Below are positions 1 through 64,000 of a stretch of DNA of 64,000 nt, piece by piece (position 1 is the stretch's first letter; every line of letters starts with the position of its first letter). The DNA is from Cylindrospermum sp. NIES-4074 (GTDB lineage: Bacteria; Cyanobacteriota; Cyanobacteriia; Cyanobacteriales; Nostocaceae), in NCBI GenBank assembly GCA_003994795.1, contig AP018269.1, positions 6,475,687 to 6,539,686 of the forward strand, in the 5' to 3' direction. Under the pieces are notes generated by a model. It ran no database searches. It was given only the letters and a program-made list of their open reading frames with translations, and was not told where the DNA came from. The translations under genes were made by a program, and so were the position numbers.

Positions 1-1
1 C

Positions 2-1519
2 GAACTCTCCCGCCATGATCCCGACGTTCCCCACTGGGATACTCTCTCAGCGGCAGAAAAACGCCTTTATGCCCGGATGATGGAAGTTTTTGCCGGCTTT
101 TTAACCCATACTGACTACCACATTGGTCGCCTACTCGACTTCCTCAAAACTATCGGCGAGTTCGACAACACTGTAATTATGGTCATCTCGGACAATGGAG
201 CAAGTTCTGAAGGTGGCCCCACTGGTTCGGTTAATGAGAACCTGTTTTTTAACAATGTGCCAGAATCCCTAGAGGAAAATCTCAAGGCACTGCATAAGCT
301 AGGCAGTGCAGAAACCTTCAATCATTATGCTTGGGGCTGGACTTGGGCAGGTAATACGCCTTTCCGTCGCTGGAAACGGGAAACCTATCGAGGTGGAATC
401 AGCGACCCCTTGATAATCCATTGGACTCAAGGCATTGAGGCAAAAGGCGAAATCCGTACTCAGTACGCCCATGCCATTGACCTAGTGCCAACAGTACTTG
501 ACCTACTAGAAATTGAACCACCTACAACCATCAGGGGTGTCACCCAATCGCCTATCGAAGGTGTCAGCTTTGCCCATACTTTTAATAATCAAAACGCACC
601 CACTCAGCACCTTACCCAGTATTTTGAAATGATGGGACATCGCTCTCTTTATCAGGATGGCTGGCGGGCGGTTTGTCCTTGGCCTGGTCCCTCATTTACA
701 GAAGCAGATCAGTTTTTTGGTGCGCCCATTTCGGCTGAAACTCTGACAGACTTGGACACCCATCATTGGGAACTGTATCACGTCGCTCAGGATTTTGCCG
801 AAAATTACAACATTGCTACAGACAACCGCCCCAAGTTAATTGAGATGATTGCCACTTGGTATGTAGAGGCGGGTAAATACAATGTGTTACCTGTGGATGG
901 AAGGGGTGTACAACGATTCGCCCAAGAACGTCCTCATATTGCTGTCAATCGTAGCCGCTATATTTACTATCCTGATACTCAGCCAATCCCAGCCAATTGT
1001 GCTGTCAATTTGCTCAATCGTTCCCACAGTATTACAGCAGATGTAGAAATTTCCAGAGGTGGCGCACAAGGAGTATTACTTGCTCACGGGGGTAATGATG
1101 GTGGTTACTCCTTCTATGTCAAAGATGCTAAACTGCACTGGGTTCATAACTATGTAGCGCGATCGCTCTACCATGTCGAGTCTAGGTCATTAGTCTCGGA
1201 GGGTCGGCACCAGTTGCGTTTTGAGTTTGAAGTGACGGGTCAGCCAGATTTAGCGAAGGGGAAAGGATCGCCAGGTCACGCCCAACTTTATATCGATGGG
1301 AAATTAGTTGGGCAAGCTAATGTCCCTGTAACTACTCCCTTAGCGTTAGGTCTGACCAGTGGTGTGACCTGTGGGATAGCCCCTGGTGCGTCTGTAACAA
1401 CTGATTATGAACCACCCTTCAAGTTTACGGGCAAGATTCATAGCGTGATAGTGGATGTTAGTGGAGATTTGATTCAAGACCGTGAAGCCGAAATGCGTGC
1501 CATTATGGCACGACAGTAG
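2..1519 (+). CDS. arylsulfatase, C-terminal part (5' end outside window)
   Basis: The frame is open to the left edge, so the N-terminus with the sulfatase Cys/Ser active-site motif is missing. The visible part begins with residues typical of arylsulfatase A-like enzymes and carries the metal-site segment ISDNGASSEGG at about residue 60. It continues through a WGWTWAGNTPFRRWKRETYRGG region, the conserved lysine-containing stretch near the active site, to a beta-rich C-terminal domain of roughly 200 residues. Enzymes of this family hydrolyse aryl or alkyl sulfate esters and release sulfate. No signal peptide can be judged because the start is missing. It stops 363 bp before the next intact gene, and the spacer contains only decayed coding sequence. 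The assignment to the sulfatase family is firm; the substrate is unknown. Confidence 0.85.
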   Translation, partial: ELSRHDPDVPHWDTLSAAEKRLYARMMEVFAGFLTHTDYHIGRLLDFLKTIGEFDNTVIMVISDNGASSEGGPTGSVNENLFFNNVPESLEENLKALHKLGSAETFNHYAWGWTWAGNTPFRRWKRETYRGGISDPLIIHWTQGIEAKGEIRTQYAHAIDLVPTVLDLLEIEPPTTIRGVTQSPIEGVSFAHTFNNQNAPTQHLTQYFEMMGHRSLYQDGWRAVCPWPGPSFTEADQFFGAPISAETLTDLDTHHWELYHVAQDFAENYNIATDNRPKLIEMIATWYVEAGKYNVLPVDGRGVQRFAQERPHIAVNRSRYIYYPDTQPIPANCAVNLLNRSHSITADVEISRGGAQGVLLAHGGNDGGYSFYVKDAKLHWVHNYVARSLYHVESRSLVSEGRHQLRFEFEVTGQPDLAKGKGSPGHAQLYIDGKLVGQANVPVTTPLALGLTSGVTCGIAPGASVTTDYEPPFKFTGKIHSVIVDVSGDLIQDREAEMRAIMARQ

Positions 1520-1533
1520 CAACAAGATGAAAC

Positions 1534-1820
1534 ATTCTTTTACAGCCCCGACCGTGCAATAGAGATAGATATCCCACATTGGTTTTTAGGGGTAAAAGTA
1601 GCGAAGATACGGTTGGCGAAGTATTTAGGGCTTGCTGAAAATTTTTGCGCTCCTGTGGGAATCCACCACCGAAACTTTACAAAAATCACCCTACCGTGGA
1701 GGTGTAGTTGGGATTGTTACTGAGTGGTTTTACTTTAGAACAGCGTGGCGATTTTTATGAAAATCAGGATGTATGGATTATTGCTGGCACGGAAAAAGAA
1801 AAAAACACAAATTTTTTATA
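1534..1820 (+). pseudogene. decayed coding remnant, family not recognised
   Basis: No intact gene lies here, but protein-like stretches occur in successive frames. One frame reads FYSPDRAIEIDIPHWFLGVK (about 1552-1611). A second reads SPYRGGVVGIVTEW around 1687-1728. A third reads SGFTLEQRGDFYENQDVWII (about 1720-1779) and stops at 1818-1820. This pattern is what a gene interrupted by two or more frameshifts looks like. The family was not recognised. It lies immediately upstream of a plasmid-type ribbon-helix-helix protein gene, so it may be the decayed upstream partner of that gene, but this is inference. Random translation could also give such stretches, so confidence is low. Confidence 0.3.
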
Positions 1821-1848
1821 GTTACGACCACCTGCCCGCTATAAAATG

Positions 1849-1878
1849 TCTATACTTAAGTGCATAAGATAGTGTAGA
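1849..1878. promoter_or_regulatory. possible autoregulatory operator of the RHH gene
   Basis: The 30 bp just upstream of the GTG start contain nested imperfect inverted repeats: TCTATAC (1849-1855) against GTGTAGA (1872-1878), and an inner CTTA/TAAG pair. The half-site word GTGTAGA also recurs inside the gene. Ribbon-helix-helix proteins often bind inverted repeats at their own promoter; the role here is inferred from position only. Confidence 0.3.
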
Positions 1879-1882
1879 TATT

Positions 1883-2473
1883 GTGAAAAAAGTTGAACGA
1901 GAATCAATCAACTTTAAGCTGCCCAAGCCTTTGGTCGAAGCGCTCAGGGCTAGAGCTAGAGAACTTGAAACCACAGCCACGGATTTAGTCATTCGGGGGC
2001 TACACCATATTCTGAGTTCGACTGCTGAGGATACAGATAATAGTATAGAAGCTAGTGTAGAAACTCGTCTGCATGAACTGGAAACTCAACTTACCCAAGT
2101 GGCCTCTCGTATAGACTCGCGTGTAGAGAATGGTGTAGACGAGGAGTTAAAACAAAGATTTACACACTTTGAGCAAAAGACTGAGGCGATCGCTTTGAGA
2201 TTAGCACAAATTGAAGGGGCAATCTCTTTACTATCCCAGCGCTCATCAACTCCTCAGAGAAGGCAATCCTACCAATATCACCCACCGCAGCTTGAACTAC
2301 AAGCTTATACTGGGGAAAATCTGGCTAAAAGATTGGGTATCGATGCCGCAACTTTAAAACGGGAGCTTCATAATCAGAGTTCTAAGGATTTTGAAAGGTG
2401 GTGTAGGTCGAAAGATCCTGGTTCTGTTGGCTGGCGGTTTGGTGACGATGGACTCTTCCACCCCATCAAATGA
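1883..2473 (+). CDS. ribbon-helix-helix DNA-binding protein, plasmid-partition/accessory type
   Basis: 196 residues, GTG start. The N-terminal ~45 residues (INFKLPKPLVEALRARAREL and the following TTATDLVIRGLHHIL) fit the ribbon-helix-helix fold: a short beta strand followed by two helices. Residues ~55-115 are strongly helical and probably coiled coil (TRLHELETQL, EQKTEAIALRLAQIEGAI), giving oligomerisation. The C-terminal ~60 residues (ENLAKRLGIDAATLKRELHN) look like a second small helical DNA-binding domain, followed by a segment ending GWRFGDDGLFHPIK. Proteins of this layout are common on cyanobacterial plasmids and in mobile regions. A role in partition or transcriptional control is an inference. 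Upstream DNA has an imperfect palindrome that could be its operator. Confidence 0.6.
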   Translation: MKKVERESINFKLPKPLVEALRARARELETTATDLVIRGLHHILSSTAEDTDNSIEASVETRLHELETQLTQVASRIDSRVENGVDEELKQRFTHFEQKTEAIALRLAQIEGAISLLSQRSSTPQRRQSYQYHPPQLELQAYTGENLAKRLGIDAATLKRELHNQSSKDFERWCRSKDPGSVGWRFGDDGLFHPIK

Positions 2474-2506
2474 TGAAACATAGTCCAAATCTTAATTTCT
2501 TGGGTT

Positions 2507-2725
2507 GAAATGAAGATTTTTCATCACTTTTTCTCCCAGAATTAGCCTTATTTATTAACCCAATTAAATTACCAGATCTACCTGACTGGGGAGAAGCTGC
2601 ACAAAGTGCTCTCGAATCTTTTTTTCCTAAACTAGTAGTGTCTCTTTTATTACTTGATATTGAACGCTTAACACCCCTTGCACGTAGTTGTGGTTTTGAC
2701 ATCCACTTTTCCAGGTGCAAGGTAT
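2507..2725 (+). pseudogene. possible gene fragment without a start codon
   Basis: About 72 codons stay open in one plus frame from 2507 to a TGA at 2723-2725 and read like a real protein (LPDLPDWGEAAQSALESFFP, then KLVVSLLLLDIERL). There is no credible start or ribosome binding site. The family was not recognised. It may be the tail of a decayed gene next to the RHH gene. The rest of the 2474-3021 spacer holds nothing else recognisable apart from a hairpin at 2795-2815. Confidence 0.25.
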
Positions 2726-2777
2726 GAGCCTCCAACTAGCGGCGATCGCCACTAGCAAAATATAGAAGAAACACCGC

Positions 2778-2815
2778 CGAGATTAAAAACCTCGAATCCT
2801 TACCAGGCAAGGATT
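2778..2815. terminator. double hairpin between RHH gene and P450
   Basis: CGAG/CTCG (2778-2781/2791-2794) is followed directly by a perfect 7-bp stem AATCCTT/AAGGATT (2795-2801/2809-2815) with a 7-nt loop. There is no long T tract. It is placed where a terminator for the minus-strand P450 gene, or for the plus-strand region, could lie. Confidence 0.35.
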
Positions 2816-3021
2816 ATAAAATGTGTTTCTTAAGAGTCTTGTTGTATTTGCGAGTTGAAGGAAGACAAAACAAGCACCCAATGATGAGTGACCTCAGCCA
2901 ATCCGGGATTTTGGAGATGGTTGCAGACAATATCATTCTAGCCGGGCGCAACGCGATTTTATCTGAATCAACCAACTATCAACCGCTTGCGCTGCTCCCC
3001 TGTCGTCCCAAACTCAAGTTG

Positions 3022-4443
3022 TTAGACTGATGAAGATGTGGACTGGGCTAATAATTTCAACCCAAATTTAGGCTGTAAGATAGTGGCTTCTATCTGTGAG
3101 ACAATCTCTTGATCAGGACTCAGAGTTAATGAAAACCTTTGCAAAATCATCGACAGCATCAACTGAACTTGTGTTGTCCCAAACCTGGCACCAACACATC
3201 CTCTCGCACCCATACCAAAGGGAATGTAGGCATATCGAGGACGAGCTTGTTCCTGTTCTGGGAGAAAACGATCAGGATCGAAATTGTCGGGATTTGGCCA
3301 GATAGTTGCGTCTTTGTGAATGACACAAATAGGAATACAGAAAGTTGCTCCTGTGGGAATTGTGTAATCACCAATAGGTATGTCTGATTCCACCAACCGC
3401 ATGGTCACAGGGTTGGGTGTGTACAAACGCAGAGATTCCTTGATCACGCGATTTAAATATTCAAGCCTTGGCAGATCCTCTAATTCTGGGAGTCGTCCAT
3501 CTAAGACCCGCGCTACTTCCTGCCGCGCTAAAGCTTGAATTTCTGGGTGTGTAGCTAGTAAATAACAAGTCCAAGTCAGAGCTGATCCAGCAGGATCAAA
3601 GCCACCAAACAAAAAAGTGAGCACTGAGCTACGAGCTTCGTTATCAGAAAAAAACTGCTCCCCGTTATCATTACGTTCGTTTAAAACTAGAGATAAGAGG
3701 TCATTTCGCTCATTGAGAGTTCTAGCTTTTCTTCTTTGTTCAATCAGTTCACCAGCACATTCTTGTAGACGAGTAACATCCTGATTCCATTGCCGATATT
3801 TGACGTCCCAAACTGGGGGGACAACCTCTTCTAGTCTTTGTTGAGATGTTGCCAAAATATGCTTAAATAATGTGCGGATTTCTTGTCCGAGATTTGTATT
3901 ACCGAACTCTTGTCCGAATGAACAACTACCCACAATGTCAAGTGTTAAGTTACTAAATTCTTCTTTGATATCAATAGCATCTCTCCTGACTGACCAGCCG
4001 TCTAACATTCTGGCTGTGCGGTCGTGGGTAGCCGAACATAGATATTGTAAAGATTGACCAATTAATAAGGGAAAAAATTTAGAGCGAGTTGTAATTGTTT
4101 CTGGGGGTTTTTGGAAAGTGAGGCTTTCTTTTCCCATCCATCCAAAGAGTTTTCTAGCGGCTTCTGGTCTGACAGATAAATGATTGGTGACTTCACCGAG
4201 AATGTCAATGTCACTCACAGAAACTGCGAGATCCGATGGTCCTAACCAAAATTTCACCACGGAACCATATTGCTGATGCAGTGCAGGCAAATAGTGCTGA
4301 AATCCACCTGTTTGCTTTAAGTTGACTAAGTTTCCCAAAAATGGGTTAGCTTGTGGACCGGGTAGAAGATCACCCAACTTTCGCAAAGTAGCTAAGTTAT
4401 TAAGTCCAACCAATCTCAAAACATTCCCTAAAATTTCGTCCAT
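3022..4443 (-). CDS. cytochrome P450 (copy B, C-terminally shortened)
   Basis: 473 residues. The heme ligand loop FGMGARGCVG (conserved Cys) is near residue 415, the K-helix ESLRLYTPNPVTMR (ExxR) near 335, and the proline-rich hinge LLPGPQANPFLGN near residue 26. There is no N-terminal membrane anchor. P450s are heme monooxygenases; the substrate is unknown. The I-helix reads FGGFDPAGSALTW: a Pro stands where most P450s have the proton-relay Thr. The start lies 48 bp after the cyclase stop, so the two are probably co-transcribed. It is a paralogue of the P450 at 8843-10303. The last ~430 bp are almost identical to that copy while the remainder has diverged. Its stop TAA replaces a CAA codon that is read through in the other copy, removing the last 13 residues. 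Confidence 0.92.
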   Translation of the reverse strand: MDEILGNVLRLVGLNNLATLRKLGDLLPGPQANPFLGNLVNLKQTGGFQHYLPALHQQYGSVVKFWLGPSDLAVSVSDIDILGEVTNHLSVRPEAARKLFGWMGKESLTFQKPPETITTRSKFFPLLIGQSLQYLCSATHDRTARMLDGWSVRRDAIDIKEEFSNLTLDIVGSCSFGQEFGNTNLGQEIRTLFKHILATSQQRLEEVVPPVWDVKYRQWNQDVTRLQECAGELIEQRRKARTLNERNDLLSLVLNERNDNGEQFFSDNEARSSVLTFLFGGFDPAGSALTWTCYLLATHPEIQALARQEVARVLDGRLPELEDLPRLEYLNRVIKESLRLYTPNPVTMRLVESDIPIGDYTIPTGATFCIPICVIHKDATIWPNPDNFDPDRFLPEQEQARPRYAYIPFGMGARGCVGARFGTTQVQLMLSMILQRFSLTLSPDQEIVSQIEATILQPKFGLKLLAQSTSSSV

Positions 4444-4491
4444 TTATTACAACCGTGTAAATATTTAAACTTGGGAGTATTTTCTCACAAT

Positions 4492-7400
4492 TTAGCCTGA
4501 CCTCAGTCTGGTTTTTGCCAAATCATCAGCAGCACCTAACTGAGTAAAAATTTCTTCGGCACGGGTGAGATGATGCGATCGCTTGGGATTATTGCTGCCA
4601 AGATGTCGTCCGAGTTCATAATGGGCTAAACCTAGCTGATAAGGTATTTGCAGACGTTCTGCTGCTTGCAGACTTTTTTTCCACGAAGCATAAGCGAGCA
4701 AACTATAACCTGACAACCATTCAAATAAACCTCGACAGCGCCAAGTATGAGGTTGACTAATTGCGAATGCTTGGGAATGTTCTTTGAGAGCTTTGCAGGC
4801 TAAACGTGCATTTAACTTGAATTCCTCTATTGGTTCCTGACGCTCAATAGCCTGTTCCCACCTTTCTAAGTACACGGTTGCCACACTTGCATAACCATCA
4901 ACATTGAAAGGGATAGCAGGTTTTGTTGTCGTTAAGAGTTGGATAGCTTGACGACAAGCCTCCATTGCTGCCGCTACTCTGCCATAGCGCCACTGAGCCT
5001 GAGCCTGCAACCCACAAGCCCAAATCAACTCAAAATTGTCAGGCTTGGAGCCAAACAAAGTTTCTACTGTTTCCAGAATGGCGATCGCTTCGCTGACTTG
5101 GTTCAACCTCAGGTGAATTTCAGCTTTGTTAAGTGAAGTGAGAATTTGGTTTTGGGTGTCACCACGACTACTAGCGGAATCGGTTATCCGGCTGAATTCT
5201 TGAATACATAACTTGAGATCCTCTTCAGTACCAGCAGTTTTATTGCGGACAAATAACAGTACCCCCATACTTGATTCCCAGCGGCGCAAGTCTCCCAAGC
5301 GCAGATGAATCTCTACAGCTTGTGTTAGCACTTCCCTCGCTGGTGCCCACCTCCCCATACCAATATCGCCGATGGCTGTGAGGAAAAATACCCAACCTGT
5401 TGTTGGCAGTTGATTCACTTTTACAGCCATTTCCCGGCCGAGGCGCTGATAGAATCTTCTAGTAGCTGCCGGTAGGACGGCAATTTGTGACATTCCTGCA
5501 TAACAACGTGCCAATTCTGGGCTTTCTCCCAGAGATTCAGCTAGGTTAAGAGCGGCTAAACCTGCATAGGTTGTTTTCGGCAATTCCTGAGCAAAAAAGT
5601 ACAGTTCTACGAGAATTTCATAGCAACGAATGATCTCTAAGGCATGTTCGGTGGGTAGTTCTTGGGGTCTGGACTTGATAGATTTAGGGGAAATCCGATT
5701 TTTGAGTTGCCTGGGTATAAGTTTAATCAGGGAAGTGGCTAATCCAATTGGTGTGTTAGGAATTGCTTGTTCGAGTCTAGCTAGACAACTCTCTATTGAA
5801 GTCCGGGCTTTAGGGGTGTTACCTAAGGAAAAATGGGCCATACCTAACTGTCGTTCCCAGCGTCCCCGGCGCAGTTGCTCATCTGGCTTTGAATATCTGG
5901 ACTTTTGGGAACTACTAAGCCTGTCAAATTCTAATGCTTTGGTGAAAAAGGCGATCGCTTCAGCGTTGGCGTAACTCCGCAGTGCTTGCTCTCCGGCCTT
6001 TTCTAGATACTCAATCGCTTTAGCTATGGTTTGACTTTGCTGTGGGATTCCGGCTTGCTCATCAACTGCTTTGCTCCAATGATAAGCCAGCATCGGATAG
6101 TAAGGAGACAAATCGCTCCCATGACTATTTTCAATCCACTGGGCAACTCGACAGTGTAACTCCTGACGCTGAGTAAACAGCATCAAGTTATAGGCAACTT
6201 CTTGAGTGATCACATGTTTGAAGATATAAGCCAAGTCTGGATCTGGTGTTTCCTGTAATGTCAAGTCAACTCCTTCCAAATTGTGGAGATAATTGAGTAA
6301 CTTCTCTTTTTCTTGTTCAACTGGATGGACGTCGCGCAGAGTTTTGTAAGCAAACATTCGTCCGATAACGCTGGCAACTTTGATCAACAATTGTTGTGAA
6401 AGTGAGAGTCGATCAATCCGGCTGGTAATCACGCCCTCCACTGTATCGGGGAAATTTAATTGGCTTAAATCTCCAGCTTCTGGAGTTAATCTGCACCGTC
6501 GTCCCTCAACTACCTCAATTAACCCAGCATCACGCAAGGCATAAGCTAATTCTTCACTGAAGAAGGGGTTGCCTTCAGCTTTGTTGTTAATTAGTTGGAT
6601 GACTGGAAAAGGCAGTGCATCTACTCCTAAGCGTTGGCAAACTAGAGCGATCGCTTCTGCGGGTTGCATGGCTCCCAATTCGATTTTCTGGGTGCTAGCC
6701 AATTGCAATATTTGAGCATATTCTACAGGCACAGGATCTGCCAAAGGGCGACAAGCAATGCACAACAGCAATGCTGGTACTCGCTGGCTAACTGCTACCG
6801 TAAGTCCCCAAGAAGCAGAATCTAGCCAGTGAGCATCTTCTAAAATCAGCAGTTTTGGTAATTGGCTGGCTCCTACTTGCAAAAGTTGCACTAATAAATT
6901 GCGGGTATTTTCAAACCTTACTTCGCTACTCATGTATTGAGTGATTTCGTTTTCTAGGAACTCCAGAGCTAAAACATCATTGAGCAGAGGTGACAGTTTA
7001 ATTAAATCTGGAACATGATTTTCTATCCAGCCTAAAAGATGGGTGCGTTGGGCTTCTAAGTCGCTGCCAAATTGCTTAAGTTGGAAAAATTCTCGAAAAA
7101 TATTGCGCCAAGCATAGTAAGTTGTTGATTTTTCAATAGCATCCCCAGCCCCAGTAAAGTTGCTAATTCCCATTTGTTGGGCTTGGGTTTGCAATTCTAG
7201 TAATAGTCGTGATTTACCAATTCCGGCTTCACCTTGAATAATAATTGTCTCGCTTTCAGCCTGATTTTGCAAAGCAGACAATTTTTGTATTAACAATTCT
7301 TTTTCTGCTATTCTCCCGACCATTTCGCCTGAAATTCGCGACAATATTTTCGGGTCTATAGTGGCTCCCGAAACTGTAAAAATCGCAATTTCTTCTGTTT

Positions 7401-8649
7401 TTCCTTTAACTTTAATCCGCCCCAAATCTAGAAATTCATATCGCCCAGAGGCGGCTTCTACTATCGATTCACTCAATAATATTTGTCCCGGTGCTGCTGT
7501 ACTCATCAACCGGGCTGCTATATTAGTTTGGTCACCAATGACACCATAAGTCATGCGCTGTTGACCACCATAGGCACCACACCCCATTTGTCCTAAACTG
7601 ATGCCAATTTGAACTGAGGTAATAAAGTTAAATTCTGGTGGGGTAGAACGTAGAGAAATGGCAGCTGCTATTGCCCGCGCGGCATTATCGTCATAACTAA
7701 TAGGCGCTCCAAAAGCCGCATAAATGACGCTGCCTTTATCGCCAATGTTTAACTGCAACAAATAACCACCGGCGTTTACCAGAATGTTTTGCGCCCAAGA
7801 TATATATTGGTTGAGTTTACTAGCAGCTACTGGATCTGAGTCATAATCTAAGCCACTAAAGCGTAAAAACAGAGTGCCAATTGTTCGCAGTTCGGCTAAA
7901 TATGCTTCTTGTCCACTAATGATTCGTTCGTAAACAGGAGGTAGTAACCAAGGTTTAATTTGGGATTCTGTGACGACTTCTGCCAGATTTTCCGGGAGTT
8001 GCCAAGGTGTGATGGCAACTGATTCTTTTAGTCCTGTGACAACTGTAAATTTCTCACCTTGATTAGTTTGTCGTTCTTCCAAGATGGTGACTCGATCTCG
8101 ATGGCGTTCGTAAGTTTTGCCATCAATAATGACTTCACCTTTTTCCGTCAATTTTTCTCCTGTCGCCATTCGATCTAAGGTGATACCCGCTAAAGTATCA
8201 ATATATTGAATTGTCGGATCACCTACTAAAAAGCGGCGGACTGTTCCCGTGGCAATTGCTACTTTTAAATCCAGAGATGTCCGAGACTCACCAATGAGAA
8301 CTTCTGAGAATTGCTCCATAACTCTCTGCATAGCTAAACCACAAGCGATCGCTCTTATTCCATCATCGGCATCAAACCAACAAGTAATTGCATCGCCGGC
8401 GAAACTAATCACGACCCCTTGATAATTTTTAACTTCCGTAATTATCGCATCGAAAACTTTATTTAATTCTTGAATTAATAGTTCTGCTCCCCGTTTTGGT
8501 CCGAAAATTTTTGCTAAATTAGCTGTCAAAGGAGTAAAGCCAGAAATATCAGCAAATAAAGTTGCTCCCTCTGAACTTTCAGGTAAAGGTTCGTTCCTAA
8601 ATATTGATAAAAGTCGGTCTATAAGAATGTAGCTTGTGAGTAATGTCAT
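4492..8649 (-). CDS. class III adenylate/guanylate cyclase with AAA-type ATPase and TPR-like region
   Basis: 1385 residues. Cyclase domain 1 (about 25-200) shows both metal-binding aspartates (LFADISGFT, Asp34; SFAGDAITCW, Asp86). A second cyclase-like domain (about 260-430) has GVIGDQTNIAARLMS, the Asn/Arg transition-state region, but a less canonical metal segment (LFLRFSGLDYDSD). An NTPase domain follows with Walker A GEAGIGKS near residue 473 and a Walker B-like LILEDAHW. The remaining ~600 residues are helical, TPR-like repeats. The order (two cyclase domains, ATPase, TPR) matches the soluble adenylyl cyclase (ADCY10) class. Whether it makes cAMP or cGMP cannot be settled from the sequence. 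Its start lies 193 bp beyond the end of P450 copy A, with a hairpin between, so it likely has its own promoter; P450 copy B follows by 48 bp. Confidence 0.88.
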   Translation of the reverse strand: MTLLTSYILIDRLLSIFRNEPLPESSEGATLFADISGFTPLTANLAKIFGPKRGAELLIQELNKVFDAIITEVKNYQGVVISFAGDAITCWFDADDGIRAIACGLAMQRVMEQFSEVLIGESRTSLDLKVAIATGTVRRFLVGDPTIQYIDTLAGITLDRMATGEKLTEKGEVIIDGKTYERHRDRVTILEERQTNQGEKFTVVTGLKESVAITPWQLPENLAEVVTESQIKPWLLPPVYERIISGQEAYLAELRTIGTLFLRFSGLDYDSDPVAASKLNQYISWAQNILVNAGGYLLQLNIGDKGSVIYAAFGAPISYDDNAARAIAAAISLRSTPPEFNFITSVQIGISLGQMGCGAYGGQQRMTYGVIGDQTNIAARLMSTAAPGQILLSESIVEAASGRYEFLDLGRIKVKGKTEEIAIFTVSGATIDPKILSRISGEMVGRIAEKELLIQKLSALQNQAESETIIIQGEAGIGKSRLLLELQTQAQQMGISNFTGAGDAIEKSTTYYAWRNIFREFFQLKQFGSDLEAQRTHLLGWIENHVPDLIKLSPLLNDVLALEFLENEITQYMSSEVRFENTRNLLVQLLQVGASQLPKLLILEDAHWLDSASWGLTVAVSQRVPALLLCIACRPLADPVPVEYAQILQLASTQKIELGAMQPAEAIALVCQRLGVDALPFPVIQLINNKAEGNPFFSEELAYALRDAGLIEVVEGRRCRLTPEAGDLSQLNFPDTVEGVITSRIDRLSLSQQLLIKVASVIGRMFAYKTLRDVHPVEQEKEKLLNYLHNLEGVDLTLQETPDPDLAYIFKHVITQEVAYNLMLFTQRQELHCRVAQWIENSHGSDLSPYYPMLAYHWSKAVDEQAGIPQQSQTIAKAIEYLEKAGEQALRSYANAEAIAFFTKALEFDRLSSSQKSRYSKPDEQLRRGRWERQLGMAHFSLGNTPKARTSIESCLARLEQAIPNTPIGLATSLIKLIPRQLKNRISPKSIKSRPQELPTEHALEIIRCYEILVELYFFAQELPKTTYAGLAALNLAESLGESPELARCYAGMSQIAVLPAATRRFYQRLGREMAVKVNQLPTTGWVFFLTAIGDIGMGRWAPAREVLTQAVEIHLRLGDLRRWESSMGVLLFVRNKTAGTEEDLKLCIQEFSRITDSASSRGDTQNQILTSLNKAEIHLRLNQVSEAIAILETVETLFGSKPDNFELIWACGLQAQAQWRYGRVAAAMEACRQAIQLLTTTKPAIPFNVDGYASVATVYLERWEQAIERQEPIEEFKLNARLACKALKEHSQAFAISQPHTWRCRGLFEWLSGYSLLAYASWKKSLQAAERLQIPYQLGLAHYELGRHLGSNNPKRSHHLTRAEEIFTQLGAADDLAKTRLRSG

Positions 8650-8764
8650 AACTGTTTTTATTGCAGATAAGGTAAAGTTTTGCTAAGGTCTTCGGAAGAG
8701 TTAAAAATTAAATAATTTAAAAACTGAATTTCTAGCTAATTTTATTTGTGTATCTTCTCATAAA

Positions 8765-8801
8765 CTCTGTTAAGGCAAGTATAGGCAATGCCTCAACAGA
8801 G
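8765..8801 (-). terminator. hairpin after P450 copy A
   Basis: CTCTGTT (8765-8771) pairs with AACAGAG (8795-8801), and inside it AGGCA (8773-8777) pairs with TGCCT (8789-8793) with one mismatch between the blocks. On the minus strand this lies between the P450 stop and the cyclase start, so it may end the P450 transcript. Confidence 0.5.
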
Positions 8802-8842
8802 ATATCTAGTCATTTTAAACACAACTCAAATTTTTGTATTTC

Positions 8843-10303
8843 TTAACTATTTTCTATTCCCTTTCCTACTAACTCAAGTTGTTGGACGGATGAAGATGTG
8901 GACTGGGCTAATAATTTCAACCCAAATTTAGGCTGTAAGATAGTGGCTTCTAACTGTGAGGCAATCTCTTGATCAGGACTCAGAGTTAATGAAAACCTTT
9001 GCAAAATCATCGACAGCATCAACTGAACTTGTGTTGTCCCAAACCTGGCACCAACACATCCTCTCGCACCCATACCAAAGGGAATGTAGGCATATCGAGG
9101 ACGAGCTTGTTCCTGTTCTGGGAGAAAACGATCAGGATCGAAATTGTCGGGATTTGGCCAGATAGTTGGGTCTTTGTGAATAACACAAATAGGAATACAG
9201 AAAGTTGCTCCTGTGGGAATTGTGTAATCACCAATAGGTATGTCTGATTCCACCAACCGCATGGTCACAGGGTTGGGTGTGTACAAACGCAGAGATTCCT
9301 TAATGACTCGATTTAAATATTCAAGCCTTGGCAGATCCTCTAATTCTGGCAACCTTCCGGCCAATACGCGCTCGACTTCCGAACGCGCTAAAGCTTGAAT
9401 TTCTGGGTGTGTAGCTAGTAAATAACAAGCCCAAGTCAGAGATGAACCAGCGGGATCGAAGCCACCAAACAAAAAAGATACAACAGCCGCACGAGCTTCT
9501 GCATCAGTGAAAACCTGACCCCCACTATCATTGCGTTCATTTAAAACTAAAGATAATAGGTCATTGCTTTGACGAAGTCCACCTGCTTGCTTTCTTTGTG
9601 TGATTAGTTCTCCAGCGCATTCGTGCAACCGAGAAACATCTCGATTCCATTGGTGATAATTGACATCCCAAACCGGGGGAACAACTTCTTCTAATCTTTG
9701 CTGAGAATTTACCAAGACATTCTTGAACAAAGTCCGAATTTCTTGCCCCAACGATGTATTGCCAAACTCTTGACCAAATGAACAACTGCCCACAATGTTC
9801 AGAGTCAAGCCGCTAAACTCTTCTTTGACATCAATAGCATCCTTTCTCTGTGACCAGCTATCTAGCATTTTCACAGTCTGCTCGTGGCTAACAGAACATA
9901 AATTTTGCAGAGAGGAGCCAATTAATAGGTGAAAAAAATTAGACCGGGTTGTGATTAATTCAGGTGGTTTTTGGAAGGTGATACTCTCTTTTCCCATCCA
10001 TCCCAAGAGTTTTTTGGCAGCATCTGGTCTGGCAGATAAATTATTGGTGACTTCACCGAGAATCTCAATATCACTGACGGAAACTCCTAATTCTAATGGA
10101 CCTAACCAAAATTTCACGATGGAGCCATATTGCTTATGTAGTGCCGGCAGGTAGTTCTGAAATCCACCTGCTTGCTGTAAGTCAGGTAAATTTCCCAATA
10201 ATGGGTTAGCAGGTGGGCCGGGTATAATGTCACCCAACTTTCGCAAAGTAGCTAAGTCATTAAGTCCAATCAAGCTCAAAAAATTCCCTAAAATTTTGTT
10301 CAT
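8843..10303 (-). CDS. cytochrome P450 (copy A, full length)
   Basis: 486 residues. It has the same landmarks as the other copy: FGMGARGCVG heme loop, ESLRLYTPNPVTMR ExxR helix, PGPPANPLLGN hinge, and FGGFDPAGSSLTW I-helix with Pro in place of the usual Thr. The N-terminal two thirds differ from copy B at many positions (for example MNKILGNFLSLIGLND against MDEILGNVLRLVGLNN), but the last third is almost identical even at synonymous sites. The C-terminus runs on to VQQLELVGKGIENS, past the point where copy B stops. Immediately upstream (10353-10393) lie the last codons of a vanished cyclase gene. The electron donor and substrate are unknown. Confidence 0.92.
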   Translation of the reverse strand: MNKILGNFLSLIGLNDLATLRKLGDIIPGPPANPLLGNLPDLQQAGGFQNYLPALHKQYGSIVKFWLGPLELGVSVSDIEILGEVTNNLSARPDAAKKLLGWMGKESITFQKPPELITTRSNFFHLLIGSSLQNLCSVSHEQTVKMLDSWSQRKDAIDVKEEFSGLTLNIVGSCSFGQEFGNTSLGQEIRTLFKNVLVNSQQRLEEVVPPVWDVNYHQWNRDVSRLHECAGELITQRKQAGGLRQSNDLLSLVLNERNDSGGQVFTDAEARAAVVSFLFGGFDPAGSSLTWACYLLATHPEIQALARSEVERVLAGRLPELEDLPRLEYLNRVIKESLRLYTPNPVTMRLVESDIPIGDYTIPTGATFCIPICVIHKDPTIWPNPDNFDPDRFLPEQEQARPRYAYIPFGMGARGCVGARFGTTQVQLMLSMILQRFSLTLSPDQEIASQLEATILQPKFGLKLLAQSTSSSVQQLELVGKGIENS

Positions 10304-10352
10304 TTATTACAACTGTGTAAATATCTTAGTTCTTGGAGTATTTTATCACAAT

Positions 10353-10393
10353 TTAGCCTAACGTAAGTTTGGTTTTTGCCAAATCATCGACCA
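10353..10393 (-). pseudogene. 3' remnant of a second cyclase gene
   Basis: On the minus strand these bases encode VDDLAKTKLTLG followed by TAA, matching the last residues of the intact cyclase (ADDLAKTRLRSG, stop). The 49-nt spacer to the P450 ATG also matches the spacer after the intact cyclase (shared GTGTAAATAT and GGAGTATTTT words). Similarity ends abruptly near 10393. This is the scar of a duplicated cyclase-P450 unit whose first cyclase was deleted. Confidence 0.8.
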
Positions 10394-10492
10394 TTACTGA
10401 AAACATTTGTATAGGCAGGCAAGAGGCGAAAAATATAGGAAATTAATGTTTACCACCAGGTTTTTAGCAAACTTTTTTCCTCCTTTTAACTT

Positions 10493-12067
10493 TTAAAGTG
10501 TACTAGCATTCATACTTAAAGGTTTCTCCAATGAAAATTGAGTTTCAAAGTATGCCAATAACGGTTTGATATGTACTTCCTCCAACCACTCACTAATTAA
10601 GTCTTCAATTACATGATGCTCATTTATCAGGTGATTGTAACTCCAACGACGAATAATGGGATGAATTGTTGTACTGAGAGCCGCACGATCGCTATCATCT
10701 TTATGGACACGCTCAAAATCAAAAGGATCAGCAATTGATTGCAGGAGATGGAAGCCAAATTCTAAGGTGACTGTGTAGTAACAATCGTGCTGGACAAATT
10801 TACTGTCTTGGATATAATCTACTGGAACTTCTTCATAGTATCGAGCCTCTTTGTCTGCAATAATAATTAAGTCGCAAATAACTCCGTTTTGCAGCCATAA
10901 ACTAGAGCTTATATTCACTCTTTGCAAAATAGCATCTGTTAACGCTTTTGGCGTTGCTGCCATCTGTTGACTTATCCACGGCTGATTGTGATACTTAAGT
11001 TCAAAGATACGGTGCATTGCTTGGATATTGTACCGAAAGCCGTGGACAAAACCAGACTGTTTCTTCTGATAATCTCGGCTGTGCATCAGATTTCCCGCAA
11101 AATATAAATCTTTTATTTGGGAAGATTCCCAGGAACTTGTTAGCACCGGAAATCGATTATTTATTGTCAATTCTGGTTGACATGATTCATCAAAAATAGA
11201 AACATCAAAAGTAAATCCTGTACACAAAATTACCCGATCATAAATAAGATATTCTTGTTCTGAGTGAGCATGAGTGTAAGTGAATAGAACCCCAAATTTC
11301 CCATCTTTATGTTCTATTTTATCAATGGTCGCATCCAGAATTGCATTCTGAGATTTGAGTTGGTATGTATCTAAAATATTATTATTAACAGCTCGCAGAT
11401 TTCCAACATATTTAGTCTTCCACGCCATTGATATCGGATGGGGACTGGCTAAATGAATCATGGATGTGGTTTCCAATAGATTATTAGCAGTTTCAAATCC
11501 GGAATTACCTTTACCAATAATCAAGACTCTTTGATTTATAAACTCTGCGGGGTTGATGGAGACATCCGTATATTTTTCTGCTAATTCGATGCCGGGTATT
11601 GGTGGGATGTAAAGTTGAGAAAGACCGGTGGCAATTATCAGACGCTTTCCCCAATAAACACTACCTGATTTATCTCTAACTTCAAATTTATTCGACTTAT
11701 AAATTTTGCAAACTTGGGCACTATATTTAATTTTGATATCAAAATGCGTAGCAAAATCTCTAAGATACTTTACAAAATTATCTGCATGGGGAAAATAGCT
11801 GTGGCTATAATCTTTAAAAGCCATTTCAGAGCAGTCATTCAATAAAGAATGCCAATCCCACCGGAGATTTATTTCTAGATTACTATAACCTGTATAAACT
11901 TTATTAATTGAAATCAACTGGCGGTGTCGAGGAAACTTTTGGAAGAACATTCCCGGAGTTTCATCTGCTTCCAAAATTAAGTAATTTCGATTGGCTTTTT
12001 CGAGAAAGTAACCTAATTGCAATCCAGCCGGGCCAGCACCAATAATCAAATATTCAAATTCAGACAT
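10493..12067 (-). CDS. FAD-dependent monooxygenase-like oxidoreductase
   Basis: 524 residues. The N-terminal dinucleotide-binding motif YLIIGAGPAG (FAD, residues ~7-16) is followed near residue 186 by a second, NAD(P)H-type motif VLIIGKGNSGFETANNL. FAEEDVxFG-like boundaries are not obvious, but RLIIATG and RVILCTGFTFD are the usual FAD-domain ends. This two-Rossmann layout is that of flavin-containing monooxygenases and FOXRED2-like proteins. A ~150-residue C-terminal domain beyond the flavin core contains IHPIIRRWSYNHLINEHHVIEDL, outside the usual FMO fold. The gene starts 26 bp after the heme-oxygenase-like gene ends, so they form a two-gene operon. Substrate unknown. It is followed on the same strand by P450 copy A, with a 190-bp spacer. 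Confidence 0.82.
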   Translation of the reverse strand: MSEFEYLIIGAGPAGLQLGYFLEKANRNYLILEADETPGMFFQKFPRHRQLISINKVYTGYSNLEINLRWDWHSLLNDCSEMAFKDYSHSYFPHADNFVKYLRDFATHFDIKIKYSAQVCKIYKSNKFEVRDKSGSVYWGKRLIIATGLSQLYIPPIPGIELAEKYTDVSINPAEFINQRVLIIGKGNSGFETANNLLETTSMIHLASPHPISMAWKTKYVGNLRAVNNNILDTYQLKSQNAILDATIDKIEHKDGKFGVLFTYTHAHSEQEYLIYDRVILCTGFTFDVSIFDESCQPELTINNRFPVLTSSWESSQIKDLYFAGNLMHSRDYQKKQSGFVHGFRYNIQAMHRIFELKYHNQPWISQQMAATPKALTDAILQRVNISSSLWLQNGVICDLIIIADKEARYYEEVPVDYIQDSKFVQHDCYYTVTLEFGFHLLQSIADPFDFERVHKDDSDRAALSTTIHPIIRRWSYNHLINEHHVIEDLISEWLEEVHIKPLLAYFETQFSLEKPLSMNASTL

Positions 12068-12093
12068 AGCTGTTATAACACCAGGAATAATTA

Positions 12094-12792
12094 TTACTTT
12101 ATTTGGCGGGATAAGGCAAATTCTAACATTTCTTCCGTTGCTTCTGTAAAAGCTTTAAATACAGCCTTTACTAACTCCAAACTTTCTTGTGTTTGCTGTT
12201 GATTTAACTCCAGTGTTTCTAGAAATGGCTCGATGTTAAATTCACCTCTAGTGTGACCAGTTTCTACAGCAAAATGATGTTCTCCAAAATAGTGGTATTG
12301 CTTTTGGGTAATTTGTTGAAGTTCTTTGGCAACTTGCGCCGTTCGAGATAAAATTACATTCCCTGTTGCTTCAATGGCTTCCACAATAACTAGTTTCTGA
12401 ATTGGCTCAACTTGAGAGATACATATTGCAATCAGTGTATTACAACAAGCGCGTGTTTTCTTAGTTTCTTCTCCCCACATAAATCTCAAAGAATCGCTGA
12501 ATTTTTGTGAAGGGTCAAGGTTCAGTGTTACCAAATCTTCAAGAAACCACATCCAGTGATTTTCATCTTCATATGTGTGCTGGTTAACAATTTTTTGAAT
12601 TTCATTTTTGGCTGGTTCTTCTCGCAGAATATATTTGTTTAAATCTCCAAAATTCATAGCAAAAGGAGCAACGCAGGGAGCAAATGCTAGACGTTGACTA
12701 GGGTCTATAGTTTTGTCTTCTAGAAACTTCATCAACGGAACCTGAGCAAATTCTTGCTGTTTAATGTCAATAAATTCAAGGATTTTTTTCAT
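12094..12792 (-). CDS. heme-oxygenase-like (HDO/TenA-type) protein, possible non-heme diiron enzyme
   Basis: 232 residues, all-helical. Candidate metal-binding positions are seen in HTYEDENHWMWFLEDL (about residues 70-85) and YFGEHHFAVETGHTRGEF (about 165-182), a spacing of acidic residues and histidines typical of the heme-oxygenase-like diiron oxidase/oxygenase superfamily. Members carry out N-oxygenation, C-C cleavage or desaturation of small molecules, but some relatives are not enzymes. The gene is first in an operon with the flavin monooxygenase-like gene (26-bp gap). Upstream, decayed group II intron sequence runs to within about 35 bp of the start, so the promoter may be young. The superfamily call is fairly firm; the exact reaction is unknown. 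Confidence 0.65.
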   Translation of the reverse strand: MKKILEFIDIKQQEFAQVPLMKFLEDKTIDPSQRLAFAPCVAPFAMNFGDLNKYILREEPAKNEIQKIVNQHTYEDENHWMWFLEDLVTLNLDPSQKFSDSLRFMWGEETKKTRACCNTLIAICISQVEPIQKLVIVEAIEATGNVILSRTAQVAKELQQITQKQYHYFGEHHFAVETGHTRGEFNIEPFLETLELNQQQTQESLELVKAVFKAFTEATEEMLEFALSRQIK

Positions 12793-12824
12793 TGCTATGC
12801 ACTGAATAATTTTTAGATAATTGA

Positions 12825-13110
12825 GTATTTCGATTTAGGGATGATATGATCTATTTCCAGTGAATCTCCACGAAACTCGGCTTTGAATATGCGTTTTTGC
12901 AACTTGAATACAACTTTCTCTAGCTTTCACCACGGAAGTTGGTTCCATTCCACTATTGGGTAAACCCGTGTTTTAGACATCGGGATTCCACATTCGGCTT
13001 GCAGTTACAGCCTTTTATCCCCGCTTTGAGCGTTGATGGTCAGTCGCGTACCCAGGGGATATGCTGTCATCTGTCTCAAGGCTTAATTCTAAAAGTTATT
13101 TCACACCAAA
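12825..13110 (-). pseudogene. decayed group II intron-encoded protein (HNH endonuclease end)
   Basis: On the minus strand one frame reads KLQKRIFKAEFRGDSLEID, then HIIPKSK (about 12828-12903). This is the HNH endonuclease start found at the C-terminus of group II intron reverse transcriptases (LEIDHIIPKSK). Upstream pieces in other frames (GTRL near 13050; WNPDV, then a stop; TRV) match the order of the preceding X-domain region but are split by frameshifts and stops. The zinc-binding cysteines and the remainder of the HNH domain are gone. Only a fossil remains, ending just before the heme-oxygenase-like gene. Confidence 0.6.
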
Positions 13111-13435
13111 CAATAGTTTTAATTATGATCAATTGCAATAAGTAATTTATAAAACTTTACGCATGGAATTGATTTTTACTCAGTAAATCCTATTAAGCAA
13201 ATATCGCAAAATTATAAATTTTAGATAAATAAATATCCATTTTCAAGAGTAAAAATTACAAATAGATATGACAAAATTGACCGTCGCCTATTAAGCTGTT
13301 TATCATTTTTCTGTGAAGAATATTTAACCGCCGAAAGAGAGGTCACAACTTGCTATTGCTAGAGTTGTCTGTGTAATTATCAGAGCTTAATCAACTCTTT
13401 ATGCAAATTAAATTCCTGAAAAAAGGTTGTGGTAG

Positions 13436-13600
13436 TTATTTTGTATTGCTAAATGGATGCCTAAGCCAATCTATATCTTTTACCTTTTCCCAGTATTCTG
13501 CTCTGAATTTTTGAACTCTTAGAGTTGCGGCTTTCACATCCATTCCATTTTCTTTTTTTGTAAATTTATGCTTTACAAAAAAATGCAATAGAAGAGATGG
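13436..13600 (-). pseudogene. possible IS630-type transposase fragment
   Basis: A minus-strand frame of about 50 codons reads HFFVKHKFTKKENGMDVKAA, then TLRVQKFRAEYWEKVKDID, and ends at a TAA at 13436-13438. The part 'VQKFRAEYWEKVKDID' resembles the stretch just before the first catalytic Asp block of IS630/Tc1-like DDE transposases. There is no start, no DDE triad and no flanking repeat was found. The remainder of the 12793-13726 spacer is AT-rich and holds no gene. Confidence 0.3.
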
Positions 13601-13726
13601 TGCAACGGTGAGGGGGTCACAAGGGGACTAAAGTGATTGCTGTATAAGTTTTATAGTCCTCAAACCTTTTTGATAAAATGTCTGCTGATTGGAAATAGAA
13701 CTTAATAGCTAAATTCTTCAATTGCG

Positions 13727-14470
13727 TTACTTTAGTCGCTGACGAAGAGCATTAATGAAAGTAGAAACTTCCCTTTCTCCTGTTTTATCTTGGCCTGTTA
13801 CACGCATTTTCAAAACAGCTTCAGCAGTGCCTAATGCTTCTCTTATTTTGCCACGTTGATATTGGAAAATAGCAATATTATAAAGTGTATCAGCGTCAGC
13901 TTTAATATTTGATGTTGATTGTGTTAGGCCTGATATATTATTAGGAGTTGTCTTCTCAGACCCAAGGCTTTGAATCCGATTAGCGCTAATTAATTTAATT
14001 TGTCTTCCGATTTCTAAAGCTTGCTCGTACTTTCCTTGATTTGCATAGACAAATCCAACACTGACAAGAATCTCACTTTCTATAATAGGTTTAATATCAG
14101 CAGAAATATTTGCTTTTTTAAGTGTCGTCAGAGCTAGTTGCAAATATTCCATTGCTTGGGGATATTTCTCCTGTTTGTCATACACCATACCTATAAAGTT
14201 CAAGGTCGATATTTCCTTTAGAGAATCGCCCATTTGACGACGAAGTTTTAATTCTTTCTGTAATGTAAATAATGCTTGTTGAGTTTGATTTCTTTCATAA
14301 TATTTATTTGCTAATTCTCGAAGTTTATCTGCTTCTGTTTGGCGAGTTTGTTGTCTTTGTGCTTGTGCTTGACTAAAATTATTGGAATTAAGCCATATTA
14401 CATCTGTCAAATTTAAAATCGTCGCCATCAGTACAGAGCTTAATATTTTAGTTGCGTAATATTTTTTCAT
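13727..14470 (-). CDS. secreted TPR-repeat protein
   Basis: 247 residues. A lysine-containing N-terminus and a hydrophobic stretch (ILSSVLMATILNL) followed by AQAQ suggest a signal peptide cleaved near residue 38. Residues ~45-245 form TPR-like helix pairs: YYERNQTQQALFTLQKELKL, IGMVYDKQEKYPQAMEYLQL, VGFVYANQGKYEQALEIGRQ and NIAIFQYQRGKIREALGTAE. TPRs are protein-binding scaffolds; no partner is indicated by the neighbours. It stands alone on the minus strand between two gene-free, repeat-rich regions. Confidence 0.75.
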   Translation of the reverse strand: MKKYYATKILSSVLMATILNLTDVIWLNSNNFSQAQAQRQQTRQTEADKLRELANKYYERNQTQQALFTLQKELKLRRQMGDSLKEISTLNFIGMVYDKQEKYPQAMEYLQLALTTLKKANISADIKPIIESEILVSVGFVYANQGKYEQALEIGRQIKLISANRIQSLGSEKTTPNNISGLTQSTSNIKADADTLYNIAIFQYQRGKIREALGTAEAVLKMRVTGQDKTGEREVSTFINALRQRLK

Positions 14471-14923
14471 CAGATTAATATTAAATACTCGACTTGCTTT
14501 TGTTCTTTCATTCCTCTGTCAATTGCTTGAGTAACTTGATTTCTCAGGTCGTGCCTCTAAAGAGTTGACTAGAAGTGTTGATTTTCTCGTTCTTACCTTA
14601 GCATAATATTTGGTAAGGAGAAATAACACAAGATATCGCACTATAGATCGCCTCATAAAGGGTGCTTCCTCTCCATGTCTACGCCCCACCGTAACTCATC
14701 GCTATTCTTGGTCAAAGACAACAGAAAAAACCGAAGCATTGCGATCGCCTACGCCCCACCATAGCCCATCGCTCTTTCGTGCCTGTCAAGGTTTACCCAT
14801 AGGCGAGATAAATAGCGCAAGAGCGGTGAGGGGTAGGTACGGTTGGAGCGGTTGAGGGAGCGATACCTGGGACATAGAAATGAAGAAATGAAGAGCGATG
14901 GCTCTGACGGCGCCGGAGGCGAT
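14471..14923. other. gene-free, repeat-rich spacer
   Basis: No gene is supported here. The word CTACGCCCCACC occurs at about 14680 and again at about 14750, each followed by a similar ATCGCT-containing stretch, so there is a diverged local duplication. HIP1 is present at 14740-14747. Short open frames on both strands are products of GC-rich repeats. Confidence 0.5.
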
Positions 14924-15020
14924 GGTGCGTATGTTGCCAAGGCTTGCTGTATCCAGCAAGCCTTCACCGTGCCTTTGGCACGGTGCAACCATCCTTTTAG
15001 GATGGTTGGGCAACAGCACC
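14924..15020. repeat. three abutting perfect hairpins closed by an outer stem (junction element)
   Basis: Three perfect hairpins follow each other without a spacer base: AAGGCTTGCTG/CAGCAAGCCTT (14939-14949/14954-14964), CACCGTGCC/GGCACGGTG (14965-14973/14977-14985), and CAACCATCCT/AGGATGGTTG (14986-14995/14999-15008). The outer arms GTTGCC (14933-14938) and GGCAAC (15009-15014) pair and close the junction, and GGTGC/GCACC (14924-14928/15016-15020) extends that stem past a small internal loop. The element lies downstream of cyanophycin synthetase 2. It could be a repeat family member, a terminator cluster or a structured RNA. Confidence 0.75.
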
Positions 15021-15148
15021 CGCGTAGCGATCGCTCGTTTAGGGGGTTACTTAGAACATCGACATAAAACCCCTATGTCTAAATTTCCTTTTACTTAATT
15101 ACCTCTTGCCTCTTACCTCATTATCTCATTACCTCTTGCCTTATTGCT

Positions 15149-17059
15149 TCACAAAATTGTGCCAATTTCCTTCAAGTAAACTCGTGTAAATGGTTCTTCT
15201 TCTCCCAGGCTGTAATCTTCAATCAAGCCTTTGCTTCTAATAGAAATGTCGTTTCCTTTTCTAATTACCACGGTAGACCCATCAAAGACATCCCTCATCA
15301 GTGTCATCTCCGTTTCACTAGGATTATCCAGCACTACCATATTGCTACCCTGGTAAAACATCCCCTCTTCTTCTAGGATATGTCCTGTGTATTCGGCAAT
15401 CAGCAAATCTAGTTTGGGATGACGCAGCAAAATTTGCACGTTGCTGTTGTAATCTTTGTTCAATACTTTTGCTGACCGATTTACAAAAACCCCTTCACGA
15501 CAAACAGCTCCAATTGTCCATTCAGGGTGTTGTAAAAGAATATGGTCTATGGTTGCTTGCAGTTCTGGAACTGAGATTTTATTAAAGGTAATTATCGGTA
15601 TTCTAGCGTCTTTACCTGACTCAAAAAAGGTTTCCAAAATATGAGCAGGTACATCAACACTCTCACCAACCGCTGGGTTAAAATGCATCAAAATACCCGG
15701 TGCAGAGTTGATTTCTAAGATGGCAAAATTACCAGATTTCCAAGATTCTGAGAGACTTTTGGTAATGACATCAATACCGATACAAGTTAGCCGGAAATGT
15801 TGGGCAATGTCTTGTGCCAAGATAATGTTGTCATGGTGAACTCCTGGCGTAGCATCAATACTCATGCCACCAGCAGACAGATTAGCAACTTTGCGAAGCT
15901 GAACAATGCGGTCTTTGTTAATGACGCTGTTTAATGACAAACCTTTTTCTTCTAGGCACAGTTCCATCGCTTCATCAATTTGAATCTTGCTCATTGGCGA
16001 GGTGGGTGAATCCAAACGTGCAGGTTTGCGATTTTCTCGCCTAATTAACTCATCAATTGTTGAATATCCATCACCCACAATCGATGCTGGACGGCGTTCT
16101 GTGGCGGCGACAAATTTGCCATTCACGCACAATAAGCGAAAATCTGCTCCTGATATACTGTTTTCAACAATTATGCGTATTGGCTGATCTTCTGGGATTG
16201 CAGCAACTGCCCGATTATACGCAGATACCAGTTCCTTGGCATCTTGCACATCAGCTGTCACACCAATTCCTTTATGACCTACCACAGGCTTAATTGCTAC
16301 TGGGTAGCCAATGTCTCTGGCTACGGCTAAGGCTTCCTTTTCAGAAATGACAATATCACCCTCAGGAACAGGGAAACCCAAAGCTTTTAAAAATGCTTTG
16401 CAATCATCCTTGCGGGTGGTGAATTCTGAATCTAGATGGCTATCACTGTCAAAAGTGGTAGCTACTCCCCGAACCAGTTTTTTGCCGTGGCCATATTGCA
16501 TCAGTCCTTCTTCCCATAAATAAAAGGCGGGAATACCTTTTTCATAGGCGGTTCGCAATAGGGCGTAAACTGTGGGGCCACCGTAGACAGATATCCGGTA
16601 TCTGTTCTGAAGTCTTACTAGCTGGTCGTCAAAGAGGAAATCTTCGTCTTGAGTAATAGCTTCAAACCAATCCCACACAAAGTAAACTACTGCTCTAGTT
16701 GTGCGTTCGTGTAGGGATTGGACGCTAATCCGCACAAAGTCATCATATGGCTTGACACTCCAACGGTTGAGGTGCAAACCCATGTCTAGCTTTCCTACTT
16801 CTGAGACAACGCGAGCAAATAAATGAGCATGGGAGGGGTATGTTTGCTTGCCCAAGTGCGGATAGCGATCGCTAATTATCGAGACGTAATCCTCAATGGC
16901 TAGTGGCGATCGATATTCAGTTAGAGAAAAATCAAACACTAGCGCCCCTGTATCTAAATAGGGGTTCGGGCCAATGTAATGCTTAAAGTCAAAAATATCG
17001 AAGACATCAGTTTTTCTAGCATTGATGCGGATTACATCGGTGATTTGTTCTTGAACCAT
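15149..17059 (-). CDS. cphA2: cyanophycin synthetase 2 (short form)
   Basis: 636 residues. The N-terminal ~200 residues are CphA-like. An ATP-grasp domain spans about 215-480, with VVGHKGIGVTADVQDAKELV (nucleotide loop) and AILEINSAPGILMHFNP (metal and ATP residues). Classical CphA1 is about 900 residues and ends in a Mur-ligase-type ATPase domain. Here the protein stops after ~150 further residues without that module's GxxGKT loop, as described for CphA2 of N2-fixing cyanobacteria, which repolymerises beta-aspartyl-arginine dipeptides. Cyanophycinase, which produces those dipeptides, is encoded 1.2 kb away on the opposite strand. Product: multi-L-arginyl-poly-L-aspartate, a cytosolic nitrogen store. 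The CphA2 call rests on length and missing domain. Confidence 0.85.
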   Translation of the reverse strand: MVQEQITDVIRINARKTDVFDIFDFKHYIGPNPYLDTGALVFDFSLTEYRSPLAIEDYVSIISDRYPHLGKQTYPSHAHLFARVVSEVGKLDMGLHLNRWSVKPYDDFVRISVQSLHERTTRAVVYFVWDWFEAITQDEDFLFDDQLVRLQNRYRISVYGGPTVYALLRTAYEKGIPAFYLWEEGLMQYGHGKKLVRGVATTFDSDSHLDSEFTTRKDDCKAFLKALGFPVPEGDIVISEKEALAVARDIGYPVAIKPVVGHKGIGVTADVQDAKELVSAYNRAVAAIPEDQPIRIIVENSISGADFRLLCVNGKFVAATERRPASIVGDGYSTIDELIRRENRKPARLDSPTSPMSKIQIDEAMELCLEEKGLSLNSVINKDRIVQLRKVANLSAGGMSIDATPGVHHDNIILAQDIAQHFRLTCIGIDVITKSLSESWKSGNFAILEINSAPGILMHFNPAVGESVDVPAHILETFFESGKDARIPIITFNKISVPELQATIDHILLQHPEWTIGAVCREGVFVNRSAKVLNKDYNSNVQILLRHPKLDLLIAEYTGHILEEEGMFYQGSNMVVLDNPSETEMTLMRDVFDGSTVVIRKGNDISIRSKGLIEDYSLGEEEPFTRVYLKEIGTIL

Positions 17060-17247
17060 TGATCATAAACCTTTGCTTAGACACCCTGAAATCTAGACTC
17101 TGAGTTATACTTACTCAGACTTATACATTGTCAATTGATTTACGTTATTACAGAGCCTTGGCTTTAGGATAAACATCTTGTTCAGCAAGTTCAGCTATCC
17201 CAGGGCATAATTTTGACGTAATTGCTGCCTAATTATTCAATTAGCAA

Positions 17248-17434
17248 CAGGACTTACGCAAGAACTCTCTGAAACTCTTATTCCTTCTCTTCTCTACGAG
17301 AGGCTGCGCCAACGAGACGCTACGCGGTAAGCGAAGCTATGCCGAAGGCTTTACGTGTCCTTTGCGTCCTACCCTGCGGGAAGCCGCTCCGCGTCTAATG
17401 CGGTTCGTTTTATCATGATTTTGCGTAAGTCCTG
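17248..17434. mobile_element. MITE-like element with 13-bp perfect terminal inverted repeats
   Basis: CAGGACTTACGCA (17248-17260) and TGCGTAAGTCCTG (17422-17434) are perfect inverted termini. They are flanked on both sides by AGCAA (17243-17247 and 17435-17439), a probable 5-bp target duplication. The 187-bp interior is non-coding and holds further small palindromes. No transposase lies inside, so it would have been moved in trans. Confidence 0.75.
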
Positions 17435-17530
17435 AGCAACAAAAATCATCCCCTCTCAAATAATCAATGAGCAAAAATATAACCTTTGAAAGGTGCAATA
17501 ACTTCCTAATTTTTATATAAATGAGGTTAT

Positions 17531-17632
17531 GACTTACGCACACTCTATAAATTCTTCGTGTCTTGGCGATATGCCGAGCGCACGCTGTTCGCATTAGATA
17601 AATTAAGCTTTTTGATGATTTTCGCGTAAGTC
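17531..17632. mobile_element. second, shorter element of the same MITE-like family
   Basis: GACTTACGC (17531-17539) and GCGTAAGTC (17624-17632) are inverted termini. The interior shares words with the element at 17248 (CACTCT near the left end; TGATTTT before the right end). No target duplication is evident. Its right end lies 33 bp before the start of the small gene at 17665, so it may supply promoter or leader sequence. Confidence 0.6.
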
Positions 17633-17664
17633 CTCAAGGTACAACATTGAGGAGACAGCAAACT

Positions 17665-17868
17665 ATGAATAGCACACAAGCTGCTCTGAGAGATGAAGTT
17701 AGACAACTTGCTGAAGAAGCATTTCACCGCAAATTGATTTCTGGACATGGAGATGGGCCAGACAGCAAAGAATACCAAATTGTCTACCAGGGTAAACCTC
17801 GGCATCTCCCACTAGAACAAGCTCGTTTTTTCTTAATTAACATGCTCTACAGGAGTCGAATTCATTAG
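17665..17868 (+). CDS. small conserved-type hypothetical protein
   Basis: 67 residues. ATG at 17665 is chosen over an upstream TTG because GAGGAGA sits about 9-15 bases before it. Highly charged and soluble, with AALRDEVRQLAEEAFHRKLI (helix) and LPLEQARFFLINMLYRSRI at the end; no Cys cluster or membrane segment. It was not recognised as a named family. It lies between cphA2 and cphB with MITE-like DNA directly upstream; a link to cyanophycin metabolism is only positional. Confidence 0.6.
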   Translation: MNSTQAALRDEVRQLAEEAFHRKLISGHGDGPDSKEYQIVYQGKPRHLPLEQARFFLINMLYRSRIH

Positions 17869-18267
17869 ATGTTCCCAATTAAAAATGTAGCGGCTGGTAT
17901 GCAATTGTTGTCCCCAGGCACTGTTAATCCAAAGTTGTAGTCCAATGAGTAACTTTGGTAATGGGTAGCGGGTGACTTTTCCGCCATTACCTGTTACCAA
18001 AATGTCCAATAACTGATAATTATGATGCTAAATATCTCTAAACTTAGGCGTTAAGTCTTTCATACTTGCCTAAAGACAACTTCTGAAGAGGTAAGGGAAA
18101 ATCTTTGTAATTTACCTGCTTTTATTTTAAGAATTTGCGCGAATCACCTCAAAAAAACCTAATGCAAATTCTCTTTTCGGAATCTACCAAATGGATGGTT
18201 TCATCGTTACCATGTCATGTTTTAGTGAAAATAAATAACTCTTATTAACTTTTATTCAAGGGGCATA
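17869..18267. other. gene-free spacer before cphB
   Basis: No open frame of note and no strong hairpin were found. The last bases carry AAGGGG about 5 bases before the cphB ATG, a good ribosome binding site. The cphB promoter must lie in this stretch, but no clear -10/-35 pair or GTA-N8-TAC NtcA box was recognised. Confidence 0.5.
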
Positions 18268-19122
18268 ATGACAGAGAGTAATAGCAATCGGCAGCTAGTG
18301 ATTATTGGGGGAGCGGAAGACAGAGATGGGGATTCTCAAATCCTGCGAGAGTTTGTCCGCCGTGCTGGGGGTACAAAGGCACACATTGTCATCATGACAG
18401 CAGCGACGGAACTACCAAGAGAAGCTGGGGAAAATTATATTAGAGTGTTTGAGCGACTCGGAGCTGCGGAGGCTCGGATCGTGGACACGGAAACTCGTGA
18501 GGATGCAGCTTCATCTACGGCTTTAGAAGCAATTAATAAAGCTACAGGAATATTTTTTACTGGAGGCGACCAAGCTCGCATTACTAGTATCCTTAAAGAC
18601 ACTCAAATTGATACAGCGATTCATAAACGTTTCGCTGAAGGTGCAGTTGTCGCAGGGACTAGTGCAGGAGCTGCTGTGATGCCAGATAACATGATTATTG
18701 AAGGCGATTCCCAGACAAATCCGCGCATTGAAGTTGTGGAAATGGGCCCTGGTCTTGGTTTCCTTCCTGGGGTGGTGATTGATCAACATTTTTCCCAACG
18801 CGGACGCTTGGGACGCTTAATTTCTGCTTTGGTGCAACAGCCTGCGGTTTTGGGTTTCGGCATTGATGAGAATACGGCTATGGTTGTGACAGATAACCAG
18901 ATTCAAGTAATTGGACAAGGTGCAGTCACAATTGTGGATGAATCAGAGGCTACATATAACAATCTGGATGAAATTTTAAAGGATGAGCCTTTGGCAGTTT
19001 TCGGTGCAAAGCTGCATATTTTGCCAAATGGCTACAGATTTGACCTGAAAACCCGTCAGCCTATCTTAAGCGATCGCTCGGTGCCTAATGTCGCTGTACC
19101 CGCTGGTTCTATAAATACCTGA
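18268..19122 (+). CDS. cphB: cyanophycinase
   Basis: 284 residues. It carries the serine-protease-like nucleophile elbow VVAGTSAGAAVM (Ser in GTSAGA), the N-terminal LVIIGGAEDRDGD segment and IFFTGGDQARI, all typical of peptidase family S51 cyanophycinases. It cleaves cyanophycin to beta-aspartyl-arginine dipeptides in the cytosol. Length is normal for the family. It is encoded near, and divergently from, cyanophycin synthetase 2, which can reuse the dipeptides. A hairpin follows the stop by about 56 bp. Confidence 0.93.
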   Translation: MTESNSNRQLVIIGGAEDRDGDSQILREFVRRAGGTKAHIVIMTAATELPREAGENYIRVFERLGAAEARIVDTETREDAASSTALEAINKATGIFFTGGDQARITSILKDTQIDTAIHKRFAEGAVVAGTSAGAAVMPDNMIIEGDSQTNPRIEVVEMGPGLGFLPGVVIDQHFSQRGRLGRLISALVQQPAVLGFGIDENTAMVVTDNQIQVIGQGAVTIVDESEATYNNLDEILKDEPLAVFGAKLHILPNGYRFDLKTRQPILSDRSVPNVAVPAGSINT

Positions 19123-19164
19123 CTTTTATACAAATCAACTCGTAGATAAAGAAAATCTCAAGAG

Positions 19165-19215
19165 CGAGCTTTAGAATCCCCACCTTCAACGCAGTAAGGT
19201 GGGGATAATGTCAAG
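19165..19215 (+). repeat. hairpin resembling an IS200/IS605-type right end
   Basis: CCCCACCTT (19178-19186) pairs perfectly with AAGGTGGGG (19196-19204), preceded by TTTAGAAT and followed by ATAATGTCAAG. This arrangement (GAAT, C-rich/G-rich stem, then a TGTCAA-like end) looks like the right ends of IS200/IS605 elements that carry tnpB in cyanobacteria. It could also simply be the terminator of cphB. No tnpB lies next to it. Confidence 0.4.
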
Positions 19216-19347
19216 TGTTTAGTCGGTTACTTGGGCAGACTTCTCGTTTCTGAGCGGCAGCATGGCTAATTTAGCATACAAATTGAGGGCTGTGATATCA
19301 TGGGAGACTGCTGCACACATTTAGAAAAAATAGAAATTGAATCGATC

Positions 19348-19617
19348 ATGGCTCTGACGCAACAGCGGAAACAAGAACTCATTTCCAACTTCCAAGTTCA
19401 CGAAACTGATACCGGCTCTGCCGATGTCCAAATCGCCATGTTAACTGACCGCATTAACCGCCTCAGCGAACATCTCCAAGCAAATAAGAAAGACCATTCT
19501 TCCCGACGGGGATTGTTAAAGATGATTGGTCAGCGCAAGCGGCTTCTCTCCTACGTCCAACAAGAAAGCCGGGAAAAGTATCAAGCTTTGATTGGTCGCC
19601 TTGGTATTCGTGGCTAG
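19348..19617 (+). CDS. rpsO: 30S ribosomal protein S15
   Basis: 89 residues starting [12 protein letters not shown] at ATG 19348, the length and start usual for S15. An ATG at 19300 would add 16 residues not found in the family. Conserved rRNA-binding features are present ([31 protein letters not shown]). S15 is a primary 16S rRNA-binding protein. The PAM68-like gene follows after 12 bp in the same operon. Confidence 0.95.
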
Positions 19618-19629
19618 GAACTACCGCTT

Positions 19630-20097
19630 ATGCCTGCTGAAGAATCAGAACGTAGTCGCTTGCCCTTTGAACCAAATAAAAAGCGCCAAAAACCTGCAAA
19701 AGCTACAAGTAAGCCAGTAGTAAAGCCACCCGAATCTGACACACAGTCCCAAAAGCGGACTTATACCAAAGAAGAGATGGCAATTCCTCAAGTAGTCAGC
19801 CAACGGATGATCCGACGAGTGGCTGCATTTTGTGGTGTACCAACAGCTTTGGGCATTACAACGCTGGTTGTCAGCTATTTGCTTGCTAGCTTTACTGAGA
19901 TCCAGCTACCCCCCATCGCCGTGTTATTGGTGAATATGGGATTTTTTGGCTTGGGAGTGTTGGGGATAACTTATGGAGTTCTTTCTGCCTCTTGGGATGA
20001 AGAAAAATCTGGAACTTTACTGGGTTTGGGCGAGTTTGGCATCAATTGGGGAAGAATGGTCGAGGGCTGGCGTGAAACTCGGCAAAAGGACGGATGA
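19630..20097 (+). CDS. PAM68-family photosystem II assembly protein
   Basis: 155 residues. A charged N-terminal ~50 residues precede two transmembrane helices (about 72-94 and 101-123) with a short loop ending LPPIAVL. The C-terminus contains GLGEFGINWGRMVEGW. This is the cyanobacterial PAM68/DUF3464 layout; the family (sll0933 in Synechocystis) assists early photosystem II assembly in the thylakoid membrane. The gene is 12 bp behind rpsO, an arrangement common in cyanobacteria. A hairpin at 20150 probably ends the operon. Confidence 0.85.
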   Translation: MPAEESERSRLPFEPNKKRQKPAKATSKPVVKPPESDTQSQKRTYTKEEMAIPQVVSQRMIRRVAAFCGVPTALGITTLVVSYLLASFTEIQLPPIAVLLVNMGFFGLGVLGITYGVLSASWDEEKSGTLLGLGEFGINWGRMVEGWRETRQKDG

Positions 20098-20149
20098 TGA
20101 TCAGCGCTCAGGTGTTAGATAAGTCCGGTATTGGGTAGATTTGAGAATA

Positions 20150-20182
20150 AATGTTGAAGTTGAAATTTATCACTTCAACATT
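20150..20182 (+). terminator. terminator hairpin of the rpsO operon
   Basis: Perfect 11-bp stem AATGTTGAAGT (20150-20160) / ACTTCAACATT (20172-20182) with an 11-nt loop, 52 bp after the PAM68-like stop. There is no pure T tail; AT-rich DNA follows. Confidence 0.6.
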
Positions 20183-20358
20183 GCTAATAAAAATTTATAT
20201 GGCTAACTTTATACCCAAGCTTATCGCAAAACTACTGAGCGCTACATTCTTTAAAAAATATATTTTCTTTGTTAATTATTAGTAATGAAGCACATAGGTA
20301 ACAATTCAGTCGCGCCTATTTGCCTAACAATCTACTCAACTAATACAGGAATTTTAAT

Positions 20359-21417
20359 ATGATTGTCGTCATGAAAATTGGTTCCCCAGAGGCGGAGATA
20401 GAACGCATTAATGAGGAACTGACTGGCTGGGGGCTGACACCAGAAAAAATTGTCGGTAAGCACAAGGTGGTAATTGGTTTAGTAGGTGAAACTGCCAGCT
20501 TAGACCCGCTACAAATTCAAGAAGTTAGTCCTTGGATTGAACAGGTGTTGCGGGTAGAGTTACCTTACAAACGAGCTAGCCGCCAGTTCCGTCATGGGGA
20601 AGCTTCTGAGGTGGTGGTTAATACTCCTAATGGCCCAGTTGTGTTTGGTGAACATCACCCTTTGGTAGTTGTTGCTGGCCCCTGCTCCGTTGAAAATGAG
20701 GAGATGATTGTTGAGACGGCGAGGCGTGTCAAGGCATCTGGAGCCAAGTTTTTGCGCGGTGGGGCATACAAACCCCGGACTTCTCCTTACGCTTTCCAAG
20801 GACACGGCGAGAGTGCTTTGGAATTGCTAGCTAAGGCGCGGGAAGTCAGCGGACTTGGCGTAATTACTGAAGTAATGGATGCCGTTGACTTGGAGAGAAT
20901 TGCGGAAGTTGCGGACATGATTCAGGTAGGGGCCAGGAATATGCAAAATTTCTCGCTGCTAAAGAAAGTCGGGGCGCAATCAAAACCAGTTCTTTTAAAG
21001 CGGGGAATGGCGGCTACTATTGAAGACTGGTTGATGGCTGCTGAGTATATTTTGGCTGCGGGTAATCCGAATGTGATTTTGTGCGAAAGGGGAATTCGCA
21101 CTTTTGACCGCCAGTTTACTCGCAATACCCTAGATTTATCGGTGGTGCCAGTGTTGCGAAAGCTAACTCATTTGCCGATGATGATTGATCCTAGTCATGG
21201 TACAGGTTGGTCTGAGTTTGTACCTTCGATGGCGATGGCAGCGATCGCAGCTGGCACAGATTCTCTCATGATTGAAGTTCACCCTAATCCCGCCAAAGCC
21301 TTATCTGACGGGCCTCAATCTTTGACACCAGACCGTTTTGATAGCTTAATGTCAGAATTAGCCGTTATTGCAAAAGCAATGGGACGCTGGCAGCAACCAG
21401 CAGTTGCTTTAACATAA
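20359..21417 (+). CDS. aroF: 3-deoxy-7-phosphoheptulonate synthase (DAHP synthase, AroF type)
   Basis: 352 residues. An N-terminal ferredoxin-like regulatory domain (about 1-70, MIVVMKIGSPEAEIERINEE) precedes the TIM-barrel catalytic part. Landmarks are VVAGPCSVE, RGGAYKPRTSPYAFQG, QVGARNMQNF, LLKRG and DPSHGTG. The enzyme condenses phosphoenolpyruvate and erythrose 4-phosphate, the entry step of aromatic amino acid synthesis in the cytosol. tyrA, for a late tyrosine step, lies 3.6 kb downstream. A strong hairpin follows at 21446. Confidence 0.95.
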   Translation: MIVVMKIGSPEAEIERINEELTGWGLTPEKIVGKHKVVIGLVGETASLDPLQIQEVSPWIEQVLRVELPYKRASRQFRHGEASEVVVNTPNGPVVFGEHHPLVVVAGPCSVENEEMIVETARRVKASGAKFLRGGAYKPRTSPYAFQGHGESALELLAKAREVSGLGVITEVMDAVDLERIAEVADMIQVGARNMQNFSLLKKVGAQSKPVLLKRGMAATIEDWLMAAEYILAAGNPNVILCERGIRTFDRQFTRNTLDLSVVPVLRKLTHLPMMIDPSHGTGWSEFVPSMAMAAIAAGTDSLMIEVHPNPAKALSDGPQSLTPDRFDSLMSELAVIAKAMGRWQQPAVALT

Positions 21418-21445
21418 AATCTAGGCAATCTTGTTGAGTACAGCA

Positions 21446-21478
21446 ACGCGGAGAATTTATGAAAATAATTCTCCGCGT
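21446..21478 (+). terminator. terminator hairpin of aroF
   Basis: Perfect 12-bp stem ACGCGGAGAATT (21446-21457) / AATTCTCCGCGT (21467-21478), 9-nt loop, 28 bp after the aroF stop. Confidence 0.7.
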
Positions 21479-21534
21479 CTGTCTTTCGGTTTACAGCCGT
21501 TATTACTAGATTCTGTGAACTACAGCAACCTTCT

Positions 21535-21681
21535 CAGCCCTCAGCACTCAGCCCTCAACCCTCAGCCCTCAGCACTCAGCCCTCAGCCCTCAGCCCTCAG
21601 CCCTCAGCACTCAGCACTCAGCACTCAGCACTCAGCCCTCAGCCCTCAGCACTCAGCACTCAGCACTCAGCACTCAGCACT
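21535..21681. repeat. heptamer tandem repeat, 21 copies of CAGCMCT
   Basis: 147 bp made of 21 successive 7-mers, nearly all CAGCCCT or CAGCACT with one CAACCCT. Such short tandemly repeated repetitive (STRR) sequences are known from heterocystous cyanobacteria. The open frame running through it is an artefact of the 7-bp period. Confidence 0.95.
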
Positions 21682-21710
21682 TTAGCCGAAGCATCGAGCA
21701 CTTCGCTATA

Positions 21711-22598
21711 CTAACGGCGTCTGCTGCCAAAACCAGAAGAACGGCGACTAGAAGAACGTCCACCACTACCAAAACTACTACCAGAACTGCGTCTAGGCGA
21801 ACTGGATCTACCAGAAGGTCTGAGTGTACTGCTACCAAAACCAGAACCAGTGGGGCGGCTACCTGTATCAGTGCGGGGTGCAGTGCGGACTGTTGACCCT
21901 CCTGGATATGACCTTCTAATCGATCCTGTACTGCGGAAAGTAGTACGATTTCTCACGGCTGCGGGTGGTGCATTGTAGCGAGTTTGGTAACTTTCAACTG
22001 CTTGACCATAGCTGGAACCATACCCACCATAGCCAGTCATGATCCCTCCTGGCTGATAAGCGGGGGGCACATAGTATTGAGGTCTAAATAACAGACTACC
22101 AAGAGCTTGTCCCGCTACGTTACCAGCCAAAGACGCAGCAAATGGTGTCCAGAAGTTAGATTCTCGACGCACGACAACGGTTTCCTGCTGTCCTGTTTGG
22201 GGATTCGTTTTGTTCTCGGTTACGTTGTGGACATACTCAATTTTAAAGTCTGGTGTCAGGTACAAATTCGGCTGGCCGTTTTCCACTTTGAGGTAACTGT
22301 TCTTACCCTGTTTAACTTCTTCATCGGTCAGTCGCGCCATTTGTAGATTTTCGGTTGTGAAGGTCGGGGGCCTATTGTTGAGTAAAAACAGTGTATACTC
22401 CCCAGTTCCATCATCATAGGTAGCTTGCTGCACTTGATACTGACCATCACTCAGCTTGGTAGTATTAGCAGCAGGAGTTTGGCTAACATTCCTAGTTGCA
22501 GAAGTGGTTTGGTTTCCACCCCCACAGGCAACAGTTGTCCAGCACAAACTCAGGGCTAAAAAAACAGCAGTAAATTTACGCAATATGGTCATGATCAT
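21711..22598 (-). CDS. lipoprotein with Gly/Ser/Arg-rich tail, function unknown
   Basis: 295 residues. The N-terminus has a signal with lipobox-like TTVACGGG (Cys near residue 25), so it is probably membrane anchored. Residues ~45-140 form a folded region (YQVQQATYDDGTGEYTLFLL). A short hydrophobic, Ala/Gly-rich stretch around 150-165 (AASLAGNVAGQALGSLLF) precedes a Tyr/Gly-rich segment. The last ~90 residues are almost entirely Ser, Gly and Arg with repeated RRSSG-like units. No family was recognised. It follows the DUF1517 gene by 70 bp on the same strand, so the two are likely co-transcribed. Confidence 0.7.
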   Translation of the reverse strand: MIMTILRKFTAVFLALSLCWTTVACGGGNQTTSATRNVSQTPAANTTKLSDGQYQVQQATYDDGTGEYTLFLLNNRPPTFTTENLQMARLTDEEVKQGKNSYLKVENGQPNLYLTPDFKIEYVHNVTENKTNPQTGQQETVVVRRESNFWTPFAASLAGNVAGQALGSLLFRPQYYVPPAYQPGGIMTGYGGYGSSYGQAVESYQTRYNAPPAAVRNRTTFRSTGSIRRSYPGGSTVRTAPRTDTGSRPTGSGFGSSTLRPSGRSSSPRRSSGSSFGSGGRSSSRRSSGFGSRRR

Positions 22599-22668
22599 TG
22601 CACTAGTGTCATATCTTTGAGGGTAACAAATTCTCCATGCAGGTAGTAATTACAGACTACCGAACAAG

Positions 22669-23262
22669 TTACAAAGGAATCAATTCTGGAAAATATTGCA
22701 ACAGATGATCGTTAGTCAGTTCATCACCTAACTGCGCTGGTGAGAAATGCACTTGGATAGCTCGGAGTTTATGTTTGTAGTGTAAGTTGATTAAAGCTTT
22801 GAGTGCTTCCTTGAGGGCCTGGATGTTAGAAAGGTCTGTTTCTAATTCTGGAACTTCTCCTTCATAAGCTACTGTAATCATCACAATGACGTTGCGCGTT
22901 ACAGGTACAGAGAAAGACTCACTTACACCAGAGGTGGTATTATAATCTGCGTCAGCGCCGTATCTTTGGGCAGAATCAGTAAATAATTCATTCACATAAT
23001 CTCCTGCCTCGCCTTCATTCCAAAATACATCGCCTTCATTGGCAGCAGAGAGCCAGTTTTCATCGTATCGTAGCAGAGTTTCGCAAATTTCTACTAATCC
23101 GGCTCCTAAAACTTCTAACTCGCCCTCAGCATCAATTGCTTCTCGTGCAGCACTATTTAAGACTCCCAAAATCGGTGCTACTTCACTTCCTGCTAAATGC
23201 AAAAATAGGCGAAAGACTACATATCGAGTCTGACCCATCATGCGGTTAAAAGTATCGCGCAT
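22669..23262 (-). CDS. DUF1517-family protein
   Basis: 197 residues from ATG 23262, chosen because GGAGAGGAAAA directly precedes it; a longer frame to 23307 lacks such a site. The C-terminal half (VIVMITVAYEGEVPELETDL ... LTNDHLLQYFPELIPL) matches the cyanobacterial/plastid DUF1517 family, but the Gly-rich, membrane-spanning N-terminus common in that family is absent. The function is not known. It is probably in an operon with the following lipoprotein. Confidence 0.65.
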   Translation of the reverse strand: MRDTFNRMMGQTRYVVFRLFLHLAGSEVAPILGVLNSAAREAIDAEGELEVLGAGLVEICETLLRYDENWLSAANEGDVFWNEGEAGDYVNELFTDSAQRYGADADYNTTSGVSESFSVPVTRNVIVMITVAYEGEVPELETDLSNIQALKEALKALINLHYKHKLRAIQVHFSPAQLGDELTNDHLLQYFPELIPL

Positions 23263-23349
23263 TTTTCCTCTCCAGAAATTTGTTCTTATTTTAATAACTA
23301 TAGGCAAAAGAGAATCAATTAGATATCTACTTTGGGAAAGACTTAAATA

Positions 23350-23374
23350 ATTAAAAATTAAAAATTAAAAATTT
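23350..23374. repeat. A/T heptamer repeat (TTAAAAA unit)
   Basis: Three to four copies of a 7-bp AT-only unit (AATTAAA/TTAAAAA). The same unit recurs at about 38840-38870 and 44898-44928, each time close behind or before a minus-strand gene. Confidence 0.7.
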
Positions 23375-23413
23375 AAGACTGTTTCCCACTCTTCTTTTAA
23401 TGCCCGACTGTAA

Positions 23414-24979
23414 TTACTCTTTAATGATATAGTTAAATCCTTTAATAAAATCCACGATTGTATTTAGCGAAGGCATCATGTATTTTGCAGATTCGCTTAT
23501 ACCATCATAAACTAAAGTCCTGACTTCAGTGCAATGAATAAATCGCTTCCCAAAGTTGGGATTGTCATACACAATCAAAGTGTTAGCACTAGAATTTGTT
23601 AATATTGTCTGGGTGGATGCTTTGACAAAGTTTAAATTTTCTGGTAGACCCAAATTTTTTTTCCTTTGCTTGATAGTTGTGGCCTTACCCACAGACTCAT
23701 CTATTAACGAGGTTAATTGCTTCAGCAAATGAGGAAATTTTATATTTTGGTGATTCATCACAACGCTGGTGATCATTTTCTCCATCCTGTGAATATTTTT
23801 TTGGGTAGCGGCGGCATCTTGAAAGGGAAGAATGGCCATGTAAGCTGTTGGGAATAAAGCTTCATCGCTATCTACTCGGAAGATGAAAACAGTGCGACGC
23901 CGCCCAATTTCTATGCTTGGGGGTTGTGTCAGTGCTGGGTATTCTTGAGCAATATGGTAATAAGCATTGGCGATCGCTAAATTTGCTTCATGTTCTAGCG
24001 GGGCGTCAACAACAATGCGGATTGTCGGCGAAGCAGCATTAAAAAAGTCCCGTGAGTCTTCAGCATCAAATTTTTGGATGATCGAGCGATCGCCTGTGGG
24101 AGAGAGGTCAATCCATTCCCACGTCATACCTTCAGTTTTTAAACCAAACCGGGGGGTAGCGTAGAGTTTAGCCCCGGTGATCATGGCTCCCGTTAAGTCG
24201 GCGTCAATCCATTCCACCTTAATTAATTTTGCCTGACTTAAATTGGCGTGTACTAAACTGGCGTTTGTTAAATTGGCATGACTCAAGTCTGCCCCAGTGA
24301 GGTTAGCACCACTCAATTTAGCCCCGCTTAAATCTGCCCAACTGAGGTTAGCCCCGGTTAAATCTGCCCAACGCAAATTAGCCCCGCTTAAATCTGCCCC
24401 ACTGAGGTTAGCAAGGTGGAGATTCGCCTGTTTAAGTTCGCTATCTCGCAGATTTGCGCTGCTGAGGTCTGTGAAACTCATATCGGCGGCGTTTAAGTTA
24501 GCCATCTCTAAATTAGCCCCCGTTAGAGAACAGCCTTTTAAGTTGGCTTCGCTCAAGTTAGCGTAACGGAGATTCGCTTGGCGGAGTGTAGCTTCTCGTA
24601 AATCGGCGCTGGTGAGGTTAGCCTTGAACAGGTCAGCACGGCTGAGATCCGCTCGAATTAACTCGGCGCGAACCAGGGAAGCTCCCCGGAGTTGAGCGCG
24701 ACTGAGATCCGCTCGAATTAAATTAGCGACATTGAGACTAGAATGATTGAGATTAGCGCTGACAAGATTTGCACCGCTGAGTCTGGCCACATTCATCTGG
24801 GCATTGCTCAAGTTGGCTTCGCACAGATTTGCACCACTCAGGTTAACTATACTTAAATTAGCTTGGCTCAGATTGGCCCCACTCAGTTTGATGCCACTCA
24901 GGTTAGCTTCAGAAAGGTTAACACCACTAAAGTCTAAAACTCCCGACGCATATTTTTCCAGCAATTCCTCTACAGTCAT
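23414..24979 (-). CDS. pentapeptide-repeat protein with unknown C-terminal domain
   Basis: 521 residues. Residues ~15-265 are about 50 pentapeptide units of the A(D/N)LxX type (for example ANLSGADLSGANLRWADLTG), expected to form a right-handed quadrilateral beta-helix. The remaining ~250 residues are not repeats. They contain a globular region (IRIVVDAPLEHEANLAIANA, RRRTVFIFRVDSDEALFPTA) and a helical/beta tail ending DFIKGFNYIIKE. No signal peptide or membrane helix is seen. The C-terminal domain was not recognised. It is divergent from tyrA, with 68 bp between the two starts. Confidence 0.8.
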   Translation of the reverse strand: MTVEELLEKYASGVLDFSGVNLSEANLSGIKLSGANLSQANLSIVNLSGANLCEANLSNAQMNVARLSGANLVSANLNHSSLNVANLIRADLSRAQLRGASLVRAELIRADLSRADLFKANLTSADLREATLRQANLRYANLSEANLKGCSLTGANLEMANLNAADMSFTDLSSANLRDSELKQANLHLANLSGADLSGANLRWADLTGANLSWADLSGAKLSGANLTGADLSHANLTNASLVHANLSQAKLIKVEWIDADLTGAMITGAKLYATPRFGLKTEGMTWEWIDLSPTGDRSIIQKFDAEDSRDFFNAASPTIRIVVDAPLEHEANLAIANAYYHIAQEYPALTQPPSIEIGRRRTVFIFRVDSDEALFPTAYMAILPFQDAAATQKNIHRMEKMITSVVMNHQNIKFPHLLKQLTSLIDESVGKATTIKQRKKNLGLPENLNFVKASTQTILTNSSANTLIVYDNPNFGKRFIHCTEVRTLVYDGISESAKYMMPSLNTIVDFIKGFNYIIKE

Positions 24980-25047
24980 GAATGCTAACCCTCAGATGCC
25001 TACTCTAATAATTGGTAAAGTATGCAGAAAATTAAGTAACAGATGGA

Positions 25048-25902
25048 ATGTCAACAACAAAAATGAATATTGGGATTTTAGGTTTGGGGCTGATAGGCGG
25101 ATCTTTGGGTTTTGATTTGCGATCGCAAGGACATTATGTTTTAGGGGTGAGTCGTCAGGAATCAACTTGCCAAAAGGCCATAGCCTTGGGTAATGTCGAT
25201 CAAGCTGCGGTTGAACTCAGCCTGTTAGCAGCCGCAGATGTGGTATTTATTTGCACGCCCATAGGACTTATTGTTCCCCAAGTTGCACAGTTAATCGCTC
25301 ATTTGTCTCCCGCTACGATTTTGACTGATGTTGGTTCTGTGAAAGCACCAATAGTCAAGGCGATTTCTCCCCTGTGGGATCATTTTATCGGTGGTCATCC
25401 AATGGCGGGAACTGCTGATAGTGGGATAGAAGCTGCACAGCGGAATTTATTTGTTGATCGGCCTTATGTGCTAACGCCAATTAGCACTACACCAACCATC
25501 GCGATTACAATTGTCGAGGAAATTGTGCGATCGCTGGGGGCGACTATTTACCATTGTCACCCAGAACAACACGACCGAGCGGTGAGTTGGATTTCCCATT
25601 TACCTGTGATGGTCAGCGCTTCATTGATTGCAGCTTGTTTAAGTGAAACTGACCCTGATGTGTTGCAATTAGCCCAAAATCTAGCTAGTTCTGGCTTTCG
25701 GGATACCAGTCGTGTCGGTGGTGGCAATCCAGAGTTAGGGGTGATGATGGCCCAGTATAATCGTCCAGCAATATTGCGATCGCTCCAACAATATCGCCAC
25801 AACCTCGACGAATTAATGTACCTCATTGAGCAGGAAAATTGGACTGAGTTAGAGAAAAAGCTGCATTCAACACAACAAGCACGACCTGATTTTGTCGAAT
25901 AA
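25048..25902 (+). CDS. tyrA: prephenate/arogenate dehydrogenase
   Basis: 284 residues. The NAD(P)-binding motif GILGLGLIGGSLG starts near residue 8. DVVFICTPIGLIVPQ, TDVGSVKAPIV, GGHPMAGTADSG and SHLPVMVSASL are the usual TyrA landmarks, including the His of the GGHPMAG loop. It performs the oxidative decarboxylation leading to tyrosine; cyanobacterial members usually prefer arogenate and NADP, which cannot be settled here. ATG 25048 is used; ATG 25063 (MNIGILGLG) is a close alternative. Divergent from the pentapeptide gene. Confidence 0.93.
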   Translation: MSTTKMNIGILGLGLIGGSLGFDLRSQGHYVLGVSRQESTCQKAIALGNVDQAAVELSLLAAADVVFICTPIGLIVPQVAQLIAHLSPATILTDVGSVKAPIVKAISPLWDHFIGGHPMAGTADSGIEAAQRNLFVDRPYVLTPISTTPTIAITIVEEIVRSLGATIYHCHPEQHDRAVSWISHLPVMVSASLIAACLSETDPDVLQLAQNLASSGFRDTSRVGGGNPELGVMMAQYNRPAILRSLQQYRHNLDELMYLIEQENWTELEKKLHSTQQARPDFVE

Positions 25903-26127
25903 TTCGCCTAATCAATCAGATATCCTGCTTTTTCAGGGGGGTTGGGGCGCTCAAAAATTCAACTTACAATTGAAAAAAACAGGCTCCCACCCATGCCTTT
26001 AACTCAATGAGTTATGTAGGACTCCTATTTGATTTTTGAACAAAACCCCGTTCACATATGCCGAACTTCTTTCTTGTTCCCTGTTCCCTGCCTCCACGAG
26101 TAAGTTCACGAGTCAAACCGGATTCCT
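25903..26127. other. gene-free spacer after tyrA
   Basis: A weak hairpin (CCTG/CAGG around a T-run near 25925) may end tyrA. No other gene or strong structure was recognised before the foldback element starting at 26128. Confidence 0.4.
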
Positions 26128-26281
26128 ATATCAAGTCCAGATAATTACTTGTAATAGGTTTGGTTTTGTTGGAAATTACCAATTAACAATCAGGATTTAA
26201 GGATGAAAGGATGATGACGATGAATATTCATCATTCTCAAATAAATCCTGTTAATCCTTTAATCCTCTCATCCTGATCCCC
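26128..26281 (-). repeat. foldback repeat, copy 1 (reverse orientation, one terminus missing)
   Basis: It begins with ATATCAAGTCC...AATTACTTGTAATA, the right-end type of the element at 51475-51615, and continues into a palindromic interior of GGATTTAAGGATGAAAGG / CCTGTTAATCCTTTAATCC type words. It ends one base before the stop codon of the kinase gene, so the expected other terminus is missing. Confidence 0.65.
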
Positions 26282-26282
26282 A

Positions 26283-29200
26283 TTACTTCTGTTTGAGAGG
26301 AATTTGAATTACCAACTCCGCTCCTTGTCCTGGTTCAGAGATACACTCTATCTTACCGTGATGTTTCTCCACTACAATTTGATAGCTGATGGATAATCCT
26401 AAACCAGTACCTTCTCCTACAGATTTAGTAGTGAAAAAAGGATCAAATAACCTTTTTTTTACGCTGGGAGTCATGCCTATGCCATTATCTTTAATAGAAA
26501 TAGCTACCATATCAGAATTTAGTAATTGGGTACTAATAGTAATCCGGCTCGGATTGTTGTTCATTTCTGCTACAGTTCGCTTTTGGTTAAACTTCTCTAA
26601 AGCCTCAACACTATTAAGTAAGATATTTATAAACACCTGATTTAATTGCCCAGCATAACATTCAATTTGTGGCAAGCTGCCATAATTTTTCACAACTTCA
26701 ATACCAGGAGACTTGGCCTTGGCTTGGAGACGATTTTGCAAAATTAGCAGAGTGCTATCAATACCCTCATGAATATTCACAGGTTTCATCTCAGCCTCGT
26801 CTAGCCGAGAGAAATTACGTAAAGTCAGCACAATCTCGCGAATGCGCTGAGTACCGATTTTCATCGAAGAAAGAGTCTTAGGCATATCTACTTTCAAAAA
26901 CTCAAGGTCAATATTTCCTAAGAATTGTTCAATTTCCGGTGTTGTCTGAGGATAACTTTGCTGATAAAGCTGGATTAAAGAGAGTAAATCTTGAGTGTAC
27001 CCATCAAGGTGAGAAAGATTGCCATGAATAAAGCTAACAGGATTGTTTATTTCGTGAGCAATACCAGCGACCATCTGCCCCAAACTGGACATTTTTTCTG
27101 TTTGAATAAGTTGAGTTTGCATCAACTTTAACTCGCGTAAAGTTTCTTGCAATCGCAGATTTTTGTCATTTAGCTCTTGGGTTCTTGCTGCTACTTTTTC
27201 TTCTAATTTGGCATAGAGTTGGGCATTCTCTAGGGAAATAGCTACTTGAGAAGATAAAAGTTTTAATACTTGCAATCTATCAGGAGTAAATGCTCCTACT
27301 ATCAGATTATTCTCCAAATAAATAATGCCAATAAGTTGCCCTTGATTAAGAATAGGATTACATAAGATAGATTTGGGTTTGTGTTGAATAATGTATGGTT
27401 CAGCAGCAAATTTTGTTTCAGTACTAGCATCTTTAAACAGTAGATATTCTTTAGTGTGGGAAACATAATTAATGATGCTAACAGGAATATCTTGGCTATT
27501 GATAACTGGTGTAGATTGCAATGTACATTGTTGATGACTTTGAGATTGAGCCACAAGTATCAACTTATCTTCTCTTAGCAGAATTAAAGAAGCTTTTTCG
27601 GCTCCTACATTCTCTATGATTACCTGCATCAGGGTATGCAGTAATTTATCAATCTGAATTTCTGAAGCGATGGCTAAGGATGCTTTAGTAACAGTTTCTA
27701 AATCCAACCTAGCAGAAATACCTGTACTGCTGGAGTCACCTATTAAGCTGATTGTTACACCAGTTGTATCACTTGGACTAACACTGCTATTTTTTTGATT
27801 GAGGATTGATGCTAGTAACTGAGGATAACATTTTTCTAAATCTTCAACTTTAGCCTTAGCTCCCCAATGGGTATAACCATAATAAGCGTCAATCAAGTAA
27901 GTTCGAGCAATTTTTTCTTGACCACATATGAGATAAAATTTAGCAGCAAGTTCATTAGCTAGCGCTTCTTCTTGGATATATTTATTTTTCTTAGCCCCTG
28001 AAATCGCTTGTTTATAAAGCTCCATAGCCAGCCAAGTTCTGCCTATAACTCTAGCTTTCTCAGCTTCTACTAAATCATATTTATGTTTAAAATTACATGG
28101 TGCATGGTATGCCCAATTTTTCATCTTTACTTGATTAGCTTTCACCTGTTTAAGGTATAGCTTCTGCTCTGAGGGTGAGACTTGATGAAACTGAGCTAGG
28201 AGTGCCAGTGAATAGTAAAAATTGGTGAAAGAATAAAATAGGAAACCAGGATCACTGTCCTGTAATTGTGTTATTAGCTCGGCATTGTGAATAGCCGCTC
28301 TATAATCTTGAAATAAATAGTTAAGTAAAATTTTGTAAAAATAAACTAGGTTTAAATAATAAGGGTTATTTCCCAATCTAGATATCATTTTTATTTCATT
28401 AAATGCCTCACCTACTAAAGTGCATTTCTCCAATGAACGCCCCTGTAAATTTAAAACGCTTTGTCTATTTATTCTGATAGCTAAAATAGCTAATTCCATT
28501 TTTAACTTCTGCGTTATTTCCAGGGAATTCAGCATTTTTTGTTCAACTAATTCCAGATTTTCCCCACTTAAAAATAAATGATTAACTACCCATACATTGG
28601 CATAACTAGCAAATTCTATATCTCCAGTTTCTAAACAACCCTGCATTCCTTCTAGTAGCGGTTTAATAGTTTCCCGAACAGGATATTTAAAATGCCGGAT
28701 CATGCTATTGAAGACAAGCGGAGCTTTATATTTCAGCGAGTTAGCATTCATATTGTCTGCTAAGTCAAGGCCTAATTGGCCAAATCGATAGCCTGTTTCA
28801 ATATCCCCCAATTTGTCACATAACATTGCACCATAAAGACTGTAAGCAAAAGCAGCAACAACTGAATTGCCATATTTTACCGATAATTTGACCATTGTAA
28901 AAATAGCTAATGGGAAGTGTAAAGAGCCTGCCTGACTAGCAGCAGGAACCAAGATTGATAAAATTTCTATAGCTGCGAGTTTATTAGAGTCAGTTATGCT
29001 CGGCAAAGCACCCAACTTCTCAATTTGTTTGCCAACTAACATTAATTTTGTCTGCGTTGCTGCTGTCAAAACATGTAGCATTGTAGGCTTTTTAGGTAAC
29101 TGCACACCCAGCTTTTTGAGTACTTGTACACCCATTTCTAAAGCCTCTAGCATGAGGTTTTGAGCAATACAAGCTTGGATTTTTATTTTATATACTCTTG

Positions 29201-31754
29201 CTTGATGTAAAATTGTTTTGGCTTGTTTCAGTGTGAGATTAGCTAACTCTTTTGAATTCTCAAAATTACTATTTAAATATTCTGCTTCCACTATTTCTAC
29301 ATAAATATCTAGTGTTAGGTCATACTGATATTGCCAACTATCTGCTGTCAGCAGTCCCAAACCCACATTTAAATATCTAACAGCAGCTTCATAAGCTGTA
29401 GCTGATTTAGCTTTATGACCTGCGAGTAGATTGAGTTTAGCCAGGTCATATTTTTCTGACTGACTAAAAATTAAGTCAGTTCCCATATTTAACTGGTTGA
29501 CTATCTCAAAAATATTTTCTTCCAGTTGTTCGGATCTGGTATTTTGGTAAATGAGTTGACCAATTTTCAGGTGAGTGGCTTGCTTATCGTTTGTGGGAAT
29601 CAGAGAATAAGCTACTTGCTGTACTCGGTCATGGAGAAACTTGTAGTGTACTGTCAGTTGTCTATTATCTGTTGTCCAGTATTCATCCTCGCTAACGACT
29701 AACTCATCTTGATAAAACTTATAAACTTCATCTTTTGGTAAAATTAGCCCTTCTTGCAAAGCTTTCCACAAAGCAGCCGCTGTTTTTGATTGGGAGTTTT
29801 CTGAGACAATAGCCAAGGTGCGTAAATCGAATTGGTTGCCAATACAAGCTGCCATCTTGAGAATATTTTGTGTGTTTATCGGCAGTTTTTTTAACTGTGT
29901 CTCTAGAAATTCAACAATATTATCATGCCGATATAAAGCCTCAATTTCATTGATATTATACCGCCAATAACCCAGGCTAAAGTCAAATATAATTAATCCA
30001 TCTTCATGCAAAGACTTAAGTAATTGATTTGTAAAAAATGGGTTGCCTTGGGTTTTCAACATTACCAATTTAGCCAAAGGAATTGCTTCGTCTTCTGGAC
30101 AGCATAGAGTATCAGCTATTAAATGATTTAGATGAAGTTCTTCAAGCTGTTTGAGCTTAATTTGATTTACGGTAGCATTAGCTTTAAGGATATTATCTAA
30201 AGCCATCGTGAAAGGATGCCCAGAATTGACTTCATTATCCCGATAAGCGCCAATCAGTAAGAGATATTGCACACTTATGTCACTTATTAGCAGTTGAATT
30301 AATTTCAAAGATGCTGAGTCTGCCCACTGTAAGTCATCTAAGAAAATTACTAGGGGATGTTCTTTAGTTGCTAATATCTGAATGAATTTGCTAAATAGCA
30401 GATTGAAGCGATTTTGAGCAGAATTCCCTGTGAGTTCAGGTACTTCTGGTTGCTTGCCAATAATCTTTTCTAATTCGGGTATGACATCAATAATTACTCC
30501 TGCTTGCTCTCCTAATGCTGATAAAATATTAGTTTTCCAGTTCTCCAATTGAGATGTGCTTTCTGTTAGTAGCTGCTCCATGAGATGACGGAATGCTTGG
30601 ACTAATGCCGAAAAGGGAACACTTCTCTGGAATTGGTCATATTTGCCAGCAATAAAATAACCTTTTTGTCGGACAATTGGTTTATGAACTTCATTAACAA
30701 CGGCTGTTTTACCAATGCCGGAAAACCCAGCAATTAACATTAATTCTGTATGTCCAGAACTAACACGCTCAAATGCACTTAATAAAGTGGTAACTTCAGT
30801 TTCTCTACCATAAAGTTTTTCGGGAATTAGGAAGCGATCGCTTTGATCTTGCTGTCCCAATTCAAAAGCTAGAATCTCACTTTGACTTAACAACATCTGT
30901 TGACAGATTTCTAAGTCATGTCTGATACCTCTAGCGGTTTGATAGCGCTCCTCAGCAGTTTTTGCCATTAACTTCATGATGATATCAGCTATGGTCTGGG
31001 GAATCTGAGGATTAACTGCCCTTGGATTAATAGGTTCTTTGGCTAGATGGCTATGTACCAACTCTAGAGGATTATTACTATTAAAAGGTAATTGTCCTGT
31101 GAGTAATTCATAAAAGGTCACACCAAGGGAGTAAAAATCGGTGCGATAGTCAATACCTCGATTCATTCTACCCGTTTGTTCTGGAGACATATAAGCCAGT
31201 GTTCCTGATAAAACATTCGGGCTTGTGACTTCGGTATTTTCTTTGGATAATATCGAGGATATGCTAAAATCTATAAGCTTAATTTGCTTAGTTGTTGGAT
31301 GAATGAGGATATTTTTGGGTTTAATATCTTTATGAATAATTCTATTTTTATAAAGAAAATCTAGGGCTTCAGTAATTGCGATGGCACTAGGGAAAAAAAT
31401 ATCTAAATTTAAGGGTTGAGATTTCGCATATTCATTCAGAGAGATGCCTCCAAAGTCTTCTAAAATCAAGGCATAACTATTGCCGTAAGTTTCTAGTCCA
31501 TAACATTTAATAATATTGGGGTGATCGATGTGTTGGGCGATCGCATATTGATTTCTAAACAAAATCAGGTCGCGGAACTGGGGATACTCTGTGTTCAGGA
31601 CTTTGATCACCACTGGGGTCTGTGTTTCTTCCTGGTAAGCGCGATAAACTGTCGTTCTCTCGCTAACGTGGATGATATCGGTGATTTGATAACCCGGAAT
31701 GGCGATCGCTTCTGGTATGCTGTTGGCGATCGCACTGTGAGAAGTCTTGCTCAT
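26283..31754 (-). CDS. Ser/Thr kinase - AAA ATPase - GAF - histidine kinase fusion
   Basis: 1823 residues. A protein kinase domain (about 20-285) has IIHKDIKPKN near residue 140, but LIDFSIS where the usual Mg loop is DFG. An NTPase domain follows, with Walker A GFSGIGKT (~345) and Walker B VIFLDDLQWAD (~470), then ~700 residues of helical repeats. A GAF domain lies at about 1350-1500, and a histidine kinase module follows with H-box GIAHEINNPVSFIHGN (~1561), NILLNSVEAL and DNGIGMTPSVKKRLFDPFFT. This architecture is the hybrid Ser/Thr-His kinase class abundant in Nostoc. It probably acts in cytosolic signalling; signal and partner response regulator are unknown. No transmembrane segment was recognised. 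Confidence 0.92.
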   Translation of the reverse strand: MSKTSHSAIANSIPEAIAIPGYQITDIIHVSERTTVYRAYQEETQTPVVIKVLNTEYPQFRDLILFRNQYAIAQHIDHPNIIKCYGLETYGNSYALILEDFGGISLNEYAKSQPLNLDIFFPSAIAITEALDFLYKNRIIHKDIKPKNILIHPTTKQIKLIDFSISSILSKENTEVTSPNVLSGTLAYMSPEQTGRMNRGIDYRTDFYSLGVTFYELLTGQLPFNSNNPLELVHSHLAKEPINPRAVNPQIPQTIADIIMKLMAKTAEERYQTARGIRHDLEICQQMLLSQSEILAFELGQQDQSDRFLIPEKLYGRETEVTTLLSAFERVSSGHTELMLIAGFSGIGKTAVVNEVHKPIVRQKGYFIAGKYDQFQRSVPFSALVQAFRHLMEQLLTESTSQLENWKTNILSALGEQAGVIIDVIPELEKIIGKQPEVPELTGNSAQNRFNLLFSKFIQILATKEHPLVIFLDDLQWADSASLKLIQLLISDISVQYLLLIGAYRDNEVNSGHPFTMALDNILKANATVNQIKLKQLEELHLNHLIADTLCCPEDEAIPLAKLVMLKTQGNPFFTNQLLKSLHEDGLIIFDFSLGYWRYNINEIEALYRHDNIVEFLETQLKKLPINTQNILKMAACIGNQFDLRTLAIVSENSQSKTAAALWKALQEGLILPKDEVYKFYQDELVVSEDEYWTTDNRQLTVHYKFLHDRVQQVAYSLIPTNDKQATHLKIGQLIYQNTRSEQLEENIFEIVNQLNMGTDLIFSQSEKYDLAKLNLLAGHKAKSATAYEAAVRYLNVGLGLLTADSWQYQYDLTLDIYVEIVEAEYLNSNFENSKELANLTLKQAKTILHQARVYKIKIQACIAQNLMLEALEMGVQVLKKLGVQLPKKPTMLHVLTAATQTKLMLVGKQIEKLGALPSITDSNKLAAIEILSILVPAASQAGSLHFPLAIFTMVKLSVKYGNSVVAAFAYSLYGAMLCDKLGDIETGYRFGQLGLDLADNMNANSLKYKAPLVFNSMIRHFKYPVRETIKPLLEGMQGCLETGDIEFASYANVWVVNHLFLSGENLELVEQKMLNSLEITQKLKMELAILAIRINRQSVLNLQGRSLEKCTLVGEAFNEIKMISRLGNNPYYLNLVYFYKILLNYLFQDYRAAIHNAELITQLQDSDPGFLFYSFTNFYYSLALLAQFHQVSPSEQKLYLKQVKANQVKMKNWAYHAPCNFKHKYDLVEAEKARVIGRTWLAMELYKQAISGAKKNKYIQEEALANELAAKFYLICGQEKIARTYLIDAYYGYTHWGAKAKVEDLEKCYPQLLASILNQKNSSVSPSDTTGVTISLIGDSSSTGISARLDLETVTKASLAIASEIQIDKLLHTLMQVIIENVGAEKASLILLREDKLILVAQSQSHQQCTLQSTPVINSQDIPVSIINYVSHTKEYLLFKDASTETKFAAEPYIIQHKPKSILCNPILNQGQLIGIIYLENNLIVGAFTPDRLQVLKLLSSQVAISLENAQLYAKLEEKVAARTQELNDKNLRLQETLRELKLMQTQLIQTEKMSSLGQMVAGIAHEINNPVSFIHGNLSHLDGYTQDLLSLIQLYQQSYPQTTPEIEQFLGNIDLEFLKVDMPKTLSSMKIGTQRIREIVLTLRNFSRLDEAEMKPVNIHEGIDSTLLILQNRLQAKAKSPGIEVVKNYGSLPQIECYAGQLNQVFINILLNSVEALEKFNQKRTVAEMNNNPSRITISTQLLNSDMVAISIKDNGIGMTPSVKKRLFDPFFTTKSVGEGTGLGLSISYQIVVEKHHGKIECISEPGQGAELVIQIPLKQK

Positions 31755-32163
31755 AAGGTTGCTTGACGTATATTTAGAATAACTACATCAGCAGCATTGC
31801 CAATTACGGATGTAAATCAATTAAAGTCTGAAACGCGCTGTTAACTAGGCATTCCTCCCAACACAGTCCCCTTTGAGGTATGGTTTGAAGCTTTTGCCTC
31901 TTGCAGCCAAAAAACTACCCAACCTAATTTACCTGCAAGTATCAATCCGGGCAGAAGTTTTGCTTACATCAGTTTTCGGTTAATTAGACCACAGTGTAGA
32001 GACGTTGCGTGCAACGTCTCTACAGAGGGTTGCATTTCCGAGGTGTGGTTTATCTATCTGAAAATAGCTGTAATTCTAGTACCTAGCCTTATGGTAGTTT
32101 AAAAACGGTACACTCATATATTGCAATAGATAACTTTTACTTTTATGACTGGAGAGCAACACC
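31755..32163. other. spacer with dispersed hairpin, before ccmP
   Basis: Divergent promoter region of the kinase and ccmP genes. It contains the dispersed hairpin at 31995-32024. GGAGAG about 8 bases before TTG 32164 is the ccmP ribosome binding site. No gene was found. Confidence 0.5.
31995..32024. repeat. dispersed perfect hairpin (GTAGAGACGTT family), copy 1
   Basis: TGTAGAGACGTTGC (31995-32008) and GCAACGTCTCTACA (32011-32024) form a 14-bp perfect stem with a 2-nt loop. The same family appears at 38003-38030. Confidence 0.85.
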
Positions 32164-32805
32164 TTGGGCATAGAACTACGCAGTTTTGTATTTCTCGACA
32201 GCTTACAACCTCAACATGCCGCATATATGGGAACAGTAGCCCAAGGTTTCTTGCCACTACCAGGGGATACATCGCTGTGGATTGAAATCTCACCTGGGAT
32301 TGAAATTAATAAAATTACCGATGTAGCCCTCAAATCTGCTTCTGTGCGTCCGGGAGTGCAGGTAGTTGAACGGCTGTATGGTTTATTAGAAGTTCATTCT
32401 AGCTCCCAAGGCGAAACACGAGCCGCTGGTCAAGCTATTTTGGCATTGCTAGGAGTCAAAAAAGAGGAATGTATCAAACCGCGTGTCGTTTCTAGCCAAA
32501 TTATCCGCAATATCGATGCTTACCAAACACAACTAATCAATCGCACGCGACGGGGACAGCTACTACTAGCAGGGCAAACACTATATGTGTTAGAAGTTGA
32601 ACCTGCTGCTTACGCTGCACTGGCTGCAAATGAAGCAGAAAAAGCGGCGGCGATTAACATCTTGGAAGTTCAAGCTGTAGGCAGTTTTGGCAGACTTTAT
32701 TTAGGTGGAAAAGAACAGGATATTCTTGCAGGTGCGGCGGGAGCCTTAACGGCAATTGAAAGTGTTGCTGGGCGGGCAAATCCCCAAAGTGGGCGTCAGG
32801 AGTAA
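32164..32805 (+). CDS. ccmP: carboxysome shell protein CcmP (tandem BMC domains)
   Basis: 213 residues from a TTG start preceded by GGAGAG. Two BMC domains lie in tandem (about 1-95 and 100-205), with [20 protein letters not shown] in the first and [20 protein letters not shown] in the second. Length and sequence match CcmP of beta-carboxysomes, which forms stacked trimers with a large gated pore. It is a structural component of the carboxysome shell, proposed to control passage of metabolites such as RuBP and 3-PGA. It lies outside any main ccm cluster, as is usual for this gene. A pentapeptide-repeat gene follows after only 10 bp. Confidence 0.9.
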
Positions 32806-32815
32806 AGGAGAGAAA

Positions 32816-33622
32816 ATGGCAAATCGTGAGCATCTGGCTGTGCTGAAAGCAGGTGCAGTTACATGGATTGAGTGGAGAGAGAAAAATCCCCAAATTGAAC
32901 CAGACCTCAGCGCTGCAAACCTGCAAGGGGAGAACCTCAGAGGCGCAAACCTCCAAGGGGTAAACTTGAGCAAAGTAGATTTAGGTCATGCAATACTAGT
33001 ACGAGCAAACCTCAGCAGTGCTAACCTTAGTAGTGCTAATCTCTACCAAGCCAAGCTAATTGAAGCCGATCTGAAAGCGGCTAACTTCAGTGTTGCTAAC
33101 TTGAGCGGTGCGAAACTGACACAGGCCGATTTGAGTCATGCTCATCTGATTGGTGCTGACTTGAGTGCAGCAAATCTCCAAGGTGCATTTGTTGTAGATG
33201 CTAACCTGATTGGTACTGACTTGAGGGGTGCTAACTTGAGAGATGCCGATTTGGGGACAGCGAAGCTAATGCGGGCTAACCTCTGTTTTGCCAACCTCAT
33301 CGCTGCTAACTTGATTGCAGCTGACCTCAGAGAAGCAACTCTGTATGAAGCAGAAATCATAGGGGCTTACCTCTATAAAACTGACTTGTACAAAGCTAAT
33401 TTGAGTGCATCTCACCTGAGTGGTGCATACCTGTTCCGAGCTAACCTGAGTGAGGCTGACTTGAGCAAAGCTGACTTGAGTTGGACTAACCTCAGAGGAG
33501 CTAACTTGGCAGGAGCTAATCTCAGAGGAGCAAACCTCAGAGGAGCTAACTTGACAGGGGCTAACCTTAGCGGTGCGAATCTTCAGGAAGCAATTATGCC
33601 GGACGCTTCCAGACATGATTAG
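32816..33622 (+). CDS. pentapeptide-repeat protein co-transcribed with ccmP
   Basis: 268 residues from ATG 32816, preceded by AAGGAGAG; the frame also runs back to 32756 inside ccmP, but without such a site. The first ~35 residues (AVLKAGAVTWIEWREKNPQI) form the short cap often found before these repeats. About 43 pentapeptide units (ANLSSANLSSANLYQAKLIE) then run to the C-terminus, giving a solenoid beta-helix. No signal peptide or membrane helix. Only 10 bp separate it from ccmP, so the two are one transcription unit; a carboxysome-related role is inference from that. Confidence 0.85.
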   Translation: MANREHLAVLKAGAVTWIEWREKNPQIEPDLSAANLQGENLRGANLQGVNLSKVDLGHAILVRANLSSANLSSANLYQAKLIEADLKAANFSVANLSGAKLTQADLSHAHLIGADLSAANLQGAFVVDANLIGTDLRGANLRDADLGTAKLMRANLCFANLIAANLIAADLREATLYEAEIIGAYLYKTDLYKANLSASHLSGAYLFRANLSEADLSKADLSWTNLRGANLAGANLRGANLRGANLTGANLSGANLQEAIMPDASRHD

Positions 33623-33630
33623 ATGCAGGT

Positions 33631-34746
33631 TTATTTTTTAGCTAACCAAACAATCAGTAAGATGATGCTGGCAGTTATAGCCAACCCTATCAAGATAGCA
33701 AAAATAATCTTGAGCGTACTGTAGGGGCGATCGCCTTGAACCTCCCCAGTACGAGCATTAATCATCACCTGAAACTGTTTATTTTGGTAGCGATAGGAAG
33801 TTAGCCAAACGGGCAGCAAAATATGTTTGAAAGTAATTTGATGATAATTTGTGGAAATATTACTAATTTGCTGTTCGTCACCACCAATATCTCTTTTAAC
33901 CGCAGACGTAATACTCGATTGCATCACGTTTTTAGCTTGTTCAAACCCTTCTTCCAAAGTGATTTGAGCACGCTGGGCCTCAAAACCTGATAAATATGAG
34001 GGTTCATAGGAACAGAGTGATTCTTGAAGATGCCAAGGTTCTAAAGCATTGAGACGGTGAGTATCTACTGAAGTTGTCGCTGGTATCAGCACATCATCAA
34101 AGCTGCAAGCAACTACACCAGAAACCCATGTCCAACCGGTATGGTGCACTTCACGGGTTTTCGTTTCCTGTTCTCCCTTTTCATTAGTTTCTGTATAAGT
34201 TTCCGTCACATAGTAATAATCTCCCCGTTGTCCCGAATAGGAATTTATCGTTTGGCTATCATAAGTCCAGAAAGGTAAATAAATCCCTTGAATTTTTTCA
34301 GGTTGCGCTAACTGTTTTAAATCACCAGGAGCAAACCAACGGGCGTTAATCCATTTTTGCAGATGCTTTCTGGCATCTTGACGACCAACAGCAAACGGAA
34401 TAATACCTTCTGGTGCTATGGTCGGGTCAGAAATTTTCGGTTGTGCCACAATTTTGGCAGCACAAAAGGGACATGAACCTGCCACTTGGGGAGGTTCAAA
34501 AATGATATTTGCACCACATTGAGAACAAGATAACTCTAGAGCAGTTTGAGAAAGTTTTTCTAAATGAGTTTGACTATGATTAAGATGTTCCTCATAAGAC
34601 CGTTCTTGAGGCTGTTCAGCAGTTTGGGCAACTGCTTGCTCCTGACCGCAATATTCACATTTCAGCATACCCTTTTGGGGGTTAAAAACTAAATCAGCAC
34701 CGCAGCCAGAACAGAAAAATTTGTTGATAGAAACAGAATTATTCAT
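33631..34746 (-). CDS. zinc-ribbon membrane protein (YdjG-like)
   Basis: 371 residues. Two zinc ribbons are seen at the N-terminus: FFCSGCGADL...LKCEYCGQEQ (about 11-36) and LSCSQCGANI...GSCPFCAAKI (about 72-97), with four Cys each. A ~200-residue globular region follows (IIPFAVGRQDARKHLQKWIN, LPFWTYDSQTINSYSGQRGD). One C-terminal transmembrane helix (about 345-368) anchors it. Bacillus YdjG, which works with YdjH to recruit the PspA-like YdjF, has a comparable zinc ribbon plus membrane segment. An SPFH protein like YdjI is encoded 1.4 kb upstream on the same strand, with a HEAT lipoprotein between. The link to membrane stress is inference. Confidence 0.7.
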   Translation of the reverse strand: MNNSVSINKFFCSGCGADLVFNPQKGMLKCEYCGQEQAVAQTAEQPQERSYEEHLNHSQTHLEKLSQTALELSCSQCGANIIFEPPQVAGSCPFCAAKIVAQPKISDPTIAPEGIIPFAVGRQDARKHLQKWINARWFAPGDLKQLAQPEKIQGIYLPFWTYDSQTINSYSGQRGDYYYVTETYTETNEKGEQETKTREVHHTGWTWVSGVVACSFDDVLIPATTSVDTHRLNALEPWHLQESLCSYEPSYLSGFEAQRAQITLEEGFEQAKNVMQSSITSAVKRDIGGDEQQISNISTNYHQITFKHILLPVWLTSYRYQNKQFQVMINARTGEVQGDRPYSTLKIIFAILIGLAITASIILLIVWLAKK

Positions 34747-34879
34747 AGAACAGGGGTTTAAGGGACTTCCAATTAAAAAATATCCAACTTGTAGAACAAT
34801 AGATTTCCCCCTAAGCCGATGGGGTGATTGGTTACTAAAACAGCAATAGTTTAGGTCATGCTTGTTTTTGATTGGATAG

Positions 34880-35905
34880 CTAAAATGAACCCCATTTGAC
34901 TACGTTTTGGTCTTTTCGCTTAGTTTTAATCACTTTATAGCCCTTCGCAGTAGCCCAATCCTGAGCAGCTTTCTCCAGTGTGGGTTCACCACAGTTGAGA
35001 TAGGCTAAAGCGAGGTCTTTATTACCTTCTTCCTTCAGCACTTTAACCAATGTTTCTGTAGTATCTTTACCACCAATGCTGATAAACGAATAGAGGGCGT
35101 AATATAGCGTCCGTGGATCTTTTGATTCTAAATCTTTGAGCAAAACACTTTTCGTCATTTCCCAGCTGTTGCGTAATTCCTCTCCTTTGCTTTTAGCTAT
35201 CAATAAATGCACTTTATCTGCGTCTGATACTGGTTGCCAATTGAGTTTTTCCAGGGCTGTACCAACCATTGGACTAGATGCCCAATCAGTTAAATTTTTG
35301 GTTAATGGTGCGATCGCTTTCGGATCGCCAATATCTGCTAAAACACTGGCAGCATTCGTCCTCGTCCTCCCATCGGGTTCCTTCAGCGCAACTAGCATCG
35401 GTTCTAGTGCCGGTTTACCGATCGCACTCAGGGCTGCCACTGCTGTGGCATCATCTTTTTTGAAGGCAGGCAGCAACTGAGCGACAATCTGAGGATTGCT
35501 GCTAGCAATATCCTTCAGCCCAGCTTTAGCAGCGGTAGCGATGAGGGAATTGGGGTGTTTGACATTGGCAATTAAAGGCTTGACAGCACGGGTATCTTTC
35601 AGTTTTCCCAGTGCGATCGCCGCAGCAGCATGAGTCTTAATTTCCGCAGAGGACGCAGAGGACTTCACTGGGGTATTCAGCACGGCGATCAACGGTTCGA
35701 CAGCTTGCTTATCTCCCAGGTTTCCCAGTGCCTCAGCTGCTTGGTCTGTTCCAAAAGTAGGGCGCTTTTTGATGTAAGCATCAATGAGTTCTTTGACGTT
35801 TTTCTCGGCTGCTAGACGCGTAACTTTATCATCTTTTACCTTGTCCAGATTGCAAGCGGTCAAAGTTAAAAAAAGCAGGCTGGTGGCAATGATATGGTGT
35901 TTCAT
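34880..35905 (-). CDS. HEAT-repeat lipoprotein
   Basis: 341 residues from ATG 35905 (MKHHIIATSLLFLTLTACNL). That start gives a clean lipoprotein signal with lipobox LTAC; a frame back to 35983 would put extra residues before the signal. After cleavage, repeated helix pairs cover residues ~45-240: AAEALGNLGDKQAVEPLIAV, AAAIALGKLKDTRAVKPLIA and NAASVLADIGDPKAIAPLTK, the pattern of PBS-lyase/HEAT repeats. A further helical region ends QNVVKWGSF. HEAT solenoids bind other proteins. It is likely anchored to a membrane facing the periplasm or lumen. It lies between the zinc-ribbon and SPFH genes on the same strand. Confidence 0.8.
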   Translation of the reverse strand: MKHHIIATSLLFLTLTACNLDKVKDDKVTRLAAEKNVKELIDAYIKKRPTFGTDQAAEALGNLGDKQAVEPLIAVLNTPVKSSASSAEIKTHAAAAIALGKLKDTRAVKPLIANVKHPNSLIATAAKAGLKDIASSNPQIVAQLLPAFKKDDATAVAALSAIGKPALEPMLVALKEPDGRTRTNAASVLADIGDPKAIAPLTKNLTDWASSPMVGTALEKLNWQPVSDADKVHLLIAKSKGEELRNSWEMTKSVLLKDLESKDPRTLYYALYSFISIGGKDTTETLVKVLKEEGNKDLALAYLNCGEPTLEKAAQDWATAKGYKVIKTKRKDQNVVKWGSF

Positions 35906-36002
35906 CACGATTAGTTTGTTGCGATCGCTCAGTGTATAGATATTATCTTCTGATACATTGTTCAGAAAAGGAAATATAGTCAATTTAAGCTTAAATCGGC
36001 GG

Positions 36003-36139
36003 TTAGAAACCGATTTCTAATGGACGGGGCTGAAGTTGATACTCATCCCCTCAGTCATCCGCCTATTTCTTTTAGAGTAATCCACTTTCATAAATTATCC
36101 CGTGGTCTCGACTGCCCCCAAACAGGCGAGACGCCTGTT
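36003..36139. repeat. two small hairpins between HEAT and SPFH genes
   Basis: TTAGAAA/TTTCTAA (36003-36009/36014-36020) and AACAGGCG/CGCCTGTT (36121-36128/36132-36139) are perfect stems. The second lies 43 bp beyond the SPFH stop on its transcript and could end it. Confidence 0.55.
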
Positions 36140-36181
36140 CTACAAAATATTTGGGATACTTTTGAAGTTGGAACACTCTCA

Positions 36182-37435
36182 CTACATTGGTGGTGGGGGA
36201 ACTGAAGCCAGCAAAGAAGCCAATTCTGATACTTGCGAAGCTGGTTGCCAGTCCTGCATTCCTCCACGCCATACATATGTCTGAGTAGTCAAACCCTGTT
36301 GCACTAGTTGTTCAGGCGTAAAAGGCCCCAACCGTTGACCATTGTGGGAAATATACCATTGAATTTGTACGGGAGGAGGAGGTGGTGGTGCAGCTAGGTA
36401 TGAAGACAACTCTGGTAACGCTGATGCCTGTTGCCAGTCCTGCATTCCTGCACGCCATAAATTAGTTTGAGCAGTCAAACCCTGTTGCTCAAGTTGCTCA
36501 GTTGTAAAAGGCCCCAACCGTTGACCATTGTGGGAAATATACCATTGAGTTTGTATAGGAGGAGGCAATGGAGGTGCTGGAGGTGATTGCATGGAATTTG
36601 CCATTTGCTGCGCCATTACCATTCCCACACCAAAATCTAATCCTGCATTGCCACCCCCAGGATTTTGGGCTGATTGTTCAATAGCATTGGCTGCTTGATA
36701 TTGAGTGTACTGTTGCAAGTTACCCAAAAGTCCAATTGAGGCTCGCTTATCTAGTGCTGCTTCCACTTCTGGAGGTAGGGAAATGTTCTCAATTAATAGT
36801 TGCGTTAACTCAATTCCATAAGTTTTTATCTCTGGTTGGATGCCATCACGAACCCTATCTCCCATCTCACGATATTGAGCAGCAAAATCTAGCAAAGGGG
36901 TATTGTTGCGACCAACCCAGCTAATAAAGGAAGTAATAATAGTATTACGGAGATGGTCGCTAATTTCATCAACTTGAAATAGTCCATCAGTACTGACTAA
37001 CTCTTGCAGGAGTTTACCTGGGTCGGTGACGCGGATACTATAATTACCATAGGCTCGCAAACGTACTGGGCCTAATTCTGGGTCGCGGATAGTGATGGGG
37101 TTAGAGGTTCCCCATTTGAGATTGGTAAAGATTTTAGTGCTAAAAAAATATACTTCTGCCTTAAACGGCGAATTGAAACCATATTGCCAACCTTGGAGGG
37201 TACTCAGAAGGGGTAAGTTTTGCGTCGAAAGGGTGTACATTCCCGGTTGGAATATATCCCCCACTTGTCCTTCGTTAACGAATACTGATAATTGACCAGG
37301 CCGGACTGTCAGCTTGGCCCCCATTTTGATTTGGTTGTTGTAGCGCTCGAAACGGTAAGCAATAGTATCGTTGGTTGAATCTAGCCACTCGATAATGTCT
37401 ACAAACTCACCACGCAATTTATCAAATAAACCCAT
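36182..37435 (-). CDS. SPFH/Band-7 protein with two C-terminal GYF_2 domains
   Basis: 417 residues. An SPFH domain covers about 30-255 (MGAKLTVRPGQLSVFVNEGQ, FQPGMYTLSTQNLPLL, LRAYGNYSIRVTDPGKLL). A Gly/Asn/Met-rich linker follows. Two near-identical ~50-residue GYF_2 modules end the protein: WYISHNGQRLGPFT...WRAGMQDWQQA and WYISHNGQRLGPFT...WRGGMQDWQPA, separated by proline runs. No transmembrane helix. The SPFH region is of the YdjI type, cytosolic but membrane-associated; in Bacillus, YdjI acts with YdjG/YdjH and a PspA homologue. GYF domains bind proline-rich peptides, and the protein itself has such runs between the modules. Confidence 0.85.
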   Translation of the reverse strand: MGLFDKLRGEFVDIIEWLDSTNDTIAYRFERYNNQIKMGAKLTVRPGQLSVFVNEGQVGDIFQPGMYTLSTQNLPLLSTLQGWQYGFNSPFKAEVYFFSTKIFTNLKWGTSNPITIRDPELGPVRLRAYGNYSIRVTDPGKLLQELVSTDGLFQVDEISDHLRNTIITSFISWVGRNNTPLLDFAAQYREMGDRVRDGIQPEIKTYGIELTQLLIENISLPPEVEAALDKRASIGLLGNLQQYTQYQAANAIEQSAQNPGGGNAGLDFGVGMVMAQQMANSMQSPPAPPLPPPIQTQWYISHNGQRLGPFTTEQLEQQGLTAQTNLWRAGMQDWQQASALPELSSYLAAPPPPPPVQIQWYISHNGQRLGPFTPEQLVQQGLTTQTYVWRGGMQDWQPASQVSELASLLASVPPPPM

Positions 37436-37656
37436 TGATTCAACTCCTGGGATGGCACTGAGATAATAGTTTGGGGATGTAACTAAATTTAAAACAGATA
37501 GTAAGCTCTATAGTTTTTATAGTGCCCAAAGGAACGAGAAAAATAACCTGTCACTAATTTACAGCGATTTTCAGGTAAATAGACCGCACGGTAGGGGCAC
37601 AGCAGTGCTCATGCGTACTTAAGCTACAGATGGCTTATTTGTGGGCTTCCACACCC

Positions 37657-37830
37657 GCCCAGAAATGAATTTCCGGGCTAATAACTAAAGTCTACTAAAG
37701 TAGACTCAAGATTTTTCGGGATATTTTCTCGTTCCCATACTCTGTATGGGAATGAATTCTAGAAGGCTCTGCCTTCAATGACAGCAGAGGCAGAGCCTAA
37801 TAGATAGCATTAAGAGTCAGAGACTCTTAA
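37657..37830. repeat. run of five hairpins
   Basis: In order: GCCC...GGGC with an inner GAAAT/ATTTC (37657-37678); AGTCTACT/AGTAGACT with a 2-nt loop (37689-37706); CGTTCCCATAC/GTATGGGAATG with one G-T pair (37730-37754); AGGCTCTGCC/GGCAGAGCCT (37764-37798); and TTAAGAGTC/GACTCTTAA (37810-37830). Such palindromes are typical of dispersed cyanobacterial intergenic repeats. Confidence 0.75.
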
Positions 37831-38002
37831 CGAGATATGGTAAGGATGTGAGCTTAAGTTGATACTCATGAGTACTACTGTGCCTCTACGATAGATGTGG
37901 TTCAAATAGATGAAAACTGCTGTAAATACCAGAAATGAAAATATCTAGAGGCAGATAATAGAGATAGCAGTGACAATTAAATATGCATTATACAGAATCC
38001 TT

Positions 38003-38030
38003 GTAGAGACGTTGTATGTAACGTCTCTAC
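38003..38030. repeat. dispersed hairpin (GTAGAGACGTT family), copy 2
   Basis: GTAGAGACGTT (38003-38013) and AACGTCTCTAC (38020-38030) form an 11-bp perfect stem with a 6-nt loop, 31 bp beyond the stop of the minus-strand universal stress protein gene, where it may also act as a terminator. Confidence 0.8.
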
Positions 38031-38061
38031 TGAGATATGAGTTTTCCCAGCCATCCCCAGG

Positions 38062-38589
38062 TTATGCAGAGATAACTTGAGAAGCTTCAGGGGTGAGTGT
38101 GGTGGGAGAAATTATTCCTTGGAGGGTCAAAACTGAGCAATGGGCATGATGTAAGACGTAATTGCTGACGCTACCTAAGAATAACTCACTGAGTCCAGAC
38201 CGGCCACGACGACCAACAAGGATTAAATCGGCTGACCAGTTAAGAGCTACTTCACAAATTAGGCGTCCTGCATCACCGAGATTTTGGGTGAATTCCGCTT
38301 TCACACCAACGTTAGTAGCTGTTTGGGCGAGCGATCGCAACCAATCCAGTCTCTCTTGCTTCAGTTTATCCCACTCCTGGAGATATTGATTGAGTGCTTC
38401 TGTGTGTAAAGTGGGATAGAGGGCGTCGGGTTGTAAAAATGCTGGGTTAATGTAGGGATCTTCTAAGGGAGATATGACATGGAGCAACATCATCTCTGCA
38501 TTAGTTGCTTTTGCTAAAGATACCGCTTGCTCAAAAATATACTGGCTGGTTTCTGAGTTGTCTAGAGCCACTAAAATTTTGTGAAACAT
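38062..38589 (-). CDS. universal stress protein (UspA family)
   Basis: 175 residues. Starts KILVALDNSETS and ends with the ATP-binding pattern VGRRGRSGLSELFLGSVSNYV (G-2x-G-9x-G-S), so it should bind ATP. It is closely similar to the universal stress protein at 43266-43790. The two genes flank the response regulator/hybrid kinase unit. Cytosolic; no partner domain. Confidence 0.9.
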   Translation of the reverse strand: MFHKILVALDNSETSQYIFEQAVSLAKATNAEMMLLHVISPLEDPYINPAFLQPDALYPTLHTEALNQYLQEWDKLKQERLDWLRSLAQTATNVGVKAEFTQNLGDAGRLICEVALNWSADLILVGRRGRSGLSELFLGSVSNYVLHHAHCSVLTLQGIISPTTLTPEASQVISA

Positions 38590-38839
38590 AGTTAAAAGTC
38601 CTTAGTCTAAGTTCAAGACTCAAAAAACTTTTTGTTTCTTGGGTAATTCATCAATCTTAGCCCACTGCATTTGTACTTTTTCATGAAATTCTACTATGGC
38701 GATCGCTCCGCACCATCGCCTTTTTTTCGCAGCCCCTTACTATACCCTACGAGAATGCCAAGGGCACGAGTATGTAAGTATCTTGTCCTACCCTGCGGGA
38801 TCTTGCTACAGCCGGAGTTTAAATCTCCTTCTGTAACAG

Positions 38840-38870
38840 TTTTTAATTTTTAATTTTTAATTTTTAATTG
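38840..38870. repeat. A/T heptamer repeat, second locus
   Basis: Four copies of a TTTTTAA unit directly after the response regulator stop. Same unit as at about 23350 and 44898. Confidence 0.75.
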
Positions 38871-38871
38871 T

Positions 38872-39270
38872 TTAAGGCTTTTCCCAACTCCAATCTAAGG
38901 CCGCAGCTATTTGTGCGGCTAATTCTAGAGGATTGAACGGTTTTGCGATCGCAGTTTTCATTCCCATTTGAGCATAGCGACGGCGATCGGCTGCCTGAAC
39001 CTTTGCAGTTAACAAAATAACTGGAATCTGCTTGGTGACTGGATTTGCTTGTAATTTCTCAAAGGTGGCAATACCATCCATATCTGGCATCATCACATCC
39101 AGCAGAATTGCATCTGGTTGGTGAGTCTCAGCTTGAATTATGCCTTCTTTCCCAGAGCCTGCCGTCAGTACTTCCCAGCCTGCAACCGTTTCCAAACAAA
39201 TCTTGGCAACTTCTTGAATATACTGCTCGTTATCAACCACTAGAATTCGCTTTGCTGTCATCAACGCCAT
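38872..39270 (-). CDS. single-domain response regulator
   Basis: 132 residues, one receiver domain: acidic pair region LVVDNEQYI, phospho-acceptor in ILLDVMMPDMDG, Thr/Ser in ILLTAK, and Lys in AIAKPFNP. The first acidic pair is DN instead of the usual DD. There is no output domain. The start (after AAAAGGAAA) lies inside the 3' end of the hybrid kinase gene, overlapping it by 38 bp, so translation is probably coupled and it is the likely phosphorelay partner. The 7-bp A/T repeat lies directly downstream. Confidence 0.9.
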   Translation of the reverse strand: MALMTAKRILVVDNEQYIQEVAKICLETVAGWEVLTAGSGKEGIIQAETHQPDAILLDVMMPDMDGIATFEKLQANPVTKQIPVILLTAKVQAADRRRYAQMGMKTAIAKPFNPLELAAQIAAALDWSWEKP

Positions 39271-42200
39271 TTTCCTTTTGATTGTGAGTAATTCGTCCTA
39301 ATAAATCCATCACCCGTTGTTCAAATTCTTGAATGGTGACTCGTCCTTTGGTCAAAAATTCTGTGTGTCCTAATTTCAGTCTATGGCGTTCAGACTCGTC
39401 TAAATCCTTGGCTGAATAAACAACTACGGGAACACAACAGAGGTGATTGTGCTGCTGTAGCCAATCAACTACTGTAAAACCATCGCTTTCTGGTAAGATT
39501 AAGTCGAGAATTAGTAAATCCGGGTTGACTTGTTGACTAAGGCGAATTGCTTCCCTTCCGGTTTTGGCGAAAAAGGTTTCAATCTCGTGTTGCTCAAACA
39601 GGGTAGAAAGCAATTCTGCCATATCGTTATCATCCTCAACAATCAAAATCCGCAATCGCTTTGAGGGTTCTGTCACCACTTGTCTGAGAGACTGCAACAG
39701 ATAATTTTCTTCCACTGGTTTACTCAACCAATCCACAAAGTCTGCACTGGGTTGGTTAGTTTGGTTGGGCTTGTAGACACTACAAATTACAATCGGTATG
39801 TCCTTTGTATCTGTCCGCTCTTTTAATACTGCCATTGTTTCCCAACCATTCATTCCTGGCATCAGCAAATCTAGTAAGATGACATCTGGATGTTGAGCGA
39901 CTGCTTGCGCGATCGCCTCTTGGCCAGTAGCAACTGTCACTACTTCATATCCCCCTTTTTCTAGCAGAGTTTCTAACTCGGTGCGGATAATAGTATCATC
40001 ATCGCAGACTAACACTAGTGGGGAGTGGGGAGTTGTGAGTGTTGAGTTCTGAGTGCTAGAGTTTTCTGATTCAGCAGGGAGAACCTCAATAATTGGCAGT
40101 GTCAAGTAGAAACTACTACCTTCACCCAAAACACTTTCTACCCAAACCCTGCCCCCATGTTGTTGCACAATGCTTTTGCAAATTGCCAAGCCTAAACCAG
40201 TACCCTCGTGGTTGCGCGAGTCAGAGGAATCAACTTGTTGAAACCGCTCAAAAATACTATCCAGCTTATCAGATGGGATGCCGCGTCCGGTATCTTTGAC
40301 TGTCAGCAGCACTTCATCCCCTTGTTGTTGGGTTATTAGCTCAACCATACTCCCAGGAAATGAAAATTTAATAGCGTTACTTAGCAGGTTAGTGATGGTT
40401 TGGACAATGCGATCGCAATCTGCCCATAACTGCACAGATAAACTAGAAATAACTAGAGTCACTCCTGCTTTATCAGCAAGAGGTTGCATCATATTCACTG
40501 CTGATTCAATCAGGTCGATTAGATTACAAGTTTCTTTCTCCATCTTCACCTTACCCGACTCAATCCGCTCGATGTCCAGGATGTCATTTATCAAGCGTAC
40601 TAGGCGTTCTGTGCTGTCTGTGGCAATCTCTAGCAGGCGTTTTCCCTGTTCAGAATCTGTCGGTAACAAACCACTAGCTAGCATTCCTAAAGAGCCGTGA
40701 ATTGAAGTTAAGGGTGTGCGGAGTTCATGACTAACGACAGAGACAAACTCATCTTTCATTTTCTCAATTTGTTTCCGCTCTGTGATATCACGCAAAATTA
40801 CTGTATAAACACATTCGCCGCCTATATCTAATTTGGAGATGGAAGCTTCCGCCGGAAATTCAGTACTATCCTTGCGGCGACCAAATATTTCCCGCCTTTC
40901 TCCCATCCTCCGGGCATGACTTGAGGATTTACCAAAGTCAACTACATATTCTTTATGGGCTGGGGCAGATCGCAGTGGTAACAATAAGTCTAAGTTTTGT
41001 CCCAGAATTTCTTGGGCAGAGTAGCCAAAAATCTTCTCTGCACCTTGGTTAAATAAAGTGATCCGCTGAGAGCCATCAATAGAAATTATCGCATCATCGG
41101 CGATCGCTAAAATTCCTTCAAACCTAGTTTGGGAAATCCGCAGTGCTTCTTGTGTTTGCTGGCGCTCATCCAGTTCTGAGCGTAACTTACGGTTGACCGC
41201 AATTAACTCAGCAGTGCGTTCTACTACTCTTAATTCCAGTTCATTCTTAGCTATTTGTAGCGCGACTTCACTTTGCTTCTCCGTGTAGCTGCGAAGTTCA
41301 TCTTCAGCGACGTTAATTTTTGGGTTTTGCGCCATGCGCCGCCGCAGTTTTACCCGCTCCAAGCGATTGATGATGCGAGTAACAAGTTCTGGGCCAATAA
41401 TCGGCTTACTTACAAAGTCATCAGCACCAATGCTAAATACCTGATTGACAATTTCGGCATCACTGTGAACCGTGAGAAACAGGATTGGCAACTCACTCCA
41501 GCGTGGATGATTGCGTACCGCTTGGCAAAGTTCAATCCCATTGCTATGAGGCATTTCCACATCGAGAATGAGCATATCTGGGGTGACGGCTTCCAGTGTT
41601 TCCCAGAACTTGCGGGGGTCATTGAGTGCGATCGCATTTAATCCCCAAGGACTAAGTAAAGTTTGCAACAATGCCAAAATTTGCGGATCATCGTCTACAA
41701 CCAAGATTTTCGCTTCTGCATGGGGGGAATTTTGCAAAGGTTGCTCATCGATAGTTGCTGCTGGAGATCCTGTTTCCTCTTCGTTATTTTCAATTTCTTG
41801 ACGTAATAACTTCACCCAATTTTGCAGATTGTTGGTTTCATTAGCGCTCAAGGCTTTACCAGATTTCAGCAACTTCTCAATTTTCCGTGCTAAATCTGAG
41901 CCAAAACTAAAGCCAAATGTGCCTAACGAACCCGCCAAGTTGTGAGCCTCTTGGGTAGCTTGCAAATGCAATTGTGGATTTAAAGTTTTTTGTTTAGCAC
42001 TTTGAGCAGCTTGCTCCAGCACCCCCACCTGCTCCTCAACCCGTCCACGAAAGCGCTGCCAAATTTCCCCAATAGCTGCTAGTGTTTGCTGCTGCTGTGA
42101 TTTGAGGTTTGGGGATTTTGGCGGCTCTAATTCTCCCTTACTCAAAAGCTCTTCTTCCTGAACTTTTAAGCGATAACCAATCCCATAAACTGTTTCAATC

Positions 42201-42829
42201 AAATCACTAGGCGCTCCCACATTTCTCAGCTTCATTCGCAAGCCTTTAATATGGGTGCGAACTGCTTCTTCTCCTGGTGTATCTTCATAAGACCAAAGAT
42301 GCTCTAAAATCATCCCGCAGCTAAACACCCGGCGACTATTTCGCAAAAATAGTTCTAACAGCGCATACTCTTTTGGCGTCAGTGAGAGTAAATCTTGGGC
42401 ATAAGTGACTTCACAGCTACTCGGATCTAGCCGTAAATTACCGCATTCCAGCACCGGCTGGGAAGTTGCACCACCCCGGCGTAATAGCGCCCGGACACGC
42501 GCCACTAACTCTTCTGGGTCAAAGGGTTTAACTACATAGTCATCTGCACCAGCATCTAGCCCAATCGCTTTTTCGTGACTGCTATCACACCCTGTTAATA
42601 ACAAAATTGGTACTTGCCGACCACTAGAGCGGATTTGCCGACAAAGACTAATACCATCCAACTTCGGCAACATCACATCCAAAAGGATTAAATCATAATC
42701 ATAAGTTGTGATTAAATCCCAAGCCGCATCACCATCACCAGCAACTTCAACTGCATAATTTTGGTCAGTGAGAACAGCAGTGAGCGCATAGGCATTTAAC
42801 TCGTCATCCTCTACCACTAAAATTTTCAT
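39233..42829 (-). CDS. OmpR-type regulator fused to Hpt, receiver, PAS, histidine kinase and two receivers
   Basis: 1198 residues. In order: receiver 1 (1-115, LILLDVMLPKLDG); winged-helix DNA-binding domain (about 125-225, SLTPKEYALLELFLRNSRRV and ETVYGIGYRLK); Hpt-like domain (about 255-345, His in EAHNLAGSLGTFGF); receiver 2 (about 378-495, MLILDVEMPHSNG); PAS (about 570-680, FEGILAIADDAIISIDG); histidine kinase (H-box SVVSHELRTPLTS near 701, then the ATPase GTGLGLAICKSIV); receiver 3 (VILLDLLMPGMNG); and receiver 4 (LLILDLILPESDG). No membrane segment was found. A complete phosphorelay plus DNA-binding output in one chain; what it senses is unknown. The response regulator gene overlaps its end. 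Confidence 0.93.
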   Translation of the reverse strand: MKILVVEDDELNAYALTAVLTDQNYAVEVAGDGDAAWDLITTYDYDLILLDVMLPKLDGISLCRQIRSSGRQVPILLLTGCDSSHEKAIGLDAGADDYVVKPFDPEELVARVRALLRRGGATSQPVLECGNLRLDPSSCEVTYAQDLLSLTPKEYALLELFLRNSRRVFSCGMILEHLWSYEDTPGEEAVRTHIKGLRMKLRNVGAPSDLIETVYGIGYRLKVQEEELLSKGELEPPKSPNLKSQQQQTLAAIGEIWQRFRGRVEEQVGVLEQAAQSAKQKTLNPQLHLQATQEAHNLAGSLGTFGFSFGSDLARKIEKLLKSGKALSANETNNLQNWVKLLRQEIENNEEETGSPAATIDEQPLQNSPHAEAKILVVDDDPQILALLQTLLSPWGLNAIALNDPRKFWETLEAVTPDMLILDVEMPHSNGIELCQAVRNHPRWSELPILFLTVHSDAEIVNQVFSIGADDFVSKPIIGPELVTRIINRLERVKLRRRMAQNPKINVAEDELRSYTEKQSEVALQIAKNELELRVVERTAELIAVNRKLRSELDERQQTQEALRISQTRFEGILAIADDAIISIDGSQRITLFNQGAEKIFGYSAQEILGQNLDLLLPLRSAPAHKEYVVDFGKSSSHARRMGERREIFGRRKDSTEFPAEASISKLDIGGECVYTVILRDITERKQIEKMKDEFVSVVSHELRTPLTSIHGSLGMLASGLLPTDSEQGKRLLEIATDSTERLVRLINDILDIERIESGKVKMEKETCNLIDLIESAVNMMQPLADKAGVTLVISSLSVQLWADCDRIVQTITNLLSNAIKFSFPGSMVELITQQQGDEVLLTVKDTGRGIPSDKLDSIFERFQQVDSSDSRNHEGTGLGLAICKSIVQQHGGRVWVESVLGEGSSFYLTLPIIEVLPAESENSSTQNSTLTTPHSPLVLVCDDDTIIRTELETLLEKGGYEVVTVATGQEAIAQAVAQHPDVILLDLLMPGMNGWETMAVLKERTDTKDIPIVICSVYKPNQTNQPSADFVDWLSKPVEENYLLQSLRQVVTEPSKRLRILIVEDDNDMAELLSTLFEQHEIETFFAKTGREAIRLSQQVNPDLLILDLILPESDGFTVVDWLQQHNHLCCVPVVVYSAKDLDESERHRLKLGHTEFLTKGRVTIQEFEQRVMDLLGRITHNQKENGVDDSKANSSG

Positions 42830-43265
42830 ATTATAGAGCTTTCCTGATGGCGACGGTTTTAACAGATGATTCCTATGAAAAAACTTAAATTGAGAAATAA
42901 ATTAATATTGAGTTACATAAAATCATCCAAAATTAATTTTAATTAATAAATGTAAAAAGATATAATTTTCTGATATGGATTCATAAATTTCCCATGAATA
43001 TGCCCAGCTACTAGCTGATTGTAGCATCGACAGGAAAATTTTACCGCCGCTCAGTATTCAATCAGGGTACTGAGTAGATTATTCTTGCCTTTCCTCACAA
43101 GTTCCTCAAATTGTTTCCTTATAAATTAAGTGTATAACCAAGTCAACGTAAAGAGTAAGGGAGTTAACTAATTGATATGCGGTTTCCGTCAGAAGTCGGA
43201 TTTTCTCAATCTCTTAAAATTGGCTTGGCAAACTAGACCAATTAGCAAAAAATACAGAGGTATAT
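42830..43265. other. divergent promoter region of hybrid kinase and universal stress protein
   Basis: AT-rich, no gene. It holds a 7-bp stem hairpin (CTCAGTA/TACTGAG, 43050-43074) and the TTCCTCA direct-repeat motif at 43091-43112. Confidence 0.5.
43091..43112 (+). promoter_or_regulatory. TTCCTCA direct-repeat motif, copy 1 (upstream of universal stress protein)
   Basis: Two TTCCTCA words spaced 11 bp (TTCCTCACAAG, then TTCCTCAAATT), 153 bp upstream of the gene at 43266. The same 22-bp sequence recurs at 45833 and, inverted and with one insertion, at 59821. Confidence 0.6.
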
Positions 43266-43790
43266 ATGTTTAAAAAAATGATAGTTGCATTGGACAATTC
43301 GGAAGTTAGCAAGCAGGTTTTTGAGCAGGCATTAGTTTTAGCAAAAATAGCACCAGCTAGCTTAATGCTAGTCCATGTTCTATCTCCAGAAGAAACTGGC
43401 AGTCCTAATATAGTCATGTTTCCTAATTTTGATTACTATTCAGGGCTGAATTCTCAAAGCTTCGAGTTATACCAAAAGCAATGGGAAGCATCTAAAAAAG
43501 AAGGTTTGCAGATGTTACAGTCTTTTAGCGCCCAAGCAAACACCGCAGGTATCAGTGCTGAATTTACACAAAACGCTGGTAGTCCTGGTCGTGTAATTTG
43601 TGATATAGCCCAGATTTGGAATGCTGATTTAATTGTTATGGGGAGCCGGGGTCGTTCTGGACTGACAGAACTTTTACTTGGTAGTGTGAGTAACTATGTT
43701 CTGCACCATGCTCCTTGTTCAGTGCATGTTGTGCATCTTTCAGTTAGTACCGAAGTATATGAAAATGTCAGTGCTGTCAGCATATCTTAG
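43266..43790 (+). CDS. universal stress protein (UspA family)
   Basis: 174 residues. MIVALDNSEVSKQVFEQALV at the start and the ATP-binding pattern MGSRGRSGLTELLLGSVSNYV near residue 130. It is a paralogue of the protein at 38062-38589; the two share the unusual TQNxGxxGRxIC segment. Preceded by the TTCCTCA direct-repeat motif. Likely an ATP-binding stress protein in the cytosol. Confidence 0.9.
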   Translation: MFKKMIVALDNSEVSKQVFEQALVLAKIAPASLMLVHVLSPEETGSPNIVMFPNFDYYSGLNSQSFELYQKQWEASKKEGLQMLQSFSAQANTAGISAEFTQNAGSPGRVICDIAQIWNADLIVMGSRGRSGLTELLLGSVSNYVLHHAPCSVHVVHLSVSTEVYENVSAVSIS

Positions 43791-43907
43791 GATTGATGCA
43801 CGAACAGGAAAAGTTTTCTTTAATTAGTTTGTAGCAACACATCTCTGTGCAAATACTAATGGAATTTTTAGTTATTAAATCTCAGCTAACATCAGGAGTT
43901 AAACCTC

Positions 43908-44030
43908 ATGTTGCAACCCATAAGACAAATATTTTGGTGGCTGCTACTGCTAGGAATATTGACAATATTTATATTCCTGGGTTTAGGAAGTCTCCCATCC
44001 CAAACAGTGATTGCTGCTGTCAATCAGTGA
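43908..44030 (+). CDS. candidate 40-residue single-span membrane peptide
   Basis: ATG 43908 follows AGGAG by 9 bases. The product starts MLQPIRQIFWWLLLLGILTI and continues FIFLGLGSLPSQ to a stop at 44028-44030. Residues 9-27 form a hydrophobic helix with positive residues before it. It lies 117 bp after the universal stress protein on the same strand. No named family was recognised. The good ribosome binding site and membrane-like composition support it; its short length limits certainty. Confidence 0.45.
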   Translation: MLQPIRQIFWWLLLLGILTIFIFLGLGSLPSQTVIAAVNQ

Positions 44031-44079
44031 GAAGAAGCATCAGGAGAAATTCTTTATCACTTATAGCTAAAATTAGATA

Positions 44080-44244
44080 ATATTCTGTCCAGTTGAATAC
44101 TTATCATATTTGTGGGGGCTGGTAATGGGTAATAGAGATCAGGATTAGAGGATGAGAGGATTAACAGGATTTATTTGAGAATGATTAATATTAATCCTCA
44201 TCATCCTTTCATCCTTAAATCCTGATTAGTAATTGGTAATTATC
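44080..44244 (+). repeat. foldback repeat, copy 2
   Basis: The left end matches the element at 51475 (GTCCAGTTGAATACTTATCA, then GGCTGGTAAT). The interior is a long imperfect palindrome: ATCAGGATTAGAGGATGAGA (44137-) against TCATCCTTAAATCCTGAT (-44226), around TTAATATTAA. The right terminus present in the 51475 copy is missing; a heptamer repeat follows. Confidence 0.75.
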
Positions 44245-44267
44245 CCCCCAGTCCTCACACCCATACC

Positions 44268-44328
44268 CCACACCCCACACCCCATACCCCACACCCCATA
44301 CCCCACACCCCATACCCCACACCCCATT
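44268..44328. repeat. heptamer tandem repeat (CCCCAYA)
   Basis: About nine 7-mers alternating CCCCACA and CCCCATA, ending 11 bp before the minus-strand PsiE-like gene stop. Confidence 0.9.
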
Positions 44329-44338
44329 TTTAGAATTC

Positions 44339-44887
44339 TCAGACATCCTCTAGGGAAGTTTCAGATAATAATTGCGTTGTTCCTGCTAGTGTTTCAGGTT
44401 GGGTATTTGCGCTTTGTTCAAAAACACGAGACATCAAAGGTAAACAGACAAGAATTCCGGCTAAAACTATTAAAAATACAGATATTCCTAAAATTTGGTC
44501 ACGAGGGATTTCTAGGACACCACGTAAAATTACCTCTCGCAAAGCAGAAACGATAGTAATTTCCACTGCTGCTCCTACAGATATATGCTGTGCTTGTAGG
44601 TAATCAATTAATAAGCGAAACAACTCTACCAAAATCAAAATAAATAAAATATCAGATGTTACTTGCCTTAAATCTAGTGGCCGGACAAAAGATAAAAACA
44701 TATCTCCCAGCCGGATGAGCATCACAGCGAATAAACCAATACAGAGAGAAATAATAATAATATCTTGAAAAATTTCTAGATTACTGACAATTCTATCTCG
44801 CTTGAACCAACTATGTACTTCTATAAGTATCCGCTTTGGCATGGATTTTCCAAACAATGAGGGGGAGTACATTTCTATGATAGACAA
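44339..44887 (-). CDS. PsiE-family membrane protein
   Basis: 182 residues with four hydrophobic helices (about 43-65, 80-98, 108-126 and 133-152). The segment FRLLIDYLQAQHISVGAAVE is characteristic of the phosphate-starvation-inducible PsiE family. The biochemical role of PsiE is unknown. The ~30-residue C-terminal tail is polar (SANTQPETLAGTTQLLSETS). It stands alone between repeats; no Pho box was recognised upstream. Confidence 0.8.
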   Translation of the reverse strand: MSIIEMYSPSLFGKSMPKRILIEVHSWFKRDRIVSNLEIFQDIIIISLCIGLFAVMLIRLGDMFLSFVRPLDLRQVTSDILFILILVELFRLLIDYLQAQHISVGAAVEITIVSALREVILRGVLEIPRDQILGISVFLIVLAGILVCLPLMSRVFEQSANTQPETLAGTTQLLSETSLEDV

Positions 44888-45263
44888 TGCCAGTTAAACA
44901 ATTAAAAATTAAAAATTAAAAATTAAAACCTGTTTCTGATTCTGATTTAAACCCCGACTGTAGCAATATCCCGCAGGGTATGGGTATTAGACCTTCTTCT
45001 TTCTAGGTGAAAAAATTAGATTCAAATTTATAAATATTATTTTTGATATATATGTTACTAAATGGTGAAATAAATTCTAACTTTGTATTGGTTTCAACAA
45101 TTTCTCAGAGAATTTATGATTTTATTTTCCTGCTGTTTCAACTGGTCGAACAAGTCTTGAAGATAGTTTTCTAGTACCCATTGATCAGAGGGTCTATGGG
45201 TTTTTCAGCGTGCTTCGCTGTAAGGTAGCAATTTTTAAACAATACCTTTTTTATCAGTGAAAG
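44888..45263. other. gene-free spacer
   Basis: It holds a third A/T heptamer array (TTAAAAA unit, about 44898-44928), then AT-rich DNA without a supported gene or strong hairpin. Confidence 0.5.
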
Positions 45264-45650
45264 TTATTCGGCGTTTTGCACGCCGGCTTGCACAGGGTCA
45301 AAATTTTGAGGAAAATGGGTAGTGCTATCGCCATCTGCTTTTTCTAATTTTGCCCCTGTGATATCAGCATGACGGAGATCGGCAGAAATTAGCAAGGCTC
45401 CCCGAAGGTCAGCATCTCTGAGGTTAGCTTGACTCAAATCGGCAAAGCTAAGGTCACATCCTCTCAAATTCGCACCACTCAAGTTCGCTGCACTCAAGTC
45501 AGCATAACTGAAGTCACATCCTTTTAAGTCAACACCTGGCAGTGAAGCGTCGCTTAACTCCGCTTTACTAAAATCTCGCTGTCCCGCTGCATATCTCTCT
45601 ATGAGAGTAGCTGCGGTATTAATGGGCTGTTGAAAATTTACTTCAGACAT
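45264..45650 (-). CDS. short pentapeptide-repeat protein
   Basis: 128 residues. An N-terminal ~25-residue cap (TAATLIERYAAGQRDFSKAE) precedes about 15 pentapeptide units (ADLSAANLSGANLRGCDLSF) up to residue ~105, then a polar tail. No signal peptide. The cap (ERYAAGQRDFS) resembles that of the larger protein at 23414-24979 (EKYASGVLDFS). Function unknown. Confidence 0.8.
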   Translation of the reverse strand: MSEVNFQQPINTAATLIERYAAGQRDFSKAELSDASLPGVDLKGCDFSYADLSAANLSGANLRGCDLSFADLSQANLRDADLRGALLISADLRHADITGAKLEKADGDSTTHFPQNFDPVQAGVQNAE

Positions 45651-45832
45651 AAAACAGCCGATACCTTTTCGCTAACTACTGTAGGGGAATTTTTTATTGG
45701 TTATATTCCACCACACAAAATCATCATAAAACCGCTATTCCCCAAAATATACACAGTTGCAACATAAATTTGTGCGTTGGCGTAGCCTATCGTAGGTAAT
45801 CGCAAATTTAATAATTTTTCCAGATTTGGGCT

Positions 45833-45854
45833 TTCCTCACAAGTTCCTCAAATT
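45833..45854 (+). promoter_or_regulatory. TTCCTCA direct-repeat motif, copy 2 (upstream of the hydrogenase-protease operon)
   Basis: Identical to the 22-bp motif at 43091-43112, here 85 bp upstream of the gene at 45940 and in the same orientation as that gene. Confidence 0.6.
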
Positions 45855-45939
45855 TATGCCCTAATTTCAAACAAGGTGCCACCAAAGCCAACCTGGTTAA
45901 AATGGTATCCAGATAACAAGCACAAAGGAGGGCTAACTT

Positions 45940-47175
45940 ATGCCATCCCTGAATTTATTAGCTGTTTTCAATCCATCGCATTACTGGCGAGGCGGTTATG
46001 TTAGTATCCCCTGGAAAGAAATTACCCAAGAATTTCACATCTCACCAGAGGAACTCGTATTAAGCGACCTGCGCGATCTTTCACATACACCTATACCCGC
46101 GCAAATTGACCGAGTTGACCCTGAAGACCCTGACCGCGATACGCTGGTTTTTTCTTTGCCAAAGTTGATTCCCCCAACTTCAGAAGATGATGTCTTGGCT
46201 TCTGGTTTTGTGAGGGTTGACCGGGGTCAACCCATACCTCAAGGGGTGGGTGAAGCCTACCTAGAAGTGGTTTATGGGTCAGATGGACGAGAACGTGGCG
46301 TCAGACTTGTAAATAGCCGGTTGATTGTTTGGTTTAATTTAATACCAGCACCAGAAGACAATGGGCGCAACTGGTTTTCTGGTTCAGCTACAAGTGTACA
46401 GCTTGACCATTTAGAAATTCTCGATCCTTTTCGGTCAGTAAAGGGTGAATGGCTGGGTCAAGACCCAGACAAGCGTTGTTTGCAAGTAAGTGAATTACAA
46501 CTGCCTGGGCCTGCTTACCCGAAGTCGCCTTATTATCAAGTGTCTTTGTTCAATCATGCTTATCGACTGGTATCTCAATCGAGTGGCCCAGTACGCGCTA
46601 GCATCACCATTGCCTCAGAACCCTTTGACTATATGGGTGCAGACCCTGTTACAGGTCATAACCGCCATTTAGTATGCGAACTTTATCGCGTTATCAGTTT
46701 GTATGCTGGTGCAGACTACTTAATTGAAGAACTGTTTGTGAAGGGTAAACCCAAGAGTGAAGAAGACAGAATTGTCAACGGGCCGGAAATTGTCAATCTT
46801 CCCTTTGGACTGCACTACTTTAGCCAGATGAATTTGGGAAAAACTCAAGACATTGAGCAAGCGTTCTCTGTGCCTGATTGGTTTGCTATTGGCTCGACTG
46901 CACCCCCCTATGCAGCTTATGGCTTGGCGACAAATTTGCACATCGAATTAATGACCCATCCTTATCAGGGTAAACAAAATTGTTTCTTTTGGCAGTTGTT
47001 ACCTGGTAAGTCTGCAAAGTGTTTGCACTTGTTTATGCGCGGTCAACCAGAGGGGTTTGATAGTCGGGTAGGTCATTCTTGGTATGAGTTTATCTATAAC
47101 CCTCTTAGGGCGGAGATTTACCAAGATGTGGAAACGGAACATCAAGTTAGAAAGACCAAATTAGTTACTGCTTAA
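45940..47175 (+). CDS. unknown protein upstream of a hydrogenase maturation protease
   Basis: 411 residues, ATG after AGGAGGG. Rich in beta-strand-like segments and aromatic residues (NPSHYWRGGYVSIPWKEITQ, HSWYEFIYNPLRAEIYQDVE). No signal peptide, membrane helix or Cys cluster. No enzyme motif was recognised. It ends 13 bp before the protease gene, so the two form an operon; an unknown gene in this position is also reported upstream of hupW in Nostoc, as far as I recall. That makes a hydrogenase-related role possible, but this is inference. Confidence 0.75.
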   Translation: MPSLNLLAVFNPSHYWRGGYVSIPWKEITQEFHISPEELVLSDLRDLSHTPIPAQIDRVDPEDPDRDTLVFSLPKLIPPTSEDDVLASGFVRVDRGQPIPQGVGEAYLEVVYGSDGRERGVRLVNSRLIVWFNLIPAPEDNGRNWFSGSATSVQLDHLEILDPFRSVKGEWLGQDPDKRCLQVSELQLPGPAYPKSPYYQVSLFNHAYRLVSQSSGPVRASITIASEPFDYMGADPVTGHNRHLVCELYRVISLYAGADYLIEELFVKGKPKSEEDRIVNGPEIVNLPFGLHYFSQMNLGKTQDIEQAFSVPDWFAIGSTAPPYAAYGLATNLHIELMTHPYQGKQNCFFWQLLPGKSAKCLHLFMRGQPEGFDSRVGHSWYEFIYNPLRAEIYQDVETEHQVRKTKLVTA

Positions 47176-47188
47176 AGGAAAGTTAAAG

Positions 47189-47659
47189 ATGAAAGGAACT
47201 GTAATGGTGATTGGTTATGGTGATGACTTGCGTAGTGATGATGGCATTGGACAACGGGTAGCTAATGCTATTGAGTCTTGGCGGTTATCAACTGTACAAT
47301 CTTTGGCAGTTCACCAACTCACTCCTGAACTAGCGGCAACTTTGGCAAGTGCTGATTTGGCAATTTTTGTTGATGCCTCGACTAAGGCTGAAGCTGTTGA
47401 TGTGCAAGTGCGATCGCTTTTACCCCCAGTTACTCATCTTGTCAATGAACATCTGGCTGATCCGCGATCGCTTCTTGCTCTGACTCAATCCCTTTATGGT
47501 CATTGTCCCGCAGCTTGGTGGGTGACAATACCAGGCATTAATTTTGAATTTGGCGATCGCATCTCACCCACTGCTGAACAGGGAATTGCGATCGCCTTAG
47601 TCAAAATTATTCACATTCTTGACAAATGTAAAAATCTCTGGATGAAGTTGGATTTTTAA
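47189..47659 (+). CDS. hydrogenase maturation protease (HupW/HoxW family)
   Basis: 156 residues. The family signature near the start reads GYGDDLRSDDGIG, with Asp where most members have Asn. IFVDAS (Asp) and NEHLADP (His) supply the remaining likely nickel-sensing ligands. These endopeptidases cut the C-terminal extension of the NiFe-hydrogenase large subunit after nickel insertion. Length is normal. Whether it serves the uptake enzyme (HupL) or the bidirectional one (HoxH) cannot be decided from sequence alone; the operon context favours HupW. Confidence 0.8.
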   Translation: MKGTVMVIGYGDDLRSDDGIGQRVANAIESWRLSTVQSLAVHQLTPELAATLASADLAIFVDASTKAEAVDVQVRSLLPPVTHLVNEHLADPRSLLALTQSLYGHCPAAWWVTIPGINFEFGDRISPTAEQGIAIALVKIIHILDKCKNLWMKLDF

Positions 47660-47664
47660 CCAGA

Positions 47665-47768
47665 ATTGGGTAATGGGTAATGGGTGATGGGTAGTGGGTA
47701 ATGGGTAATGGGGCAGGGGAGCAAAAATAACTAATGACTAATGACTAATGACTAATGACTAATGACTA
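47665..47768. repeat. two heptamer arrays (GGGTAAT, then ACTAATG)
   Basis: About six GGGTAAT-type 7-mers (47668-47711) and, after a short spacer, five to six ACTAATG units (47730-47768). The last unit supplies the stop codon of the Rrf2 gene on the minus strand. Confidence 0.9.
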
Positions 47769-48203
47769 AATGTAATACATTAGTTCCTTACGTTCTTTGC
47801 TTGCTCGCCGCTCACAGAGGTCTTGAAGTGTATATTTTTGTAAAACTGCGTTAGCTGCTTGGCGTGCTTCTTGCCAAACATCTTGAATCACGTCACCATC
47901 TAGTGTTTGGGGATTCTGCTCTAAATTCGATACATCTGTATCTAACCCTTCCATACAATTCAAAGCATCCAACAGCGTGATTCTCCTGGGTTCTCGCGCC
48001 AGAACATAGCCGCCTTTAGCACCACGGATACTTTTGATTAAACCTCTACGCCTTAATGTTGCCAATAGTTGTTCTAAATAACGGTTTGGTATGTGTTGTA
48101 GTGCCGCTATCTCTCGTATTTGCAGGGGTTCTCCTCTAGAGTAGCAGGTTGCCAGTTCTAACAGAGCTAGGATTGCGTATTCTGATTTGTTAGAGAGTTC
48201 CAC
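47766..48203 (-). CDS. Rrf2-family transcriptional regulator without Fe-S cysteines
   Basis: 145 residues. Winged-helix N-terminus (SNKSEYAILALLELATCYSR, IREIAALQHIPNRYLEQLLA, KGGYVLAREPRRITLLDAL) typical of Rrf2. The [2Fe-2S]-binding trio of IscR is not present: only one Cys (ALNCMEG) falls in that region. It is therefore more like CymR-type members. Target genes unknown. Its stop codon lies in a heptamer repeat. Confidence 0.88.
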   Translation of the reverse strand: MELSNKSEYAILALLELATCYSRGEPLQIREIAALQHIPNRYLEQLLATLRRRGLIKSIRGAKGGYVLAREPRRITLLDALNCMEGLDTDVSNLEQNPQTLDGDVIQDVWQEARQAANAVLQKYTLQDLCERRASKERKELMYYI

Positions 48204-48405
48204 GGGAATAATGCTTTAAATTCTCACCTAAAGCCGTAAGGTTGCTGATCTTGTTTCTCTTAAATAGAAGCTGAAAAAATTTAAACTCAACTTTTACTTA
48301 CAGGTTAATTATAGTTTAAGCATGATCAACCATAGAATCAATTACTTTTATTTTTCAATTTAATAAAATAAAGTGATTAATGAGTCTAGGGGAGCGATGT
48401 AGCCG

Positions 48406-48858
48406 TTAACTGTGGGAGGAAGTTAGTTGTTGTGGCGAATTGATATCCCGGAATGATTTTCGCATCCATTGAAAAGCAACAAAATTTAATACTAACCCAA
48501 TTAAGAATAACAGTACCATTAAAGCAATTTGATACCAAAGAATTGGTTTAACCAATAAGTCAGCGATTAGATGCAGCAAATTCATCACGCTATAAAAAAC
48601 AGTTAAGCCAAAATGAGTCACTCTGTAGCGACGGGAATTTGTGAAAGCTGTAGCAATTATTGCCAAAATTGGTAGCACAAAAAAACCCAACATCAACCAC
48701 ATAATTCCGCCAATATCGTTGATTGACGTGGCTTTTTGAGATTCAATCACGTTCAAACCGTGAAAAAGTGGCATTAAACTCAGTTGGGTATGAAATAGTA
48801 TTCCTAGTAAAAATACTATCCACAGGGCAATAATTTTTTCTCGATAATTAATGTTCAT
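48406..48858 (-). CDS. four-helix membrane protein, function unknown
   Basis: 150 residues with four hydrophobic helices (about 10-30, 50-72, 84-103 and 110-132). His residues occur in or near helices (LFHTQLSLMPLFHGL, MNLLHLIADL). No family was recognised. It starts 34 bp after the adenosine-specific kinase-like gene ends, so it is probably in the same operon. Confidence 0.7.
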   Translation of the reverse strand: MNINYREKIIALWIVFLLGILFHTQLSLMPLFHGLNVIESQKATSINDIGGIMWLMLGFFVLPILAIIATAFTNSRRYRVTHFGLTVFYSVMNLLHLIADLLVKPILWYQIALMVLLFLIGLVLNFVAFQWMRKSFRDINSPQQLTSSHS

Positions 48859-48892
48859 ATTCTCCAGCCAACTCCTTTATGAGGCGAAAAAT

Positions 48893-49375
48893 TTAAAGCT
48901 TGTAACCAATTCGGCGCAGTAACTGTTGACGCGCTTTCACGTCTTCATTACCTTCTATTCCCTTGGGTGAAAATCCATCAATAACGCCAAGAATCCCGCA
49001 ACCTTGTGCAGTTTGGGCGAGAATTACCTCCACTGGGTTAGCTGTAGCGCAATAAATCGTGCAGACTTCTGGACATTGCTTGATAGCATTGAGGAAGTTG
49101 ATGGGATATGCCTCTTTGAGTAAGATTATAAAACTATGACCTGCGGCGATCGCTTCCGCATTTTGTGTGGCAGCTGCTTGTAACAGGCTATCATTACCGG
49201 CAGTTCTGATTAAACAAGCGCCTGATGCTTCACAAAAGGCGATCGCAAATTTCACCTGTGAAGATGTCCCCACCATAATTTCATAGAGGTCTTCTACAGT
49301 TTTGATAAAGTGGGTTTGTCCCAAAATCAGGTTAGAACCTTCAGGAATTTGTAGTGCAACTGACTTGAGTTCCAT
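48893..49375 (-). CDS. adenosine-specific kinase family protein
   Basis: 160 residues. ILGQTHFIKTVEDLYEIMVG, FAIAFCEASGACLIRTAGND, AGHSFIILLKEAYPINFLNA and CATANPVEVILAQTAQGCGI are hallmarks of the small adenosine-binding family (DUF355) known from archaea and bacteria. Members are reported to use adenosine as a substrate; the physiological role here is unknown. Length is typical. It heads a probable operon with the following membrane protein. Confidence 0.8.
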   Translation of the reverse strand: MELKSVALQIPEGSNLILGQTHFIKTVEDLYEIMVGTSSQVKFAIAFCEASGACLIRTAGNDSLLQAAATQNAEAIAAGHSFIILLKEAYPINFLNAIKQCPEVCTIYCATANPVEVILAQTAQGCGILGVIDGFSPKGIEGNEDVKARQQLLRRIGYKL

Positions 49376-49591
49376 ATTTTTTGCCTCAAAGTGCAGAACT
49401 CAACAAAACAAAGTTGTGATGCAACTATTGTAAACTACCCCTCTGGTAAACCTCTGTAGCAAGTGGCGTAGATTTAGGGGGATCTATGGGGATATTGATT
49501 TTGTATAGATAGGTGTGTACACGATCCTCTTTTTTTGGCTAAGGTATTGTGATCAGAGCATTAATTTCAGCTGGCACGGTCATGATGTCGT

Positions 49592-50560
49592 TCACCAAGA
49601 ATCCGGAAGAGACAGGTTCATTACCTTCTGAATGACCTTGAGAAATTGACGTAGAACAATGGACGAATCTTCTTGTCGCCAAACTACAGCAATCTGCCGA
49701 TTTAGGGGTGCATTTTGGAGTGCTCGATAAACGACTCCTTCACGGTGTAGCGTTTGAACATGGTTGGGTAAGATAGACACGCCAACGCCTGCTGCAACTA
49801 AGCTCAACAGTGCGACAACTCCAGTTGCTGTGACAGTTTGATTGATTTTCGGTTCAAAGCCAGCCTCCCGACAAAGAGTGACAACCTTTTCATAGAAGGG
49901 CAATACATCAAGAGAAGGTAAGATGATCGCATCGTCTGCTAGTGCTTTTAGAGAAATTTTAGTTTGGTTAGCAAGGGCGTGGGTAGTTGGCAACGCGACA
50001 ATGAAATACTCCTCAAGAATGGGTTGAAAACTCAAGGACGGATCATTCTGCTCAAAGCTGGGAGAGCGTTGAAATATCACGTCTAATTGATGGTGTTTGA
50101 GCATCTGAATCTGCTGCTGAAGCGTGACTTCATTCAGTTCTAGCGCCACCTTTGGAAACTGTTGCTGAAACTCTTGCACTATCTCAGGCAGAATCGTGTT
50201 GGCAATAGAATTGTTCATGCCGATGATTAAACGCCCTATTTCACCCTGACTGGCTTGTCGTGCATGAAAAACCGCTCGCTCAAGATGAATTAATGCTTGC
50301 TCGGCTTCTATCAGAAAAGCTTGACCCGCTTCAGTTAGCTCAATTGGACGTTTGCTGCGATCAAACAGCTTTACTGCCAATGTTTTTTGATCGGTACTCA
50401 GCAATTCTTCAAGGGCCTGAATTCTCTGGCTGAGAGGGGGTTGCTTAATTCCTAAACGCTTTGCTGCCTCGCTGAAATTGTTGCCAGCCTGCACCACTGC
50501 AATGAAGTAGCAAATCTGTCGAAGCTCAAACTGGCTAAGATGCTGGAAGTTCATATCCAT
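49592..50560 (-). CDS. LysR-family transcriptional regulator
   Basis: 322 residues. Winged helix-turn-helix at about 12-75 (FIAVVQAGNNFSEAAKRLGI, QPPLSQRIQALEELL), then the periplasmic-binding-protein-like effector domain (ANTILPEIVQEFQQQFPKVA; VAAGVGVSILP). It is transcribed divergently from the DUF3865 gene, the classical arrangement in which a LysR regulator controls its neighbour. The effector is unknown. GCATA/TATGC half-sites lie between the genes. Confidence 0.9.
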   Translation of the reverse strand: MDMNFQHLSQFELRQICYFIAVVQAGNNFSEAAKRLGIKQPPLSQRIQALEELLSTDQKTLAVKLFDRSKRPIELTEAGQAFLIEAEQALIHLERAVFHARQASQGEIGRLIIGMNNSIANTILPEIVQEFQQQFPKVALELNEVTLQQQIQMLKHHQLDVIFQRSPSFEQNDPSLSFQPILEEYFIVALPTTHALANQTKISLKALADDAIILPSLDVLPFYEKVVTLCREAGFEPKINQTVTATGVVALLSLVAAGVGVSILPNHVQTLHREGVVYRALQNAPLNRQIAVVWRQEDSSIVLRQFLKVIQKVMNLSLPDSW

Positions 50561-50578
50561 CCTTAACTATATTCTTAA

Positions 50579-50614
50579 GCATATTTTGTTATGCACTTCT
50601 TATCTCATAGCATA
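50579..50614. promoter_or_regulatory. candidate LysR operator in divergent promoter
   Basis: GCATA (50579-50583) and TATGC (50590-50594) form an inverted repeat with a 6-bp gap, and a further GCATA lies at 50610-50614. Position between the divergent LysR and DUF3865 genes fits a regulator binding region. Confidence 0.45.
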
Positions 50615-50710
50615 TAAAAACTAGCTTTTCAGGCATAGATACGCACTCGATTCAAGTGCTGTACCTTTGACCTCTGTGGCAAGATAACGCCTACTCTAAA
50701 GGAGAATTTT

Positions 50711-51472
50711 ATGAAGGTAAGTTCAGCGATCGCCACTACATCAAGTCGTCTAAATCGGGAAATTGAATTACCACCTGAAGTCGAAGCGCAAAAGCAAGCA
50801 ATTAGTGAAAGAACAATTAACTACTGTAACGAATCGCTAGATCGCAGCCGCTTTTTCAACCTGCTTAAAGACGGAGAAATCACCCCGTCCATCATGCAAT
50901 ATACCTTTTTACAGTACCAACTTTGGCGGGATCGTCTGCATCAGTGGTTTGGATTATGTATCGTCAAAGCAGGAAGTTGCACTGACCCAGATCAGAAAGC
51001 AGCAATCATGTCTCTAGCCGATCACACATTCACAGACTTGCAGGATGGTCATAGTGAGATGTATTTGGAATTTATCCACGATCTGGGAATTGGCGATGCT
51101 GAAATCAAGGCATCTCGTCGGAGTCCGTCTACAGTATCGTATGAGCGCTCATTCTTTAACGATTTCGGCTATGAAACAGATAACTTTTACGAAGCACTTG
51201 CGACTCTTAGCGGAAGAGAGCTATGCGTTTCTGTACGCAATGAAAGAATTCTTCAGTATTATTTTGATGCGCGCAGCATGAAGCACCCCACCTGGCTAGC
51301 GTTGCACGCGGAATTAGAGGTTGAGCATTTTCATGATGCCATTCGTCCAGCACTGACACGCTACGCTTTTAATTCAGCGAAGATTGCCGATTTGATGAAG
51401 GCAGTTGAGCGGGGGATCGACCGACATGTGCAATATTTCGATGAGATGCTGCATGAATACGAATCCCAGTAG
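50711..51472 (+). CDS. CADD-like/heme-oxygenase-fold protein (DUF3865)
   Basis: 253 residues, ATG after AAAGGAG. All-helical TenA/heme-oxygenase fold. Candidate metal ligands appear in FTDLQDGHSEMYLEF (about 105-120) and LHAELEVEHFHDAI (about 198-211), the E-x3-H-type helix of diiron oxidases. A CADD-like Nostoc protein of this family (DUF3865) has a known crystal structure but no assigned function. Chlamydia CADD makes p-aminobenzoate from its own tyrosine. The divergent LysR regulator suggests it is induced by a metabolite. It is a distant relative of the protein at 12094-12792. Confidence 0.75.
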   Translation: MKVSSAIATTSSRLNREIELPPEVEAQKQAISERTINYCNESLDRSRFFNLLKDGEITPSIMQYTFLQYQLWRDRLHQWFGLCIVKAGSCTDPDQKAAIMSLADHTFTDLQDGHSEMYLEFIHDLGIGDAEIKASRRSPSTVSYERSFFNDFGYETDNFYEALATLSGRELCVSVRNERILQYYFDARSMKHPTWLALHAELEVEHFHDAIRPALTRYAFNSAKIADLMKAVERGIDRHVQYFDEMLHEYESQ

Positions 51473-51474
51473 TT

Positions 51475-51615
51475 ATATCATGTCCGGTTGAATACTTATC
51501 ATATCTGTGAGGGCTGGTAATGAGTAATTGGTAATTGGTAATTGGTAATGGTAATTGGGAAACAGCAATTACCAACAAGTCCAAACTTATTACAAGTAAT
51601 TAACCGGACTTGATA
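51475..51615. repeat. foldback repeat, copy 3 (both termini present)
   Basis: Left end ATATCATGTCCGGTTGAATA (51475-51494) and, inverted, right end ATATCAAGTCCGGTTAATTA (51615 back to 51596) are long imperfect inverted repeats, extending about 45 bp inward to GGTAAT. The interior is TAATTGG heptamers. It starts 3 bp after the DUF3865 stop codon and may act as its terminator. Confidence 0.8.
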
Positions 51616-51748
51616 TTATCAGAAAATCTTAAAAAAGTAATGATCAACTGTAGGTGTGAACAAAGTACTAGGTTGCATCAATGCGAGTCTCCATGACTTC
51701 GAGAATGCCAACATTTTTCACTAACCGAGTATGAATGAACAACACATA

Positions 51749-54739
51749 CTAAAGATTATGCTGGGGGACTCCTTGCGGGTTTAGTTGAATATCCCTGAAT
51801 TTAGCCTGCAAATCTGCCCATTTGATACCTGCTAAACCAGGTAAAACCACATGAGCAGCCCCCACTCTTTCTGCTGGGCCGATGCCTACAGTCCACATCC
51901 TGGCGGCTAAACCTGCCTCAATACCTGCGGCGGCATCTTCCACAACTATACATTGATTTGCTGGGAGTCCTAGCTGCTTGGCGGCATACAAAAACAGGTC
52001 TGGTGCTGGTTTGGGTTGGGGTACACTATAACCATCAGCGATCGCATCTATTTTGTCAGCAATGCCCAATTTCTCGATGACTGGGCGGGCATTTTTACTA
52101 GCTGAACCGATCGCCACTTTAATGCCATTTTGGCGCAAATCATCTAAAAGCGCGATCGCACCCGGCAACAAATCCTTGGGTGTAATGTTTTGGATCAACT
52201 CTGTATAGTAGCGGTTTTTGCGCTCCATCATCTCTTGGATTTGTGCTTCTGTATACTTTAAATCCTTAATGATTAGCATCAGCGAAGCACGGCGGGACAC
52301 ACCCCGCAAGGCTTCATTATCTTGGCGATTAAAGGGTATACCCTCTTCATCTGCTAATTTTTGCCAAGCTAAATAGTGATATTCTGCTGTATCTGTTAAC
52401 ACCCCATCTAAATCGAAAATTACCCCCCGAATATCAAGAGAATTGGTGCGGGGGTGATTTGGCGTCAGAGAACGTTGGAGAAATTGTAATTCCTTAGCTA
52501 TTTCCTGGGCAATTTGCCGGGGACGTAAATCAAATTCATGCCATTTACCGCGCCAGTGTAGCTTAAACTTTAACCTTGTCCAGCCAGGAGGCAAGTGGGG
52601 GTTAGCTACGGGGCCATTTTCTGTTAATTGGATACCACCAAACCCCGAAACTACAGCTTGCCAGACGCCTCCAGCACTAGCCCCATGAATCCCTTCTTTA
52701 GTATTACCGCGTTTATCTTCGAGATCCACCATTGCCGCTTGCATAAACAGTTCATAAGCTGTCACCGTTTTGCCCAAATCTGCGGCTAAGATGGCGTGAA
52801 TTGCCGGGCCGAGAGAAGAACCATAGGTGATGTCGGTGCGGGGTGCGTAGTAGTCCCAATTTGTCTGTAGTGTTTGCTGATTGTAGGGAAACTCTGCTGA
52901 TTCCCGCATTAAATAGAGGAGCATTAACACATCTGGCTGCTTGAGTACTTGGTACTTGTTAGCTTCTTCGATACCCAAGATAACTTGCATTGAGCGATCG
53001 CGTGGTTCATAGTCTGCCAATTTGATATCTGTTAATTGGAAAAATCCCTCACATTGCTCGATTAATCCGGTTTTTGGGTCGTTGAGAAGCCAAATTTTGG
53101 TGATGATTTCTTGCCAATGCGATCGCAAAGCGTCTCCGCAGGAGAATCGCATTGGGGCAGTAATTTGCAGTTTGGACTCTAATTCGTCAGCACGTCCGGG
53201 GTAAGTTTGACGCAACCAATCATCAACTAACAGCGCTTTTTCCAGATGCCATTGCGCCATGCGGTTAGTGAAAGTGTTGTTATGGACTAACTCATGATAT
53301 TCATCTGCACCTATCACCGTGCGAATTTCATATCGGTCATGTTGAGGATTGAATTCAACTCGACTCGCCCAAAAAATGGCTGTATCGAAAATGATCTCTG
53401 CGCCACAATCTCGCATCCACTCATCATCACCAGTTGCACGCCAGTAATTCCAAACAGCATAGGCGATATCTGCGCTGATATGAATTTCGCGATCGCGACA
53501 CCAAATCCGCACATCTTCACCATAAAAATCACTGGGAAGTGACCAACGGGGCGTTACCTCATCACCGGTATCAGCACTTTCCCACGCATACATTGCCCCA
53601 AGATGGCCAGAATGGGCAGCTTTGCGTCTAGCTCCTTTTAAAGTATGGTAGCGATAACTAACTAAATTCCGGGCTATAGCTGGCTGAGTAAAAGTAAAAA
53701 ATGGCAAGATAAAAATTTCTGTATCCCAAAATATATGCCCGTGATAGCCAAAACCCGAAAGAGTTTTCGCGGGAATACTTACTCTGTCATCATGTCGGGG
53801 TGCAGCAATCAGCAGTTGAAATAGATTGTAGCGGACGGCAAAGGCGGCGGTGCTATCCCCCTCAATCAAGACATCGCTGTGTTGCCAAGTCTCATCCCAG
53901 GCTTGTTCATGGGCATTAAGCAGGGTGGTGTAGTCGGGTAGTTGGGCGAGTTTTTCTTTAGCTGCGGAGACTGGTTGCTGAATATCTCGTGAGGTAAAAA
54001 CAGTAACTAGCTTTTCTACTGTTATTGTTTGTGGCGATCGCCCCGAAAAAGTTGCACTTAAAGTAGGATAACCAGGTATGGTGCTAACTTGCAACGATGC
54101 CTCAACTCCCGATATTGTCATCTTTGCAGCCATACCAATATCAATTTGAGAGTCGCGAGTGCGACTGTGGAACCAAATCCCTTGATCAGTTTTACCTTGA
54201 TCTATTCCTTCCCAGTGATTGAAACCCTCATTTTCTGGATAACCGTTAATGCTAGCCTGAACTTCAATCACCCCATCAAAATTGATCGGTGTTAGTTGGC
54301 AGCGTTGTCCTAAAACATGGTTATCTGCTAGACTGACGAAACGTTCAAAGTTAATATCTATTGTATGACCGCTGGGAGACCGCCAACGTAAACAACGGGT
54401 AAGAATTCCCTGACGCAAATCAAGCTGACGATCATAGCGTAGTATCTCACCTTGATCGAGACGAAAGCGATCGCCATTCACAATTATCACCAACGGCAAC
54501 CAATCAGGACAATTCGCAAGTTCAGTATACACCACAGGCACTTCATCATAGACACCGTGGATTAAAGTGGCTGGAAAAGAACGAGTATAACCTTCTTCAA
54601 AACTGCCTCTTGTGCCCAAATAGCCATTACCAATCGTGAACAGACTTTCTCTAGAATGGGATTGATCAGGGTCAAACTGGTTTTCGATTAATATCCAGTC
54701 TGTATAAGTGAAATGGGGAGAAGAAGAAGTTCTATTCAT
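51749..54739 (-). CDS. GH65 disaccharide phosphorylase fused to beta-phosphoglucomutase
   Basis: 996 residues from ATG 54739; a TTG 8 codons earlier is possible. Residues ~1-740 form a glycoside hydrolase family 65 enzyme (SLFTIGNGYLGTRGSFEEGY; catalytic Glu in VIGADEYHELVHNN; GIHGASAGGVWQAV). Residues ~770-990 are a HAD-type beta-phosphoglucomutase (VIFDLDGVLTDTAEYHYLAW with the nucleophile Asp; KPAPDLFLYAAK; VVEDAAAGIEAG). GH65 enzymes phosphorolyse an alpha-linked disaccharide to beta-glucose 1-phosphate and sugar; the mutase then gives glucose 6-phosphate. Substrate (trehalose, maltose or kojibiose) cannot be told. Sucrose synthase is encoded directly upstream on the same strand. Confidence 0.92.
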   Translation of the reverse strand: MNRTSSSPHFTYTDWILIENQFDPDQSHSRESLFTIGNGYLGTRGSFEEGYTRSFPATLIHGVYDEVPVVYTELANCPDWLPLVIIVNGDRFRLDQGEILRYDRQLDLRQGILTRCLRWRSPSGHTIDINFERFVSLADNHVLGQRCQLTPINFDGVIEVQASINGYPENEGFNHWEGIDQGKTDQGIWFHSRTRDSQIDIGMAAKMTISGVEASLQVSTIPGYPTLSATFSGRSPQTITVEKLVTVFTSRDIQQPVSAAKEKLAQLPDYTTLLNAHEQAWDETWQHSDVLIEGDSTAAFAVRYNLFQLLIAAPRHDDRVSIPAKTLSGFGYHGHIFWDTEIFILPFFTFTQPAIARNLVSYRYHTLKGARRKAAHSGHLGAMYAWESADTGDEVTPRWSLPSDFYGEDVRIWCRDREIHISADIAYAVWNYWRATGDDEWMRDCGAEIIFDTAIFWASRVEFNPQHDRYEIRTVIGADEYHELVHNNTFTNRMAQWHLEKALLVDDWLRQTYPGRADELESKLQITAPMRFSCGDALRSHWQEIITKIWLLNDPKTGLIEQCEGFFQLTDIKLADYEPRDRSMQVILGIEEANKYQVLKQPDVLMLLYLMRESAEFPYNQQTLQTNWDYYAPRTDITYGSSLGPAIHAILAADLGKTVTAYELFMQAAMVDLEDKRGNTKEGIHGASAGGVWQAVVSGFGGIQLTENGPVANPHLPPGWTRLKFKLHWRGKWHEFDLRPRQIAQEIAKELQFLQRSLTPNHPRTNSLDIRGVIFDLDGVLTDTAEYHYLAWQKLADEEGIPFNRQDNEALRGVSRRASLMLIIKDLKYTEAQIQEMMERKNRYYTELIQNITPKDLLPGAIALLDDLRQNGIKVAIGSASKNARPVIEKLGIADKIDAIADGYSVPQPKPAPDLFLYAAKQLGLPANQCIVVEDAAAGIEAGLAARMWTVGIGPAERVGAAHVVLPGLAGIKWADLQAKFRDIQLNPQGVPQHNL

Positions 54740-55012
54740 AGTTACAGTCTCAGCTACAATCAAAGTTGAAAACGTGAATTATTCCTGAATTCGTATTTTT
54801 TTGAACCCAGCAATTAAAATTGATTATTTAGCACCAAAAACTCACACCTTAACAGACACCACAAGCAAGCTCCCAACCAAAAAATTCTTAAAGATTAAAA
54901 ACTGTTTCCCTCATGGTTAAAATCACCAATTTTGATTTGACTTGTTTAACTGGGTTCATGCATCTGTGGTGCAATTTTCCTAAAATTTACCTTCTAAATC
55001 CAACAGCAACCT

Positions 55013-57427
55013 TCATCGCTGCAAATGCTTTAACAAAATCTTTTCTGCTATAGGTTTATAGAGAAGATGAAATAAAGCTTCCATATAACGATCCCTAGCT
55101 TCGTTATTTTCTGGAGCGACAAAATTCCAGAACATAAACATTTTTGCAACTGATAGTAACTGACTAGTGTGTAAATCCCAATTGTACTTATGGCGAACTC
55201 GCTGAATCATCCAATCAGAAGTTTCCTGCCAATATTCAGGTTCAACATCACAATTATCAAAAAAATCTCCAATTTTCTTAGCTGTTCCTTCTAAATCTGT
55301 TGGGTTAATATGAAATCCATTGTCTTGATTTTCAAGAATTTCTAAAGCGCCACCAAATTGAGTAGCAAAAGTTGGCAAGCCGGAAATCATCGCTTCTAAA
55401 ATAGTCCTACCAAAAGATTCAAAAAGAGCAAAGTGGATAAAAATTCCCTTGCAATCAGCAACTACTCGGTAGGATTCCCCCACTTCCCGACTAGAGAAAC
55501 GCATCCCCAACCAGCGGATATTACCTTGGAGTTGATAATAATTAATGATGTCATGGAGTTTTTGAATTTCTGCTGCTTCTTCTGGATTTATAGCCTCAGA
55601 TGGATGTAGTTTGCTAGTTAAAAGAATCAGATTACACCGCTCTCGTAAAGCTTTACTTTTACCAAAACATTCAACTAAACCAGTGAGATTTTTAATTGAG
55701 GTAATTGGAGAAGCGGCAAATATTGGTCGCTTGTCAGGGTTATCTAAATAACCTAGAATTTGGGAATCTTCCTGGCTAAAAAGTAACTCATGGCATCGTT
55801 GACGCAAACTAGAATTTCGGTCTGCTGTTTGGCTATAAGGGAAGAAGATATACTCGCTTACTCCCGGTGGCACCACATTGAACTTAGGATTAAACAAATT
55901 AATGCCATCAACTACATGATACAACTGGGGCATAGTAAAACACTTGTAAGATTCATATTGACCCATAGTATCTGGAGTGCCGACAATTTCTTGGTAAGAT
56001 GAAGTGATGATAAAGTCAGCAGCATTCATACTAATTAAATCAGCAGTGAATTCGGCTGAGAAGTGATATTGGTCTTCTAAATCTTGCCAATATAGGTTAC
56101 TAAATAAGTATTTGGGTTTTTCTAGGGAGTGGGCAATATTACATTGAGTCACTTTCATGCGGCGGGATAGGAGAAAGGCTACCAAGTTGCCATCACTATA
56201 GTTGCCGACAATGAGATTGGGATTACCTTTAAATTGAGCAATTAGTTGTTTTTCGGCATCAAGGGCAAATGTTTCTAGATAGGGCCAAATCTCAAATTTA
56301 GAAATCCAATTATTGGTAATTTCCGGATTGAATTCGGCAAAAGGAACGCGCAAAATCCAAGCATTATCTGTACCGTGGACTTTTTCTAAAGGTAAGTCAC
56401 AGAATGTCCCTTCGCAATGAGGAATGAGACGAGTGAGAATAATTATATGGGGTTTAATTCCTAACAAGTCAAGTCCCGCAAGTTTGATTTCTGCTTGTAG
56501 TTTGTTTTCTAAACTGCGTGCTTGTTCCAGGACATAGATCACTTGACCAAGGGTTTCATCTCTTCCTAAAACACCTTCTTGACCAACCCAGCCATGAACA
56601 GAAACGAGGACGACGCGAAAAATTGCCGGGACGCGGGCCACAAAGGCTTCAAGAATGGTAGGTTGTGGGCTGTCAATGAGTCGTTCCAGGAGTTGTAAGG
56701 TTTCGCTTACGCGTGCAGCGGTGTTACCCCAACCTGGTTCTAAACCGAAGTCTTGGAGGTCAAAACGAAATTTTTCGTAAGGTTCGTTAGGGGGACGTTC
56801 ATTGAGAAATTTCAGGGCTTGGTGAATTTTTATGGCTAGCTGGGCACCTGATTCAATGCGATCGTTTAGCAGCAGCTGAGTGTGATCGTAATGCAGTCCA
56901 CGTAAGGTTTGAAACAATATCTCTAACCAATACTGGGGGTCAGTTAAAAATTGATTGCACAGATAATGGTTGAGGAAGGCTAGACCCTGACCGATCTTTC
57001 TAGAGTCGCTAATTGTGAGGGAACTTTCGTAAAAGGGGTGGAGGTCTATTTCTAGGATGTGGGGTTGGTAGCGATTGACTAGGCGATCGCGCACATCTAG
57101 CAACGCTTGAGGTGTCATCATCTCAAACTCAGTAAAATCACTCGTCAATCGCCAAACTTCTTGGCTACCAATCCGAGGACGGACGACAAACCAAACACTT
57201 TCTGCTTCCAGAATGATTTCGTGGGTGTAGTCTACGAGTTTACCAATCGAGGAAGAGTGGTAAAAGTAAGCAGGCTTTTGGAATTGGTGACAGTAATCAG
57301 CAAAAGCTTGCACAATCTCGTTTCTTAATAAGTAACGCTTACCTGTAGCAATTAGGGTAAATATTAACTGATGCAGTGCAGTTTTTTCTTCACTGTCTTC
57401 CAAGACAGCTTGAATCTGTTTATACAT
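55013..57427 (-). CDS. susA: sucrose synthase
   Basis: 804 residues from ATG 57427 (MYKQIQAVLEDSEEK), matching the usual ~805-residue length; a TTG at 57487 would add 20 residues. The N-terminal sucrose-synthase domain runs to about 520 (VGNYSDGNLVAFLLSRRMKV). A GT4-type glycosyltransferase domain follows, with the E-x7-E motif in FESFGRTILEAMISG. It reversibly converts sucrose and UDP/ADP to fructose and UDP-/ADP-glucose; in Anabaena this links sucrose to glycogen and N2 fixation. A GH65/mutase gene follows downstream, and a 57-bp tandem repeat lies upstream. Confidence 0.93.
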   Translation of the reverse strand: MYKQIQAVLEDSEEKTALHQLIFTLIATGKRYLLRNEIVQAFADYCHQFQKPAYFYHSSSIGKLVDYTHEIILEAESVWFVVRPRIGSQEVWRLTSDFTEFEMMTPQALLDVRDRLVNRYQPHILEIDLHPFYESSLTISDSRKIGQGLAFLNHYLCNQFLTDPQYWLEILFQTLRGLHYDHTQLLLNDRIESGAQLAIKIHQALKFLNERPPNEPYEKFRFDLQDFGLEPGWGNTAARVSETLQLLERLIDSPQPTILEAFVARVPAIFRVVLVSVHGWVGQEGVLGRDETLGQVIYVLEQARSLENKLQAEIKLAGLDLLGIKPHIIILTRLIPHCEGTFCDLPLEKVHGTDNAWILRVPFAEFNPEITNNWISKFEIWPYLETFALDAEKQLIAQFKGNPNLIVGNYSDGNLVAFLLSRRMKVTQCNIAHSLEKPKYLFSNLYWQDLEDQYHFSAEFTADLISMNAADFIITSSYQEIVGTPDTMGQYESYKCFTMPQLYHVVDGINLFNPKFNVVPPGVSEYIFFPYSQTADRNSSLRQRCHELLFSQEDSQILGYLDNPDKRPIFAASPITSIKNLTGLVECFGKSKALRERCNLILLTSKLHPSEAINPEEAAEIQKLHDIINYYQLQGNIRWLGMRFSSREVGESYRVVADCKGIFIHFALFESFGRTILEAMISGLPTFATQFGGALEILENQDNGFHINPTDLEGTAKKIGDFFDNCDVEPEYWQETSDWMIQRVRHKYNWDLHTSQLLSVAKMFMFWNFVAPENNEARDRYMEALFHLLYKPIAEKILLKHLQR

Positions 57428-57796
57428 AATGAATTTCCCAAATCTAGCTAGTAGCCAACCAAGGCAACTTTTAGGGGCTTCGGTCAATCTTTAGGGGTTT
57501 GTATCCCTAGCTGATAGCTGATAGATAGCTATTCTGTGATTTTTGGCTGGGTCGGGTACTAGGCCACGACCTCATTTTTTATCTCCTCAATAACTGATGA
57601 CTGTTTGCTGTGAGGTGCATTTACTCTTACATGGTAAAGAAAACAGTAAGATCCTCACTTCTAGCTACGGGATGAACCCCTGGGGAGATTTCTTAGATGT
57701 AGGAGTATTCAATTAGCGCTAATCGCGATGCAGGTGAGCAAATGTCTAATATCTAGCTTGAGTAATTGACTGCCATATTTCTTTGCCCACAGGATG
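57428..57796. other. sucrose synthase upstream region
   Basis: No gene. A GATAGCT word is repeated three times around 57510-57530. No GTA-N8-TAC box was seen. The 57-bp tandem repeats begin at 57797. Confidence 0.4.
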
Positions 57797-58125
57797 TAAT
57801 TTTGTCAACTCCTAATGTGGCAGTTCTCTGGATTATTGAATAACTGCGAAATCTGATTTTGTCAACTCCTGATGTGTCAGTTTTCTAAATTATTGAATAA
57901 CTGTAAAATCTGATTTTGTCAACTCCTAATGTGGCAGTTCTCTGGATTATTGAATAACTGCGAAATCTGATTTTGTCAACTCCTGATGTGGCAGTTCTCT
58001 GGATGATTGAACACCTGTGAAATCTGATTTTGTCAACTCCTGATGTGGCAGTTCTCTGGATGATTGAACACCTGTGAAATCTGATTTTGTCAACTCCTAA
58101 TGTGTCAGTTTTTTATCTGCTTTAT
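57797..58125. repeat. 57-bp tandem repeat, about 5.7 copies
   Basis: Units begin at 57797, 57854, 57911, 57968, 58025 and 58082, each starting T(A/G)ATTTTGTCAACTCCT and containing AATGTGGCAGTTCTCTGG or close variants. The period is exactly 57 bp. Stops occur in the frames read, so it is not coding. Units 1 and 3 match closely, as do 4 and 5. There are no unique spacers, so it is not CRISPR. Confidence 0.95.
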
Positions 58126-58740
58126 AGATGTAATGAAAAACTTTTGTTAATGCGTATTTCCTCAAAAAAATGCCAAATTGGCTGTAGTGAATAGGGAAAA
58201 ATAGTATTCTGTATATCATGTGACTATCTGTGTTCCCTATTCTCTAATCAAAGAGTTGAAATTGACAGCCACAGTCCTGGGAAATTGCCTAGAATTTTAA
58301 TGAGGGTGACTGGTAATGAGTGAACTAAGAGTTATGAATGATAAAGTATCTGCATCAAAACCTCAAAAATTACCCAACAAAAGTTGTTGTAATTATCAAT
58401 TAAAAATTACCCGTGAAAATAAGTTGCGATGAGTTCAGCAGCATCCCCTACTTAAAAAAGGCACTGCTACTTGGCTATTTTTTCTAGCTAATTAGAGCGA
58501 AGCAAACATACAGTTAATGGTATTTTCTTCTTTGGCTAGAAAGTATGTTGGTATTAAAATAAGATTTTCCGACTTCGCTCAACTGTAGATAATATCTGGC
58601 TCATGTGCCCAAATGCCAAAGTTACATTTTTTTAACATAGTTGATTACCAGATAAAACTAATTAAAGTAAATGCTGGTATTTAACTAGTAACTGGAATTA
58701 CAAACAGTGAATTTTCTAATAAGTTAGATCAAGGTTAGTC
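58126..58740. other. spacer before the hetP-like gene
   Basis: AATAGGGAA near 58188 can pair with TTCCCTATT near 58237. The remainder is AT-rich with no gene apart from the NtcA-type box listed separately. Confidence 0.4.
58688..58725 (+). promoter_or_regulatory. NtcA-type box upstream of hetP-like gene
   Basis: GTA-N8-TAC occurs exactly at 58688-58701. A TAN3T -10-like word (TAAGTT, 58720-58725) follows 18 bp later, a little closer than the ~22 bp usual for NtcA-activated promoters. The site lies 39 bp before the ATG, so transcription would start very near the gene. Confidence 0.45.
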
Positions 58741-59109
58741 ATGAACTACCAATTTTCTTCTGCTCAAAACAATTTGCAAGGTGCTATTACTCCTGAACAA
58801 ATGAATCAGGTTATCGAAGCTATCACTGATGGTAGATATTCCTGGGCTTGTGTACTGGTTTTGCGTTTTATTGGTTATAATCCACTTCACTATATTCCTC
58901 AACGAACTTACAGTCGCTTGATCAAAGAAAACAGGCAAGTTACCACCACACCTGCATCTACAAAGCAGATGATCCAAGCAAATATTCAATCCTCCGTGAA
59001 TAGTGCTAATAGAGATTCATCTAAGGTTTTAAGCACAATTAATGACTTAGATTATTTAGAAACTGCCAATAAAAATAGGGTAGCATCTAGGGCGGCACTC
59101 TACCGCTAA
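58741..59109 (+). CDS. HetP-family heterocyst commitment protein
   Basis: 122 residues. The HetP core is clear: ITPEQMNQVIEAITDGRYSW, then ACVLVLRFIGYNPLHYIPQR and TYSRLIKENRQ (about 15-65). The remaining ~55 residues are polar and probably disordered. HetP and its homologues control commitment of a cell to becoming a heterocyst. Which of the several homologues this is cannot be told from sequence. ATG follows AAGG. A GTA-N8-TAC box lies upstream. Confidence 0.85.
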   Translation: MNYQFSSAQNNLQGAITPEQMNQVIEAITDGRYSWACVLVLRFIGYNPLHYIPQRTYSRLIKENRQVTTTPASTKQMIQANIQSSVNSANRDSSKVLSTINDLDYLETANKNRVASRAALYR

Positions 59110-59180
59110 TTGTAATACAAGGTTTCGTAATTTTTTCTCTCTAGGAGATAAAATTTGTAGCATTTTGCTAGCCACAATTT

Positions 59181-59304
59181 ATATCATGTCTGGTTGAGTA
59201 CTTGTCATACCTGTTGGGGTTGGTAATCGAGATCAGGATTAGAGGATTAGAGGATTAACAGGATTTATTTGAGAATGATTAATGTTAATCCTCTCTCTAC
59301 CTGA
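59181..59304 (+). repeat. foldback repeat, copy 4 (right part shortened)
   Basis: ATATCATGTCTGGTTGAGTA at the left end, then GGTTGGTAAT and the ATCAGGATTAGAGGATTAGA interior as in copy 2. The second arm is truncated after about 25 bases. It lies 71 bp behind the hetP-like gene. Confidence 0.75.
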
Positions 59305-59379
59305 TTTAGTTGGTCAGTATAAATATTTGTCGTCATCAAAAATTATAATTATTGGGAATGTTAATTACCCAATTTTTAA

Positions 59380-59763
59380 TTAGAATAAGCCTAGTTTAAT
59401 AGTCTTTTGTAATGCAATTTCAAATGTTATCCCCTGCTTGGTGGCGATATACAGTAATACTATCGCGGCTGAACGCATAGAATTATCACAATGTATCAGT
59501 ATTGGTTTAGGTAACTCCCTAATTATCTGAAATACCTGGAGTGCAGTTTGATGACTTATTTTGGCATTTTTAATGGGGAGATGGAAATAGTACAATCCTA
59601 AGAACTCAGTCTTCTCTTGTTCTTTATCCCACAAGTCTTTTTCATCTGAGGAGCGGAGGTTAAGTACAGACTTATAACCCTCATCAGCAATTTGTTGTAA
59701 CTGCTGTGATGTGATTTGTCCAGCGATCGCTAACTCGTCATTAATTTTCCTCACTGTATCCAT
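59380..59763 (-). CDS. DUF442-like phosphatase-fold protein with altered P-loop
   Basis: 127 residues. The fold matches the small protein-tyrosine-phosphatase-like/DUF442 family (DELAIAGQITSQQLQQIADE; VLNLRSSDE; HLPIKNAKI). The active-site loop reads HCDNSMRSAAIV, where relatives usually have a Gly in HCxxGxRS. The Cys and Arg remain, so activity is possible. It may act on phosphotyrosine or another phosphate, or in sulfur handling, as with other family members. The TTCCTCA direct-repeat motif lies 58 bp upstream. Confidence 0.7.
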   Translation of the reverse strand: MDTVRKINDELAIAGQITSQQLQQIADEGYKSVLNLRSSDEKDLWDKEQEKTEFLGLYYFHLPIKNAKISHQTALQVFQIIRELPKPILIHCDNSMRSAAIVLLYIATKQGITFEIALQKTIKLGLF

Positions 59764-59820
59764 TGTACTTGCCTTGCCAATAAAGAGTTAGAATTAGCTC
59801 TATTAGCAATTTAGAACAAC

Positions 59821-59843
59821 AATTTGAGGAACTTGTGAGGGAA
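59821..59843 (-). promoter_or_regulatory. TTCCTCA direct-repeat motif, copy 3 (upstream of DUF442-like gene)
   Basis: On the minus strand this reads TTCCCTCACAAG, then TTCCTCAAATT, one base longer than copies 1 and 2, and lies 58 bp before the gene that starts at 59763, in that gene's orientation. Confidence 0.6.
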
Positions 59844-59938
59844 CTACTAAGGTAAGAACTCAAAATTCAGGCTACGGAATTTAGTTTTTAATTGTTTTAA
59901 AACCCGCCGCTTGCTCTACTTAGGGAAACCCCTTGGCG

Positions 59939-62900
59939 CTAGCCTCTCCCTTTGGGAGAAGACCGCAGTGGCGTCCCTTCTGAAGCGAGACGCTGTTCAC
60001 CTTGGAAGAAGACCGCACTACCTGCTCCTGACCCTCTGAGTATATGGTCTAAATTCTGCAATAATTCTTTTGCAGTATAAGGTTTTGATAAAACTGCTTG
60101 TACTTGGGTACCATCTTGGGTGAACATATCTGCTGAGTTTAGTCCACTGCAAGCAATAATCTGTACCTGCGAGTTCATTTTTTGCAAAGTGCGAATAGCT
60201 GTGATCCCATCCATTTCGGGCATCATCATATCCATCAACACTGCGCTAATTCTTTGCTTGTGCTGGGCATAAAGTGCGATCGCCTCAATACCATTACAGG
60301 CAGTGATAATCTTGTAGTTGTGGTGTTCTAGGATCATGGTGGCAATTTCGCGAATTTGGGCTTCATCATCCACCACTAAAATCAACTCTCCCTCACCTTG
60401 AGGCATTTCTAGGTCGTCTGTGCCTAACACTTGGGTGGGTTCTACAGATGGCAAGAATACCTTAAATTGCGTGCCTTTACTAACTTGGCTAGCAACATTC
60501 ACAAACCCATTATGGCTTTTAATAATGCCCAGCACAGTAGAAAGCCCCAATCCTGTACCTGAGCCGATTTCTTTTGTAGTGAAAAATGGCTCAAAAATGT
60601 GATCTAAGATTTCTGGCGTCATCCCAATTCCTGTATCCGTCACAGTAATCACAATATAATGCCCGACTTTGGCATCGAGATTCATGCGCGTATAAGCTTC
60701 ATCAATAAACATATTTTCTGCCTCAATGCTGAGGATACCGCCCTCTAGCATGGCATCACGGGCATTAACTACTAAGTTCATCAGCACTTGATGCAGTTGT
60801 GTGGTGTCACCAAAAACAGCCCACAGGTCTTCTGGTATCTGGGTGGAAAAGTCGATGCTCTTGGGAAATGTCTGTCTAGCAATTTGAATAATATCTGCAA
60901 TTAAGTGCTTGACTTGAACAATTGTGCGCTCCCCTTTAAATCCCCGCGCAAAGGATAACACTTGCTTAACTAAAGCTGCACCGCGTTTGGCATTACTTTC
61001 AATGATCGTTAGTAGTTGCTGATAGCGGTCGTTGTCTTGGGGGAATTTGACCTTGAGCAGTTGAGATGCTGCCATAACTGGTGTCAAGATGTTGTTTAAG
61101 TCATGGGCAATACCACTTGCAAGAGTGCCGAGGCTTTCCAGTCGCTGGGTGCGGAAAAATTGGGATTGGAGTTGTTTTTTTTCTGTGATGTCGCTATCAA
61201 CGATGAGGATGGATTTGGGCTGCCCTGCGGCATCGCGCATTAGTGTCCAACGACTTTCAACAATAATTTCTATGCCAGCTTTGTTAACTTTATTTAACTC
61301 ACCTTGCCACGAACCAGACTCAATTACAGTTTGCAGTGCTGCTTCTACTTGTGGGGGTGCAGTTTTAGGAAAGAAAAATTCGTTAGGGTTATTACCCACA
61401 ACTTCATGGGTTTGCCAACCATACAGCCGTTGGGCACCTTTATTCCAAAATAAAATTTGGGACTGAAAATCTCGCACGTAAATTGCGTCGGTAGCGATAT
61501 CGAGTAGAGCTGCTTGCTCGTGGATTTTCTGTTCTGCTTGTTTGCGATCGCTAATGTCATTAAAGGAAAGGACTACTGCATAAGGGCTGGAGCTATTGTC
61601 ACGCAATAGGGGTTGAGAATTCATCATCACCCAGTTTAATTGTCCATTCGGTGTATAGATCCCCATGACCACATTGGAGCAAGGTTGACCTGTACGTAAG
61701 GTGACAATTGCTGGATAATTTTCACTCAGGAAGGGAAGGCCATCTTCATGAATAGTACGCCAATCGCTTTGCCAAGAGGTGTTGCCGATCAAATCATCGG
61801 TGGAAACTCCCAAAATGTTTTCTGCACTGGCGTTACAGGCAATTATAGTGCCATCAGCATCTATGACCACAATCCCCTCACACAAAGCTGTGACGACTGA
61901 ACGATAACGTTCTTCGCTTTCTCGTAATGCGGCTTCTGCCTGTTTGCGATCGGCGATGTCTCTAGCTGTACCGATCACCCGGATTGGCTGACCAGTTTCG
62001 TCATAGTGGACTTGACCTCTGATGTTTAACCAGTGGATGCTGCCGTCGGGCCAAATCACCCGATATTCTGCCACTAGTGGGGTGCCTTCTTTAATAATGC
62101 GTGCTGTGGCTTGTGCCAAAGGCTCCCGGTCTTCTGGATGAATGCGTTGGGTGATGTCTTCAATGGTGGGATCACATAAGCCGCTGGGCAAACCGTATAG
62201 CGGCGCCATATTGGGAGACCACAGGCAGGTGTTAGTGAGTAGATTCCAATCCCATATACCCATTTGGGCGGCATCTAGAGCTAGAGTCAGTCGCACTTCG
62301 CTCTCGTGTAGTGATTCTTCTGCCTGTTTGCGCTTGGTGATGTCCTGAACGATGCCACCATAAGAATAAATCTTTCCTTGTTCTTGTTGTATGGCAAAGC
62401 CCCGATCCCAGATCCAGCGCACTGACCCATCAGGTCGCACAATGCGATATTCTGTATCTGTGGACTCACCCAGTTTTTGTCTGGCTAATTTTGCCATCAC
62501 GCGATCGCGATCTTCTGGATAAATAGCTTCTAACCAAGAGTTCGGCTGGTCGCGCAAGCTTTGGCATGAACGACCCCAAATTTTCTCATAAACAGAATTC
62601 ACATACAAGTTTTCCCCTGTTTCTAGATTGGCAATCCAGATGAGTACCTCGGCGTTGTCAGCAAAATGGCGAAATTTCTCCTCGCTCTGGCGCAGTGCTG
62701 CTTCTACCTGCTTGCGCTCTGTGATATCTTCGGCAATACCACCGTAATACTCCACTAGTCCGCGTTCATTATAGATAGCAAAGCTGCGATCCCAGATCCA
62801 GCGCACTTTCCCATCAGGTCGCAAAATCCGATATTCTGCACTAGCAGACTTATTACTAAGCTGTTGCTCTATTGTTTGCCTCACGCGATCGCGATCTTCT

Positions 62901-64000
62901 GGATGAACTGTTTCTATCCAAGAATGAGTCTGCTCAATCATACTCTGGCATGAACGACCCCAAACTTTCTCATAAGCAGGATTAACGTACAAGGTTTGGA
63001 ATGATTGAGGGCTGGCAATCCAGATAACTGCGTGGGTGTTTTCGGCAAAATTACGGAATTTCTCCTCGGTTTGCCGCAGCGCTGCCTCTATCTGCTTGCG
63101 CTCTGTGATATCTCTGCCTACTGCTTGTAACTCAACGACCTCTCCTGTTTCATCCCTAATGGCAGCAACATTCCATTGAAAATAGCGGATACCATTGACT
63201 GTGAATGCGCGTTGCTCACCAGTAATCAAGCGATGAGGTGGCGATGTGATTGTCGCCATATTTTCCATGACTTCTGGCATATCATCTGGATGGAAACACT
63301 GAAATAATGACTGATTGCGAAACTCTTCCCCTTGCCAACCAAATGCCAGGCACGTTGCTGTATTAGCAAAAGTCACCCTCGTCTGTAAATCAATCCGCAC
63401 AATTAGGTCAACTTGATTCTCAACCAGCTCGCGATAGAGTTTCTCACTTTGTCGCAATGCTTCTTCAACACGTTGGCGCTCTGCGATTTCCTGTTGCAAC
63501 AGCACGTTAGCCTGAGAAAGTTCCGCCGTGCGTTCTACAACCCGTTTTTCTAATTCAACAGTAGCTTGATAAAGTGCTGCCTCCACCTGTTGGCGTTCGC
63601 GTAGCGCTGTCTGCTGTTCGCTGATGTTACACAACAACCAACGCCAACCTATCCGCTGACCTTGAGCATCATGTACAGCAGCTACTTTGATACTAGCAGG
63701 GAAAGATGGGCCTGCCCGTGGTTGGAGATAAACTTCCCAATGCTTTAACTGCGGCAAATTATGCAATCGCGTCATAAAGGTCTGGCTGTCTTCTTGAGCA
63801 ATAAAAACAACCAATGGTTTACCAACCAAATATTGTGTGCGCGCACAGAGCAAGGTTGCTGCTACATGGTTTGCTTCTTTGATGATCCCTGCGGCATCTG
63901 TCACCAAGTAACCATCTGGTGCAAACTCAAACAAATCCTGATAACGCTGGCGTTCTAATTCTGCAATCTCACGCGCCACGGCTAGTTCTTCATTTTGTTG
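59939..64000 (-). CDS. multi-PAS hybrid histidine kinase, N-terminus outside window
   Basis: The frame is open at the right edge (QQNEELAVAREIAELERQRY), so the true start is missing; 1353 codons are visible. About seven PAS/PAC units follow one another (LFEFAPDGYLVTDAAG at ~15; repeated WIWDRSFAIYNERG and WIWDRGFAIQQEQG types). The histidine kinase H-box GIAHDLNNILTPVM lies near 958, and the ATPase has DTGIGMTPEILDHIFEPFFT and GTGLGLSTVLGII. A C-terminal receiver (VLMDMMMPEMDG) lies at about 1195-1315. The last ~25 residues (SAVFFQGEQRLASEGTPLRS) come from repeat-like DNA at 59939-60020. The signal is unknown; no membrane helix was seen in the visible part. Confidence 0.9.
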   Translation of the reverse strand, partial: QQNEELAVAREIAELERQRYQDLFEFAPDGYLVTDAAGIIKEANHVAATLLCARTQYLVGKPLVVFIAQEDSQTFMTRLHNLPQLKHWEVYLQPRAGPSFPASIKVAAVHDAQGQRIGWRWLLCNISEQQTALRERQQVEAALYQATVELEKRVVERTAELSQANVLLQQEIAERQRVEEALRQSEKLYRELVENQVDLIVRIDLQTRVTFANTATCLAFGWQGEEFRNQSLFQCFHPDDMPEVMENMATITSPPHRLITGEQRAFTVNGIRYFQWNVAAIRDETGEVVELQAVGRDITERKQIEAALRQTEEKFRNFAENTHAVIWIASPQSFQTLYVNPAYEKVWGRSCQSMIEQTHSWIETVHPEDRDRVRQTIEQQLSNKSASAEYRILRPDGKVRWIWDRSFAIYNERGLVEYYGGIAEDITERKQVEAALRQSEEKFRHFADNAEVLIWIANLETGENLYVNSVYEKIWGRSCQSLRDQPNSWLEAIYPEDRDRVMAKLARQKLGESTDTEYRIVRPDGSVRWIWDRGFAIQQEQGKIYSYGGIVQDITKRKQAEESLHESEVRLTLALDAAQMGIWDWNLLTNTCLWSPNMAPLYGLPSGLCDPTIEDITQRIHPEDREPLAQATARIIKEGTPLVAEYRVIWPDGSIHWLNIRGQVHYDETGQPIRVIGTARDIADRKQAEAALRESEERYRSVVTALCEGIVVIDADGTIIACNASAENILGVSTDDLIGNTSWQSDWRTIHEDGLPFLSENYPAIVTLRTGQPCSNVVMGIYTPNGQLNWVMMNSQPLLRDNSSSPYAVVLSFNDISDRKQAEQKIHEQAALLDIATDAIYVRDFQSQILFWNKGAQRLYGWQTHEVVGNNPNEFFFPKTAPPQVEAALQTVIESGSWQGELNKVNKAGIEIIVESRWTLMRDAAGQPKSILIVDSDITEKKQLQSQFFRTQRLESLGTLASGIAHDLNNILTPVMAASQLLKVKFPQDNDRYQQLLTIIESNAKRGAALVKQVLSFARGFKGERTIVQVKHLIADIIQIARQTFPKSIDFSTQIPEDLWAVFGDTTQLHQVLMNLVVNARDAMLEGGILSIEAENMFIDEAYTRMNLDAKVGHYIVITVTDTGIGMTPEILDHIFEPFFTTKEIGSGTGLGLSTVLGIIKSHNGFVNVASQVSKGTQFKVFLPSVEPTQVLGTDDLEMPQGEGELILVVDDEAQIREIATMILEHHNYKIITACNGIEAIALYAQHKQRISAVLMDMMMPEMDGITAIRTLQKMNSQVQIIACSGLNSADMFTQDGTQVQAVLSKPYTAKELLQNLDHILRGSGAGSAVFFQGEQRLASEGTPLRSSPKGRG

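What the first reader, a model, noticed from the sequence alone, without database searches (positions are those of the whole stretch)
3022..10393. Degraded tandem duplication of a cyclase-P450 cassette
The bases upstream of P450 copy A encode the last 12 residues and stop of a cyclase, matching the end of the intact cyclase, and the spacers to the two P450 starts also match. So the ancestral order was cyclase-P450-cyclase-P450, and the first cyclase was deleted down to its tail. Retention of a two-domain cyclase with a P450 in each unit suggests the pairing is functional: a signalling enzyme linked to an oxidative step.
Basis: partly seen in the sequence, partly recalled or inferred. Interest (0 to 1): 0.72.

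Follow-up and report, generated by a model that had tools for sequence, protein, structure and literature searches.

The report
Duplicated P450 gene carrying cyclase scrap
A cyanobacterium duplicated an oxidising enzyme gene together with the last few codons of the neighbouring cyclase gene; the duplication is real, but the nearest relatives found tie these oxidising enzymes to an iron enzyme encoded next door rather than to the cyclase.

Summary
On the minus strand the order is HDO (AetD/SktA-like diiron enzyme) - FMO - cyclase scrap - P450-1 - intact cyclase - P450-2. A 1.5-kb direct repeat (3011-4527 and 8871-10388, 85.7% identical) covers the last 11 cyclase codons plus stop (32/36 bases), the spacer (40/48) and the P450; the match is far above chance. 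Divergence is patchy: 79% identity over the 5' two-thirds, 98% over the 3' third (gene conversion). The scrap lies 4 bases from a broken copy of a ~130-bp inverted-repeat element, marking a rearrangement junction. Tandem duplication of a cyclase-P450 unit followed by loss of the first cyclase is the likeliest history, but no genome searched keeps the four-gene order, so it is inferred. The functional reading (cyclase coupled to P450) is not supported: the two nearest P450 relatives (46%) have no cyclase in the stretches read; one, Leptolyngbya sp. Heron Island J, has P450-HDO-P450. The nearest cyanobacterial cyclase relative found has no P450 beside it. The cyclase has human soluble-adenylyl-cyclase architecture but lacks the adenine-recognition pair (Q, G for K, T). 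Best read as a small oxidative biosynthetic cluster acting on an aromatic amino acid, with a large cyclase/ATPase as possible regulator.

The parts
12094..12792 (-). HDO: haem-oxygenase-like diiron enzyme of the AetD/SktA kind, 232 aa
   Evidence: phmmer to AetD 9.9e-55; the six diiron ligands of AetD are conserved, F at AetD position 214 and T at 142 as reported for SktA
10493..12067 (-). FMO-like flavoprotein, 524 aa, 26 bases after HDO
   Evidence: Pfam Pyr_redox_3 1.1e-45; found beside the HDO in 7 of 20 fetched relative HDO loci at 63-66% identity
10393..10427 (-). 35-bp fragment of a ~130-bp dispersed inverted-repeat element, lacking the element's last 17 bases
   Evidence: 89% to three genomic places; element has 25 matches in the own genome at E<=1e-4, 40 of 74 candidates scored; missing end not found at 8650-8870
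10353..10388 (-). cyclase remnant: 11 codons and stop
   Evidence: 32 of 36 bases identical to 4492-4527
8843..10303 (-).
   Evidence: Pfam p450 5.4e-90; repeat ends at 8871
4492..8649 (-). two-domain class III cyclase - AAA_16 ATPase - TPR protein, 1385 aa
   Evidence: Pfam; human soluble adenylyl cyclase 3.2e-22, both cyclase domains matched; Walker-A-like motif at 473, Walker-B-like at 600
4444..4491 (-). spacer between cyclase stop and P450-2 start, matched upstream of P450-1
   Evidence: 40 of 48 columns
3022..4443 (-). P450-2 (downstream copy), 473 aa, ended by a stop at codon 474 where P450-1 has a glutamine codon
   Evidence: Pfam p450 4.4e-90; the repeat runs 11 bases past this stop
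3011..4527 (-). repeat unit, downstream copy
8871..10388 (-). repeat unit, upstream copy

Best explanation
A stretch holding a cyclase gene and the P450 gene behind it was duplicated in tandem; the first cyclase was then deleted from a point inside an inverted-repeat element downstream of the FMO gene to eleven codons before its own end, leaving the scrap in front of P450-1 (inferred). Later the last third of the two P450 genes was made nearly identical by gene conversion (the sharp change point is shown; the process is inferred). The P450 copies have diverged under purifying selection on average. The P450s belong with the HDO and FMO genes upstream: most likely the HDO oxidatively cuts the side chain of an aromatic amino acid such as tryptophan, the FMO and the two P450s modify the product, and the duplication gave two P450s for two oxidation steps or two substrates (inferred). 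The cyclase/ATPase is a local addition, at most a regulator of the cluster, and may not make cAMP.
For: Repeat, tail and spacer. Change point at column 1039 of 1518, log-likelihood gain 59; 5' part 79.2% identity, dN 0.145, dS 0.736; 3' part 98.1%, dN 0.008, dS 0.047. Junction with a truncated repeat element. HDO-FMO pair seen in 7 of 20 relative HDO loci. HDO ligands kept. Cyclase pocket Q299/G369 in place of K/T (residue roles recalled).
Against: No genome searched keeps two cyclases with two P450s, so the deletion step is not seen directly. A copy of tail-P450 pasted upstream of the cyclase would leave the same tail. No homology to the cyclase region or its upstream flank is detected between FMO and the scrap. 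The inverted-repeat fragment lacks its left half too, so it may have been a relic before the event. Only two relatives near 46% were found, so the HDO-P450 link rests on one outside genome plus this one; of 20 relative HDO loci 19 have no P450 match. A P450 - cyclase order does occur in two distant Chloroflexi genomes. No product is known.
Confidence: 0.55

Rival explanations
1. Copy-and-paste: only a 1.5-kb segment (cyclase tail, spacer, P450) was copied to a place upstream of the cyclase, with no second full cyclase ever present.
For: One event instead of two; the homologous segment is tail-spacer-P450, with no cyclase homology beyond 36 bases at standard scoring.
Against: Needs a non-tandem, same-orientation insertion of a segment that holds only the tail and the P450 gene; the repeat element at its left end is broken and its missing end is not found at the other end of the segment.
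Confidence: 0.3
2. Cyclase and P450 form a functional pair, the cyclase signalling for or gating the P450 step.
For: Adjacent, same strand, 48-base spacer; a P450 - 175 aa protein - cyclase order also occurs in two Chloroflexi genomes (L103, L099). A large kinase protein with an AAA_16 ATPase (domains scanned in one of them, L026) stands within 4 kb of the HDO in 13 of 20 relative loci.
Against: The two nearest P450 relatives lack the cyclase and the nearest cyanobacterial cyclase relative found (G281) lacks the P450 in the stretches read. Of 80 P450 loci, 3 have a cyclase match in the held flank (at most 10 kb a side, often less) and 77 do not. The two genomes with adjacent genes give 12 matches each to the cyclase protein at E<=1e-15, 10 and 9 of them reaching into the cyclase domains, so by my estimate 3-4% of loci would have one within 10 kb by chance; both show the same, probably inherited arrangement. 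Of 24 cyclase matches in those genomes 20 had loci, and 2 of the 20 have a P450 within 1.5 kb, by position the same two. Here the first cyclase was lost.
Confidence: 0.12
3. The locus is an aetokthonotoxin-type cluster in the strict sense.
For: HDO related to AetD (41% identity over the aligned part), a flavoprotein and P450s next to it.
Against: HDOs of this kind occur in 123 of 292 genomes searched, own included, at E<=1e-10; position 214 is F as in SktA, not S as in AetD; no halogenase family was hit among the nine proteins scanned with Pfam or the nine with NCBIfam at E<=0.001.
Confidence: 0.03

Closest known systems
AetD / SktA haem-oxygenase-like diiron oxidases (AetD: indole nitrile; SktA: skatole, with cyanide according to a reference title in PMC13108848)
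   Same: Sequence family (AetD), six diiron ligands, F44/I146/Y167 of the AetD pocket; F214 and T142 as reported for SktA
   Different: 41% identity to AetD; I at position 139 (M in AetD, T in SktA); SktA itself was not compared by sequence; substrate unknown
Human soluble adenylyl cyclase (ADCY10) architecture
   Same: Two cyclase domains matched, then ATPase and TPR region (ADCY10's own ATPase/TPR layout recalled); both metal aspartates and the Asn/Arg of the second domain aligned
   Different: Adenine pair K334/T405 is Q299/G369; bicarbonate-site K95 is S82 (roles recalled)
Leptolyngbya sp. Heron Island J P450-HDO-P450 locus (NZ_AWNH01000010.1)
   Same: Two P450s of this family tightly packed with an HDO
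   Different: No FMO or cyclase match; an O-methyltransferase and an FAD enzyme nearby; P450s 34% and 46% identical to P450-1
Ordinary tandem gene duplication with gene conversion
   Same: Direct repeat, patchy divergence, degraded partner
   Different: Nothing categorically different

Membership tests
Duplication with degraded second gene | Homology of the duplicated segment above chance and including part of the neighbour gene | tested here: met
Duplication with degraded second gene | A relative that retains the undegraded double unit | tested here: not met
   none seen among 292 and 388 genomes searched with P450-1 (sets overlap; only the 4-5 best candidates per genome scored), nor in the 80 loci kept from the second genome-contig scan; the first scan confirmed none
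AetD/SktA-type HDO | Six diiron ligands (AetD D76, H79, E140, H172, E176, H179) | tested here: met
   conserved in the window protein and in the 8 relatives aligned
AetD/SktA-type HDO | AetD-specific S214 contacting the C7 bromine | tested here: not met
   F, as reported for SktA
AetD/SktA-type HDO | Converts tryptophan derivatives | not testable with these tools
   needs assay
Soluble-adenylyl-cyclase-type class III cyclase | Two cyclase domains + ATPase + TPR | tested here: met
Soluble-adenylyl-cyclase-type class III cyclase | Metal-binding Asp pair and transition-state Asn/Arg | tested here: met
   D34, D86, N376, R380 (roles recalled)
Soluble-adenylyl-cyclase-type class III cyclase | Adenine-specifying Lys/Thr pair | tested here: not met
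   Q299, G369; the G281 relative has K, T and two Chloroflexi proteins (L103, L099) R, T (roles recalled)
Aetokthonotoxin cluster | Flavin-dependent halogenases AetA/AetF | tested here: inconclusive
   no halogenase family hit among the proteins scanned; no AetF seen among the 60 listed of 79 PDB hits for the FMO; single-sequence fold too poor to compare
Aetokthonotoxin cluster | P450 of the AetB kind | not tested
   the AetB sequence was not fetched
Cytochrome P450 | Pfam p450, ExxR and haem Cys motif | tested here: met
   (motifs recalled, seen in the alignment); I-helix GGFDPA lacks the usual Thr (alignment; motif recalled)

The most novel reading that the evidence does not exclude
A large AAA-ATPase signalling protein is a standing partner of AetD/SktA-like HDO-FMO modules: kinase-ATPase-histidine-kinase type in many Nostocaceae-like relatives, here replaced by a cyclase-ATPase-TPR protein with an altered nucleotide pocket set between two P450s, so that a second messenger (possibly not cAMP) or ATP-driven sensing gates an oxidative amino-acid-cutting pathway.
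Probability: 0.12. Interest if true: 0.6.

Novelty: new member of a known kind. Interest (0 to 1): 0.35.

Why it matters
The duplication itself is ordinary. It points to an oxidative cluster (HDO, FMO, two P450s) for which the paper searches made here showed no description, built around a diiron enzyme family whose two members described in PMC13108848 do striking chemistry on tryptophan derivatives. That P450s of this family also flank such an HDO in a cyanobacterium of another family makes the HDO-P450 link a testable lead for new chemistry.

Tried and rejected
Functional cyclase-P450 pair: rejected as the leading view after the neighbourhood checks. Cyclase homology beyond 36 bases upstream of the scrap: not shown. 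Plasmid collection with cyclase and P450 as queries: only matches under 60% identity, those listed 25-30%. First genome-contig scan with three P450s: no confirmed match; second with five P450s: 80 loci kept of 469, one near relative. Structure of the FMO from one sequence: mean pLDDT 34, not used. Paper searches for a cyclase-P450 link gave one paper off the subject and none; for P450 in Leptolyngbya Heron Island J none. Searches were seen as listings with abstract beginnings; nothing further was taken from them except the papers named next. Papers seen as found passages: PMC11611611, PMC10306068, PMC12210266, PMC13108848, PMC10654658 (and one section). Not tested: whether the P450s are related to AetB; I did not ask for the aetokthonotoxin cluster (the unnamed relatives searched may or may not include its producer).

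My note gives 8 of 20 for the HDO-FMO pair; the right count is 7 of 20 (corrected). In one search the G281 cyclase was translated in the wrong frame; one search repeats it correctly and only one search is used for the cyclases.
Full report
What is there. All the genes lie on the minus strand, in transcription order: HDO 12792-12094, FMO-like flavoprotein 12067-10493, cyclase scrap 10388-10353, P450-1 10303-8843, cyclase/ATPase/TPR protein 8649-4492, P450-2 4443-3022. A self-comparison of the first 20 kb shows one long direct repeat, 3011-4527 and 8871-10388, 85.7% identical over 1522 columns. It starts 36 bases before the end of the cyclase gene, stop included, and ends 11 bases after the stop of P450-2. 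The 36 bases code for 11 residues and the stop, 32 of 36 bases identical; the next best place in the window has 22 of 36. The 200 bases upstream of the two P450s align with score 113 against at most 32 in 5000 shuffles. In the own genome no third copy of this P450 was found: the next of 7 matches is 31% identical; one copy of the cyclase was found at E<=1e-20.

Age and selection. Along the repeat, identity changes sharply at column 1039 of 1518 (log-likelihood gain 59): tail 32/36, spacer 40/48, first part of the P450 79.2% over 955 columns, last part 98.1% over 479 columns. dN and dS are 0.145 and 0.736 before, 0.008 and 0.047 after the change. So the duplication is old, the tail and spacer fit the age of the first part of the P450, an exchange in the last third is recent, and the ratio near 0.2 on both sides speaks for working proteins on average. 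P450-2 ends at a stop where P450-1 has a glutamine codon; P450-1 runs on for 28 bases of sequence not shared with P450-2.

How the scrap arose. Four bases upstream of the scrap ends a 35-base piece (10393-10427) that is 89% identical to three places in the same genome. Those places are copies of a ~130-base element with inverted ends TATAGGA...TCCTATA. The element has 25 full or partial matches in the genome at E<=1e-4 (40 of 74 candidates scored), one of them a near-full-length copy, 72% identical, at window 26017-26130. The piece at the scrap stops at element position 113 of 130; the missing end is not found at 8650-8870 behind P450-1. The left half of the element is not recognisable either. 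The simplest reading is a deletion running from inside the element to eleven codons before the end of a first cyclase. Tandem duplication of tail-P450 alone would have given cyclase-P450-tail-P450, which is not the order seen. Pasting of a 1.5-kb copy remains possible. No genome searched shows the double unit.

Relatives of the P450s. With P450-1 as query, 2 of 292 genomes match at E<=1e-75 (own and G054, 46%) and 2 of 388 genomes of the class at E<=1e-70 (own and G445); only the 4-5 best first-look candidates per genome were scored, so misses are possible. A stricter search, E<=1e-150, gave 1 of 198, the own genome. G054's P450 sits beside a penicillin-acylase-like gene and large synthetase-like genes (named from recalled likeness, not from a family search) with no match to the cyclase, HDO or FMO in 19.9 kb. 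G445 has P450 23128-24591, HDO 24770-25489 and P450 25526-27013 in one orientation and no cyclase or FMO match in the 35 kb read. The genome-contig scan names the same contig (length 48,347, same positions) as Leptolyngbya sp. Heron Island J, and that genome has no match to the cyclase protein at E<=1e-15. Of 80 loci kept from that scan (of 469 confirmed), 3 have a cyclase match in the held flank, 1 has an HDO match (Leptolyngbya itself) and none an FMO match. Two of the three cyclase cases, one titled Anaerolineae and one Chloroflexi, have P450 - 175 aa protein - cyclase in the same order; in the third the cyclase is about 9 kb away. Those two genomes give 12 matches each to the cyclase protein at E<=1e-15, 10 and 9 of them reaching into the cyclase domains, so chance neighbours are expected at a few percent of loci (my estimate); of 20 cyclase loci from them, 2 have a P450 within 1.5 kb, by position the same two.

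The cyclase. It matches human soluble adenylyl cyclase over both catalytic domains (3.2e-22), followed by an AAA_16 ATPase and TPR region. The metal aspartates (D34, D86) and the Asn/Arg of the second domain (N376, R380) are in place, but the adenine pair is Q299/G369 instead of K/T, and the bicarbonate-site lysine is S82; the alignment at R176 gives A162 but is uncertain there (roles of residues recalled). In Cyanobacteria its best relative found (G281, 43%) has no P450, HDO or FMO match in 19 kb; it was the only other match in 292 genomes at E<=1e-120, with two candidates scored per genome, and 148 other genomes gave none at E<=1e-45 with four scored. Proteins 34-41% identical occur in the two Chloroflexi genomes.

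The HDO and FMO. The HDO is 41% identical to AetD over the aligned part and keeps the six diiron ligands listed in PMC10654658; position 214 is F and 142 is T as PMC13108848 reports for SktA, and 139 is I. HDOs of this kind occur in 123 of 292 genomes, own included, at E<=1e-10. In 20 relative HDO loci fetched (the 18 best hits outside the own genome, plus one each from the two congeners), the FMO is beside the HDO in 7, and a protein 54-72% identical to the kinase-ATPase-GAF-histidine-kinase protein of L026 (itself counted; domains scanned only there and in the window) lies within 4 kb in 13. The 20 loci are related and not independent. One of the 20 has a P450 match (30%), about 5 kb off. 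In the window the nearest such kinase (49%) is 13.5 kb away.

Setting. The stretch is not shared with the two congeners searched: next to their copy of the 15149-17059 gene (85-88% identical), none of seven window proteins between 77 and 14470 (ATG-started frames of 100 aa or more: sulfatase, both P450s, cyclase, FMO, HDO, TPR protein) is found at E<=1e-20 in the 8.8 kb (G002) and 17.5 kb (G001) read on that side.

Function. Shown: gene order, families, conserved residues, neighbourhoods. Inferred: the HDO cuts an aromatic amino acid, and FMO and P450s work on the product. The P450 I-helix reads GGFDPA where most P450s have a threonine (motif recalled), which hints at unusual oxygen activation. 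The cyclase could regulate the cluster, but nothing here ties it to the P450s beyond adjacency.

Verdict. The history is likely but inferred. The functional claim is not supported; the better-supported partner of the P450s is the HDO.

Noticed in passing
L023-L042 (relative HDO loci): A protein 54-72% identical to the 1.9-kaa kinase-AAA_16-GAF-histidine-kinase protein of L026 (itself counted) lies within 4 kb of the HDO in 13 of 20 loci: a possible standing signalling partner of the HDO(-FMO) module.
   Followed up: partly
window 26017-26130; 10393-10427: Copies (one near full length, one a fragment) of a ~130-bp inverted-repeat element with ends TATAGGA...TCCTATA, 25 matches in the genome at E<=1e-4 with 40 of 74 candidates scored.
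   Followed up: partly
window 15149-17059 and 18268-19122: A 636-aa ATP-grasp protein like the first part of cyanophycin synthetase (below the families' curated cut-offs), and a cyanophycinase on the other strand; the former was found in 6 of 6 relatives queried, 72-88% identical, one with an internal stop.
   Followed up: no
window 2474-3030: Between P450-2 and the 1883-2473 gene lie broken open frames; a plus-strand frame ending at 3030 (69 aa as listed) runs into the 3' end of P450-2.
   Followed up: no
window 8843-10303 and 3022-4443: P450 I-helix GGFDPA lacks the usual threonine in both copies; G054 also lacks it (GGFDAV), one of the two Leptolyngbya P450s has AGFDTS (motif recalled).
   Followed up: partly
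L042 1151-2509: A P450 about 30% identical to these copies lies about 5 kb from an HDO in a congener.
   Followed up: no
L103, L099: P450 - 175 aa protein - cyclase/ATPase in the same order in two Chloroflexi genomes; the 175 aa protein of L103 has no Pfam match at E<=0.001.
   Followed up: partly
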